From: Ramlibacter sp.
GTDB taxonomy: Bacteria; Pseudomonadota; Gammaproteobacteria; Burkholderiales; Burkholderiaceae_C
Direction of reading: 5' to 3'
NCBI GenBank assembly: GCA_019449555.1
Contig: JAGRPN010000253.1
Coordinates: 1 to 39,470, forward strand
Length of the DNA: 39,470 nucleotides
Shown here in pieces: positions 1-39,470 of this stretch; positions within the stretch are counted from its first letter, which is position 1; each line of letters begins with the position of its first letter. Under the pieces are notes generated by a model, which ran no database searches, was not told where the DNA came from, and was given only the letters and a program-made list of their open reading frames with translations. Both the position numbers and the translations under genes were made by a program.

Positions 1-504
1 GAAGCTGCGTTTGCCGCCCAGGAAGTCCGCATCGCTGAGGTTGAGGGTGGAGGCCACCAGGCCGCCCACGTTCACCTGGGCGCCGCCACCGATCAGCACG
101 CCGTTGGGGTTGAGCAGCCACACTTGGCCGTTGGCCGACAGCCGGCCGTAGATCTGGCTGGCATCGGCGCCCAGCACACGGTTCAACGCGATGGCCGAAG
201 CGCTGGGCTGGGCGAAGTTGACCGACTCGGCCGCCCCGATGCCAAAGCTTTGCCAGTTGATGGCGAGCTTGGGCGACTGCTGGGTCACCGTCATCGCGCT
301 GGCGCTTTGGCCAATGCTGCCCTGGCCGGCCGAGACCTGGCCGCCCATCGGCAACGCGTAGGCAGCGAGCGGCAGCGTCGAGAGCACGACTGCGCCCAGG
401 GCGCGCCGGCAGCCCGAGCCTTTGCCGCGGCCACGGCCCGATTCGGGTGCGGGAACGTACATGGCCAGACGCGGGTTCCAGATCAGGCGGAAGATGCGGT
501 TCAT
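1..504 (-). CDS. Two-partner-secretion (filamentous haemagglutinin-type) exoprotein, N-terminal 168 residues, partial
   Basis: The reverse strand reads open from an ATG at 504 to the left edge, 168 codons without a stop; the gene continues outside the window. The ATG has a CAGGAG ribosome binding site a few bases upstream. The protein begins MNRIFRLIWN, the start of an extended signal peptide region (ESPR), followed by a signal peptide ending around LPLAAYALP. Next comes the TPS domain: AINWQSFGIGAAESVNF, then the diagnostic NGQVWLLNPNGVLIGGGAQV and the start of the beta-helix (VGGLVASTLNLSDADF). Family knowledge: such proteins are secreted across the outer membrane by a TpsB (FhaC/HecB) partner and act as adhesins, haemolysins or contact-dependent toxins. 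The effector part is not visible, so the activity is unknown. No TpsB partner is seen here. Confidence 0.9.
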   Translation of the reverse strand, partial: MNRIFRLIWNPRLAMYVPAPESGRGRGKGSGCRRALGAVVLSTLPLAAYALPMGGQVSAGQGSIGQSASAMTVTQQSPKLAINWQSFGIGAAESVNFAQPSASAIALNRVLGADASQIYGRLSANGQVWLLNPNGVLIGGGAQVNVGGLVASTLNLSDADFLGGKRSF

Positions 505-645
505 GCGGCACTCCTGTTGAGGCTGGAAAGCGACTCGACTGCTTCAGCCTTTGTCGGATCGGCAGGAGCCCAAGGCGAGGCTCGAACAGTTAACGCTAGG
601 CCGCGCTCACTTGGATTCCTATGACCGTTGTCAAACCTGCACTCG

Positions 646-727
646 GTGTGAGATCCGCGTGCGGTCGACCATGTCCAGCATGAGCTGCCTCGACAGTGAC
701 TAACAAACCCTCAGTGCGAGATCCGCG
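646..727. repeat. Pair of 14-bp direct repeats
   Basis: GTGTGAGATCCGCG at 646-659 recurs with one mismatch as GTGCGAGATCCGCG at 714-727, abutting the stop codon of the small leftward gene. Function unknown; it could be a chance or relic duplication in the gap between two leftward genes. Confidence 0.4.
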
Positions 728-1081
728 CTAATGGCCGAGTCCGCCCCGCGCCTCGGTGAAGCACGCCCTTTCGGCCTCGTCCAGCCACGCATTGACGACG
801 GCCGCTTTGGAGTTGGGCAAGTCGCACTCTGCATTGCCGTCGGCGGCGCCTGCGGTTGCCTGACCGGCTTCGTTCATGCAGGCCACCGCCCAGTGCACTG
901 CGAAGACCATTTGGGCCGCCTCCAGGCAATCCTCGACCGCACCGCTGCGCTGTGCCGGGCTGCTCATGCTAGACAGCGCGGCTGTTTCGATCCCGGGCAG
1001 GACGAAGGTGAAACTATAGAACGCTCCGGCGCATGCGAGCAGCACCGCCATCACAACGGATACCTTCAGCCATTTGTGCAT
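728..1081 (-). CDS. Small membrane-anchored or exported protein of unknown function
   Basis: 117 residues from the ATG at 1081 (MHKWLKVSVVMAVLLACAG). An in-frame ATG at 1114 would add 11 residues; neither has a clear Shine-Dalgarno sequence, and 1081 was chosen because it places a positively charged start directly before the hydrophobic segment. That segment (about residues 5-27) is a signal anchor or signal peptide, and the rest is hydrophilic with four cysteines (two near VEDCLEAAQ and VACMNE, two near NAECDL and ERACFTE), suggesting disulfides in the periplasm. I do not recognise a family. The opposite frame over the same stretch is also open, so the coding call is moderate. It lies between the exoprotein and the transhydrogenase gene, with no evident operon link. 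Confidence 0.5.
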   Translation of the reverse strand: MHKWLKVSVVMAVLLACAGAFYSFTFVLPGIETAALSSMSSPAQRSGAVEDCLEAAQMVFAVHWAVACMNEAGQATAGAADGNAECDLPNSKAAVVNAWLDEAERACFTEARGGLGH

Positions 1082-1209
1082 ATCGAGCACACGAGTGTGC
1101 GGACAACATAGCACGACACGAAGTCGCCGTGTTGCGCCGTTGGATGACTGTCAGCTTTTCGGCGCCGCACTGCCGCCTGGTGGGCGCCCGGCGTGCTGAG
1201 GAGCGGTCC

Positions 1210-2517
1210 TCACCAGTATCGAAAAGCGCCCCGATAGATGGACTCGAGATCCGCCTTGGATACGCTGCGCGGCGCCATGACGAGCGGGCGCTGCTGGGCG
1301 AAAGCGCCCTCGGCCAACGCCGGCACGTCGGTTTCGCCGTAGCCGAGGGCGGCGATGCCGGACGGCAGCCCGGTCTCGCGCATGAGAGAGATGAATGCGC
1401 CTGCAAGGATTTCTCCTGCATCGCTCGGTGTCGCGCCGTCCACCTTCGCTCCCATTGCCGCGGCCGCCTCCAGGTGGCGGGCCGGATTGGCGGAGGCGGT
1501 GAACCGGAACGCGGCCGGCGCATTGACGACGACCGCGATTCCGTGCGGGACCATCGGGTCATGTTCCTCGTACCCGCTGGCGGTGAACACGTGCTTGAGC
1601 GTGGCGACCGAATACGACATCGCGTGAGGGATGTGAACACCGGCGCTGCCGAACGCCAGGCCCGCGAGTGTCGAGGCGAACATCAGTTGATGCCGCGCTT
1701 CCGTATCCGTCTTGTCCCGCACCGCCCGCGCCAGAAAGCGCCCGCCGAGTCGGATTGCCGCGATGGCGCCAATGTCGTTGTAGGGCGTGGAGCCCTGATA
1801 GGGCGGACGCTGGCTCGGGTGAGCAGGACGCGGTCGGCTGGTAAACGGCCGCGCCGTGTACGACTCCACCGCGTGGGTGAGCACGTCGAAGCCGCAGGCC
1901 GCGACCACGCCGCCCGCCAAGGTCTCGGTGGTCGTGGGATCGACGATTGCCAGGCTGGGCTTGAGCATCGGCGAGGCGATGCCGGTCTTCAGGCCGACGG
2001 ACTTGAGGTCGAGAATGGCGATCCCGGTCGTCTCGCTGCCGGTTCCGCAGGTGGTCGGGCAGGCGATGTGCGGCTTGAGCCGGCCGGGAACGGGCTTGCC
2101 CTGGCCGATCGGCGCGTTCACGTACGCAATCAGCTCGTCCGGGTAGGTGGAGAGCAGATTCGCAGCCTTGGCCGTGTCGATGACGGACCCGCCGCCCAGG
2201 GAGACGAAGCCGTCGAATGCGCCCTCGCGGGCGAACTTCGCGGCGGCCTCGAAGGAATTGCTGTCCGGTTCGTGGCGCGCGCGGTCGAAAATCGCCACAT
2301 CGATGCCGCTCTCGCGCAGTGCGCGCACGGCAGTCTCACCCGGCTCGCTGGCGAGGACGTGCGCATCGACGAACATGCCAACGCGCTTCATGCCGAGCGC
2401 CTGCGCATCCGCGCCCAGTTCGCGCAGCGCACCGGCGCCGAATTTGATGGCTGAGGAATTGACCGAGAAGACGGTCTCGCCTTCACCGGGGGAAAGAAAG
2501 GTTGTGTTCGTCGGCAT
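1210..2517 (-). CDS. Iron-containing alcohol dehydrogenase, hydroxyacid-oxoacid transhydrogenase (ADHFE1/HOT) type
   Basis: 435 residues from the ATG at 2517, which has AAGGAG about 10 bases upstream; the longer open frame to 2673 has no good start. The family is the group III Fe-dependent alcohol dehydrogenases: NAD-binding SLGGGSVIDTAK at about 107-117, CPTTCGTGSETT at 153-164, and metal-ligand positions D211 and H215 (GFDVLTHAVESY), H298 (VHIPHAMSYSV) and H325 (MVPHG). The insert TARPFTSRPRPAHPSQRPPY (221-240) is characteristic of the HOT subfamily. Known reaction: 4-hydroxybutyrate + 2-oxoglutarate = succinate semialdehyde + D-2-hydroxyglutarate, without free NAD turnover. It appears to be a single gene, divergent from the glycine-zipper gene at 2676. 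Whether the true substrate is 4-hydroxybutyrate cannot be told from sequence; a plain alcohol dehydrogenase role is the alternative. Confidence 0.88.
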   Translation of the reverse strand: MPTNTTFLSPGEGETVFSVNSSAIKFGAGALRELGADAQALGMKRVGMFVDAHVLASEPGETAVRALRESGIDVAIFDRARHEPDSNSFEAAAKFAREGAFDGFVSLGGGSVIDTAKAANLLSTYPDELIAYVNAPIGQGKPVPGRLKPHIACPTTCGTGSETTGIAILDLKSVGLKTGIASPMLKPSLAIVDPTTTETLAGGVVAACGFDVLTHAVESYTARPFTSRPRPAHPSQRPPYQGSTPYNDIGAIAAIRLGGRFLARAVRDKTDTEARHQLMFASTLAGLAFGSAGVHIPHAMSYSVATLKHVFTASGYEEHDPMVPHGIAVVVNAPAAFRFTASANPARHLEAAAAMGAKVDGATPSDAGEILAGAFISLMRETGLPSGIAALGYGETDVPALAEGAFAQQRPLVMAPRSVSKADLESIYRGAFRYW

Positions 2518-2675
2518 GGGCTTGCACTCCTTGAGGTCAGCAATGCATGCGAGTATGAACGTGAACTCGCAGGGCGGACCGCCCAAGCGGCTGTGACAAT
2601 CAGTTGCCAGCTCAGCTGTAGGCGTGCCAGACTCAGGATTCGTTATCAGCAGATCACAACTGGAACCAGCCAACC

Positions 2676-3101
2676 ATGAAGAGAATTCTCCTCGTCACGC
2701 TTCTTTGTTCCGCCGCAACCGCCGGCTTCGCCGGCGAACACATGAAGGTCTCCGCTCCTGCGGCTTTGTGTGCCAGCTGCGGCACCGTGCAGGATGTGCA
2801 CGCCGAGAAGCGCAAGGGCCAGGGCGGTGCGGCAGGCATTGTCGGCGGCGCAGTGCTGGGCGGCCTGCTTGGCCATCAGATCGGAGGTGGCTCGGGCAGG
2901 ACGCTGGCTACAGTGGGTGGCGCTGCGGCCGGTGGCTACGTCGGCAACGAGGTGCAGAAAAACGTCAACAGCAAAACGGTGTGGGTCACCACCGTAAGGA
3001 TGAGTGACGGCAGTGTCAGGTCCTTCGAGCAGGAATCCCGGCCGGCCTGGACCGCCGGCATGAGGGTCAGGTCGAGCGGCAGGAGCTTGCATAAGCTCTG
3101 A
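2676..3101 (+). CDS. Glycine-zipper 2TM-domain envelope protein (17 kDa surface antigen/SlyB-like)
   Basis: 141 residues starting at the ATG at 2676 (MKRILLVTLLCSAATAGFAGEH). The first about 19 residues form a signal peptide with an AGFA-type signal peptidase I site; there is no lipobox at the cleavage point. Residues about 48-92 hold the glycine zipper: GQGGAAGIVGGAVLGGLLGHQ followed by a second run GRTLATVGGAAAGGYVGNEV, the pattern of Rick_17kDa_Anti/2TM proteins of the outer membrane. The C-terminal part (TVWVTTVRMSDGSVRSFEQ) matches the short beta-rich tail typical of this family in Burkholderiales. The role is envelope integrity or unknown. It is transcribed divergently from the transhydrogenase gene; spacing is 158 bp. 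Confidence 0.85.
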   Translation: MKRILLVTLLCSAATAGFAGEHMKVSAPAALCASCGTVQDVHAEKRKGQGGAAGIVGGAVLGGLLGHQIGGGSGRTLATVGGAAAGGYVGNEVQKNVNSKTVWVTTVRMSDGSVRSFEQESRPAWTAGMRVRSSGRSLHKL

Positions 3102-3183
3102 ATGGCCGGACACGGACCCGGCTCTGCTTGAATCCGCCGGAAGGCGAACCATACTGGCAGGTTTCGCAGTGAAGGAGCCTGCC

Positions 3184-3513
3184 ATGTGCTATCTGATCCG
3201 TGAACATCAAGCAGGAGCAGCGGAACGCGGCGCTGCCACGCTGCCGCCGACCCTCGACCGGCTGCGGCCACGCTGGATCGGCGCCGTCGCGGCGGCGCTC
3301 ATCGGGGGCTTGGCGGTCGCCGCAATCGTTGCTCCGCCATCGGCGTCACCGCTTTCGAAGGCGAATGATCCTGCGGCGCCGGCGACGATCGCCGCGAAGG
3401 CAGTGCCGACGGAAGCCATTGTCGGGCAGGGTTCGACGCCGGTGGACGATGGTGTGCCAGGCCCCACCGACACGGCAAAGGCCGGCTTGGGCCACTGCGA
3501 TCACGACCTCTGA
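3184..3513 (+). CDS. Hypothetical single-pass membrane protein
   Basis: 109 residues from the ATG at 3184 (MCYLIREHQ), preceded by GAAGGAG at a good distance; a GTG at 3169 lies within that ribosome binding site and is less likely. One hydrophobic segment, WIGAVAAALIGGLAVAAIVA (about 31-50), is followed by an Ala/Pro/Thr-rich tail with a terminal GHCDHDL. No recognised domain. Both strands have open frames here, as is usual in this GC-rich DNA; the ribosome binding site and the membrane segment are the only support. It lies between the glycine-zipper gene (same strand, 82 bp upstream) and the convergent universal stress protein gene. Confidence 0.45.
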   Translation: MCYLIREHQAGAAERGAATLPPTLDRLRPRWIGAVAAALIGGLAVAAIVAPPSASPLSKANDPAAPATIAAKAVPTEAIVGQGSTPVDDGVPGPTDTAKAGLGHCDHDL

Positions 3514-3560
3514 TGGCGCGGTAGGTGGATCGAGGCCAAAGCCGCGCGAGTCTGATCGCG

Positions 3561-3953
3561 CTATTTGGCTTTGACCGACAGCACCGGGCAAGACACCGAG
3601 AGCAGGAGTTCCTGGGCCACGCTGCCCATGATGAGTTTGCCGACCGGGGAGCGTTTCCTCAGGCCGATCACGAGCAAGGACGCAGGCAGGGACTCCACCA
3701 GCGCCTCGATTTCCTCGACCGCGCTCTTGCCGCGGACGAATTGCTTGAACTCCGCGTTGAGACCGGAGAATCGGAGCAGCTGTTCCACGCGTTCGACCTC
3801 CAGCACATCGGCCACTGAAGCGTCTTCCTTCGCGCCGCCGGGACTCGCGTTGACCACCAGCAGCCGTTCATTGCGGCGTTTCGCGATTTCCATCCCCTTT
3901 TCCAGTGCGGCCTGGCCCTCGGGACGCGGGACATAGGCTACGAGTATCGTCAT
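3561..3953 (-). CDS. Universal stress protein, UspA family
   Basis: 130 residues from the ATG at 3953, preceded by CAGGAG; the open frame extends upstream to 4010 but without a ribosome binding site. It is a single Usp domain: MTILVAYVPRPEGQAALEKG at the N-terminus, LLVVNAS (strand 2), and the C-terminal signature VIGLRKRSPVGKLIMGSVAQELL followed by SCPVLSVK. The G-x2-G-x9-G-S ATP motif is present with K in place of the second G (GLRK), a variant common in short proteobacterial Usps, so ATP binding is uncertain. Such proteins are induced by stationary phase, anoxia or stress. The 256 bases upstream (3954-4209) hold no gene or regulatory motif that I can identify and separate it from the end of the methyl-transfer operon. 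Confidence 0.88.
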   Translation of the reverse strand: MTILVAYVPRPEGQAALEKGMEIAKRRNERLLVVNASPGGAKEDASVADVLEVERVEQLLRFSGLNAEFKQFVRGKSAVEEIEALVESLPASLLVIGLRKRSPVGKLIMGSVAQELLLSVSCPVLSVKAK

Positions 3954-4209
3954 TGGTTCGCTCCTGTTTGAAATGCTTGCCGCCCACAGCCTGCACCGGG
4001 GCCCATGCAAATGTTACGCCGTTTCACCCGCGCTCTGCTGCGAGCCCCTGGCACCAGGACGCACGCGGAAGGGGAACGCTATTTGATGATGAAAGGCCCG
4101 CCGGCGGGGTCGATGACATCGCGATTACCTGCGATTGCAGTACCAGGGCAGCGGCCGCTTTCGATTGTTACCGCCGAAGTGTGCGCGCGGCCCTTGGCAG
4201 GCCTGGCAA

Positions 4210-5637
4210 TCAGGGCTGAATTGCCGGTGGGTGTCCCCGGGCGGCCGGCCCGAGCCCCGACTCGCGGATGATCTCGGCCAGCACGTCCTCGTTGCGGTGA
4301 CCCATCACGTGGACGCCGGCAACGCCCTCGATCGCCGCGAGCGCCCGGATGATCTCGATGCACGCGCGCTTGCCCTCGAGGCGCTGGTCGCCGGCGCGGC
4401 CGATGCGCTCGAGCAGTGGGGCCGGCACGTGCACGCCGGGCACATGGGCGGCCATCCACGCCAGCGCCTTGGCGCTGCCCAGCGTGCCGACGCCGACGAT
4501 CAATTTCGCCTGGCGATGCAGGTCGCGCCGCCGCACCTCCTGCATGAAGTCCTCCAGCAGCTGCAGGTCGAAGCAGAATTGCGTCTGGATGAATCGCGCG
4601 CCTGCGACGATCTTCTTCTCCAGGTTCGCCACGCGATCGCGATAAGGCGGCACGAACGGATTGGCCGTGGCGCCGATAAACAGGTCGGGCGGCGTTTCCA
4701 GCTTGCGCCCCGAAGCGAACTGCCCCTGGTCGCACATGCCGCGCGCGATGTGCAATAGCGACACCGCATCGAGGTCGAACACCGCCTTGGCCTGCGGGTG
4801 GTCGCCCTGGCTCACGTCGTCGCCGGTGAGGCACAGGATGTTCTGCACGCCGAGCGCGGCGGCGCCCAGGATGTCGCCCTGAATGGCGATGCGGTTGCGG
4901 TCGCGGCACGTGATCTGGTACACGGCCGGGTAGCCGTGCGCCACCAGGATCGCGGAGGCGGCGACGCTGGACATGTGGCAGTTGCCGCCCGCGCCGTCGG
5001 TGACGTTGATCGCATCGACCAGCCCCTGGAATCGCGCTGCCCGCTGCAACAGCGCCTGCGGGTCGGCCGAATCGGGCGGGCCGACTTCGACCGTCACGAC
5101 GAAGTCGCTCGAGCGGCACGCCTGCTCGAACGGGCCGAGCTTCGATTGCGCCGTGCGGCGCTCGCCCACCGGCGGCTGGAACGCCGGTTCGGGGTGGCCC
5201 TCGATCACGCGGATCCAGGTGGAACGGCCGGCATTGCGCGCATCGATGGCGGGCAACAACGGCGTGGGGTGCGCCAGGTGGTCGGCGGCAACGCGCTTGG
5301 TGCCCTCCGTGGCTTCGACCCACACGCAGCGCATCCGCGGATCGACCTCGCAGGTTCCGTCGGCCCGCACACCGCCGCACGGCCCGTTGCGCATCTCCTT
5401 CGGGCAATTCATCGGGCAGGCCATGCCGGTGGCCGAGAGCACGCATTGACCGCACTCGCGGCAGTCGAACATCAGGCGTTTGGCCGCGCGCTCCACGGGC
5501 TGCAACAGCGCTTCCGCCCGGCGGCTGCCCAGCCATCGCACCACAGGAGCGAGCACTGGCGCGAGCCGCGAGAAGAACACATACAGGCGGCGCAAGCCGC
5601 GCGCGTGGCGGACGGACCAGAGGCGAACGGTGTACAT
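4210..5637 (-). CDS. Methylenetetrahydrofolate reductase with N-terminal MetV-type cysteine domain
   Basis: 475 residues from the ATG at 5637 (AAAGAGG upstream). Residues about 1-110 match the so-called MTHFR C-terminal domain, here at the N-terminus, with eight cysteines (C59, C62, C65, C74, C78, C87, C96, C104; core CRECGQCVLSATGMACPMNC). Residues about 180-460 form the MetF TIM barrel (VVTVEVGPPDS, DAINVTDGAGG, YQITCRDRNR, NILCLTGDD, FIQTQFCFD). Known chemistry: methyl-THF <-> methylene-THF with flavin; in acetogens the cysteine domain is a separate subunit, MetV. Last gene of the seven-gene operon, 13 bp after the amidohydrolase. In a catabolic route it would run in the oxidative direction, turning the captured methyl group into methylene-THF. 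The electron acceptor is unknown. A housekeeping MetF for methionine synthesis is less likely given the fusion and the context. Confidence 0.87.
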   Translation of the reverse strand: MYTVRLWSVRHARGLRRLYVFFSRLAPVLAPVVRWLGSRRAEALLQPVERAAKRLMFDCRECGQCVLSATGMACPMNCPKEMRNGPCGGVRADGTCEVDPRMRCVWVEATEGTKRVAADHLAHPTPLLPAIDARNAGRSTWIRVIEGHPEPAFQPPVGERRTAQSKLGPFEQACRSSDFVVTVEVGPPDSADPQALLQRAARFQGLVDAINVTDGAGGNCHMSSVAASAILVAHGYPAVYQITCRDRNRIAIQGDILGAAALGVQNILCLTGDDVSQGDHPQAKAVFDLDAVSLLHIARGMCDQGQFASGRKLETPPDLFIGATANPFVPPYRDRVANLEKKIVAGARFIQTQFCFDLQLLEDFMQEVRRRDLHRQAKLIVGVGTLGSAKALAWMAAHVPGVHVPAPLLERIGRAGDQRLEGKRACIEIIRALAAIEGVAGVHVMGHRNEDVLAEIIRESGLGPAARGHPPAIQP

Positions 5638-5650
5638 GCGCGGCCTCTTT

Positions 5651-6868
5651 TCAATGGGCTGCCGGCGCGAGGGGCTCGGGCAAGGAGCGTGCCCAGACGC
5701 GCTGGGGATGGCGCAGCACCTGCCGATCGGCGAACGGCGATGCGGCAAATTGCACGGCCTCGAACGGCGTACCGGTGGCCAGCAGCGGATGCGGATCGCC
5801 GAAGTGGCGCCGCGGCTCGCTGGTGGCGGCCTGCAGCACCGCAGCCATCGGCAGGCCGGCGTCGAGAAAGCGGTCGATCTCGTCGGCCATCGCTGCGCCA
5901 TGTTCGACGCCCATGCTGCCGGCGTCGGTGCCCATCAGCAGCCGCACGCCCATCCAGTGCGCAAGGTGCAGGTGTTCGGCGTGCGCGTCGAGGATGCGCC
6001 GCAGATGGCCCACCGTCTGGGCCGGCCAGCCGGCGGCCGAAGGGTGGGCCCACTGGAAATGCACCGGGCAGAACGTGGGCGTCCAGGCGAGGTCCCGGTC
6101 GCGCATCAACGCCAGCGTCGCCGGGTCCATGAAGAAGCCGTGCTCGATCGAATCGACTCCGGCGGCTGTCGCTGTCGCGAGCCCCTTCAGGCCGCTGCAG
6201 TGGGCCATCACGCGGCGCCCCGCGGCGTGCGCGGTTTCCACCACGCTGCGTGCCTCCTCGAGCGTGAACTGCGGCTCGTCGGTGACTGCGCCGGCGTCGA
6301 AGTCGATGATCCCCGTCAGGATCAGTTTGATCTCGTCGCTGCTGCGGGCGAGTTCGCGCACCGAGGCGCGGATGCTGTCGTCGTCGCCCACATCGGTGGC
6401 CATGAAGGCGCCATAGCGCTTGGCGCGCTTCACGCCCAGCCCGATCGACCGCACCTGCGCCATTGCGCTGCCCGGTACGCGCGCCTCTTCCCGCAGCCGG
6501 TGATTGATGGCGTGCCGGTCGCCGCCGTCGCGCACCAGCGTGACGCCGCACGCCAGCGCCTGCGCGGCGCTGCGGCGCGCCGTAGCCGTCAAGGCTTCGA
6601 GCGGCTGCTTCAAGTGCTCCGAGCGCAGTTTCGCGTCGGTCGTCGCCCCATCCAGGAACAGGTGGACGTGCGAGTCCACCAACCCGGGCATCACGAACGC
6701 GCACCGCTGGACCGGCCATCCCTGCGCGCCGAGCGCCGCGGCGTGATCGCCGGTCGTCACGTCGGCCAGCCGCCCGTCCACCACCGTCATCGTGGTGCGA
6801 CCCGCGTGCCGCCGTTCGCCGTCGAACCATTCGTCGACGACCAGCGCGAACGCATTGGGCGGGTTCAT
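5651..6868 (-). CDS. Metal-dependent amidohydrolase (imidazolonepropionase/HutI-like)
   Basis: 405 residues. The ATG at 6868 overlaps the stop of the pterin methyltransferase gene as ATGA, so translation is coupled. It is an amidohydrolase-superfamily barrel with complete-looking metal site: DSHVHLF (H-x-H after strand 1), the probable carbamylated lysine in DEIKLILTG, histidines in VMAHCSG and SIEHGFF, and the catalytic aspartate in MGTDAGS. N- and C-terminal segments form the usual small beta domain. It resembles HutI, prolidase and aryl-ester hydrolase branches; the substrate cannot be assigned. From memory, a hutI-like gene also sits in cmu (chloromethane) clusters of Hyphomicrobium and Methylobacterium. 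Two possibilities (inference): it releases the methylated substrate from a larger amide, lactone or carbamate, or it acts on a folate- or product-derived cyclic amide. It has no signal peptide and should be cytoplasmic. Confidence 0.85.
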   Translation of the reverse strand: MNPPNAFALVVDEWFDGERRHAGRTTMTVVDGRLADVTTGDHAAALGAQGWPVQRCAFVMPGLVDSHVHLFLDGATTDAKLRSEHLKQPLEALTATARRSAAQALACGVTLVRDGGDRHAINHRLREEARVPGSAMAQVRSIGLGVKRAKRYGAFMATDVGDDDSIRASVRELARSSDEIKLILTGIIDFDAGAVTDEPQFTLEEARSVVETAHAAGRRVMAHCSGLKGLATATAAGVDSIEHGFFMDPATLALMRDRDLAWTPTFCPVHFQWAHPSAAGWPAQTVGHLRRILDAHAEHLHLAHWMGVRLLMGTDAGSMGVEHGAAMADEIDRFLDAGLPMAAVLQAATSEPRRHFGDPHPLLATGTPFEAVQFAASPFADRQVLRHPQRVWARSLPEPLAPAAH

Positions 6869-7752
6869 GCCTTGTACAGCTTTCGCACGGCGCGCAGCGC
6901 ATTCGTGCCGGTCTGCTCGAGGAAATTCCGGTAGGCGGCGAGCACGTAGTTGTCGTCGGCCAGCGGCGCGTAACCGCGCCACGGGGTGCCCAGTACGGTG
7001 TCGAAACCGTACGGCACCGCCAGCGTGAGGAAGGCGTTCTCCAGTTGGTGTTTCAGGTCCGATCCGTCGGCGGCCTTGGGCGGCAATTGCTGGCCGATGT
7101 TCGACAGGCCACCCATCATGTGCAGGCCTTTCAGGTCGGGGTCGCTGCCGATCAGCTTCACGGCCTCCAGCGTGCCGCGGTTCAGGCCTTCGGTGTCCGC
7201 AACGATGGCCGACACCGACAGGTCGATGATGATGTCGTCCGGCGGCATGCCGTATTCCTGCCGCAGGCGCAGTGCGGCTCGCTTGGCGGTGCCGGCGATG
7301 TCAGCAGCGCTCTTGTTGTTCCTGGCCACGCCGTCCTCGACCCGCTCCGAGGCCATCACGATGACCTTGAACGGGCGCTGCCGGTACAGGCTCATCGCGC
7401 TCCAGCGATGCTCGGTGATCGAGTTGACGATCGGCAGGGCGCCGCCCGCACGTTCCTGGTCGTAGGCCTGCAGGCACACCTCATGGGCCTGCACGCTGGG
7501 CACGTCGAATGACAGCGGCAGCGTGACCACCGACTGGATGGCATGAATGGCTTCGGTGAGGAAGACCGGATCGGTCAGCGCGCGGGCGCCGATGTTCACG
7601 TTGAGGTACGACGCACCGGCCTGCGCTTGCCTCACAGCCAGGGCCTGGACGCCCGGCAGGTCCGAGTTGTCGAATAGCGCCTTCGTGCTTTTGAAGCCCG
7701 GGTTGATGCGCTCGCCGATGATCGTGATGTCGAATGCCTGGGAGTCGTTCAC
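6865..7752 (-). CDS. Corrinoid:tetrahydrofolate methyltransferase, pterin-binding (DHPS-like/MeTr, CmuB/MtvA-like)
   Basis: 295 residues from a GTG at 7752 that overlaps the TGA of the reactivase gene (GTGA); the longer open frame upstream is a shadow of that gene. It is a single TIM barrel of the pterin-binding family: IGERINPGF at the start, GASYLNVNIG, LPLSFDVPS, LPIVNSIT, and GGLSNIGQQLP near the C-terminus. These match the methyltransferase (MeTr/AcsE) branch rather than dihydropteroate synthase. Predicted step: transfer of the methyl group from methyl-cob(III)amide on the corrinoid protein to tetrahydrofolate, the role of CmuB in chloromethane users and of methyltransferase II in acetogenic O-demethylases. 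Cytoplasmic. The next gene, the amidohydrolase, starts inside its stop codon. Direction and partner are inferred from context. Confidence 0.87.
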   Translation of the reverse strand: MNDSQAFDITIIGERINPGFKSTKALFDNSDLPGVQALAVRQAQAGASYLNVNIGARALTDPVFLTEAIHAIQSVVTLPLSFDVPSVQAHEVCLQAYDQERAGGALPIVNSITEHRWSAMSLYRQRPFKVIVMASERVEDGVARNNKSAADIAGTAKRAALRLRQEYGMPPDDIIIDLSVSAIVADTEGLNRGTLEAVKLIGSDPDLKGLHMMGGLSNIGQQLPPKAADGSDLKHQLENAFLTLAVPYGFDTVLGTPWRGYAPLADDNYVLAAYRNFLEQTGTNALRAVRKLYKA

Positions 7753-9587
7753 GGCGCTGCTCTCGTTGAAGTGTCGAAGCCGATGTGGTGCAGAAAGGCC
7801 TTCTGGAACCCGGGCTGCGTGCTGAGCTCCACGTAACGGCAGCGGGCGGCCAGTTCGGCGGCCTGTTCGCGCGCGCGGCCCGAGGCGAGCATGCGCTGCA
7901 CGCCCATCCCTGCGGCGTTCCCGACCTGCACGAAGCGCTCCGGTGGCAGCGCCGGGAACAGGCCCGTATCGATTCCGCTCTGGACGTGGATGTAGGCGCC
8001 GAACGCGCCGGCGATGATGACCTGGTCGATGTCTGCGGCGTGCAAGCCGGCTTGGCGCAGCAGCAGCTCGACCCCGGTGCGGATCGCGGACTTGGCCAGT
8101 TGCACCGCGCGCACGTCGTCCTGATTGAAACTCACGCCCTCGGCCAGATGCGCGGCGCGCTTGCCATCGTGCTCGCCCACCGCGGGGTGCGCGGCGTTGA
8201 GCCGCCCTCGGTCGTCGACCATGCCCGCGCGGTGCAGCGTGGCTACCGCGTCGAGCACGCCGGAGCCGCACAGGCCGACCGCCGTTGTCCTGCCGATGAC
8301 TTTGAGCGCGAGCGAACCATCCGCCGCCAGCGCGACACGCTCGATCGCCCCCTCGGCCGCGCGCATGCCGCAGGAGATATGGCCGCCTTCCAGGGCCGGT
8401 CCCGACGGGCAGGAGGCGCTCGAGATGCGGCCGTCGTGAATGAGCGAAATCTCGGTGTTGGTGCCGATGTCCATCAGCAGGCTCGTCTTGCCGCCGGCCC
8501 AGAGCTCCTGGGTGGCGAGCAGCGCGGTGACATGGTCGCCGCCGACGAAACCGCCCACGTTCGGCGCGACGTGGACATAGGCGCCGGGGCAAATCGCCAG
8601 GCCGAGTTCGCGCGCCTTCACGTCCATGCCCTGGCCCGTCGCCGCGACGAACGGTGCGCGGCCGAGCTGCGATACCGGCAGGCCCAGCAACAGATGCTGC
8701 ATTGCCGTGTTGCCGCAGACCACCACGTCGATGACGTCCGTCGGCGCGGCGGCCACCGCCCGGCACAGGTCGTGCGCGAGCGCATTGAGCGCTGTGGCGG
8801 CCGCTGCGCGCAGTTCGTCACCGCCGGCGGGCTGCACGATGGCGTGATTGACCCGGCTGATCACGTCCGCGCCCCAGGCCATCTGCGGGTTCTCGATCGC
8901 CAGGCTGGCGAGGCGCCGGCCGCTTTCCAGGTCGACGAGGAAAGCTGCGATATTGGTGGTGCCCAGATCGACGGCGAGTCCCAGGCAGGCGCTGCCCGGC
9001 GCCGCGACACCGATCAGCTCTTCATGCCGCAGGTGCGCACGCACCGACCACGAATGTGCGCGCAATACGCCGGGCAGCTGCCGCACCGCCGCCAGGTCCA
9101 GGCGCAAGTGTTGGCCGGGCAAGGCGCGGCGCACCCGCTCGAAGTCGCTGGCCGGGTCAGCCAGGCTGGCCGGCGTCACGCTCACATCCACGCTCCTGAT
9201 CACCGGGTCGAGCGGCAGCGGCTCGGCGCTGGCGCTGCCCGGCACATCGGCGCGTACCACCGGCGCCAGCGAACGCGGCGCGACCTCCACCGTGCAGTCC
9301 GACACGGCCCGCAATTGGCAGGCGCGCTGCCATTTGCCACGCTTTGCCCCGGTCGCATCGGAGTCGCGGCGGGTGTGCACACTGTGCTCGACCTCGCCTT
9401 CGATCACATGGACGGAGCAGGTGCCGCAGGTGCCGCGACCGCCGCAAGCGCCCACGATCCGCACGCCATTGCGGCGCGCGCTCTGGAACAGCGTATCGCC
9501 GGCCTGAGCGGTGATGACGCGCTCCAGGTGCGCGAAGCGCACGCTGTGCGCTGGCGGCGTGGCGGCGATGCTGGCCTGGTCAAGCAT
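7749..9587 (-). CDS. RACo-like corrinoid protein reactivase ([2Fe-2S] ferredoxin + ASKHA/DUF4445)
   Basis: 612 residues from the ATG at 9587. Residues 15-100 are a plant-type [2Fe-2S] ferredoxin with C48, C54, C57 and C90 (core GACGGRGTCGTCSVHV). From about 190 onward comes the RACo middle and ASKHA ATPase module: VDLGTTNIAAFLVDL (phosphate-1), LLMDIGTNTEISLI (phosphate-2), GHISCGMRAAEGAIE, GLCGSGVLDAV, and the C-terminal GAFGAYIHVQSGIDTGLFPALP signature. Known role: ATP-dependent one-electron reduction of inactive cob(II)amide to cob(I)amide in corrinoid methyltransferase systems (RACo of acetogens, RamA-type function in methanogens, activating enzyme of Acetobacterium dehalogenans). Its presence inside the operon is strong evidence that the corrinoid protein cycles through Co(I). 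It is 36 bp after the activation-domain gene and 4-bp coupled to the pterin methyltransferase. Confidence 0.9.
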   Translation of the reverse strand: MLDQASIAATPPAHSVRFAHLERVITAQAGDTLFQSARRNGVRIVGACGGRGTCGTCSVHVIEGEVEHSVHTRRDSDATGAKRGKWQRACQLRAVSDCTVEVAPRSLAPVVRADVPGSASAEPLPLDPVIRSVDVSVTPASLADPASDFERVRRALPGQHLRLDLAAVRQLPGVLRAHSWSVRAHLRHEELIGVAAPGSACLGLAVDLGTTNIAAFLVDLESGRRLASLAIENPQMAWGADVISRVNHAIVQPAGGDELRAAAATALNALAHDLCRAVAAAPTDVIDVVVCGNTAMQHLLLGLPVSQLGRAPFVAATGQGMDVKARELGLAICPGAYVHVAPNVGGFVGGDHVTALLATQELWAGGKTSLLMDIGTNTEISLIHDGRISSASCPSGPALEGGHISCGMRAAEGAIERVALAADGSLALKVIGRTTAVGLCGSGVLDAVATLHRAGMVDDRGRLNAAHPAVGEHDGKRAAHLAEGVSFNQDDVRAVQLAKSAIRTGVELLLRQAGLHAADIDQVIIAGAFGAYIHVQSGIDTGLFPALPPERFVQVGNAAGMGVQRMLASGRAREQAAELAARCRYVELSTQPGFQKAFLHHIGFDTSTRAAP

Positions 9588-9623
9588 GTCGGCGGGCTCT
9601 CCTGGTGCGCCTGCGGCTCGGGG

Positions 9624-10310
9624 TCAGGCAGCTGCGGCCGCCGCGAGCGCGCGGGAACGCACGCCACATTTGTCGCGCGAGTTGCATGCATCGCAGCGGG
9701 ACCAGGTGCTGGCGGGCAAGTCGATGCCCACGCCCAGCACCATCGAGGTCGATTTCAGCGGGTGCATCAGGAGCGAATCGCCCAGGCTGATGCCGATGCG
9801 TTCGGCCCCGGCGAGGCGAAGGACGGCGCCCTGCGCGTCCAGCGCGAGTCCGGGATCGCCCGCGCGCAACTCGCCGCTCATCGTTAAAGCGCGCCGCCCA
9901 GCATCGGCTTGCATGCGGTCCTGGGCGCGGCGGCCGACCTCGAACAGCAATTCGTTGCCCAACTCGTTCAGGGCCATGGCGAGCGACGCGCGATGCTGGG
10001 CAAACAGCTCGCTGACGCGCCGTTCCAGGCCCGGGCCGAGCGTGCACGCGCCGCACGCGAGCGCGGTGAGCTCTCCGCATGTGGGCAACAGCCACGGCGC
10101 CTCCAGCGCCTCGCCACCGGCGCGCAGGACGGGCGCCGGCGCGCCTTCCAGCGGCACGATCTGGTAGCTGTAAGCGGCTTGAACGAGTGAATCGTCGCGC
10201 GCCATGGCCAGCGCCTGCGCACGCAGCCGGGTGCGCGCGGGCGAGGGCCGCCCGCTCAGGGGCGCGGTCCGCGCATGCCGCAGGACGTCCAAGCCGCGCG
10301 CGACCCCCAT
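9624..10310 (-). CDS. MetH-activation-domain-like protein with C-terminal cysteine motif
   Basis: 228 residues. The ATG at 10310 is three bases after the UroD-type gene stop (TGAGCGATG). The sequence follows the vitamin-B12-dependent methionine synthase activation-domain pattern found beside corrinoid methyltransferases: SYQIVPLEG near 49, TCGELTALACGACTLGPGLERRVSELF (78-104), ALNELGNELLFEVGRRAQDRMQ (113-134), and ERIGISLGDSLLMHPLKSTS (170-189). It ends in CX2CX5C (C206, C209, C215: CDACNSRDKCG). In MetH this domain binds S-adenosylmethionine for reductive methylation of cob(II)alamin. Here the role is probably a partner in corrinoid docking or reactivation. Whether it still binds SAM is unclear: the RxxxGY signature of MetH is not evident to me. 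The C-terminal cysteines may hold zinc or an Fe-S cluster. Co-occurrence with a RACo reactivase in one operon is notable. Confidence 0.7.
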   Translation of the reverse strand: MGVARGLDVLRHARTAPLSGRPSPARTRLRAQALAMARDDSLVQAAYSYQIVPLEGAPAPVLRAGGEALEAPWLLPTCGELTALACGACTLGPGLERRVSELFAQHRASLAMALNELGNELLFEVGRRAQDRMQADAGRRALTMSGELRAGDPGLALDAQGAVLRLAGAERIGISLGDSLLMHPLKSTSMVLGVGIDLPASTWSRCDACNSRDKCGVRSRALAAAAAA

Positions 10311-10313
10311 CGC

Positions 10314-11579
10314 TCACCCCGCGTATTTGCGGGCCGCGTCGAACATGGCACGCACGTTCGCCACCGGCGTTTCGTCGGGGATGCCGAACGCGCAATCGAG
10401 GATCAGCTTGCCGCCTTTGTGGAAGACGTTATCGGCGAGGTGTTTCACGGCCGCGTCCACTTCATGCGGCTGGCCGGTGGTCATCATCGAGGGCGACAGG
10501 TTGCCGCGCAGGGCGACCACGTCGCCCAGCACCTCGAACGCCTTGACCATGTCGGTGCGCTCGAACCAGTAGATGCACTTGCCGGCCGGCACGTCCTTGA
10601 TGATCTCCAGGCGCTTGGTGCAGTCGGCCTCCCACAGCGGCATCGGGATCAGCCCTGCGTCGATCAAGCCGATCATCATCTTGCGGAACGACGGCCACCA
10701 GAACTCGCGGAACTGCTTGTCCGACATGAAGGCGTCGGGCGCCCAGTGGGTCGGAATGAACACGATCGGGTTGCCCGAGCCCTTGGCATTGGCGACCGTC
10801 ATGCGCAGCAGGAAGATCGACGCCTTGTCGAGCATCTGCAGCAACTTGTCCCGGTTGCGATACAGGTCGGTCATCATCCCGCGGGCGCCGCGGAAATAGT
10901 CCGCGATGAAGTCGTAAGGCGACACGGAGGCCGAGCCGTTGGTCACCGGATAGCCGAGCTGCGTCATGCGGTCGGTGAACGCCACGTGGTGCTGCATGAA
11001 GCGGTGGGCTTCTTCAGCCGCCTTGACGACCCTCTCCAGCGCCTCGCGCACTCTCGGCTTGGCGAATCCGCGGATGCCCGCGACCAGCCGGAAATAATGC
11101 AGGCCCGGAAAAATCGGCAGTTCCTCGAAACCCTCGAAAGCGCTGGCCACGCGCGGCAAGTAGGTGTGCAGGTAATAGCCGGTGGGGTCGAACAGGAAGT
11201 CGTCGTATTCGTCGGCCTTCATGTATTCGCGATCGAGGTACTGGAAGGGCTGGTTGTCGCCGACACCGTGCCCGGGCCACTGCAACTGCTTGTAGCCCAG
11301 CGCCTCGAGCGTGGGGCCCGAAGTGGTCGACAGGAGCAAAGTGCTGTAGACGTCCGGATCGAACTCGAGCACCGCGCGCTCGGCGACCTCCTTGGTCTTT
11401 TCGTAGTCGTACATCAGCTCGCGGCAGTTCACGCCGGCGTATTTGCCCAGCCAGAAAGTGGCATACATCGCCACCGGCATGCGGTCGGGCTGCTTGAGCG
11501 CCACGCAATCCATGATGCGCTGCCAGCGCGCGTCGTACGCGGCCTTGGCGCCGGCGTCCTGTTCGACGACGGCGTTCAC
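10314..11579 (-). CDS. UroD-family methyltransferase (substrate:corrinoid methyltransferase)
   Basis: 421 residues from a GTG at 11579 that overlaps the corrinoid gene stop as GTGA, with GGGAG just upstream; an upstream ATG at 11606 lies inside the previous gene and is less likely. It is a uroporphyrinogen-decarboxylase-fold TIM barrel: ALKQPDRMPVAMYATFWLGKYAG (27-49), FIPTHWAPDAFMSDKQFREFWWPSFRKM (274-301), KAFEVLGDVVALRGNLSPSMM (346-366), GGKLILDCAFGIPDETP (389-405). Known relatives use this fold to move methyl groups to or from corrinoids (MtaA/MtbA, CmuA). The HxC zinc motif of MtaA is not present; the aligned place reads WEADC (E317, D319, C320), while the distal cysteine, C396, is kept. 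True heme-pathway UroD is excluded by context and by this motif. The methyl donor is unknown. By position it is the substrate-specific enzyme of the operon. Confidence 0.85.
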   Translation of the reverse strand: MNAVVEQDAGAKAAYDARWQRIMDCVALKQPDRMPVAMYATFWLGKYAGVNCRELMYDYEKTKEVAERAVLEFDPDVYSTLLLSTTSGPTLEALGYKQLQWPGHGVGDNQPFQYLDREYMKADEYDDFLFDPTGYYLHTYLPRVASAFEGFEELPIFPGLHYFRLVAGIRGFAKPRVREALERVVKAAEEAHRFMQHHVAFTDRMTQLGYPVTNGSASVSPYDFIADYFRGARGMMTDLYRNRDKLLQMLDKASIFLLRMTVANAKGSGNPIVFIPTHWAPDAFMSDKQFREFWWPSFRKMMIGLIDAGLIPMPLWEADCTKRLEIIKDVPAGKCIYWFERTDMVKAFEVLGDVVALRGNLSPSMMTTGQPHEVDAAVKHLADNVFHKGGKLILDCAFGIPDETPVANVRAMFDAARKYAG

Positions 11580-12238
11580 GCTGTCGCTCCCATCCAGTTC
11601 TTGCACAGGTTCACGGCTTCGACCGCGTTCACGCCGAAGGCGTCGGCGCCGGTGTAGGCGCGCACGGTTTCGTCGATCTGCCCGCCGCCGATCATGATCT
11701 TCAGCCCGTCACGCCGGCCGGCGTGGTCGATGGCCGCGATGGTTTCCTTCATCGAGTCGAACGCCAGCGTGAGGAAGCCGGACAGGCCGACCACGTCGGG
11801 CTTGAACTCGTCGATCGCGCCCAGGAAGGTGTCGATCGGCACGTCGATCCCGATGTCCCTCACTTCGAACCCGTTGATGTCGAGCATGAAGCTGACGATG
11901 TTCTTGCCGATGTCGTGGAGGTCGCCATGCACCGTTCCGATCAGCACCTTGCCGAGCTTGCGGCTCGCCTCGCCGGGCTTGACCTGGATCAGGGGCTTCG
12001 CGATCGCGCCGATGGTTTCCAGCATCTCGCCGGCCAGCACCAGTTCGGGCAGGAAGTACTCGCCTTCCTCAAAACGCTTGCCGACAATGTCCATCGCGGC
12101 ACGGCAGAGCTCGAGCACCCGCACAGGGTCCTTGCCTTGGTCGACCAGCATGCGCCTGGCCGCTGCCAGCGCTTCGTCCTCGTGCATGTCGGCCATCCAT
12201 TCGACGAGTTGGCGCTCTTCGTCGTTCCAGTCGCTCAT
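11576..12238 (-). CDS. Corrinoid (B12-binding) protein of a methyltransferase system
   Basis: 220 residues from the ATG at 12238, preceded by two GAGGAG motifs. Residues about 8-90 are the four-helix methionine-synthase-type cap; 95-215 are the Rossmann cobalamin-binding domain with the base-off/His-on signature D106-x-H108-x-x-G111 (GTVHGDLHDIGKNIV), then GLSGFLT at 151-157 and IGGG at 183-186. This is the MtaC/MtbC/MtvC class: H108 coordinates cobalt and the protein shuttles the methyl group between the substrate methyltransferase and the pterin methyltransferase. First gene of the operon, with its promoter and a MarR operator 98-117 bp upstream. In CmuA the equivalent domain is fused to the UroD domain; here the two are separate but overlap by 4 bp in the same order of partnership. 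No B12 riboswitch is apparent in the roughly 80-nt leader. Confidence 0.93.
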   Translation of the reverse strand: MSDWNDEERQLVEWMADMHEDEALAAARRMLVDQGKDPVRVLELCRAAMDIVGKRFEEGEYFLPELVLAGEMLETIGAIAKPLIQVKPGEASRKLGKVLIGTVHGDLHDIGKNIVSFMLDINGFEVRDIGIDVPIDTFLGAIDEFKPDVVGLSGFLTLAFDSMKETIAAIDHAGRRDGLKIMIGGGQIDETVRAYTGADAFGVNAVEAVNLCKNWMGATA

Positions 12239-12322
12239 GGGCTTGTCTCCTCGGTCTCCTCGGGCCTGCGGTCCGCTCGCGCGGTGGGTGACTCGAACGC
12301 GCCGTGCCCCCGAGCCGATGCC

Positions 12323-12351
12323 ACACTAGCCCCGTTTAGTTGGCATGTCAA
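12323..12351 (-). promoter_or_regulatory. Sigma-70 promoter of the corrinoid methyl-transfer operon
   Basis: Reading leftward, a perfect -35 TTGACA (12351-12346), a 17-bp spacer, and TAGTGT as -10 (12328-12323; three of six consensus bases). Predicted start near 12316, giving a leader of about 78 nt before the ATG at 12238. The -35 hexamer lies wholly inside the MarR-type palindrome, so a bound repressor would cover it. Confidence 0.65.
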
Positions 12352-12355
12352 CTAA
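12336..12355. promoter_or_regulatory. MarR-family operator at the operon promoter
   Basis: TTAGTTGGCATGTCAACTAA is a 20-bp palindrome with one mismatched pair (TTAGTTGGCA against TTAGTTGACA on the other strand). Length and form are typical for MarR dimers, and a related palindrome sits upstream of the adjacent marR-type gene, identical at 14 of 20 positions. Confidence 0.75.
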
Positions 12356-12476
12356 TTGCATCGAGGCGTTTGCGCCAACCCGGGTAGTGGTTAACCCGGT
12401 GCTCGATCGACATCGGCGCATGGATGGCGGGTCGGGCCCGCAATGGCGGATTCCTTGGACTGAAGCCCGGCCGGTT

Positions 12477-13052
12477 TTACTCGTCCGTGGCCGCCCGCGC
12501 ACGCCGGCGCCGCGCAGCCTGCGGGAAACGCTGCGCGACATACCGCTCCGTGGCTGCCTCGACCGCGGGCAGATTTCGGTGCAGGCGCTGCAACAGGCCG
12601 ATCAATGTCTCCAGTTCGGCCGGCTGCAGCACTTCCACCAGCGCGCGCTCACGCTCCAGTGCGATTCCGATCATCTGGTCGTGCAGCTTGCGGCCTTTGG
12701 GCGTCAGCTTGGCGATGCGCAGCCGGCCGTCGGCATCGTCGAGCGCCATCGTGATCAAACCCCTGGCCTGCATCCGCTTGAAACAACGGCTGACCGAAGC
12801 CTTGTCCATGCCGATGATGCGAGAGACCCGCTGCGCGGAGATCGAATTCTCGATCGCGAGCAGCATCAGGCAACGCCAGGTTTCGATGCCGACGTCGAAA
12901 ACGTTCAGGTAGTGCTGCGAAGCGCCGCGCTGCAGCTTGCTGGCGATCCAGCTCAGGAATGCGGGCAGGTAGCGCTCCAGGTCCTCGACGCTGGCGATTT
13001 GGCGCCTCGGTGGGCTTTGGGCAGGAGGTTGGCGGCGTGCGAGCTGGGTCAT
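12477..13052 (-). CDS. MarR-family transcriptional regulator
   Basis: 191 residues from the ATG at 13052 (MTQLARRQ); an in-frame ATG at 13076 would start within 1 bp of the upstream palindrome and is less likely. Winged-helix domain: TWRCLMLLAIENSISAQRVSRIIGMDKASVSRCFKRMQARGLI (helix-turn-helix and recognition helix, about 68-110), then the wing DDADGRLRIAKLTPKGRKLHDQM. The C-terminal part is the dimer helix ending in an Arg/Ala-rich tail. Predicted to repress the adjacent operon and itself: both promoters carry a similar palindrome over the -35 box. The ligand is presumably the methyl donor or a product, unknown. It is 238 bp upstream of the corrinoid gene, same strand. The predicted promoter (TTGCAA, 17 bp, TACAAC at 13064-13069) would give only about 5 nt of leader, so the mRNA may be nearly leaderless. 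Confidence 0.88.
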   Translation of the reverse strand: MTQLARRQPPAQSPPRRQIASVEDLERYLPAFLSWIASKLQRGASQHYLNVFDVGIETWRCLMLLAIENSISAQRVSRIIGMDKASVSRCFKRMQARGLITMALDDADGRLRIAKLTPKGRKLHDQMIGIALERERALVEVLQPAELETLIGLLQRLHRNLPAVEAATERYVAQRFPQAARRRRARAATDE

Positions 13053-13076
13053 GAGCAGCGGTGGTTGTAGCAGCAA

Positions 13077-13096
13077 CCAGTTGGCATTGCAACCAG
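13077..13096. promoter_or_regulatory. Second MarR-type operator, over the marR promoter
   Basis: CCAGTTGGCATTGCAACCAG (plus strand) aligns base for base with the palindrome at 12336-12355 at 14 of 20 positions, keeping the core AGTTGGCAT--CAAC. A candidate -35 TTGCAA (13092-13087) occupies the same place in this palindrome as TTGACA does in the other, again with a 17-bp spacer to a -10-like TACAAC. This supports autoregulation. Confidence 0.6.
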
Positions 13097-13111
13097 CCGC
13101 GCCCGCAATGG

Positions 13112-13135
13112 AAAGCGGGGCCGTAGCCCCGCTTT
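13112..13135 (-). terminator. Hairpin terminator after the cytochrome genes
   Basis: AAAGCGGGGC (13112-13121) and GCCCCGCTTT (13126-13135) form a perfect 10-bp stem with a 4-nt loop, 43 bp past the stop of the leftward cytochrome gene and just before the marR promoter. The uridine run is short, so strength is uncertain; it is symmetric. Confidence 0.7.
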
Positions 13136-13178
13136 GCCTGGCTGATTCCCAGCTGTCAGGGGAACAGAGCCCCGCTGA

Positions 13179-14486
13179 TCAGGGTAATTTCACGGCCTGG
13201 ATATCGGCCTTCGCGCCGATCCCGAGGGTCTTCACGAACGAGACGAAGTGGCCGCGGGTCGTGATGTTGTCGTCGTGCACGGCGAACCCCACGTTGTACA
13301 CGCCGCCCGCCTTCAGCGTCTTGTCGTCCGGGTTGGCAAGCCCCAGCGGGCGCACCAGCACGACCGTCCAGACGCCGTCCTTCCAGTCGGCAATGGCATT
13401 GTTGTCGGCGGCCGAGCCCTTCGCATCCTCACGGCTCACCACGTAGTCCGGGATCATGTCGCCTTCCTTCCAGTTCGCGTTCGGGTCGAACGGCACGGCG
13501 TTCTTCTCGCGAACCAGGAAGTGCTCGCCCTTGCGCAGCTGGTCGGCATTGATCGACTTGTAGCCCGTCTTCTTTTCGTCCCACATGAAGCGGGGCGTAT
13601 GCGTCTTCGGATCCGCGTTGCTTGCGAACATGTCCTTGCCGGCATCGCTCAGGCGCCATTCGAGGACATAACCGTCGTCGGCCATGCCCACCGGATAGCT
13701 GCGATGCGCGCGCCACTGGATCAGGTCCACGAACTTGCCGTCGGCCTTGAGCTTGGCGATCTCCTCGACGCTCTTGCCGGTCTTCCAGTCGCTCGGGTCG
13801 ACGCGGGTGTCGGGCAGGTACTTGCGCACGTCGGTCTTCTTGATGGCGTTCAGCAACGGATTCGCCGCCACTTCTTCCTTGGTGAACTGGTTGCGGCTGT
13901 CGCGCTGGCCATCGTGGCAGGTGAGCCAGCAACCCTGTTGCGCGAAACCCTTCACCTTGCCGTCGTCGATCATGATCGAGAAGCGGTCTTCGTAAATGCC
14001 AGGCTGCTTGCCGTCCTGGACGACCTTGTCGAGTTTCGGATAGCCGTAGACCTTCCACTCCTTGCCATCGAAGCGCAAGTACTGGTGTTCGGTACCGGGG
14101 AACGGATTCTGCGTCTTCCATTGCACGCGCACGTACGCATTCTTGTCGTCGTACGCAGCCTGCACGTTGAGCTTGACGGAGCCGTTCTTGCCGGTCACCG
14201 GCGCGGGTTCAAGCGCGCCCGCTTTCACCAGTTTGTCGCCTTTTTCCTGCTCGGCGTCGGACTCGTCATGGCATTGCGTGCAAGCGGTGCCTTGCGCGAC
14301 TTTCGACGCGCCCCCGTGCCCTTTCGAGCGGAGCCACTCGTAAGTGGACTGGCCGGGATAGAACAGCGTGAGGCTGCTGGCGGGCACCTTGCTCCAATCG
14401 ATGCGTGCGGGCTCGGCGGCGAGCGCCGATCCCGCCAGCAGTGCGGCGATGCCGTAGGCGACGGGCAACAATTTCAAGACTTTCAT
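13179..14486 (-). CDS. c-type cytochrome with ethylbenzene-dehydrogenase-like haem-binding domain
   Basis: 435 residues from the ATG at 14486 (GGAGGAA upstream). A signal peptide (to about ALAA, residue 24) sends it to the periplasm. A class c haem site C69-T-Q-C72-H73 lies near the N-terminus. The remainder resembles the EB_dh/cytochrome c-552 haem-binding family (the gamma-subunit fold of DMSO-reductase-type dehydrogenases): KLNVQAAYDDKNAYVRVQWK (about 105-124), VLEWRLSD, then VWTVVLVRPL and YNVGFAVHDDN at the end. A second possible haem attachment site is C186-W-L-T-C190-H191, spaced CX3CH rather than CX2CH. It follows the small cytochrome gene by 80 bp, with a hairpin between, and is probably co-transcribed from the sigma-54 promoter. 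No catalytic molybdenum subunit is nearby, so it is likely an electron carrier; its partner is unknown. Confidence 0.82.
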   Translation of the reverse strand: MKVLKLLPVAYGIAALLAGSALAAEPARIDWSKVPASSLTLFYPGQSTYEWLRSKGHGGASKVAQGTACTQCHDESDAEQEKGDKLVKAGALEPAPVTGKNGSVKLNVQAAYDDKNAYVRVQWKTQNPFPGTEHQYLRFDGKEWKVYGYPKLDKVVQDGKQPGIYEDRFSIMIDDGKVKGFAQQGCWLTCHDGQRDSRNQFTKEEVAANPLLNAIKKTDVRKYLPDTRVDPSDWKTGKSVEEIAKLKADGKFVDLIQWRAHRSYPVGMADDGYVLEWRLSDAGKDMFASNADPKTHTPRFMWDEKKTGYKSINADQLRKGEHFLVREKNAVPFDPNANWKEGDMIPDYVVSREDAKGSAADNNAIADWKDGVWTVVLVRPLGLANPDDKTLKAGGVYNVGFAVHDDNITTRGHFVSFVKTLGIGAKADIQAVKLP

Positions 14487-14544
14487 TCGGATTCCTCCAA
14501 TTGCTCATAAAAAAGAACGCAAGTGCTTGAACACACCCGCCGCT

Positions 14545-14561
14545 GCGGGGACATGCCCCGC
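14545..14561 (-). other. Intercistronic hairpin between the two cytochrome genes
   Basis: GCGGGG (14545-14550) and CCCCGC (14556-14561) form a 6-bp GC stem with a 5-nt loop directly after the small cytochrome stop. There is no uridine run, so it looks like an mRNA-stabilising or attenuating element rather than a full terminator. Confidence 0.45.
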
Positions 14562-14566
14562 TCTGC

Positions 14567-15067
14567 TTACTTCGGAACGTCGCCCGGTTCGGACTTGATC
14601 GTGTAGTCGAGGCCCGGGTTGGCGGGCGTCTTCAGCTTCACGACCTTGATGAAACCGTAGTCCATCTTCTTGTGGCAGCTGTTGCAGTCCTCGATGACCT
14701 TGGTGTACGCCGCTTCGAAGCCGGCGGCGTCCTTGGCCTGGATCGTCTTGTCCACCGCGGCGAACCTGCCTTCGTAGAAGTTCTTCCAGGTCTTGTACTC
14801 ATCCGGCTTGGTCAGCTTGGCCGGGGTCATGGCGCCGTTCATGTACTTGGACATGTAGGCCGCGAGGGCCCAGTTGCCATCCTTGACGGCGAAGTACATG
14901 TTCTGGAACCGGTCACCCACTTCGCGCATGGGGATCGCGAATTTCGGCACGGTGGCCTTGATCGCATCGATCTGCGCCTGCGTTTCCGCATCCGCGGCCA
15001 TGGCCGATCCGGCGGCCAGCGCGAGCAACACACCGGCGAAAGCGGCTCCAACTGTTTTCCTGAACAT
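14567..15067 (-). CDS. Periplasmic monohaem cytochrome c
   Basis: 166 residues; the ATG at 15067 has AGAGGAG about 7 bases upstream. The signal peptide is MFRKTVGAAFAGVLLALAAGSAMAAD, cleaved near residue 24. The mature part is mostly helical, with a single haem motif CNSCH late in the chain (VIEDCNSCHKKMDYGFI, about 130-146), the arrangement of four-helix (class II-like) cytochromes where haem is attached near the C-terminus. The tail is LKTPANPGLDYTIKSEPGDVPK. It is the first gene after the sigma-54 promoter at 15189-15204 and precedes the EB_dh-type cytochrome. It likely passes electrons between that protein and the respiratory chain (inference). The family name cannot be fixed by eye: it lacks the CXXCH-at-extreme-end pattern of cytochrome c'. 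Confidence 0.83.
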   Translation of the reverse strand: MFRKTVGAAFAGVLLALAAGSAMAADAETQAQIDAIKATVPKFAIPMREVGDRFQNMYFAVKDGNWALAAYMSKYMNGAMTPAKLTKPDEYKTWKNFYEGRFAAVDKTIQAKDAAGFEAAYTKVIEDCNSCHKKMDYGFIKVVKLKTPANPGLDYTIKSEPGDVPK

Positions 15068-15188
15068 TGCGAACTCCTCTTTTCAAAGAAATTGGGAACT
15101 GCCCAACACAGTGTTCCGGGTCGGCTTGGTCTGCTCGTGTCTGCTGGTGACGGCGGACGGACCGGGCGAATTCGAACGGCATTCCATG

Positions 15189-15204
15189 AGCAAAGTGCAT
15201 GCCA
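15189..15204 (-). promoter_or_regulatory. Sigma-54 (RpoN) promoter for the cytochrome genes
   Basis: Reading leftward, TGGCATGCACTTTGCT matches the consensus TGGCACG-N4-TTGCW with one substitution; GG and GC are exactly 10 bases apart. Predicted start near 15179, about 110 nt before the cytochrome ATG at 15067. An NtrC-type activator gene lies immediately upstream, which makes the site credible. Confidence 0.75.
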
Positions 15205-15306
15205 AGCACCTACGGGCCGCATCTCACGCGAACGCACCCGGATCGTGGTCGAGAGAGCAGGAGCAGGAATGGAACGGACGGGGGCGGCGCGGCCAGCTTA
15301 CCTTAG

Positions 15307-15348
15307 GTGTCATCACTCAAACGTGACATCTGTCATGTCTTCGTGACA
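15307..15348. promoter_or_regulatory. Probable enhancer (upstream activating) sites for the NtrC-type regulator
   Basis: Five TGTCA/TGACA-type half sites cluster here: GTGTCA at 15307, the palindrome TGACATCTGTCA at 15324-15335, and TGTC-N5-GACA at 15336-15348. They lie 130-170 bp upstream of the predicted sigma-54 start, the usual place for activator binding, and overlap the 3' end of the regulator gene. Confidence 0.5.
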
Positions 15349-16697
15349 ACGCCGGCGCGTTCCAGGTGGCCGTAGATGTTCTGGCGCGCGATGCCGGAAA
15401 GGCGCGAGGCCTCGGACACGTTGCCGTCGGCCAGGCGCAGGAGATTCGAAAAATACGTGCGCTCGAAGCGCAGGTGCGCCTCCCGATACGGCAGCGGCTG
15501 CGTCGGCAGGACGGCCGCCTCGGACGCGGCGGCTTCGACCCCGAGGTCCGCAACGGATATGGCGCCGCCGCGATTGATCACCACTGCGCGCTCGATCGTG
15601 TGCTTGAGCTCGCGCACATTGCCCGGCCAATGTGCGCCCTCCAGGCCGGCCACCGCGTCCGGCTGCAGCGGCCCGGCGGCCTTGTTGAATTTGCGATTGA
15701 AGTGCTCGAGGAAGGACAGCGCCAGCGGAAGAATGTCTTCGCGGCGTTCCCGCAGCGGCGGAACGCGCAGGGGCACCACGTTGATCCGGTAATAGAGGTC
15801 GGAGCGGAAACGCCCCGCCGCCACTTCGACGTCCAGCGGTTTGTTGGTGGCCGAGATCAGCCGGAAATTCGACGGGTGTTGCACGGTGCTGCCGAGCCGC
15901 ACGAAGGTGCCTTCCTGCAGCACACGCAGCAGGCTGACCTGGAGCTTCGGGCTCATGTCGGCGATCTCGTCCAGCAGGATCGTGCCGTTGTGGGCCTCCT
16001 CGAAATAGCCGGCCGTGGTCTTCACGGCGCCCGTGAACGCTCCCTTTTCGTAGCCGAACAAGGCGGCTTCGATCAGTGACTCCGACAAGGCGCCGCAGTT
16101 GAGCGCCTTCATCGGCCCGCGCGAGCGCGAACTCAGTGCGTGCAACAGCTGCGCGATCACTTCCTTGCCGGTTCCGCTCTCGCCTTCGATCAGCACCGTC
16201 GTGTCCAGGGGAGCGGCCTGGCGCAACTGGACCAGGAGCTTTTCCATCGCCACCGAATGGCTGATGACGATCGGGTCGCCGGAACGCGAGGTGAACAGTT
16301 CCCGCAGGTCGGCGATCTCGCGGTAGGCGCGATCCATTTCCAGCGCCTTGGAAATGACGGCTTCCAGCTCTTCAAGGTTCTCGAATGGCTTGGTGAGGTA
16401 GTCGAACAGGCCGTCCCTTACTGCACGCATCGCGTCGCGCACCTGCGCATAGCCGGTGATCATCAGCGCGGTTTGCCGCGGCCTGAGCTTGCGCATCTCG
16501 GCGAACAGGTCCAGGCCGTTGCCGTCCGGCAGGCGCTGGTCGAGGATGACCAGGTTGAAGTCGCCGAGCTCGTATGCGTTGCGCGCTTCGGCGACGTTGG
16601 TGGCGGTCACCAGCTCGATCGCTGCGTCGCGAAAGAGATTTTCGAACAGCCGGCGCGTGAAAGGGTCGTCATCGACGAGGAGTATTTTCGACTTCAT
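15333..16697 (-). CDS. NtrC-family sigma-54-dependent response regulator
   Basis: 454 residues from the ATG at 16697. Receiver domain 1-120: acidic pair D9/D10, phospho-acceptor D53 (LVILDQRLP), T81 and K103. AAA+ sigma-54 activation domain about 140-370: Walker A GESGTGKE (172-179), GAFTGA loop 219-224 intact (needed to contact sigma-54), Walker B ILLDEI about 240-245, and GNVREL. C-terminal Fis-type helix-turn-helix (NVSEASRLSGIARQNIYGHLERAGV). All elements needed for phosphorylation-dependent activation of sigma-54 promoters are present. The start overlaps the kinase stop as ATGA, so they are a co-translated pair. The obvious target is the sigma-54 promoter just downstream at 15189-15204. 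I cannot name the signal it responds to. Confidence 0.93.
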   Translation of the reverse strand: MKSKILLVDDDPFTRRLFENLFRDAAIELVTATNVAEARNAYELGDFNLVILDQRLPDGNGLDLFAEMRKLRPRQTALMITGYAQVRDAMRAVRDGLFDYLTKPFENLEELEAVISKALEMDRAYREIADLRELFTSRSGDPIVISHSVAMEKLLVQLRQAAPLDTTVLIEGESGTGKEVIAQLLHALSSRSRGPMKALNCGALSESLIEAALFGYEKGAFTGAVKTTAGYFEEAHNGTILLDEIADMSPKLQVSLLRVLQEGTFVRLGSTVQHPSNFRLISATNKPLDVEVAAGRFRSDLYYRINVVPLRVPPLRERREDILPLALSFLEHFNRKFNKAAGPLQPDAVAGLEGAHWPGNVRELKHTIERAVVINRGGAISVADLGVEAAASEAAVLPTQPLPYREAHLRFERTYFSNLLRLADGNVSEASRLSGIARQNIYGHLERAGVVTKT

Positions 16698-18091
16698 GGC
16701 TTCATCATTTTGGGCAGCCAGATGCTGAATCTCGCGCCGCCCGCGACAAGGTTTTCAGCAAGAACCACGCCACCGTGTTTCATGGCGATGTGCTGGGCCA
16801 CCGACAGTCCCAATCCCGTGCCGTTGGCGCGCGTCGTGAAAAACGGCTTGAACAGTTTGCCTGCCGTTTCGCGGCTGAAACCCGGCCCGGCGTCCGTCAC
16901 GCTGAGCAGCACCCCTTGGGCCGAATCGCGCTGCGCCTCGGCCAGCGACACGCGCACCTGCTTGTCCGGCGCGGCGAGGACGGCGTTATGGATCAGGTTG
17001 AACAGCGCCTGGCGAATGAGCACCGGGTCCACGTCGAGCACGTGCTTGCGCCCTGGTTTCGGGTAGTCCACCGAATGTTTGAGGGCGACACTGTGCTGGC
17101 AGAACGCGATCGTGTCCTGCACCAGTTCGCCGATATCGGTCTGCTGGATGGTGGAGCGCGACGCCTGGTTGATGCGCAGGATGCGCTGCACGATGGCGCG
17201 GCATTCGGTCCCGGCCTTGCGCACTTCGGCCAGCAGTTCGGAAACGCGCTGCGGATCGCTTACCTGGCGCTCGGCGAGCTGGGTCAGGTTGATGACGCCC
17301 ACCAGCGGGTTGTTCAGCTGGTGCGCGATCTCGCCCACCAGTTCGCCCATGGCCGACATCTTCTCGATCTGCACGATGCGTTCGTGTTCGACCGTGAGCT
17401 TGCTGAACTTCGACTCCGCCGTCTGCTGCCGGCTGTACACCAGGTCGAATACCTTGTAGAGGGCGAAGAACAGGATCAGGCCCGTTCCGCCCGTGAACAT
17501 CCATAGCAGGTACATCCCCTGGCGGATCGTCCGGTTCAGGTCCTGCGGATCGCGATAGAGCGCGAGCACGCCGATCACCGTGGCGGGGCTGTCGGCCTCG
17601 TGCGTGAGGATCGGCACGTAGCTCTCGATCGACTGGGGCATCGGGGGGCCCTGCTCGTCGAGTCGCAGGTCCTTGCCCACGGTGTTGAACACGGCCTGCA
17701 CTTCGCCGTGCATCGCGCGTGTCAGCCGCTCGAGGTGGGTGGTGCGCCGGGTGCCGACCAGTCGCGAATAATCGTCGGACCAGATGATCACGTTGTCCCG
17801 GTTGAAGATCTTGATCCGCTCGGTACCGGGCAGCTTTCGCAGCAAGCCGAAGGTTTCGTCGAGCTTCCGCGCGGCTTTCGGCTCGGCATGGTGTTCCATG
17901 TCCTCGGCGCTGATTCCATGCTGCGCGGCCAAGGCGTTGACCATGTCGCGCACGATGGCCGCCTCCCGGTCGATGATCGACTGGCGGAAGAACGGCGCCT
18001 CGATCAGGCCCGTGCCGACCACGACAGCCGCGATCACCAACAGGCTGATGGCCCCGAAAATCCGGGGCGGGGTCGTCACCTTGAACATCAT
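16694..18091 (-). CDS. Membrane sensor histidine kinase
   Basis: 465 residues from the first of two tandem ATGs (18091, 18088), with GAGG upstream; a further in-frame ATG at 18133 lacks support. Membrane helix 1 at about 10-30, a periplasmic region of about 160 residues (31-190) without a domain I can name, and helix 2 at about 192-214. Then a short coiled linker and the HisKA box with H257 (MGELVGEIAHQLNNPLVGVINL), N box NLIHNAVLAA, G1 DAGPGF, F box FKPFFTTR, and G2 GTGLGLSVAQHIAMKHGG. It is complete and should be active. It is partner to the NtrC-type regulator (4-bp overlap). The promoter region carries a strong FNR/DNR box, so the pair is probably made under low oxygen or with NO. The periplasmic ligand is unknown. 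Confidence 0.92.
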   Translation of the reverse strand: MMFKVTTPPRIFGAISLLVIAAVVVGTGLIEAPFFRQSIIDREAAIVRDMVNALAAQHGISAEDMEHHAEPKAARKLDETFGLLRKLPGTERIKIFNRDNVIIWSDDYSRLVGTRRTTHLERLTRAMHGEVQAVFNTVGKDLRLDEQGPPMPQSIESYVPILTHEADSPATVIGVLALYRDPQDLNRTIRQGMYLLWMFTGGTGLILFFALYKVFDLVYSRQQTAESKFSKLTVEHERIVQIEKMSAMGELVGEIAHQLNNPLVGVINLTQLAERQVSDPQRVSELLAEVRKAGTECRAIVQRILRINQASRSTIQQTDIGELVQDTIAFCQHSVALKHSVDYPKPGRKHVLDVDPVLIRQALFNLIHNAVLAAPDKQVRVSLAEAQRDSAQGVLLSVTDAGPGFSRETAGKLFKPFFTTRANGTGLGLSVAQHIAMKHGGVVLAENLVAGGARFSIWLPKMMKP

Positions 18092-18258
18092 TGCGCCTGG
18101 TCCTCGCACTTGTTTCGCGCGGATGACAGGCAAGCGCGTGCGCGGGAAATCGCACGTTTGTCAATCATCCTTCATTCACCCGCAAGCCCCTCACGAGCCA
18201 GTGCCGATGCGACCTGAAAAAGCCGCGCACATGTTCTTCGGGTGTCCCCTGGAAAACC

Positions 18259-18299
18259 AGTCTAGGGGTCCGCCGGTCGCGATGATTGACCAGGATCAA
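18259..18299 (-). promoter_or_regulatory. FNR/DNR-type box and class II promoter for the kinase-regulator pair
   Basis: Reading leftward, TTGATCCTGGTCAA (18299-18286) fits the FNR/DNR consensus TTGAT-N4-RTCAA fully. A -10-like TAGACT (18264-18259) has its centre 31 bp from the box centre, the spacing of a class II (-41.5) FNR promoter. Predicted start near 18252, leader about 160 nt. The rest of the gap 18092-18444 between the kinase and CBS genes holds no gene I can support. Confidence 0.65.
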
Positions 18300-18444
18300 C
18301 TGCGAGCGGCACTGCCGCGGGCGAGCGCCGCCCCCGAATCCTTGCGCCGGCCAAGACAATGCTCCAACTGGGGCCGCGTGATGGGCGCCCGCGCGCCGCA
18401 CGCAGGCCGGTTATAAGTATGAACTTCCAACTGGAGGCGAAAAA

Positions 18445-19032
18445 ATGCGAAGCTACCCAGCCTTGTCGAGTCGCAGACCCCTCACGGGCGGCGTGCGCCT
18501 GTGCCGGCCCTCGCAGGAGCAGCCCGAGATCACGTTGGATTCGCCGGCGCTCCTCGTGATGACCGACCTCACCCAGGTCGCGGCCGCGGTGGCATTGCCG
18601 GGCATGTCGGTCGGGGAGGCCAACCGGTACATGATCAACCGCGGCGTGCGCATGCTGCTCGTGCTGGATGAGCAGGACCTGCTGGTCGGTATCGTCACCG
18701 CGACGGACATCCTCGGCGAAAAGCCGGTGACGCTGGCGCGCGAACGCGGCGTGCGCCACTCGGAAATCCTCGTCGGGGACGTCATGACGCCCGCGAGCCG
18801 GCTGGACGCGTTCGATCTGCGCACGATCGAGGGCGCCTGCGTCGGCCACGTCGTGGCCAGCCTGCAACGCACGCGCCGCCACCATGCGCTGGTCACGCAG
18901 CACGGCGAGGACGGCATCGAGGTGCGCGGCATCTTCTCGTTGTCGCAGATCGCGCGCCAGCTCGGCACGCCATTGCAGGTGCCGGAGGCGGCGGACAGTT
19001 TCGCCGAGATCGAAGCCGCGCTCGTTCATTGA
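18445..19032 (+). CDS. CBS-domain pair protein
   Basis: 195 residues from the ATG at 18445, with GGAGG six bases upstream. A leader of about 40 residues is followed by two CBS motifs: the first about 48-95 (MSVGEANRYMINRGVRMLLVLDEQDLLVGIVTATDILG) and the second about 110-172 (VGDVMTPASRLDAFDL ... HHALVTQHGEDGIEVRGIFSLSQIARQLG). No enzyme domain is attached. Stand-alone CBS pairs bind adenine nucleotides or SAM and regulate a partner; none can be named here. It is divergent from the sensor kinase across a 353-bp gap containing the FNR box. That box is better placed for the kinase, but FNR could also affect this gene. The tRNA-Arg gene follows 70 bp downstream on the same strand with its own promoter. 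Confidence 0.85.
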   Translation: MRSYPALSSRRPLTGGVRLCRPSQEQPEITLDSPALLVMTDLTQVAAAVALPGMSVGEANRYMINRGVRMLLVLDEQDLLVGIVTATDILGEKPVTLARERGVRHSEILVGDVMTPASRLDAFDLRTIEGACVGHVVASLQRTRRHHALVTQHGEDGIEVRGIFSLSQIARQLGTPLQVPEAADSFAEIEAALVH

Positions 19033-19083
19033 CGCTGCCGCGCTCGCGCGCCACGGCCCCCGGGCAGGCCGGCTGCTTCCGGC

Positions 19084-19092
19084 TGATATAAT
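19084..19092 (+). promoter_or_regulatory. Extended -10 promoter of tRNA-Arg
   Basis: TGATATAAT gives a perfect TATAAT (19087-19092) with a TGn extension and no clear -35 box. Predicted start near 19099, immediately before the tRNA at 19103. Confidence 0.6.
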
Positions 19093-19102
19093 CGTCCGCT
19101 CA

Positions 19103-19179
19103 GCGGCTGTAGCTCAGTTGGATAGAGTACTTGGCTACGAACCAAGGGGTCGTGGGTTCGAATCCTGCCAGCCGCACCA
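19103..19179 (+). tRNA. tRNA-Arg, anticodon ACG
   Basis: A 77-nt cloverleaf. Acceptor GCGGCTG pairs with CAGCCGC (19169-19175), followed by discriminator A and an encoded CCA (19177-19179). D arm region AGCTCAGTTGGATAGAGT; anticodon stem CTTGG/CCAAG around loop CTACGAA with anticodon ACG; T arm CGTGGGTTCGAATCCTG. ACG reads CGN arginine codons after A34 is changed to inosine. Confidence 0.97.
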
Positions 19180-19193
19180 CCAACGCCAACCAG

Positions 19194-19229
19194 AACGGCT
19201 TGGGTGTTTCCAGCACCCAAGCCGTTTTT
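19194..19229 (+). terminator. Intrinsic terminator of tRNA-Arg
   Basis: AACGGCTTGGGTG (19194-19206) pairs over 13 bp with CACCCAAGCCGTT (19214-19226), a 7-nt loop, then a T run (19225-19229). It starts 15 bp after the tRNA end. Confidence 0.9.
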
Positions 19230-19272
19230 CATGGCGCACGATTCGCAATCCGGTGCGGCCGGCTGATGGACG

Positions 19273-19725
19273 TCAAAGCCACCTTCGGACCCGGCGGCAG
19301 TACGCCGCGTAGCGGTCGCCGAAGATCGCCGCCAGCGCCTGCTCCTCCGCGGCAATCTGCACCCGGTCGATGTACGCGATGAAGGCCGCCAGCAGCACCA
19401 GGTTCAGCACGCTTCCGACCCAAACGGCAATGCCGGCCAGCATGACGGCGTCGCCCACGTACATCGGATTCCTCGACAGTGAATACACGCCGGAAGTCAC
19501 CAGCTCGCTGGCGTTGCGTGGCTGCGCCGGATTGGCCGTCGTGCCGGCGGAGGCGAAAATCCTGAGGCTGACGACTATCACGAGCAGGCCCAGGACGACC
19601 AGCCCGATGGCGAGCGCGCCCTGGTACCGGAAATCGTAGCGCCCCAAATCCACGGCGCGGCCAACCACCCACATCCCGACAGCGGCGATCGCGAAAGCGA
19701 CGGGCGGCAAAATCCAGCGATTCAT
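19273..19725 (-). CDS. Isoprenylcysteine carboxyl methyltransferase-like integral membrane protein
   Basis: 150 residues from the ATG at 19725, preceded by AAGGAG. Four hydrophobic segments (about 5-22, 35-58, 90-115 and part of the last helix). The C-terminal half carries the ICMT/PEMT pattern: LVTSGVYSLSRNPMYVGDAVMLAGIAVW (about 76-103) with the RNPMY motif, then AAEEQALAAIFGDRYAAYCRRVRRWL at the end, where the E-x2-L ... F-G-x-x-Y-x-x-Y-x-x-x-V-x-R-W pattern binds SAM. Bacterial members methylate lipids or small hydrophobic acceptors; the substrate is unknown. It is a single gene, convergent with tRNA-Arg and divergent from the BcsB-like gene. Confidence 0.83.
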   Translation of the reverse strand: MNRWILPPVAFAIAAVGMWVVGRAVDLGRYDFRYQGALAIGLVVLGLLVIVVSLRIFASAGTTANPAQPRNASELVTSGVYSLSRNPMYVGDAVMLAGIAVWVGSVLNLVLLAAFIAYIDRVQIAAEEQALAAIFGDRYAAYCRRVRRWL

Positions 19726-20082
19726 CGGGAAACTCCTTGATGCGCCGCGGCGAGCACGGCAGTGTTCAGCCGTGACGAGACGCGGCCGTTTTCCCCCGGG
19801 GCTGACGATACAGGAATGGCGCAGTCATGGGTTTGCCAGCTCATCGTAAGCAGTCTCCTACGCCGCGCGGCGAGCTTGCTGCGGGGCACCTTCGTTACAA
19901 ATTCTAAATTGACCTGCCGGTTTGAAACACACAAGCTGAGGCAGCGCCGCCATGCTAGAGCCGCGTGCCTCAGCAGTGGTTCCGCGGTCGCCGCGGCCAT
20001 CGCGTGCGAAGACCGTGCGAATGCTGTGCTTCGTGTGCCGGGATCGGAGCCAACCGTGAAGAACTGTGGTAGCGAGGGTGTC
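19726..20082. other. Non-coding gap between divergent genes
   Basis: About 357 bp. It contains a short AT-richer stretch (about 19893-19915) in otherwise GC-rich DNA, the likeliest promoter area. I could not match a good -35/-10 pair or a cyclic-di-GMP riboswitch. The plus-strand frame here stays open into the BcsB gene but has no ribosome binding site and an unnatural composition. An in-frame GTG at 20056 (GGAG upstream) could extend the BcsB start by nine codons. Confidence 0.5.
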
Positions 20083-22338
20083 ATGAACGTCGAGCCGACG
20101 CGCCGGGCCTGGGCAGCCTCGGCAGCCCGCCGACACGCGCTGGCCGCATTGGTCTGCTTGCCCGCCCTGGCGGCGGCGCAGGCGCCCGCAACGGCCCTGC
20201 CTCCCGGAGCGGCCGCCTCCGCGGTGTCAGCCCCCGAAGTGTTCCGGCGCATGAACGCCGAGCGCTGGATCTCGCGCGTGGTGACCTTTGCCGACCTGGG
20301 ATTCAACGGGCCGCTGGTGCTGGGTTATCCGGAGACACAGCGGGAAATCGCGCTGCCGGTGCCGCCGGGCGTTCCGCTGGCCAACGCAACCTTGCAGGTC
20401 GACGCGAGCTTCGTGCGCGCCGACGGCGGCCGCACGACCTTGATCCTCTCGCTCGACGGCTTCCCCGTGTCGGCCCGTCCGGTCGCCGCGGAGCGGGGCG
20501 ACGGCAGCCTCACGCTCGCGGTGGACGGCACGCCACGGCCGAGCGGGATCGTGCGGTTCAACATCGACTGGCGCACCGCGATCGGACGCGAGAACACTTG
20601 CACCGACTCGCGCACGCCCGGCAACCTGCTGCGCATCGAACCTTCCACGCGCTTCACGTACCGCTACGACGGCTCGGCAGTGCAGGACCTCTCCACGGCC
20701 TGGGCGGCGCTGCCGTCTTCGCCGCTGATCATGATCGCGGGCAACAAGCTGTCGGCGGACGCGTACGACTCGGCTTGGCGGCTGGGCGTCGCCCTGGAGC
20801 GCGCCGGCAAGCGGCCCCGCATCAAGGCCTTGCCCGGGGTGGGCGACGTGGTCGACCTGCAAGGCGTGGTGGTCCCCTCCGCATTGCGCCGCATTCCGGC
20901 CTTCGCCGCGCTGGCCGACGGCGGCAAGCGCCGCATCAAGGAGGTCGCGGAGATCGGCGCCTTGATGGCGTTGGGGCAGGCCGGACCGCTGCAGCCAGAT
21001 ATCGTGATCGGCGATCGCGCCACCGGCAGCGTGCTGGCCCAGGCGCTCGACGAGTTGCGCGCCCAGTTGCCGGCCGAGGTGCTGGAGCCGTTCGCACAAT
21101 GGCGCGCGCAGGCCCTGGAAGGCTGGGGCCTGCAACTGGCGGCGGGCCAGGTCAGGCTGACCAACGTTTTCGGGCGGCCCGCGATCGTGGTGGGGCCCGA
21201 TGCCGGCGCTCACGCCGCCGCGCTGTTCAGTGACTCGTGGCAACAGGTCGCGATGGGCCCGTCGCTGGTCGTGCACGCCGCCGACGAACCCAGGGCCGAT
21301 CTCGCCGCCGTGTCATTGAAGTATCTGGGCGCCAAACCGGCCACCTTGGACGTGCTGTCGCGCGCGGACTGGACGGCCGGCTTCGACATCGGCGCGGTCG
21401 CGATGGACGGGCGCGGCCCCGGCACGCTGGTCATGGACGTGGCCGCCGCGCCCGGTGCATCGCGCACGCCGCCGGTGGTGTCGGTGTTCCTCAACGATGT
21501 GCTGCTGGCCGCCAAGGAAATGGAGGCCAACGGCCGCCGCGAGCGCATCATGGCGCCGATTCCGCGCAATGTGCTGAGCACCCGAAACGACATCCGCGTT
21601 TCTTTCGTGCGCCAGCAAGCCAGCGACCGCTGCCGCGAATCGCCCGAGGCTTACCCGGTGTCGGTGCTGGCCAGCAGCCACATCTTGCTCGACAAGATCG
21701 AACCGATGGGAGATTTCAGCGGACTCATCTCGCGGTTCGCGAACGGCGTGAACCTGCTGGTGCCGATCGCCTATCTCTACGATTCGCAAAATACGCTGCC
21801 ACGGGTGATCACGCTGGCCGCTAGCACGGGGGTGGCACCTGGCCGCGCGCGCTTCATTCCGGTGGTGGACGTCGGTCCACCCAAGATCAAGGGCCCTTTC
21901 CTGGCCATCGACGTGCCGCTCAAGGACGCCGACCGCAGCGACGTCAAGCTGCAGGGCGGTCGTCTTTTCGTGGGGGAGGAATCGGAGCGGCCCCTGCTCG
22001 ACGTCAGCGGGCTCAACCGCGCGGGCTTGCTCGAGGTGACGCGCATCGGCCGCGATGCCGGCGCGATCTACCGCACCCTCGGGCGCGAGGCGCCACCGAT
22101 GGACAAACCGATGCGCCTGTCGGGGGGCAACATCGCCATCATCGGCATGACCGGCCTGCGAGCCGAGCTCAATACCATTGATCCTTCGGGCCAGGGCATG
22201 GCGCGCGAGTCGCGGCCGTCGCTCACCGAGCGCGGTTACTGGTGGCTGCTGCCGCTGGTCGTGCTGGCGTTCGTCGGCGCGCTGCTGGGTCACGCGTACC
22301 GCGCGCGCAGGCGCAATGATGAGGATGGCGGGTCCTGA
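20083..22338 (+). CDS. BcsB-like protein (cellulose synthase cyclic-di-GMP-binding/regulatory subunit family), orphan
   Basis: 751 residues from the ATG at 20083 (GAGGG upstream). A signal peptide with a twin-arginine-free charged start ends near ALAAAQ (about 33). The large periplasmic part has the BcsB pattern of two carbohydrate-binding-like and two flavodoxin-like blocks: VTFADLGFNGPLVLGYPETQREIALPVPPG near 66-95, SLDGFPVSARPV, FNIDWRTAIGRENTC, WAALPSSPLIMIAGNKLSADAYDSA near 213-235, and VSVFLNDVLLAAKEMEANG. One C-terminal membrane helix (WWLLPLVVLAFVGALLGHAY, about 719-738) is followed by a basic tail. In cellulose systems BcsB sits beside the BcsA synthase and guides the glucan through the periplasm. 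No bcsA, bcsC, bcsZ or other glycosyltransferase is in the window, so it is an orphan or serves another polysaccharide. Cyclic-di-GMP proteins lie next door. Confidence 0.72.
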   Translation: MNVEPTRRAWAASAARRHALAALVCLPALAAAQAPATALPPGAAASAVSAPEVFRRMNAERWISRVVTFADLGFNGPLVLGYPETQREIALPVPPGVPLANATLQVDASFVRADGGRTTLILSLDGFPVSARPVAAERGDGSLTLAVDGTPRPSGIVRFNIDWRTAIGRENTCTDSRTPGNLLRIEPSTRFTYRYDGSAVQDLSTAWAALPSSPLIMIAGNKLSADAYDSAWRLGVALERAGKRPRIKALPGVGDVVDLQGVVVPSALRRIPAFAALADGGKRRIKEVAEIGALMALGQAGPLQPDIVIGDRATGSVLAQALDELRAQLPAEVLEPFAQWRAQALEGWGLQLAAGQVRLTNVFGRPAIVVGPDAGAHAAALFSDSWQQVAMGPSLVVHAADEPRADLAAVSLKYLGAKPATLDVLSRADWTAGFDIGAVAMDGRGPGTLVMDVAAAPGASRTPPVVSVFLNDVLLAAKEMEANGRRERIMAPIPRNVLSTRNDIRVSFVRQQASDRCRESPEAYPVSVLASSHILLDKIEPMGDFSGLISRFANGVNLLVPIAYLYDSQNTLPRVITLAASTGVAPGRARFIPVVDVGPPKIKGPFLAIDVPLKDADRSDVKLQGGRLFVGEESERPLLDVSGLNRAGLLEVTRIGRDAGAIYRTLGREAPPMDKPMRLSGGNIAIIGMTGLRAELNTIDPSGQGMARESRPSLTERGYWWLLPLVVLAFVGALLGHAYRARRRNDEDGGS

Positions 22339-22351
22339 GCGGGGCTGCGGC

Positions 22352-22753
22352 TCAGGCCGCGGCGGCCTGGGCCTGCGCAATGCGGAAACACTGGTGCGAA
22401 CAGTAATCCACCAGCGAATCGATCTCGGTCGATTTGTCGAACACCGCATCGACGCCGAGCTGCGCGCAGCGCTTGCGCACGTTGGCGTTGATGTAGTTGC
22501 TGAAGACCACCACTTTCTGGCTCGGCCGCCGCCGCGAGATTCGCTGCGCGAGGTGGATGCCGCTGCCCTGCTTGAGGAACAGGTCGACGATCAGGACGTC
22601 CCAGCGGTCCATGTTCTGCTCGAGCCATGCCAGCGCCTCTTCCTCCGTAGCGCTCGTGCCGGCCACCTTGACGCACGTGAGTTCTTCGAGTGTTCCGACG
22701 AGGTTTTCCCGAATGGTCGGGTTGTCCTCAACGACAAAGGCTTGCACTTGCAC
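22352..22753 (-). CDS. Single-domain response regulator (CheY-like receiver)
   Basis: 133 residues from a GTG at 22753 (GTG CAA GTG CAA; a second GTG two codons later is possible), with GAAGCGAG upstream. Receiver fold: E9/D10 acidic pair (AFVVEDNPTIRENL), phospho-acceptor D57 (DVLIVDLFLKQGSG), S85 (VVVFSN) and K107 (VFDKS). No output domain; the C-terminal FRIAQAQAAAA is a short tail. It is convergent with the BcsB-like gene (13 bp apart) and divergent from the GGDEF-EAL gene. It could be a phosphate shuttle or partner for the kinase-like protein at 25387-26160 or the PAS-GGDEF-EAL protein; that is inference from position only. Confidence 0.88.
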   Translation of the reverse strand: MQVQAFVVEDNPTIRENLVGTLEELTCVKVAGTSATEEEALAWLEQNMDRWDVLIVDLFLKQGSGIHLAQRISRRRPSQKVVVFSNYINANVRKRCAQLGVDAVFDKSTEIDSLVDYCSHQCFRIAQAQAAAA

Positions 22754-22928
22754 GGGAACTCGCTTCTCGAAGTGGTCAGGGCATGTTGGACTGTAAACAC
22801 GAAAAGCTCAGGCAGCCCCCCGGATGAGTCCGCGTCTCGCTGTAGGACACTGCCTACCGGGCCCCGCAGAGCACCCGAGCGAGCCTTAATATGTGGATTG
22901 CCGAGCGCATCCGCCTGGTACTGACCTC

Positions 22929-25367
22929 ATGGAATCGCCGCCCCTGCAACACATCGAGAGCCTGCTGAGCCTGCTGGAGCGCACGGCCTTCGCGGGCGTG
23001 TGGACGCTGGACGTCGCTTCCGGTCGCTTGCTCTGGAGCGACGAGCTGGCCCGCATCCACGGCGCCCCGCCCGGGTTCTCCCCGGCGCGCGAGGAGGCGT
23101 TCGCGCTCTACGCGCCCGAGTGGCGCCAGCAGGTGGAGGCCCTGGTGCAGGCTTGCGCGAAGGCGGGCGAGCCCTTCGACGAGGAGATGCAGATCGTCAC
23201 GCTGCAGAACCGGCGCGCGTGGGTGCGCAGCATCGGCCACGCCGTGCGCGACGCCGACGGGCGCATCCTGCGCGTGGAAGGCGCGGTGCAGGAGATCGCG
23301 CCGCAAGGCCACCGGCCGGGCACGCTGCTGCGGCACACCGCCAGCATGGGCGGGGCCATGGGCCCGGGCGAGGCGTTCGCCACGATCGATCGCGACGGGC
23401 GCTTCACCTACGTGAACGAGCAGGTCGAGTGGCTGCTGGGCCGACCGGCCGCGGACCTGCTCGGCAGGAAGATCTGGAACTCGTTCCAGAAGACGGTGCG
23501 CCTGCGAATGGAGGAGCAGTTCAAGCGCGCGTTCGCCGCCGGCGAAGTGCTGGAGGTCGAGGAACTCGACGCGAACCTGTCCAAGCGCATCGAGGCGCGG
23601 GCCTATCCGTTCGGGGGCGGGATCGCCGTGCACCTGCGCGACGTCACTGCGCGCCACAAGTCGCAAGAGCAGTTGCGGCTGCTCGAAAGCAGCATCGCCC
23701 GCCTGAACGACATCGTGATCATCACCGAGGCCGGCCCGTTCAACGAGCCCGGCCCGCGCATCGTGTTCGTCAACGAGGCGTTCGAGCGCCGCACCGGGTA
23801 TTCGCGCGAAGAGGTGATGGGGCGCACGCCCAGGCTGTTGCAAGGGCCCGCCACGCAGCGCGAGGAACTCGATCGCATCCGCGCCGCGCTCGAGCAATGG
23901 CAGCCCGCGCGCGTGGACCTGATCAATTACAAGAAGAACGGCGAGGCGTTCTGGGTCGACCTGGAGGTCTCGCCGGTGTGGGATCACGAGCGCAAACTCA
24001 CGCACTGGGTCGCGGTCGGGCGTGACGTGACCGAACGCAAGATGGCCGAGGAAAAGATCCAATACCTCGCGTTCTACGATCCGCTCACACGGCTGCCCAA
24101 CCGGCAGCTGCTGCTGGACCGCCTGCAGCGCGCGCTGTCCGACCATGACCGGCCGCGCGAGGGCGCACTGATGTTCATCGACCTGGACAACTTCAAGGTG
24201 CTCAACGACACCCTCGGGCACCAGAAGGGCGACCTGCTGCTGCAGCAGGTCGCCGAGCGCCTGCGCTCGTGCGTGGCGCGCGGCGACACCGTCGCGCGCC
24301 TGGGCGGCGACGAATTCGTGATCCTGCTGGAAAACACCGGCCACAAACCGCTGGAGCCGGCCGCGGGAGCGCGTATCGTGAGTGAGCGCATCCTGTCGCG
24401 CCTGGGCGAGCCTTATCTGCTCTCGGGACACCTGCACCACAGCACCTGCAGCATCGGCGTGACGCTGTTCGGGCGGGCGCCCTGGACCGTGAGCGAACTG
24501 CTCAAGCAGGCCGACCTCGCGATGTACCAGGCCAAGAGCGCCGGGCGCAACACCGTGTGCTTTTTCGACCCGGAAATGCAGGCGGTCGTCACGGCCAACG
24601 CGGCCCTGGCCACGGACTTGCGCGAGGCCTGGCGCGAGAGCCAGTTCCTGATCGACTACCAGCCGCAGGTGGGCGCCGACGGGCGCATGACGGGTGTGGA
24701 AGCGCTGTTGCGATGGCGGCATCCGCAGCGCGAACTGGTGCCGCCCGCGCACTTCATCCCGACCGCCGAGGAGACCTCGCTGATCGTGCCGATCGGCCGC
24801 TGGGTGCTGGAGCGGGCCTGCGCGCAGCTGGCGGAGTGGGCGAAAAGGCCGGATCGCAGCCACCTGAGCATCGCCGTCAACGTGAGCGTGCGCCAGTTCC
24901 GCCATCCAGACTTCGTGGACGAGGTCATGACCGCGATCGCGAATGCCGACATCGCGCCGCACAAGCTCAAGCTCGAGTTGACCGAAAGCCTGCTGGCGGA
25001 CGGCATCGAAGTGACGGTGGCCAAGATGGGAACGCTCAAGGACATGGGCGTCACGCTGTCGCTCGATGATTTCGGCATGGGTTACTCGTCGCTGTCGTAT
25101 CTGAAGCGCCTGCCGCTGGACCAGCTCAAGATCGACCGCGAGTTCGTCAAGGACATCCTGACGGACGCGAACGACGCTGCCATCGCCCGCACGATCGTCG
25201 GCCTGGCGCAGAGCCTCGGCCTGAGCGTGATCGCCGAGGGCGTCGAGACCCAGGCGCAGCGCGCCTTCCTCGCGCAGCAGGGCTGCCACGCGTACCAGGG
25301 CTACCTGTTCTGCCGGCCGCTCGGCATCGAGCAGCTTGAAGCGTTCATGGACGAAATCGAAGGCTGA
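22929..25367 (+). CDS. PAS-GGDEF-EAL cyclic-di-GMP turnover protein
   Basis: 812 residues from the ATG at 22929 (weak ribosome binding site; an in-frame GTG at 22893 would add 12). Three PAS-type regions: about 15-125, 140-240 (FATIDRDGRFTYVNEQVEWLLGRPAADLLG) and 245-375 (IVITEAGPFNEPGPRIVFVNEAFERRTGYSREEVMGRTPRLLQG, with NYKKNGEAFWVDLEVSPV). GGDEF domain with intact GGDEF at 459-463 and no evident RxxD inhibitory site upstream in the usual place. EAL domain with E591-A-L-L-R, plus ELTES, DDFGMGYSSL, LKIDREFV and AEGVET, so it is predicted phosphodiesterase-competent. No membrane helix: it is cytosolic, probably sensing redox or a flavin/haem ligand through PAS. The middle PAS lacks the NCRFLQ flavin motif of LOV domains (LLQG here). 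Either activity may dominate. Confidence 0.93.
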   Translation: MESPPLQHIESLLSLLERTAFAGVWTLDVASGRLLWSDELARIHGAPPGFSPAREEAFALYAPEWRQQVEALVQACAKAGEPFDEEMQIVTLQNRRAWVRSIGHAVRDADGRILRVEGAVQEIAPQGHRPGTLLRHTASMGGAMGPGEAFATIDRDGRFTYVNEQVEWLLGRPAADLLGRKIWNSFQKTVRLRMEEQFKRAFAAGEVLEVEELDANLSKRIEARAYPFGGGIAVHLRDVTARHKSQEQLRLLESSIARLNDIVIITEAGPFNEPGPRIVFVNEAFERRTGYSREEVMGRTPRLLQGPATQREELDRIRAALEQWQPARVDLINYKKNGEAFWVDLEVSPVWDHERKLTHWVAVGRDVTERKMAEEKIQYLAFYDPLTRLPNRQLLLDRLQRALSDHDRPREGALMFIDLDNFKVLNDTLGHQKGDLLLQQVAERLRSCVARGDTVARLGGDEFVILLENTGHKPLEPAAGARIVSERILSRLGEPYLLSGHLHHSTCSIGVTLFGRAPWTVSELLKQADLAMYQAKSAGRNTVCFFDPEMQAVVTANAALATDLREAWRESQFLIDYQPQVGADGRMTGVEALLRWRHPQRELVPPAHFIPTAEETSLIVPIGRWVLERACAQLAEWAKRPDRSHLSIAVNVSVRQFRHPDFVDEVMTAIANADIAPHKLKLELTESLLADGIEVTVAKMGTLKDMGVTLSLDDFGMGYSSLSYLKRLPLDQLKIDREFVKDILTDANDAAIARTIVGLAQSLGLSVIAEGVETQAQRAFLAQQGCHAYQGYLFCRPLGIEQLEAFMDEIEG

Positions 25368-25386
25368 GGGAGCCCGGGGACCGGCG

Positions 25387-26160
25387 TCACACCGGCGCGA
25401 TGCGCAGCGGCGCCGTGGGCACCGCCCGCGGGATGCGCATGACGATCTGCTCGGGGCCGCGTACCAGCTCGACGGATTCGGCCGTGGCGAGCGCCTGCAC
25501 GTCGGCCCATTCGAGCTGCCGGTAGCTGGGCCCGAACGGCATGGCCTCGAACTCGTCCTGCCGCGCGGTCAAGCGAACCGAGACTTCGGCGAACCCGTCG
25601 ACGACTTCGGCTTTCACGCGCACCTCGCTCGGTCCGGAGGCGGCATCGGTCAGGGCGATCAGCGAGGCGACCAGCAGGTTTCGCAGCGTCACCCGCCACA
25701 CCTCGAACTCGCTTTCGGGCAGCTCGGTGACGATGACGAAACCGCGGAAATTGAAGTTGGTCCCGAGCAGCGCCAGGCATTCCTCGATGCCTTCCTTCAG
25801 CCGCACGCCCTCGTCTTCGCCCGGTTCGATCCAGGCGGCGACCTTCAGGCAGTTCATCACCGCGTCCCGGGCCAGCCGGTTGAGCTTCGAAATGCTCGAT
25901 TGGAACTCGGCCACGCCGGGCGAGGCCCGTTCGAGGCGCGCGTTCAACACTTCGGCCATCATCGAGATCGCCTGCAGGTTGACGACCATGTCGTGCTTGA
26001 GTGCCGGGGCCAGTCGCCTGAGCACCCCGTAGCGCGCCGCTTCGGCGCCCGTGCGTGGCCGGCGGCCGCTGGCGGAACCCGGGCCGGCCTGCTGCGCCTC
26101 GGCCACTAGCGCCATGGCGCCCACCTCGCGTGAGCCCCAGCGCGCCTTGCGCTCGTGCAT
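25387..26160 (-). CDS. Histidine-kinase-like protein lacking a recognisable ATP-binding domain
   Basis: 257 residues from the ATG at 26160 (GAGGG about 12 bases upstream). After a variable 45-residue N-terminus, a dimerisation-helix-like segment with LKHDMVVNLQAISMMAEVLNARL (H56, D57) resembles HisKA or chemotaxis-type phosphotransfer boxes, followed by SSISKLNRLARDAVMNCL. The C-terminal 150 residues are in the place of a HATPase_c domain (EGIEECLALLGTNFNFRGFVIV, VTLRNLLVASLIALTDAA), but N, G1 and G2 boxes are not visible. It may be a degenerate kinase, a phosphotransfer protein or an anti-sigma/phosphatase-type scaffold. It is convergent with the GGDEF-EAL gene (20 bp apart) and close to a single-domain receiver. 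Function is not assigned. Confidence 0.75.
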   Translation of the reverse strand: MHERKARWGSREVGAMALVAEAQQAGPGSASGRRPRTGAEAARYGVLRRLAPALKHDMVVNLQAISMMAEVLNARLERASPGVAEFQSSISKLNRLARDAVMNCLKVAAWIEPGEDEGVRLKEGIEECLALLGTNFNFRGFVIVTELPESEFEVWRVTLRNLLVASLIALTDAASGPSEVRVKAEVVDGFAEVSVRLTARQDEFEAMPFGPSYRQLEWADVQALATAESVELVRGPEQIVMRIPRAVPTAPLRIAPV

Positions 26161-26318
26161 CGTTTCATTTTCGCCCTCGCGTTCCAGGCGTCTCACACTG
26201 GCCGCCCGCCGGGCACTGAGCCCTGCAGGCCCTGCCGGGGCAGGGTGGGAACGGGAAAAACAGCGGCCATGAGATTTCCTGAGTTCGTCCGATGTTCCAC
26301 GATACACGCGTTTACGCT

Positions 26319-26349
26319 TGTAGGACAGGGCGCATGCGCCTGTAGGACA
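26319..26349. repeat. Direct repeats TGTAGGACA around a 12-bp palindrome upstream of greB
   Basis: TGTAGGACA at 26319-26327 and 26341-26349 flank the perfect palindrome GGCGCATGCGCC (26329-26340). A third copy of TGTAGGACA is at 22841-22849, upstream of the GGDEF-EAL gene, inside GTAGG-N6-CCTAC. A regulatory element or a small dispersed repeat; not identified. Confidence 0.45.
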
Positions 26350-26391
26350 AAGCCAGCGCGCAAGGGCTCGCCGCCTCGTTATGCTTGCGGC

Positions 26392-26955
26392 ATGAGCAAG
26401 GCGTTTACCCAGGAAGACGATCGCGAGGAGGACGAGGACCAAGAAGCCTCGTTGCCCGAGGTCGGCGGCGGCGCGAAGAATTACATGACGCCGCAGGGCT
26501 ATGCGCGGCTGCGGGCCGAACTGCTGCAGCTGATGGACGAGGAGCGCCCGAAGGTGGTCGAGATCGTGCATTGGGCGGCCAGCAACGGCGACCGTTCGGA
26601 AAACGGCGACTACATCTACGGCAAGAAGCGCCTGCGCGAGATCGACCGGCGCATCCGTTTCCTCACGAAGCGCCTCGAGCTGGCCGAAGTGACCGACCCG
26701 GCCGTTCACTACGGCGGCGATCAGGTGTTCTTCGGCGCGACCGTGACGTATGCGGAGGAGTCGGGCCAGGAGCGCACCGTCACCATCCTCGGCATCGACG
26801 AAGCGGACAGCGCGCACGGCCAAGTGAGCTGGATCTCGCCGATTGCCCGTGCCTTGCTCAAGGCGCGCGCAGGCGATGTCGTCAAGCTGGTCACGCCCGC
26901 CGGTACGCAGGAGATCGAGGTGCTGCGGGTGACCTACCCGGCGCCGCAGGCCTGA
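26392..26955 (+). CDS. greB: Transcription elongation factor GreB
   Basis: 187 residues from the ATG at 26392. An acidic N-terminal extension (MSKAFTQEDDREEDEDQEA) precedes the coiled coil, which begins at about residue 30: NYMTPQGYARLRAELLQLMDEERPKVVEIVHWAASNGDRSENGDYIYGKKRLREIDRRIRFLTKRLE. The tip carries the acidic catalytic residues (GDRSENGDY) that stimulate transcript cleavage by RNA polymerase, and the basic patch is denser than in GreA, as in GreB. The C-terminal FKBP-like domain has VFFGATVTYAEESGQERTVTILGIDEAD, GQVSWISPIARALLKARAGDVV and the terminal TPAGTQEIEVLRVTY. It rescues backtracked polymerase. It is convergent with the cytochrome c gene (13 bp apart). The ORF extends upstream but without a start of quality. 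Confidence 0.95.
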   Translation: MSKAFTQEDDREEDEDQEASLPEVGGGAKNYMTPQGYARLRAELLQLMDEERPKVVEIVHWAASNGDRSENGDYIYGKKRLREIDRRIRFLTKRLELAEVTDPAVHYGGDQVFFGATVTYAEESGQERTVTILGIDEADSAHGQVSWISPIARALLKARAGDVVKLVTPAGTQEIEVLRVTYPAPQA

Positions 26956-26968
26956 CAGCGGTCAAGCG

Positions 26969-27373
26969 CTACTTCGACTGGTCCGCCATGTAATCGACGG
27001 CGGCCTTCACCTCGTCGTCGGTGAGCGACGGCGATGCGCCGCGCGGGGGCATCTGCCCCTTGCTGCCGGTGAAGCCTTCCATAGCGTGCTTGTACAGCAC
27101 CTCTTTGCCTTGCGCGATGCGCGGGCCCCAGTCGGCCTTGTCACCGGGCTTGGGCGCGCCGGCCACGCCGGCTGCGTGGCACACGGAGCACACCTTGGTG
27201 AACGTCGCTTTGCCGACGGTATTTTCAGCGGGCGAGGCCGCGGCGGGCGTGGTGCTTGCCGGTGCTGGCGTCGTCGCGGCGGGCGCGGGCGCCTCTTCCT
27301 TCTTGCCGCAAGCAGCAAGCAGGGTGGCAGCGGAAATCGCGAGGGTCAAGGCGAGTCTTTTCATGTTGTTCAT
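26969..27373 (-). CDS. Lipoprotein c-type cytochrome (cytochrome c5-like)
   Basis: 134 residues from the ATG at 27373 (or MKRLALTL at 27364). Lipoprotein signal MKRLALTLAISAATLLAAC, with the LAAC lipobox making C22 the lipidated residue. An Ala/Pro/Thr-rich linker of about 30 residues gives reach from the membrane. The cytochrome c domain has haem motif CSVCH (about residue 62-66), GAPKPGDKADWGPRI, and the methionine ligand in KGQMPPRGASPSLTDDEV, followed by AAVDYMADQSK. Class I cytochrome of the c5 type. A -10-like TAGAAT at 27414-27419 reads into the gene. It is divergent from nosZ; a membrane-tethered c cytochrome is a plausible electron donor to nitrous oxide reductase (inference from position). 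Confidence 0.88.
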   Translation of the reverse strand: MNNMKRLALTLAISAATLLAACGKKEEAPAPAATTPAPASTTPAAASPAENTVGKATFTKVCSVCHAAGVAGAPKPGDKADWGPRIAQGKEVLYKHAMEGFTGSKGQMPPRGASPSLTDDEVKAAVDYMADQSK

Positions 27374-27525
27374 TCAGTTGGCTCAGGGGGATGGTCAAAA
27401 CCGGTAGACGCGCATTCTACGGCCCGCGCGCCGCAAAAAAAGTGACTGCGATCCTGGATCGCGTTGACTTACCGCAACTGGGCCGTGGGTCGGCACCGGG
27501 ATGATCCCGACTTGCCAAGAAGGAA

Positions 27526-27548
27526 AAGATGTATTCGCCGTGCATCTT
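27526..27548. promoter_or_regulatory. Probable NsrR binding site upstream of nosZ
   Basis: A 23-bp interrupted palindrome with outer arms AAGATGTATTC and CCGTGCATCTT around a central G. The known NsrR consensus has two 11-bp halves AAGATGCATTT/AAATGCATCTT with a 1-bp centre; the left arm matches 9 of 11 and the right 8 of 11. It lies 45 bp before the nosZ ATG, just ahead of a -10-like TAGACT (27563-27568), over the -35 region, consistent with NO-relieved repression. Confidence 0.6.
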
Positions 27549-27592
27549 ATCTACCTGAGGCATAGACTCTTTCACATCCAAAAGGACATCTC

Positions 27593-29602
27593 ATGAGCGA
27601 AGGGGAAAACAAGGCTGCTCGCCACCTCAGCGAAGCGGCTCAAAAAACAACAAGGGGCAAGGCAACGGAGTCGGTGAAGCCGGCGCGGCCGGACCGGCGC
27701 AGTTTCTTGAGCAACGGCGCCGTCGCGGTGGCCGGAGCCGGGCTGTCGATCGGGCTGGCCGGCTGCAACACGTCATCCGATTCCGCCAAGTCCGCCGGGG
27801 CAGCCTCGTCGGCGCCCAAGGCCAACGGCGGGCCGGGCGAGATCGACTACAGCAAGTACGAGGTCCCGCCGGGCCAGCTGGATACCTACTACTCGTTTTC
27901 GTCGGGCGGGCATTCGGGTGAAATGCGCATTTACGGCCTGCCCTCGGGCCGGCTGTTCAAGCGCATTCCGGTGTTCAACATCGACTGCCTCGTCGGATGG
28001 GGCATCACCAACGAATCGAAGAAGATCATCGGCACCAAGCCGGACGGCAGCCTGAAGTACTGCACGGGCGATACGCACCACGTCCACCCCTCCTATACCG
28101 ACGGCACGTACAACGGCAAGTACATCTTCGTCAACGACAAGATCCACAGCCGCATCGCGCGCGTCCGGCTGGACACGATGGAGTGCGACAAGATCACCGA
28201 ATTGCCCAACGTGCAGGGCTTTCACGGGATCTTCCCCGACAAGCGCGACCCGGTCGATCCCAAGATCAACTACACGACCCGGGTGTTTTGCGGCAGCGAG
28301 TTCCACATCCCGCAGCCCAACGACGGGCGCGACCTCAACAATCCGAAGAATTATTTCTGCCTCTTCACCTGCGTCGATGCGGAAACCATGGAGCCGCGTT
28401 GGCAGGTCAAGGTGGACGGCAACCTCGACCTGGTGGCAACTTCGTACGACGGCAAGTTGGCCTGCTCGAACCAGTACAACTCCGAGAACGGCGTTCACTA
28501 TGAAGAGACCATGGCCGCCGAGCGCGACGCCTGCGTCTTCTTCCATATCGAGCGCATCGAAGCGGCGGTCAAGGCCGGCAAGACGTTTCGCATCGGCACC
28601 TCGAAGGTCCCGGTGGTGGACGGCACCAAGGCGGCCAACCCCGATCCGAAGACTTCATTGACCTTGTACGTGCCGGTTCCGAAGAACCCGCACGGCGTCA
28701 ACACCAGCCCGGACGGCAAGTACTACGCCTGCTCGGGCAAGTTGTCGCCGACGGCGACCCTCATCGACCACGGCCTGGTGCTGCAATGGTTCGACGGCCA
28801 GCTGAAGGAGCCGCGCGACACGGTGGTCGCCGAACCCGAGATCGGCCTCGGGCCACTGCACACCGCGTTCGACAACCGGGGCAACGCGTACACGACCCTG
28901 TTCCTGGACAGCCAGATCGTCAAGTGGAATATCGAGGCTGCGATCAAGTCGTACAAGGGCGACAAGGCGGCCAAGCCGGTGGTGGATCGCATCGACGTGC
29001 AATACCAGCCCGGCCACGGCTTCACGTCGATGGGCGAGACCAAGGAAGCGGACGGCAAGTTCTTCCTGTCCGACAACAAGTTCTCCAAGGACCGTTTCCT
29101 GCCGGTGGGGCCGCTGCACCCGGAAACCGCGCAGCTGATCGACATCAGCGGCGACAAGATGAAGTTGGTGGCCGACCACGCCGTCTATTCGGAACCGCAC
29201 GACTCGATCATCATCCGGCGCGAGCTGATCAAGACCAAGCAGGTCTATGACATCAACGACTTCCCGAACGCGGTCAAGGACGCCAAGGAATGCCGGGTCG
29301 AGCGCAAAGGCAGGAAGGTCACGGTTTACCTCACTTCCCAGGCGCCCACGTTCGGTCTGCGTGAGTGGACGGTCAAGAAGGGCGACGAGGTCACCATCAT
29401 CCTGACCAACCTCGACAAGGTGGAGGACCTGACGCACGGCTTTGCGATCCCGAAGTACGACATCAACTTCATCGTGAACCCGCAGGAAACCAAGTCGGTG
29501 ACGTTCAAGGCCGACAAGCCCGGCGTCTACTGGGCCTACTGCACCAACTTCTGCCACGCACTGCACCTCGAGATGCGCTCGCGCATGCTGGTGGAGGCCT
29601 GA
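27593..29602 (+). CDS. nosZ: Nitrous oxide reductase, Tat-dependent (clade I)
   Basis: 669 residues; ATG at 27593 with AAAGGA upstream. It catalyses N2O + 2 H+ + 2 e- = N2 + H2O in the periplasm. A long 34-residue leader precedes the twin-arginine motif R35-R36 (DRRSFLSNGAV), then LAGC at 55-58. Beta-propeller CuZ histidines are all visible: two in DTHHVH, then GFHG, NPHG, LHTAF, GHGF and EPHD. The cupredoxin domain holds CuA: H615 (LTHGFAIPKYD), C650, C654, H658 and M661 in YCTNFCHALHLEM; position 652 is Asn where many NosZ have Trp. The motif LAGC directly after the Tat core is also a lipobox, so the protein may be lipidated. The next gene, nosR, is 29 bp downstream. Clade I assignment rests on the Tat signal and the nosR partner. 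Confidence 0.97.
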   Translation: MSEGENKAARHLSEAAQKTTRGKATESVKPARPDRRSFLSNGAVAVAGAGLSIGLAGCNTSSDSAKSAGAASSAPKANGGPGEIDYSKYEVPPGQLDTYYSFSSGGHSGEMRIYGLPSGRLFKRIPVFNIDCLVGWGITNESKKIIGTKPDGSLKYCTGDTHHVHPSYTDGTYNGKYIFVNDKIHSRIARVRLDTMECDKITELPNVQGFHGIFPDKRDPVDPKINYTTRVFCGSEFHIPQPNDGRDLNNPKNYFCLFTCVDAETMEPRWQVKVDGNLDLVATSYDGKLACSNQYNSENGVHYEETMAAERDACVFFHIERIEAAVKAGKTFRIGTSKVPVVDGTKAANPDPKTSLTLYVPVPKNPHGVNTSPDGKYYACSGKLSPTATLIDHGLVLQWFDGQLKEPRDTVVAEPEIGLGPLHTAFDNRGNAYTTLFLDSQIVKWNIEAAIKSYKGDKAAKPVVDRIDVQYQPGHGFTSMGETKEADGKFFLSDNKFSKDRFLPVGPLHPETAQLIDISGDKMKLVADHAVYSEPHDSIIIRRELIKTKQVYDINDFPNAVKDAKECRVERKGRKVTVYLTSQAPTFGLREWTVKKGDEVTIILTNLDKVEDLTHGFAIPKYDINFIVNPQETKSVTFKADKPGVYWAYCTNFCHALHLEMRSRMLVEA

Positions 29603-29631
29603 GTGGCGGGGATCGGCAGAAGGGTCAATTC

Positions 29632-32241
29632 GTGAGGATTCTCGTTCTGCGGATCGTTGCTGCGTTGCTGGCGGCCCTGGCCATCATCGCGCCCGCGGGC
29701 GCGACGGTCAGCGGCGGTCAGGCGTACGAGGCGGAATTGCCGGCGCAGCTGGCGACTCAGCCGGACCTGTGCGCCTATGCGCCCTGCGGCGAGGTGCTGC
29801 CGGGAGCCGACAGCTTCTCGCCGCGCAAGGGCCGCCCGCCCTACGTCGAAGCCTGGCGGACCACGGCGGGCAAACGCGAGCTGGCCGGCTATGTGTTCCT
29901 CTCGACCGACATCGTCGACATTCCCGGCTACTCCGGCAAGCCGATCGTCACCCTGATCGGCATGGACACGCGTGGCACGATCGCCGGCGTCAAGGTGCTG
30001 CGCCACTCGGAGCCGATCCTGCTGCTGGGTATCCCCGAAACGGCGTTGACCCGCTTCATGCAGCAATACGTCGGCAAATTCATCGGTTCCCGGATGGAGA
30101 TCGGCAAGGCCCACGCGGATCAGGGCTACATCGGGCTGGACGCCATCAGCGGCGCGACGGTGACGGTGGTGTCCGAGAACCAGGCGATCGTGCGCTCGGC
30201 GATGGACATCGCCAAACAGGTCGGCATCCTGGCGCCCACGCTGCGCGCGCAGGCCCGCTTCGCGGCCGCGCCGCAGCGGCTCGACTGGCAGCAGCTGGTG
30301 GACGCGGGCGGTGTGCAGCGGCTGACGGTCCAGCCGGATGAAGTCGGGGCCGAGCCCAATGGCCAGGCCTTGATCGACCTGTATTTCGGTGCGCTCGACG
30401 CACCCGCCGTCGGCCGCAATATCCTGGGCGAGAGCGGCTATGACTCGCTGATGCGCACGCTCAAGCCCGGCGAACATGCGATCTTCGTCATCGGCAACGG
30501 GGTCGAGTCGTTCAAGGGCTCGGGCTTCGTGCGCGGCGGCATCTTCGATCGAATCCAGGTCGCGCAGGACATGGATACGTTCACGTTCCGCGACCTCGAT
30601 TACCTCAACCTGTATGAAGTGCATGCGGCCGGCGCGCCGGCGTTCCACGAGTCCGGCATCTTCATCATCCGCAGCCCGAGCTTCTCGGATGCATATCCGT
30701 GGAGCCTGGTCTTCCTCGGCAATCGCAAGGACCGGGAAACGGGAGCGAAGTCCTTCGTCAGTTTCGACGAGGAGTATTGGTTGCCCGCGCGCTACCTCGA
30801 AGGCGGCCGCCCGCATGTTGAACGGACGGCTCCCGCGTGGCTGAAGATCTGGCGCGCCCGGCCGGTCGAGATCGCACTCTTCGTCGCTTTCCTCGCCGCA
30901 GCGGGCATCCTCTATGCCTGCCGCGACTGGCTGGTGCGGCGCTCCAGTCGCAAGGACAAGCGCTGGGTCTCGTATCCGAAGTACGCGCTGTGGGGCATCA
31001 GCATCGGGTTCGCCGGCTTCCACCTGATGGCGCAGCCTTCGGTGACGCAGGTGCTGACCTGGTTCCACGAGATCCTCTTCAAGTGGGAATGGAGCCTGTT
31101 CCTCTCGGATCCGTTCATCTTCCTGTTCTGGTGGTTCATCATCATTTCGGTGTTCTTCTGGGGCCGCGGCATGTTCTGCGGCTGGCTCTGCCCTTATGGC
31201 GCGCTGACCGAAATCGTGCACAAGGTCGGCGGAGCGCTTGGGCTGAAACGCTTCCAGGGCAAGTTGCCCCAGCGCCTGCACGACAAACTGAAGTGGGTGA
31301 AGTACGGCGTCTTCGCGGGCCTGCTGGCGGTGTCGTTCTACTCGATGGAGACGGCCGAGAAGCTGGCGGAAATCGAACCGTTCAAGACGACCTTCCTGGT
31401 GGGCGTGTGGAACCGATCGTGGCCCTTCGTGACGTTCTGGGGCCTGTTGCTCGCCGCCGCCCTGTTCATCGAGCGCCCCTTCTGCAAATACCTGTGCCCG
31501 CTCGGCGCAAGCCTGGCGATTCCCTCCACCTTCCGCTGGTGGGGCCTGAAGCGCAAGGAGGAGTGCGGGCCTTGCACCGCATGCGAGCATGGCTGCGAAT
31601 CGCAGGCCATCGACAGCAAAGGGCGGATCGATCAGCGCGAATGCCTGCTGTGCCTGGACTGCATGGTCATGTATTACGACGACCACAGCTGCCCGCCGCT
31701 GGCCAAGGAACGCAAGGCGCGCACCCGCGCCGGACAGCCCCTGACGGCGATCGGCGCCAACGGCTATTACATCCCGATCATTCCCGTCGGCACCGCACCA
31801 CCGCCCGCGCCCAAGCCGCAGCCGTTGGGAGCACGCGCAGTGCTGGCGTGGCTGCGCGGCGAGCTCGTCGATCACCTCCTGCCCTGGAACCGGCAGTTCC
31901 TGGAGCACCCGATCTTCTTCAGGGCCGCCGGCATCGGGCTGGCCGTCCTCGTGACCTGGGCCTGGCTGCTCGGCGCCGCGGGCAAATTGGGGCCCGGCAT
32001 CATCCTGGGCTGGTGGCTGGCCTGGAGCGCCTACGAGATGGTGACGCGCATGATCTACAAGCCGTGCGTCAAGGAAGGGCCCTGGTGGGGCCGCAAGCTG
32101 CGCCCGGCCACGTGGGCCGACATGGCCGCTTACGTCTGCCTGAAGAACCTGATCATCGGCGCGACCTTGTTCCTGGCCATGAAGGGCGTCGGCGTGCTGC
32201 AGGTGCTGCACCGGTTGCCGGAGTTGCGATGGCTCTACTGA
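29632..32241 (+). CDS. nosR: NosR, membrane flavo-iron-sulfur protein for N2O reduction
   Basis: 869 residues from a GTG at 29632 with AGAAGGG about 7 bases upstream; the frame is open further upstream inside nosZ but has no better start. A signal-like N-terminus (ILVLRIVAALLAALAIIAPAGA) is followed by a periplasmic FMN-binding domain, with covalent FMN threonine in DAISGATVT (about residue 175). Then come several membrane helices (from about 405), with cysteine motifs FCGWLCPYGAL and FCKYLCPLGAS, and a cytoplasmic ferredoxin-like region CGPCTACEHGCESQAID plus CLLCLDCMVMYYDDHSCPP for two [4Fe-4S] clusters. NosR supplies electrons from the quinol pool and is needed for full NosZ activity. It lies after nosZ rather than before it. 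Its last 13 bp overlap nosD. Confidence 0.96.
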   Translation: MRILVLRIVAALLAALAIIAPAGATVSGGQAYEAELPAQLATQPDLCAYAPCGEVLPGADSFSPRKGRPPYVEAWRTTAGKRELAGYVFLSTDIVDIPGYSGKPIVTLIGMDTRGTIAGVKVLRHSEPILLLGIPETALTRFMQQYVGKFIGSRMEIGKAHADQGYIGLDAISGATVTVVSENQAIVRSAMDIAKQVGILAPTLRAQARFAAAPQRLDWQQLVDAGGVQRLTVQPDEVGAEPNGQALIDLYFGALDAPAVGRNILGESGYDSLMRTLKPGEHAIFVIGNGVESFKGSGFVRGGIFDRIQVAQDMDTFTFRDLDYLNLYEVHAAGAPAFHESGIFIIRSPSFSDAYPWSLVFLGNRKDRETGAKSFVSFDEEYWLPARYLEGGRPHVERTAPAWLKIWRARPVEIALFVAFLAAAGILYACRDWLVRRSSRKDKRWVSYPKYALWGISIGFAGFHLMAQPSVTQVLTWFHEILFKWEWSLFLSDPFIFLFWWFIIISVFFWGRGMFCGWLCPYGALTEIVHKVGGALGLKRFQGKLPQRLHDKLKWVKYGVFAGLLAVSFYSMETAEKLAEIEPFKTTFLVGVWNRSWPFVTFWGLLLAAALFIERPFCKYLCPLGASLAIPSTFRWWGLKRKEECGPCTACEHGCESQAIDSKGRIDQRECLLCLDCMVMYYDDHSCPPLAKERKARTRAGQPLTAIGANGYYIPIIPVGTAPPPAPKPQPLGARAVLAWLRGELVDHLLPWNRQFLEHPIFFRAAGIGLAVLVTWAWLLGAAGKLGPGIILGWWLAWSAYEMVTRMIYKPCVKEGPWWGRKLRPATWADMAAYVCLKNLIIGATLFLAMKGVGVLQVLHRLPELRWLY

Positions 32242-33503
32242 GCGCTCGCATGAAGCATTGGGGCGCCGCTCTGCTGCTCGGCGCCGTGGCGGTCGCGGCC
32301 CAGCCCGCGGAAATCCGCGTTCACCCGGGCGAGTCCATCGCCGCCGCGGTGGCGCGCGCCGAAGCCGGGGACACCGTCTCGATCGAGCGCGGCCAGTACG
32401 AGGACCACCTGCGCATCGACAAGCCGCTCACGATCAGGGGCATCGGCCGGCCGACCCTCAGCGGCGGCCTGGTCGGCGACACCATCCGCATCGTCTCGGC
32501 GGACGTCACGGTCGAGGGACTGATCGTCAGGGACAGCGGCGACGATTTGGGCGCGCAGAACGCGGGCATCTATATCCAGCCGGGCGCCGACCGGGTGGTG
32601 GTGAAGGACTGCGACATCGTCTACAGCCTGTTCGGCCTCTGGGTCGAGGGCGTGAAGGACCCGCGCGTGATCGGCAACCTGATCGCCGGCAAGCGCGACT
32701 ATGCGTCGGCGCAGCGCGGCAACGGCATCCAGCTGTACAACACCACCGGCGCGCAGATCGTCGGCAACCAGATCAGCTTCAGCCGCGACGGCATCTACGT
32801 GGATGTCTCGCATCACGCCCTGTTCCGCGGCAACAAGATCCACGACGTGCGCTACGGAACGCACTACATGAACTCCTACGACAACGTCTGGGAGGAAAAC
32901 GAGGTCTACCGCAACCGCGCCGGGCTGGCGCTGATGGAAACGCGCAACCAGATCGTGCGCAACAACCGCGTCTGGGGCAACTCGGACGCGGGCATCATGC
33001 TGCGCACGATCCAGGATTCGGTGATCGAGAACAACGTCGTCGCCGGCAACCAGCGCGGTTTCTTCATCTACGACGCCGAATACAACACGATCCGCAACAA
33101 CCTCGTGATCGACAACGATGTCGGCGCGCATGTCTGGGCCGGCTCGATCCACAACGAGGTTGACGGCAACGACTTCATCCGCAACCGGCAGCAGGTTCGC
33201 TACGTCGCGGCGAAGGACGAGCGCTGGGGCGCCAAGGCCGGCAACCACTGGAGCAACTACGTCGGTTGGGACCGCGACGGCAACGGCGTCGGCGACGTTC
33301 CTTACGAGGCCAACGATGTGGTGGACCGGCTGGTGTGGCGCCTGCCCATGGTCAAGCTCCTGTTCGACAGCCCGGCCATCCACACCCTGCGCCTGATCGC
33401 CCAGCAGTTTCCGCTATTGCGCGCTCCCAGCATCGTGGACGCGAGGCCGCGCATGCAGCCGGGCCACAGCCACTGGAGCGACTGGATTGGAAAAACGAAA
33501 TGA
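32229..33503 (+). CDS. nosD: NosD, periplasmic copper-site assembly protein
   Basis: 424 residues from the ATG at 32229, with GGAG 6 bases upstream and a 13-bp overlap with nosR; a second ATG at 32250 (MKHWGAALLLGAVAVAAQ) is possible and gives a cleaner signal peptide. After the signal, CASH-type right-handed beta-helix repeats run through the protein: NAGIYIQPGADRVVVKDCDI, GNGIQLYNTTGAQIVGNQISFSRDGIYV, NRAGLALMETRNQIVRNNRVWGNSDAGIML, SVIENNVVAGNQRGFFIY. The conserved C-terminus has NHWSNYVGWDRDGNGVGDVPYE. NosD works with the NosFY ABC transporter in assembly of the CuZ centre, at which sulfide is needed. The stop overlaps the nosF start as ATGA. Confidence 0.96.
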   Translation: MALLSARMKHWGAALLLGAVAVAAQPAEIRVHPGESIAAAVARAEAGDTVSIERGQYEDHLRIDKPLTIRGIGRPTLSGGLVGDTIRIVSADVTVEGLIVRDSGDDLGAQNAGIYIQPGADRVVVKDCDIVYSLFGLWVEGVKDPRVIGNLIAGKRDYASAQRGNGIQLYNTTGAQIVGNQISFSRDGIYVDVSHHALFRGNKIHDVRYGTHYMNSYDNVWEENEVYRNRAGLALMETRNQIVRNNRVWGNSDAGIMLRTIQDSVIENNVVAGNQRGFFIYDAEYNTIRNNLVIDNDVGAHVWAGSIHNEVDGNDFIRNRQQVRYVAAKDERWGAKAGNHWSNYVGWDRDGNGVGDVPYEANDVVDRLVWRLPMVKLLFDSPAIHTLRLIAQQFPLLRAPSIVDARPRMQPGHSHWSDWIGKTK

Positions 33504-34399
33504 TTGAACTGCGCCAGGTTGCCAAGCGCTACGGCGAGGTCCAGGCGGTGGACGGCGTGGACCTGGCCGTCGACGCCGGCCAGGTGTTCGGCCTCATCGG
33601 CCACAACGGCGCCGGCAAGAGCACCCTGTTCAAGATGATGCTCGGACTCGTTCCCGCCGGCGGCGGCGAAATCCGCATCGACGGGCAGCCGGTCAGCGGG
33701 CCCGGCTTTCGCGCCGTGCGCCGCCAACTCGGGTACCTGCCGGAGAACGTGGTGTTCTACGACAACCTCACCGGCCTGGAGACGCTCGCGTTCTTCGCCC
33801 GGCTGAAAAGTGTGGATCGCGCCGAGTGCGCTCCGCTGCTGGAACGCGTGGGGCTTTCGGCCGCCGCCGACCGCCGCGTCAAGGGCTATTCCAAGGGCAT
33901 GCGCCAGCGCCTCGGCTTCGCCCAGGCGTTGTTGGGCACACCGAAACTGCTGTTCCTGGACGAGCCGACCACCGGACTCGATCCCGAAGGCATTCGCGAT
34001 TTCTACCGCATCCTGAAGGACATGAAAGACAAGGGCGTCACCGTGATGCTCACGTCCCACATCCTGTCCGAGATCCAGGAGCGCGTCGACCGGCTCGCGA
34101 TCATGAGGACGGGCAAGATCCAGGCGCTGGGCACCGTCCAGTCGCTGCGGGAGGCGATGGCGCTGCCGATGTGGTTCGAACTGCGCTTGCCCGCCGGCGC
34201 CGAATCCCTGTTGCGGGGGTCGCTTGCCGCGCTGGATGTGGGTGAGATCCGCGTCGAGGGCGAGCGGGCTCGCGTGCACTGCCCGCGCGCGTCCAAGATG
34301 GCCGTGCTGAAGGTCTTGTCGTCGCTGAAACAGTGCGCCACCGATCTGCAGATCAGGGAGCCGTCGCTCGAAGACGTGTTTCTCGGCTATTCCGGATGA
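33500..34399 (+). CDS. nosF: NosF, ABC transporter ATP-binding protein
   Basis: 299 residues from the ATG at 33500 inside the nosD stop (ATGA). Complete ABC ATPase: Walker A GHNGAGKST (34-42), LGYLPENVVFYDNLTG containing the Q-loop region, signature YSKGMRQRL, Walker B LLFLDEPTTGLDP, and H-loop TSHILSEI. The C-terminal 80 residues form the small accessory domain found in NosF (SLEDVFLGYSG end). It pairs with NosY to energise NosD function in CuZ maturation. The Q of the Q-loop appears to be replaced by E (LPEN), which is also seen in related Nos/Ccm-type ATPases, so function is not in doubt. Cytoplasmic, membrane-associated. Confidence 0.96.
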   Translation: MIELRQVAKRYGEVQAVDGVDLAVDAGQVFGLIGHNGAGKSTLFKMMLGLVPAGGGEIRIDGQPVSGPGFRAVRRQLGYLPENVVFYDNLTGLETLAFFARLKSVDRAECAPLLERVGLSAAADRRVKGYSKGMRQRLGFAQALLGTPKLLFLDEPTTGLDPEGIRDFYRILKDMKDKGVTVMLTSHILSEIQERVDRLAIMRTGKIQALGTVQSLREAMALPMWFELRLPAGAESLLRGSLAALDVGEIRVEGERARVHCPRASKMAVLKVLSSLKQCATDLQIREPSLEDVFLGYSG

Positions 34400-35235
34400 A
34401 TCCCATGACAGCGTTTTCCATCGAACCGCGCCAGGTCGGCATCATCGCCGCCAAGGAATTTCGCGATCGCATCCGCAACCGCTGGGTGCTCGCGGTCACC
34501 ATCGTATTCGCCGTGTTCGCCATGGTGATCGCGTACTTCGGCGCCGCCCAGCAGGGCGCCGTCGGCTTTCGCAGCATCGAGGTCACGATCGCGAGCCTGG
34601 TGAGCCTGGTCATCTATCTCGTGCCGCTGATCGCCTTGATCCTCGGCTTCGATGCGATCGTCGGCGAGCGCGAACGCGGCTCCCTGGACCTGCTGCTGTC
34701 GATGCCGCTCACGCGCTTCGAACTGCTGCTGGGGAAATTCCTCGGGCTGTCGGCGGCGCTGGCGTGCTCCACCGTCGTCGGCTTCGGGCTGGCAGGGCTG
34801 CTGCTCGGGTCCCAGCTGCCGCTCGCGGCGTGGTACCACTACGCCGGTTTCATCGTCAGTTCGGTGCTGCTCGGGATGGCGTTCCTCAGCCTCTCGGTGA
34901 CGGCTTCCGTGTTCGCCGGCGACCGCGCCCGCGCCAGCGGCGGCGCCATCGCCCTGTGGTTCTTCTTCGTCCTCGTGTACGACCTGTTGCTGCTGGGCGC
35001 GCTGGTCGTCAGCGGCGGTGCCGTCGCGGCCGATGCCTTCCCGTACCTTTTGCTGCTCAATCCCGCCGATGTGTTCCGCATCCTCAACATCTTCGGACTC
35101 GATGAAGTCCGCACGCTTTACGGCCTGACCACCGTCTTCCCCGAACGGCTCGCAAACCCGGGCCTGCTCGGGACGGTCATGCTCGTCTGGATCGCCGCGC
35201 CTTTGGGCCTGGCCACTTGGAGATTCCGTCAATGA
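34396..35235 (+). CDS. nosY: NosY, ABC transporter permease
   Basis: 279 residues from the ATG at 34396, overlapping nosF by 4 bp (ATGA); a second ATG is three codons on. Six membrane segments can be read: about 31-51 (WVLAVTIVFAVFAMVIAYF), 65-86 (ASLVSLVIYLVPLIALILGFD), 115-140, 150-172, 182-208 (ALWFFFVLVYDLLLLGALVV) and 255-275. Typical ABC-2 permease motif FDAIVGERERGSLDLLLSMPLTRFELLLGKFLG at the coupling helix. The AAKEFRDRIRNRW start is characteristic of NosY. It works with NosF and NosD in the inner membrane. The nosL start overlaps its stop. Confidence 0.95.
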   Translation: MNPMTAFSIEPRQVGIIAAKEFRDRIRNRWVLAVTIVFAVFAMVIAYFGAAQQGAVGFRSIEVTIASLVSLVIYLVPLIALILGFDAIVGERERGSLDLLLSMPLTRFELLLGKFLGLSAALACSTVVGFGLAGLLLGSQLPLAAWYHYAGFIVSSVLLGMAFLSLSVTASVFAGDRARASGGAIALWFFFVLVYDLLLLGALVVSGGAVAADAFPYLLLLNPADVFRILNIFGLDEVRTLYGLTTVFPERLANPGLLGTVMLVWIAAPLGLATWRFRQ

Positions 35236-35780
35236 AAACGTCACGCTTTCCCACGCTGCGCAACGGCGTGGCTGCTCTCGCGCTTGCGCTCGCCTTTGCC
35301 GGCGCCGGGGGTCTTGCCGGCTGCAGCGGCAAGGCCGAGACGGTTGCTGCACAGCCCGTGCAACTCACTCGCGACGTCGTCGACAGCGTCGACGGCATGA
35401 TCCTGTTGGACTATCCGGGGCCCAAGGGGCAGATCCATTACGCGAGCGGCAAGCCGGACTTCTTCTGCGACACGGTCGGCCTGTTTTCGATGTACCTGCA
35501 GCCCGAGCAGCAGAAGCGCGTGCGGGCCGTGTTCGTGCAGGACATGGGCCAGACCGACTGGAAAAATCCCGACGGCCACTGGATCGACGCAAAGGCGGCC
35601 TTCTACGTTGCCGGTTCCAAGGCGCGCGGCGCGATGGGCCCGACGCTGGCCTCCTTCGCCCGCGAGGAAGACGCTCGGGCCTTCGCCGGCCGCGAAGGCG
35701 GGAAGGTTTACCGCTTCGACGAGGTCAGGCCGGAGATGGTCGTGCTCGACGGCGGCGTGCTCAAGGACAAGGCGTCATGA
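35232..35780 (+). CDS. nosL: NosL, copper-chaperone lipoprotein
   Basis: 182 residues from the ATG at 35232, overlapping the nosY stop (ATGA). Lipoprotein signal ending in LAGC (C about residue 29). Core pattern DGMILLDYPGPKGQIHYASGKPDFFCDTVGLFSMYLQ and the C-terminal AFYVAGSKARGAMGPTLASFAREEDARAFAGREGGKVYRFDEV. NosL binds Cu(I) and delivers copper to apo-NosZ. The common CGM start of the core reads DGM here, so the copper ligand set is not the textbook one; M in GM and the Cys in FFCD are candidates. The family also includes proteins with this form. apbE starts within its stop. Confidence 0.93.
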   Translation: MKTSRFPTLRNGVAALALALAFAGAGGLAGCSGKAETVAAQPVQLTRDVVDSVDGMILLDYPGPKGQIHYASGKPDFFCDTVGLFSMYLQPEQQKRVRAVFVQDMGQTDWKNPDGHWIDAKAAFYVAGSKARGAMGPTLASFAREEDARAFAGREGGKVYRFDEVRPEMVVLDGGVLKDKAS

Positions 35781-36859
35781 CGCAGGCAGCCTGGCACATG
35801 GATGCCCTGATCTCTTTGCGCCGGCGCGGTTTCATCGGTGCGCTCGGCGCGGCTTCGCTGCTCGCCGCCTGCGGGCAATCGCGGGCACCCGGCGCATTGG
35901 CGATGGTGGAATTCGGCGGGTTCACCATGGGTTCGGTGTACACCGTGAAGATCGTGGGCCGCTGGGTCTCGCAGGCGCTGCAGTCGGCCGCGCGCGACGC
36001 CGTGGCCGCGGCGCTCGACGCGGTGGACACGGCGATGTCCACGCACCGCCCGCAATCGGAGCTCTCGCGCTTCAATGCGCACCCGGGCGGCTCGCCGTTC
36101 GCGTTGTCGCCCGACATGGCCTCGGTGTTCACGCTGGCGCGGCAGGTGAGCGTTTCGACGGCGGGCGCATTCGACGTGACGGTCGGGCCGGTGGTGGATG
36201 CCTGGGGTTTCGGGCCGGGCCGGCGCGAGCGGGTTGTCGGGGATTGTGAACTCGCCGCACTCGAGCGGCGCGTCGGCTGGAAAAGGCTCAGGCTGGACGA
36301 GCGGGCCGGCACGATCTGGAAAGCCGACCCGCGGGTGCGAGCCGATCTCTCCGGCATCGCGAAAGGTTACGGCGTCGACAAGGCCGCGCAGGGGCTGGAT
36401 GCGCTCGGGATCGAGCACTACTTGATCGAAGCCGGCGGCGAAGTGCGCACTCGCGGCCAGAATGCGCAAGGCCGGCCGTGGCAGGTGGCGATCGAACAGC
36501 CGCAACCCGGGCCGCGCCGGCCGCGCTACCTGGTGCCGCTTTCGGGCCTGGCGATGGCGACCTCCGGCGATTACCGCATCTTTTTCGAACGCGACGGCCG
36601 CCGCTACTCGCACGAGATCGATCCGGCCACGGCGCGGCCGATCGACAACCGCCTGACTTCGGTCAGCGTGGTTGCCGCCAGCGGCGCGCTGGCCGACGCA
36701 TTGGGCAAATTGATCGTGCTGGGGCCGGAGAAAGCTTATGCGCGCGCCCTGTCGCTGGGCGTCGCAGCCCATTTCATCGTGCGCGAACCCGATGGCACGC
36801 TGCGCGACGTGACGACGCCGGCGTTCGCGGCTCTCGGCGGGAGGCTATTGCAGGCATGA
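35777..36859 (+). CDS. apbE: ApbE-family FMN transferase (NosX), maturing NosR
   Basis: 360 residues from the ATG at 35777 (ATGA overlap with nosL). A leader SLRRRGFIGALGAASLLAACG combines a twin-arginine-like motif and a LAAC lipobox, so it is probably an exported lipoprotein. Core ApbE features: MGSVYTVKI, GAFDVTVGPVVDAWGFG, DLSGIAKGYGVDKAAQGL, LIEAGGEVRTRG, MATSGDYRIFFERDGRRYSHEIDPATARP (active-site and Mg2+ region) and VAASGALADALGKLIVLG. ApbE attaches FMN covalently to Thr in [SD]GAT motifs, matching the SGAT in the NosR of this operon. Last gene of the nos operon; convergent with spoT 28 bp away. In other denitrifiers this gene is called nosX. Confidence 0.95.
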   Translation: MTQAAWHMDALISLRRRGFIGALGAASLLAACGQSRAPGALAMVEFGGFTMGSVYTVKIVGRWVSQALQSAARDAVAAALDAVDTAMSTHRPQSELSRFNAHPGGSPFALSPDMASVFTLARQVSVSTAGAFDVTVGPVVDAWGFGPGRRERVVGDCELAALERRVGWKRLRLDERAGTIWKADPRVRADLSGIAKGYGVDKAAQGLDALGIEHYLIEAGGEVRTRGQNAQGRPWQVAIEQPQPGPRRPRYLVPLSGLAMATSGDYRIFFERDGRRYSHEIDPATARPIDNRLTSVSVVAASGALADALGKLIVLGPEKAYARALSLGVAAHFIVREPDGTLRDVTTPAFAALGGRLLQA

Positions 36860-36887
36860 GGCGGTGCGCGCGCCGCTGCGCGCGGGC

Positions 36888-39158
36888 TCAGGTCGAAGTG
36901 CCGCCGGCGCGCGTGCGCTGCACGCGGATCACCGACGGTGTGCGCTTCAACGCGCGCATTGCCGCCTCGAGGTGGCTGCGGTCACGCACCGCGACGATGA
37001 AGCGCAGCTCCGTCGCGTCCTGGGCTTTCCCATCGCCCATGTCCACGTGGGTGATGTCGGCCTCGGCGCTGGCGAGCGCGGCGGCCACGCGCGCCAGCAC
37101 GCCCTTGCCGTTTTCCACCGAAACGAGCAGGCTGGTCTCGAACGGCCGCACCGGCTCCTCGGCCCATTCCACGCTGATGAAGCGCTCGCTGTCCTTGTGC
37201 TGCAGGCGCTTGGCGACCGCGCAGTCCTCGGTGTGCACCACCAGGCCTTCGCCGCGCCCGAGATAACCCAGGATTTCGTCGCCCGGCACCGGCCGGCAGC
37301 AGGTGGCGAACTGCACCGATGCGTTCTCGCTGCCGTCCAGGATGATCTCCCCTTGCGACACGTTCTCGTGCGCGGTGTAGCGCTCGCGCGTCATGAGCAG
37401 CGCGTCGGGTTTTTCGCCGCGCTCGGCCAGCATCGTCACGAGCCGCTTGGCCACGATGCTGGCGATGCGCTTGCCCAGCCCGATGTCGGTGAGCAGTTCC
37501 GAGCGGCTGCGGCTGCCGGTGAAGCGCAATAGTTTTTCCCAGATGACGCGGTGGTCCTCGTCGTCGGCCGGCAGTCTCTCCATGCCTTCGGCGCGCAGCG
37601 CCTGGGTCAGCAGTTTCTGGCCGAGTTCCAGCGATTCGGCTTGCGCGAGCGACTTCAGGTGATGCCGGATCTTGGAGCGGGCGCGGCCGGTGCGCACGAA
37701 GCCGAGCCACGCCGGATTCGGCGTGGAAACCGGCGCGGTGACGACTTCGACCACATCGCCGTTCTTGAGCTCGGTGCGCAGCGGCACCTGCAGGCCGTTG
37801 ATCTTGGCCGCCACGGTGCGGTCACCGATGTTGCTGTGGATGGCGTAGGCGAAGTCGACCACCGTGGCGCCGCGCGGCAGCGCCATGATCTGGCTCTTGG
37901 GCGTGAAGACATACACCGCGTCCGGGAACAGATCGATCTTGACGTGGTCCCAGAACTCCGCGGCGTCGCGCGTCTCGTCCTGGATGTCCAGCAGCGACTG
38001 CAGCCACTTGGTGCCGAGGCGGTCGCCGCCTTCGCCGTCCGGCGCGCTGGCCTTGTAAAGCCAGTGGGCGGCCACGCCCGATTCGGCCACGACGTGCATC
38101 GCTTCGGTGCGCATCTGGAATTCGACGTTCACGCCCGACGGGCCGACCAGCGTCGTGTGCAGCGACTGATATCCGTTGACCTTGGGGATCGCGATGTGAT
38201 CCTTGAACCGGCCCGGCACCGGCTTGTACATCTGGTGCAGGATGCCCAGCGCCGTGTAGCAGTCCGTGACGGTGGGCACGATCACCCGGAAGCCATAGAT
38301 GTCGGTGACCTGCGCGAAGCTCAGGCGCTTCTCGTCCATCTTGCGATAGACCGAATAGAGCGTCTTTTCCCGGCCGGCGATCCGCACGTTCATGCCGGCG
38401 CCCTCGAAGGCGGCCTCCACTTCGCGCTGCACTTTCTGGATCAGGTCGCGCCGCCGGTTGCGGGCCTTGGTGACCGCCTTGGCCAGGATCGCGTAGCGCC
38501 ACGGCCGCAGGTGCCGGAACGCCAGTTCCTGCAGCTCACGGTAGGTCTGGTTCAACCCCAGCCGGTGAGCGATCGGCGCGTAGATGTCGAGCGTTTCGGA
38601 CGAGATGCGCGTCCATTTCTCGCGTGGCACGTCGTCCAGGGTGCGCATGTTGTGGCTGCGGTCGGCGAGCTTGATCAGGATGACGCGCACGTCCCGCGCC
38701 ATCGCCAGCAGCATCTTGCGGAAGGACTCGGCCTGGCTTTCCTCGCGGGTGTTGAACTGCAATTTGTCCAACTTGGTCAGGCCATCGACCAGTTCCGCCA
38801 CCGGCGCGCCAAAGCGCTCGATGAGCTGGGGCTTGGTGACGCCGCAGTCCTCGATCGCATCGTGCAGGAGGGCCGCCATCAGCGCCTGGGCATCGAGCTT
38901 CCATTCGGCGCATTGCGCCGCGACCGCGATCGGGTGGGTGATGTAGGGCTCTCCGCTCGCGCGGATCTGGCCCAGGTGGGCTTCGTCGGCGAACCGGTAA
39001 GCCTTCCGGACCTGCTCGGCCTCGGTGGCGTCCAGGTAGTCCAGCTTGGCCGTGAGCGCGGCGAAGCTGGCGGCGGCCGCATTGGCCGCTGCCGGGCTGG
39101 GCAGGGCGGGCGCGACCGGGCGCTTGCCCTTGCCGGGAGATTGCAGCACGGCGCTCAT
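36888..39158 (-). CDS. spoT: Bifunctional (p)ppGpp synthetase/hydrolase SpoT
   Basis: 756 residues from the ATG at 39158, with GGGGAA upstream; the frame to 39212 has no good start. HD hydrolase domain about 55-200 (H75, ALLHDAIED with H99-D100, and DRSHNMRT). Synthetase domain about 255-385: VPGRFKDHIAIPKVNGYQSLHT with the RFKD form typical of bifunctional or Mn-dependent enzymes, and Y at the G-loop. TGS domain (FTPKSQIMALPRGATVVDFAYAIHSNIGDRT), a helical segment, the conserved-cysteine zinc-finger (ATCCRPVPGDEI) and ACT domain (KGVLARVAAALASAEADITHV) follow. Controls the stringent response. It follows rpoZ, as in many betaproteobacteria, but a strong terminator separates the two, so expression needs read-through or its own promoter. 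Confidence 0.97.
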   Translation of the reverse strand: MSAVLQSPGKGKRPVAPALPSPAAANAAAASFAALTAKLDYLDATEAEQVRKAYRFADEAHLGQIRASGEPYITHPIAVAAQCAEWKLDAQALMAALLHDAIEDCGVTKPQLIERFGAPVAELVDGLTKLDKLQFNTREESQAESFRKMLLAMARDVRVILIKLADRSHNMRTLDDVPREKWTRISSETLDIYAPIAHRLGLNQTYRELQELAFRHLRPWRYAILAKAVTKARNRRRDLIQKVQREVEAAFEGAGMNVRIAGREKTLYSVYRKMDEKRLSFAQVTDIYGFRVIVPTVTDCYTALGILHQMYKPVPGRFKDHIAIPKVNGYQSLHTTLVGPSGVNVEFQMRTEAMHVVAESGVAAHWLYKASAPDGEGGDRLGTKWLQSLLDIQDETRDAAEFWDHVKIDLFPDAVYVFTPKSQIMALPRGATVVDFAYAIHSNIGDRTVAAKINGLQVPLRTELKNGDVVEVVTAPVSTPNPAWLGFVRTGRARSKIRHHLKSLAQAESLELGQKLLTQALRAEGMERLPADDEDHRVIWEKLLRFTGSRSRSELLTDIGLGKRIASIVAKRLVTMLAERGEKPDALLMTRERYTAHENVSQGEIILDGSENASVQFATCCRPVPGDEILGYLGRGEGLVVHTEDCAVAKRLQHKDSERFISVEWAEEPVRPFETSLLVSVENGKGVLARVAAALASAEADITHVDMGDGKAQDATELRFIVAVRDRSHLEAAMRALKRTPSVIRVQRTRAGGTST

Positions 39159-39202
39159 TTCCCCTAATGTAGCGCGCGGGGGCCACAGGCGTACCCAGCA
39201 AC

Positions 39203-39232
39203 GAAAAAGCACCGCCTGGGCGGTGCTTTTTC
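39203..39232 (-). terminator. Strong intrinsic terminator between rpoZ and spoT
   Basis: GAAAAAGCACCGC (39203-39215) pairs over 13 bp with GCGGTGCTTTTTC (39220-39232), 4-nt loop. Reading leftward, it is followed by T-rich pairing in the stem; with A and T runs on both sides it can work in both directions. It sits 25 bp after rpoZ and 45 bp before the spoT start. Confidence 0.93.
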
Positions 39233-39256
39233 AGGACAAAAGGCCCCGGAAAGGGC

Positions 39257-39460
39257 TCAACCGGGCACTTTCTTAAGCATTTCCAGCCCGATTTTGCCTT
39301 GGGCGATCTCACGCAGGGCGGTCACGCCGGGCTTGTTCTTGCTCTCGATCTTGGGCGCGTGACCCTGGCTCAGCATGCGGGCGCGGTAAGTGGCGGCCAG
39401 GACGAGCTGGAAGCGGTTGGGGATGTGCTGCAGACAATCTTCGACGGTAATGCGGGCCAT
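39257..39460 (-). CDS. rpoZ: DNA-directed RNA polymerase omega subunit
   Basis: 67 residues, complete, from the ATG at 39460: [33 protein letters not shown] ... [18 protein letters not shown]. This is the standard omega sequence; the subunit latches the beta' C-terminus and links RNA polymerase to (p)ppGpp binding. The partner gene gmk would be expected just outside the right edge. spoT follows after the terminator. Confidence 0.97.
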
Positions 39461-39470
39461 GGGAATCTCC

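What the first reader, a model, noticed from the sequence alone, without database searches (positions are those of the whole stretch)
4210..12355. Complete corrinoid methyl-transfer operon resembling a split, RACo-equipped version of chloromethane (cmu) clusters, with an unknown methyl donor
Seen: seven leftward genes, four of the six junctions overlapping by 4 bp or separated by 3 bp, encode corrinoid protein, UroD-fold methyltransferase, activation-domain protein, RACo-like reactivase, pterin methyltransferase, amidohydrolase and MTHFR, enough for methyl donor -> Co-CH3 -> CH3-THF -> CH2=THF. Known: cmu clusters of aerobic methylotrophs contain cmuA (UroD + corrinoid fused), cmuB (pterin methyltransferase), hutI and metF (from memory of the Hyphomicrobium and Methylobacterium clusters). 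Inference: this is a separate, RACo-dependent pathway in a denitrifying betaproteobacterium. The substrate could be chloromethane, a methoxylated aromatic, a methylated sulfur or nitrogen compound, or something new.
Basis: partly seen in the sequence, partly recalled or inferred. Interest (0 to 1): 0.88.

Follow-up and report, generated by a model that had tools for sequence, protein, structure and literature searches.

The report
Corrinoid O-demethylase operon in denitrifiers
A seven-gene, vitamin-B12-dependent operon that probably strips methyl groups from lignin-type methoxy-aromatic compounds without using oxygen, in nitrate-breathing Proteobacteria where I found no earlier description of such a system.

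Summary
In detail: seven tightly packed minus-strand genes encode a corrinoid protein, a UroD-fold methyltransferase, a stand-alone MetH-activation-fold protein, RACo, a pterin methyltransferase, an amidohydrolase and a MetV-MTHFR fusion. The group is conserved: all seven occur together in 30 of 80 named relatives, 22 of the 38 with at least 7 kb on both sides. The chloromethane (cmu) comparison fails: against CM4 cmu proteins only the corrinoid domain is detectably similar. Best reading: a corrinoid-dependent O-demethylase for methoxylated aromatic acids (vanillate/syringate type), passing the methyl group to tetrahydrofolate for oxidation. Relatives sit near the oxygen-dependent vanillate O-demethylase VanA in 14 of 80 loci (about 0.4 expected) and near protocatechuate 4,5-dioxygenase LigAB in 6; four run into folD. 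LigA is in 29 of 38 operon genomes, against 50 of 300 in the order. The nearest solved relative, CdmB (a chloromethane enzyme, 2026), lacks the family's invariant His287/Glu326/Arg332. The window's own operon has no VanA or LigAB beside it. Substrate, amidohydrolase and activation protein are untested. New variant of a known kind; the listings of seven library searches showed no such system in Proteobacteria.

The parts
11576..12238 (-). corrinoid (B12) protein, 220 aa
   Evidence: PF02310/PF02607; closest solved chain 4jgi, E 3e-46; DxHxxG-type B12 motif read from the sequence
10314..11606 (-). UroD-fold substrate:corrinoid methyltransferase (MT I), 430 aa from GTG 11606
   Evidence: PF01208; closest solved chain CdmB 9rui, E 9e-33, profile 8.6e-46; model pLDDT 94.7, UroD/MtaA fold; one match in own genome
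9624..10310 (-). stand-alone MetH-activation-fold protein with C-terminal C-x2-C-x5-C, 228 aa
   Evidence: no family hit at 0.001; fold match 1j6r, TM 0.67/0.77; three Cys invariant in 46 of 46 aligned
7749..9587 (-). RACo-type ATP-dependent corrinoid reductive activase with [2Fe-2S] domain, 612 aa
   Evidence: PF14574, PF17651, PF17650, PF00111; best NCBIfam model AcsV, below its cut-off
6865..7752 (-). methyl-corrinoid:tetrahydrofolate methyltransferase (MT II), pterin-binding, 295 aa from GTG
   Evidence: PF00809; best NCBIfam model PRK07535, below its cut-off; 2yci E 2.4e-12
5651..6868 (-). amidohydrolase-superfamily enzyme, 405 aa, role unknown
   Evidence: PF01979; amidohydrolase, prolidase and ochratoxinase structures; candidate metal ligands H67 H69 K181 H223 H243 D315 in 29 of 29 aligned
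4210..5637 (-). MetV-like N-terminus fused to methylene-THF reductase, 475 aa
   Evidence: PF12225 + PF02219; 51-56% to separate MTHFR and MetV proteins of Azoarcus KH32C and Paracoccus aminovorans
12477..13076 (-). MarR-family regulator upstream of the operon (candidate regulator)
   Evidence: PF12802; homologue in the same place in L006 (83%)

Best explanation
The operon encodes a corrinoid-dependent O-demethylase for methoxylated aromatic acids (most likely vanillate, syringate or a close relative), used by facultatively anaerobic Proteobacteria when oxygen-dependent VanAB cannot work. RACo, with the MetH-activation-fold protein as docking or electron-relay partner, reduces Co(II) to Co(I) (inferred). 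The UroD-fold protein presents the aryl methyl ether to Co(I), giving the free phenol and CH3-Co(III) (inferred). The pterin protein passes the methyl group to tetrahydrofolate (inferred from family). MetV-MTHFR, then FolD, oxidise it to CH2=THF and beyond (inferred). The demethylated catechol goes to LigAB meta cleavage or, without oxygen, to another route. Shown here: the genes, their conservation, and the association of relatives with VanA, LigAB and FolD. Not shown: any activity.
For: Gene group conserved: five core genes in 48 of 80 loci, all seven in 30 of 80. VanA_C Rieske O-demethylase genes in 14 of 80 loci, 12 of them co-oriented with the operon or its UroD gene (13 of the 14 re-scanned, all 13 hit PF19112). 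Density in 24 operon genomes (32 matches) predicts 0.38; the VanA label needs at least 9 changes on the UroD tree (13 labelled of 80 rows; quick tree with many weak forks). LigAB in 6 of 80 loci; LigA of L014 above an equivalog cut-off. LigA in 29 of 38 operon genomes against 50 of 300 in the order, 45 above cut-off. VanA-linked L011 and L013 lie in the 11-row clade (support 84) that holds the window protein. FolD or FolB follows the amidohydrolase or MTHFR in L019, L030, L032, L039, L048 and L050: oxidative, folate-linked. Immediate neighbours include DctP and Peripla_BP_6 transporter proteins. Own genome has VanA matches on C452, C269 and C274 (the last two at contig ends) and LigA on C269 and C173. 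Published O-demethylases (MtoB, OdmB, MtvB, VdmB) are UroD-superfamily enzymes working with a corrinoid protein, an activase and an MT II (PMC13222342, PMC8630106).
Against: The window's own operon has no VanA or LigAB on its contig stretch, and nor have its two closest relatives L006 and L007 as far as these loci extend. LigA is common in the window's own family with or without the operon (8 of 9 genomes, own included), so it says nothing there; and the 38 operon genomes are not matched to the order background in taxonomy. The nearest solved relative, CdmB, acts on haloalkanes and not on methoxyaromatics (PMC13222342). OdmB, VdmB, MtvB and MtoB sequences could not be obtained, so a tree with them was not made. 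A zinc motif that I recall for OdmB/VdmB (E-X14-E-X20-H) is absent in 72 of 72. Poisson counts ignore shared ancestry of some loci. In 66 of 80 loci no VanA was found, many of them with short flanks.
Confidence: 0.75

Rival explanations
1. It is a haloalkane (chloromethane/bromomethane) dehalogenating methyltransferase like CdmBCA of Acetobacterium: Co(I) attacks CH3Cl held by the UroD-fold protein.
For: CdmB is the closest protein of solved structure, nearly the same length (429 against 430 aa).
Against: Residues invariant in 72 of 72 aligned members at or near the ends of barrel strands (H287, E326, R332) are W, Q, L in CdmB by the alignment. Neighbourhood of relatives points to aromatic acids. 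The scoring similarity to CdmB lies mainly in the C-terminal half (206-428).
Confidence: 0.08
2. It is a cmu-type chloromethane cluster with CmuA split in two, as first proposed.
For: Similar list of roles: methyltransferase, corrinoid protein, pterin methyltransferase, amidohydrolase, metF (PMC3621897, PMC4197683, passages).
Against: No BLASTP hit at 1e-3 of UroD, pterin, amidohydrolase or MTHFR proteins to CmuA, CmuB, HutI or MetF2; CmuA and CmuC sit on saturated branches of the UroD tree; no ASKHA/RACo or MetV gene is named in the pCMU01 stretches read (part of the plasmid).
Confidence: 0.02
3. Same machinery, other donor: methylated sulfur or nitrogen compound, or a non-aromatic methyl ether.
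For: The MetV-MTHFR is 51-56% identical to the proteins of Proteobacterial quaternary-amine-type modules (Azoarcus KH32C, Paracoccus aminovorans). UroD-superfamily enzymes of mlp clusters are proposed to use methyl-S/Se compounds (PMC10418091).
Against: Those modules carry an MttB-type gene (Paracoccus) or glycine-betaine transporters (Azoarcus); neither is among the 25 of 128 neighbour families that one search shows (the other 103 were not seen). mlp clusters carry several Mlps and the three described lack an H4F methyltransferase (PMC10418091, passages); this operon has one UroD protein and has the MT II.
Confidence: 0.1
4. The pathway runs in reverse: methyl-THF methylates an aromatic or other substrate through the corrinoid protein, as the Emt system methylates estrogens.
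For: Similar lifestyle group (Sterolibacterium and other likely denitrifiers); estrogen methylation by a corrinoid system is published for Denitratisoma (PMC7448270).
Against: EmtA is MtmB-related and the system uses SAM (PMC7448270, passages); the window has a UroD-fold MT I. VanA, LigAB and FolD near relatives fit demethylation and C1 oxidation.
Confidence: 0.05

Closest known systems
Corrinoid O-demethylase systems of acetogens and archaea (Odm, Vdm, Mtv, MtoABCD)
   Same: UroD-superfamily MT I, separate corrinoid protein, ATP-dependent activase, MT II to a folate/pterin carrier (PMC13222342; PMC8630106 passages, which give MtoD an N-terminal 2Fe-2S site).
   Different: Proteobacteria; MT II is of the PF00809 MetH/AcsE kind, whereas the MtoA passage discusses MtrH; extra MetH-activation-fold protein, amidohydrolase and MetV-MTHFR fusion in one operon.
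CdmBCA of Acetobacterium malicum subsp. dehalogenans (chloromethane)
   Same: Closest UroD-fold protein of known structure (9rui); three separate components.
   Different: The cluster is cdmB, cdmC, cdmA only, with the activase elsewhere (PMC13222342); invariant H287, E326, R332 of this family are W, Q, L in CdmB.
cmu cluster of Methylorubrum extorquens CM4
   Same: Corrinoid methyl transfer to folate; an amidohydrolase and a metF on the plasmid.
   Different: Only the corrinoid domain detectably similar.
Quaternary-amine-type modules of Azoarcus KH32C and Paracoccus aminovorans plasmids
   Same: Corrinoid protein, MetV, MTHFR, pterin methyltransferase and ASKHA/RACo in one run.
   Different: MttB-type rather than UroD-fold MT I (seen in Paracoccus); DUF1638 (both) and 'virulence factor' (Azoarcus) genes instead of the activation-fold protein and amidohydrolase.
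LigM/DesA and VanAB O-demethylases
   Same: Same expected reaction on vanillate/syringate; LigM is tetrahydrofolate-dependent (PMC7997838, PMC8027834 passages).
   Different: That LigM needs no corrinoid is recalled; VanAB is reported to need oxygen (PMC7997838 passage). Homology to the UroD protein was not tested.

Membership tests
Corrinoid O-demethylase system (Odm/Mtv/Mto) | UroD-superfamily MT I | tested here: met
   PF01208, fold
Corrinoid O-demethylase system (Odm/Mtv/Mto) | MT I groups with OdmB/MtvB/VdmB/MtoB rather than other UroD clades | not testable with these tools
Corrinoid O-demethylase system (Odm/Mtv/Mto) | separate corrinoid protein, ATP-dependent activase and H4F methyltransferase | tested here: met
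   by family only:
Corrinoid O-demethylase system (Odm/Mtv/Mto) | zinc motif recalled for OdmB/VdmB | tested here: not met
   0 of 72; motif recalled, and PMC13222342 says the Moorella O-demethylase also lacks zinc, so it does not define the whole family
Corrinoid O-demethylase system (Odm/Mtv/Mto) | activity on methoxylated aromatics | not testable with these tools
   gene context only
cmu chloromethane utilisation | CmuA: fused methyltransferase + corrinoid protein | tested here: not met
   two separate genes; no hit to the CmuA methyltransferase part
cmu chloromethane utilisation | CmuB-type MT II | tested here: not met
   no BLASTP hit at 1e-3
Cdm chloromethane system | CdmB-like MT I with hydrophobic haloalkane pocket | tested here: inconclusive
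   homologous mainly over the C-terminal half; three invariant residues replaced in CdmB; pocket not modelled
type 1 mlp gene cluster | several Mlps, no H4F methyltransferase | tested here: not met
   one UroD protein, one pterin methyltransferase
Emt estrogen methyltransferase | MtmB-related catalytic subunit | tested here: not met
   UroD family instead, no other family at 0.001
MetH reactivation domain | MetH activation fold | tested here: met
   1j6r E 7.6e-10
MetH reactivation domain | SAM binding | not tested
   a conserved stretch reads GELRAGDPGL-type; the MetH motif is only recalled, so no verdict

The most novel reading that the evidence does not exclude
Facultative anaerobes keep two O-demethylation systems for the same lignin aromatics, oxygen-dependent VanAB and this oxygen-independent corrinoid system. 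The latter uses a new two-part activator: RACo feeds electrons through a stand-alone MetH-activation-fold protein whose invariant C-x2-C-x5-C holds a metal or Fe-S centre. The conserved amidohydrolase is a new folate C1 enzyme.
Probability: 0.25. Interest if true: 0.78.

Novelty: new variant of a known kind. Interest (0 to 1): 0.62.

Why it matters
Vanillate and syringate are major monomers of lignin breakdown (general knowledge). Their anaerobic demethylation is known in acetogens and some archaea, but the listings of seven library searches showed no paper on a corrinoid O-demethylase in denitrifying or phototrophic Proteobacteria, and a modelling study of Rhodopseudomonas palustris does not settle its anaerobic vanillate route (PMC7997838, passages). 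If right, a widespread group with cultivated members gets a defined gene set for this step, and the operon's two unexplained proteins point to unknown parts of corrinoid activation and folate C1 chemistry.

Tried and rejected
Cmu membership: rejected by direct BLASTP against CM4 plasmid proteins. Emt (estrogen methylation): rejected because EmtA is MtmB-related (PMC7448270). mlp clusters: rejected on gene content (PMC10418091). Amidohydrolase as a PurU substitute (formyl-THF deformylase): not supported, since PurU above cut-off is present in 25 of 29 searched genomes whose locus has the amidohydrolase (one of the four others, that of L010, holds PurU split over two frames) and in 0 of 6 whose locus lacks it; the six lie in one 18-row part of the UroD tree, so the co-occurrence may be ancestry. 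Zinc motif search: absent. Structural second look (pdb_via) unavailable. Neighbouring AMP-ligases and crotonases gave mixed families (10 proteins scanned, of 15 in the three clusters); only L052 shows cyclohexanecarboxylate-CoA ligase and BadI above cut-off, so no general link to the benzoyl-CoA route is claimed. CdmB did not appear among the 50 rows shown of the fold search; that library ends in April 2026, and that 9rui is newer is my inference.
Full report
What is there. The window holds seven minus-strand genes in 8.0 kb: a two-domain corrinoid protein, a UroD-fold protein, a 228-aa protein without any Pfam or NCBIfam hit at 0.001, RACo, a pterin-binding methyltransferase, an amidohydrolase and a fused MetV-MTHFR. 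A MarR-family gene lies upstream on the same strand. The window is C87:1-39470 of a 5.1-Mb draft genome in 458 contigs. nosZ-, nosR- and nosD-type genes at 27593-33503 make a denitrifying host likely.

The unnamed 228-aa protein. A model from 46 aligned members (of 54 clustered, two of them duplicates; mean pLDDT 93.6) matches the activation domain of methionine synthase, best 1j6r at E 7.6e-10. It carries a C-terminal C-x2-C-x5-C that is invariant in 46 of 46. I infer a metal or Fe-S site; this is not shown.

Conservation. The UroD gene is rare: at E 1e-20, 2 of 300 genomes of the order (own included) and 2 of 398 of the phylum (own included). A scan of named genomes gave 80 loci (the best 80 of 86). 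Their titles are mostly of Proteobacteria (beta, alpha, gamma, or unspecified), with a Desulfuromonadales and a Geobacter record, one Terriglobia and one distant Actinomycetes record. Four titles are not marked as MAG: Aromatoleum anaerobium LuFRes1, Azospirillum sp. TSO22-1, Thauera phenylacetica B4P and Paramagnetospirillum caucaseum SO-1. By tblastn and counting, all seven genes occur on one strand around UroD in 30 of 80 loci and in 22 of the 38 with at least 7 kb on both sides; the five core genes in 48 of 80 and 28 of 38. Ten of the 38 have UroD with at most one partner in the counted strand and range, which suggests extra, substrate-specific copies; L008 is among them although a full set lies on the other strand there. 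Nine draft genomes, by accession, hold two or more of the loci.

Substrate. Clustering the genes called in all loci showed recurring neighbours. VanA-type Rieske O-demethylases occur in 14 of 80 loci; 13 of the 14 were scanned and all 13 hit PF19112 (the partial gene of L084 was left out). In 12 they are co-oriented with the operon or its UroD gene, and in L039 and L052 they are not. Operon genomes hold 32 VanA_C matches in 24 genomes (I chose these 24 from loci with operons and mostly long flanks, several already known to carry VanA, so the density is if anything high). That density, with a mean genome of 4.45 Mb, predicts 0.38 in the 1.26 Mb of loci. The Poisson value there ignores kinship. 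On the UroD tree the VanA label needs at least 9 changes, with 13 labelled of 80 rows; that is a quick tree with 25 of 80 inner branches weak, but it speaks for repeated gain or loss rather than one inherited event. LigA and LigB (protocatechuate 4,5-dioxygenase) occur in 6 of 80 loci, with LigA of L014 above an equivalog cut-off. Genome-wide, LigA is in 29 of 38 operon genomes (39 handles, two in one genome) and in 50 of 300 of the order, 45 above cut-off (this background includes the window's genome and G010, both carriers, and is not matched in taxonomy to the 38). Against this reading: in the window's own family LigA is in 8 of 9 genomes anyway, and neither the window nor L006 or L007 has VanA or LigAB next to the operon. 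The window's genome does carry VanA and LigA matches on other contigs, with a GntR gene beside one VanA.

Direction. FolD or FolB genes follow the amidohydrolase or MTHFR in L019, L030, L032, L039, L048 and L050. Among 127 immediate neighbours scanned, the 25 families shown of 128 include GntR, FolD, FolB, VanA_C, LigB, DctP, Peripla_BP_6 and Meth_synt_2. This fits oxidation of a methyl group through tetrahydrofolate. The MetV-MTHFR is 51-56% identical to proteins of quaternary-amine-type modules on plasmids of Azoarcus KH32C and Paracoccus aminovorans, which I read as catabolic too.

Known relatives. Cmu proteins were taken from pCMU01 of strain CM4. Only the corrinoid protein has a hit at 1e-3, to the CmuA C-terminus at 27%. 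The cmu analogy is therefore one of roles. The closest solved protein to UroD is CdmB, the chloromethane enzyme of Acetobacterium. PMC13222342 (outline and parts 1-3 of 11 read) places CdmB near MtoB, OdmB, MtvB and VdmB, all O-demethylases, and reports that CdmB does not use methoxyaromatics. H287, E326 and R332 are invariant in 72 of 72 aligned members; the first two directly follow barrel strands in the model and R332 lies in the helix behind. The alignment puts W, Q and L there in CdmB. This speaks against a CdmB-like pocket, but no ligand or pocket was modelled. I could not obtain OdmB, VdmB, MtvB or MtoB sequences, so membership in that clade is untested.

Amidohydrolase. Six candidate metal-ligand residues are invariant in 29 of 29 aligned (of 40 clustered). 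The idea that it replaces PurU is not supported. Its place next to FolD and FolB in some loci suggests a folate role, unproven.

Verdict. A conserved, probably O-demethylating corrinoid operon of Proteobacteria, likely facultative anaerobes, most likely for methoxylated aromatic acids (0.75). It works like the acetogenic O-demethylases; formal membership is open on two points (clade and activity). Seven of my ten library searches looked for such a system in Proteobacteria. None of the titles listed describes one, but searches listed only 20 of 44, 10 of 17 and 12 of 43 papers, and subscription papers are mostly not held, so this is no proof of absence from print.

Noticed in passing
window 27593-35235 (+): nitrous oxide reductase gene cluster: nosZ (propeller repeats PF18764), nosR-like, nosD, and an ABC-2 type membrane gene.
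   Followed up: partly
window 13179-18091 (-): EB_dh-family protein (PF09459), a small protein with a CxxCH motif, and an NtrC-like regulator / histidine kinase pair directly upstream of the MarR gene.
   Followed up: no
window 1210-2673 (-): iron-containing alcohol dehydrogenase just beyond the operon; nearest NCBIfam models choline dehydrogenase GbsB and ErcA, none above cut-off.
   Followed up: no
L032:16890-18155: FolD fused to FolB in one 421-aa frame directly after the amidohydrolase in Paramagnetospirillum caucaseum.
   Followed up: partly
L050: Two tandem copies of the core module (corrinoid, UroD, activation, RACo, pterin) in one Burkholderiaceae MAG.
   Followed up: no
L038, L042, L073, L082: Cobalamin-independent methionine-synthase-like (Meth_synt_2) genes next to the module.
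   Followed up: no
genomes of L064, L071, L073, L074, L076, L077: PurU above cut-off is absent from these six genomes and the amidohydrolase from their loci, while both are mostly present elsewhere.
   Followed up: partly
L052: Cyclohexanecarboxylate-CoA ligase and BadI above cut-off close to the operon: a possible link to anaerobic ring metabolism in one genome.
   Followed up: no
L088, L089: Plasmid-borne corrinoid / DUF1638 / MetV / MTHFR / pterin / ASKHA modules in Azoarcus KH32C and Paracoccus aminovorans, near glycine betaine transport or an MttB-family gene.
   Followed up: partly
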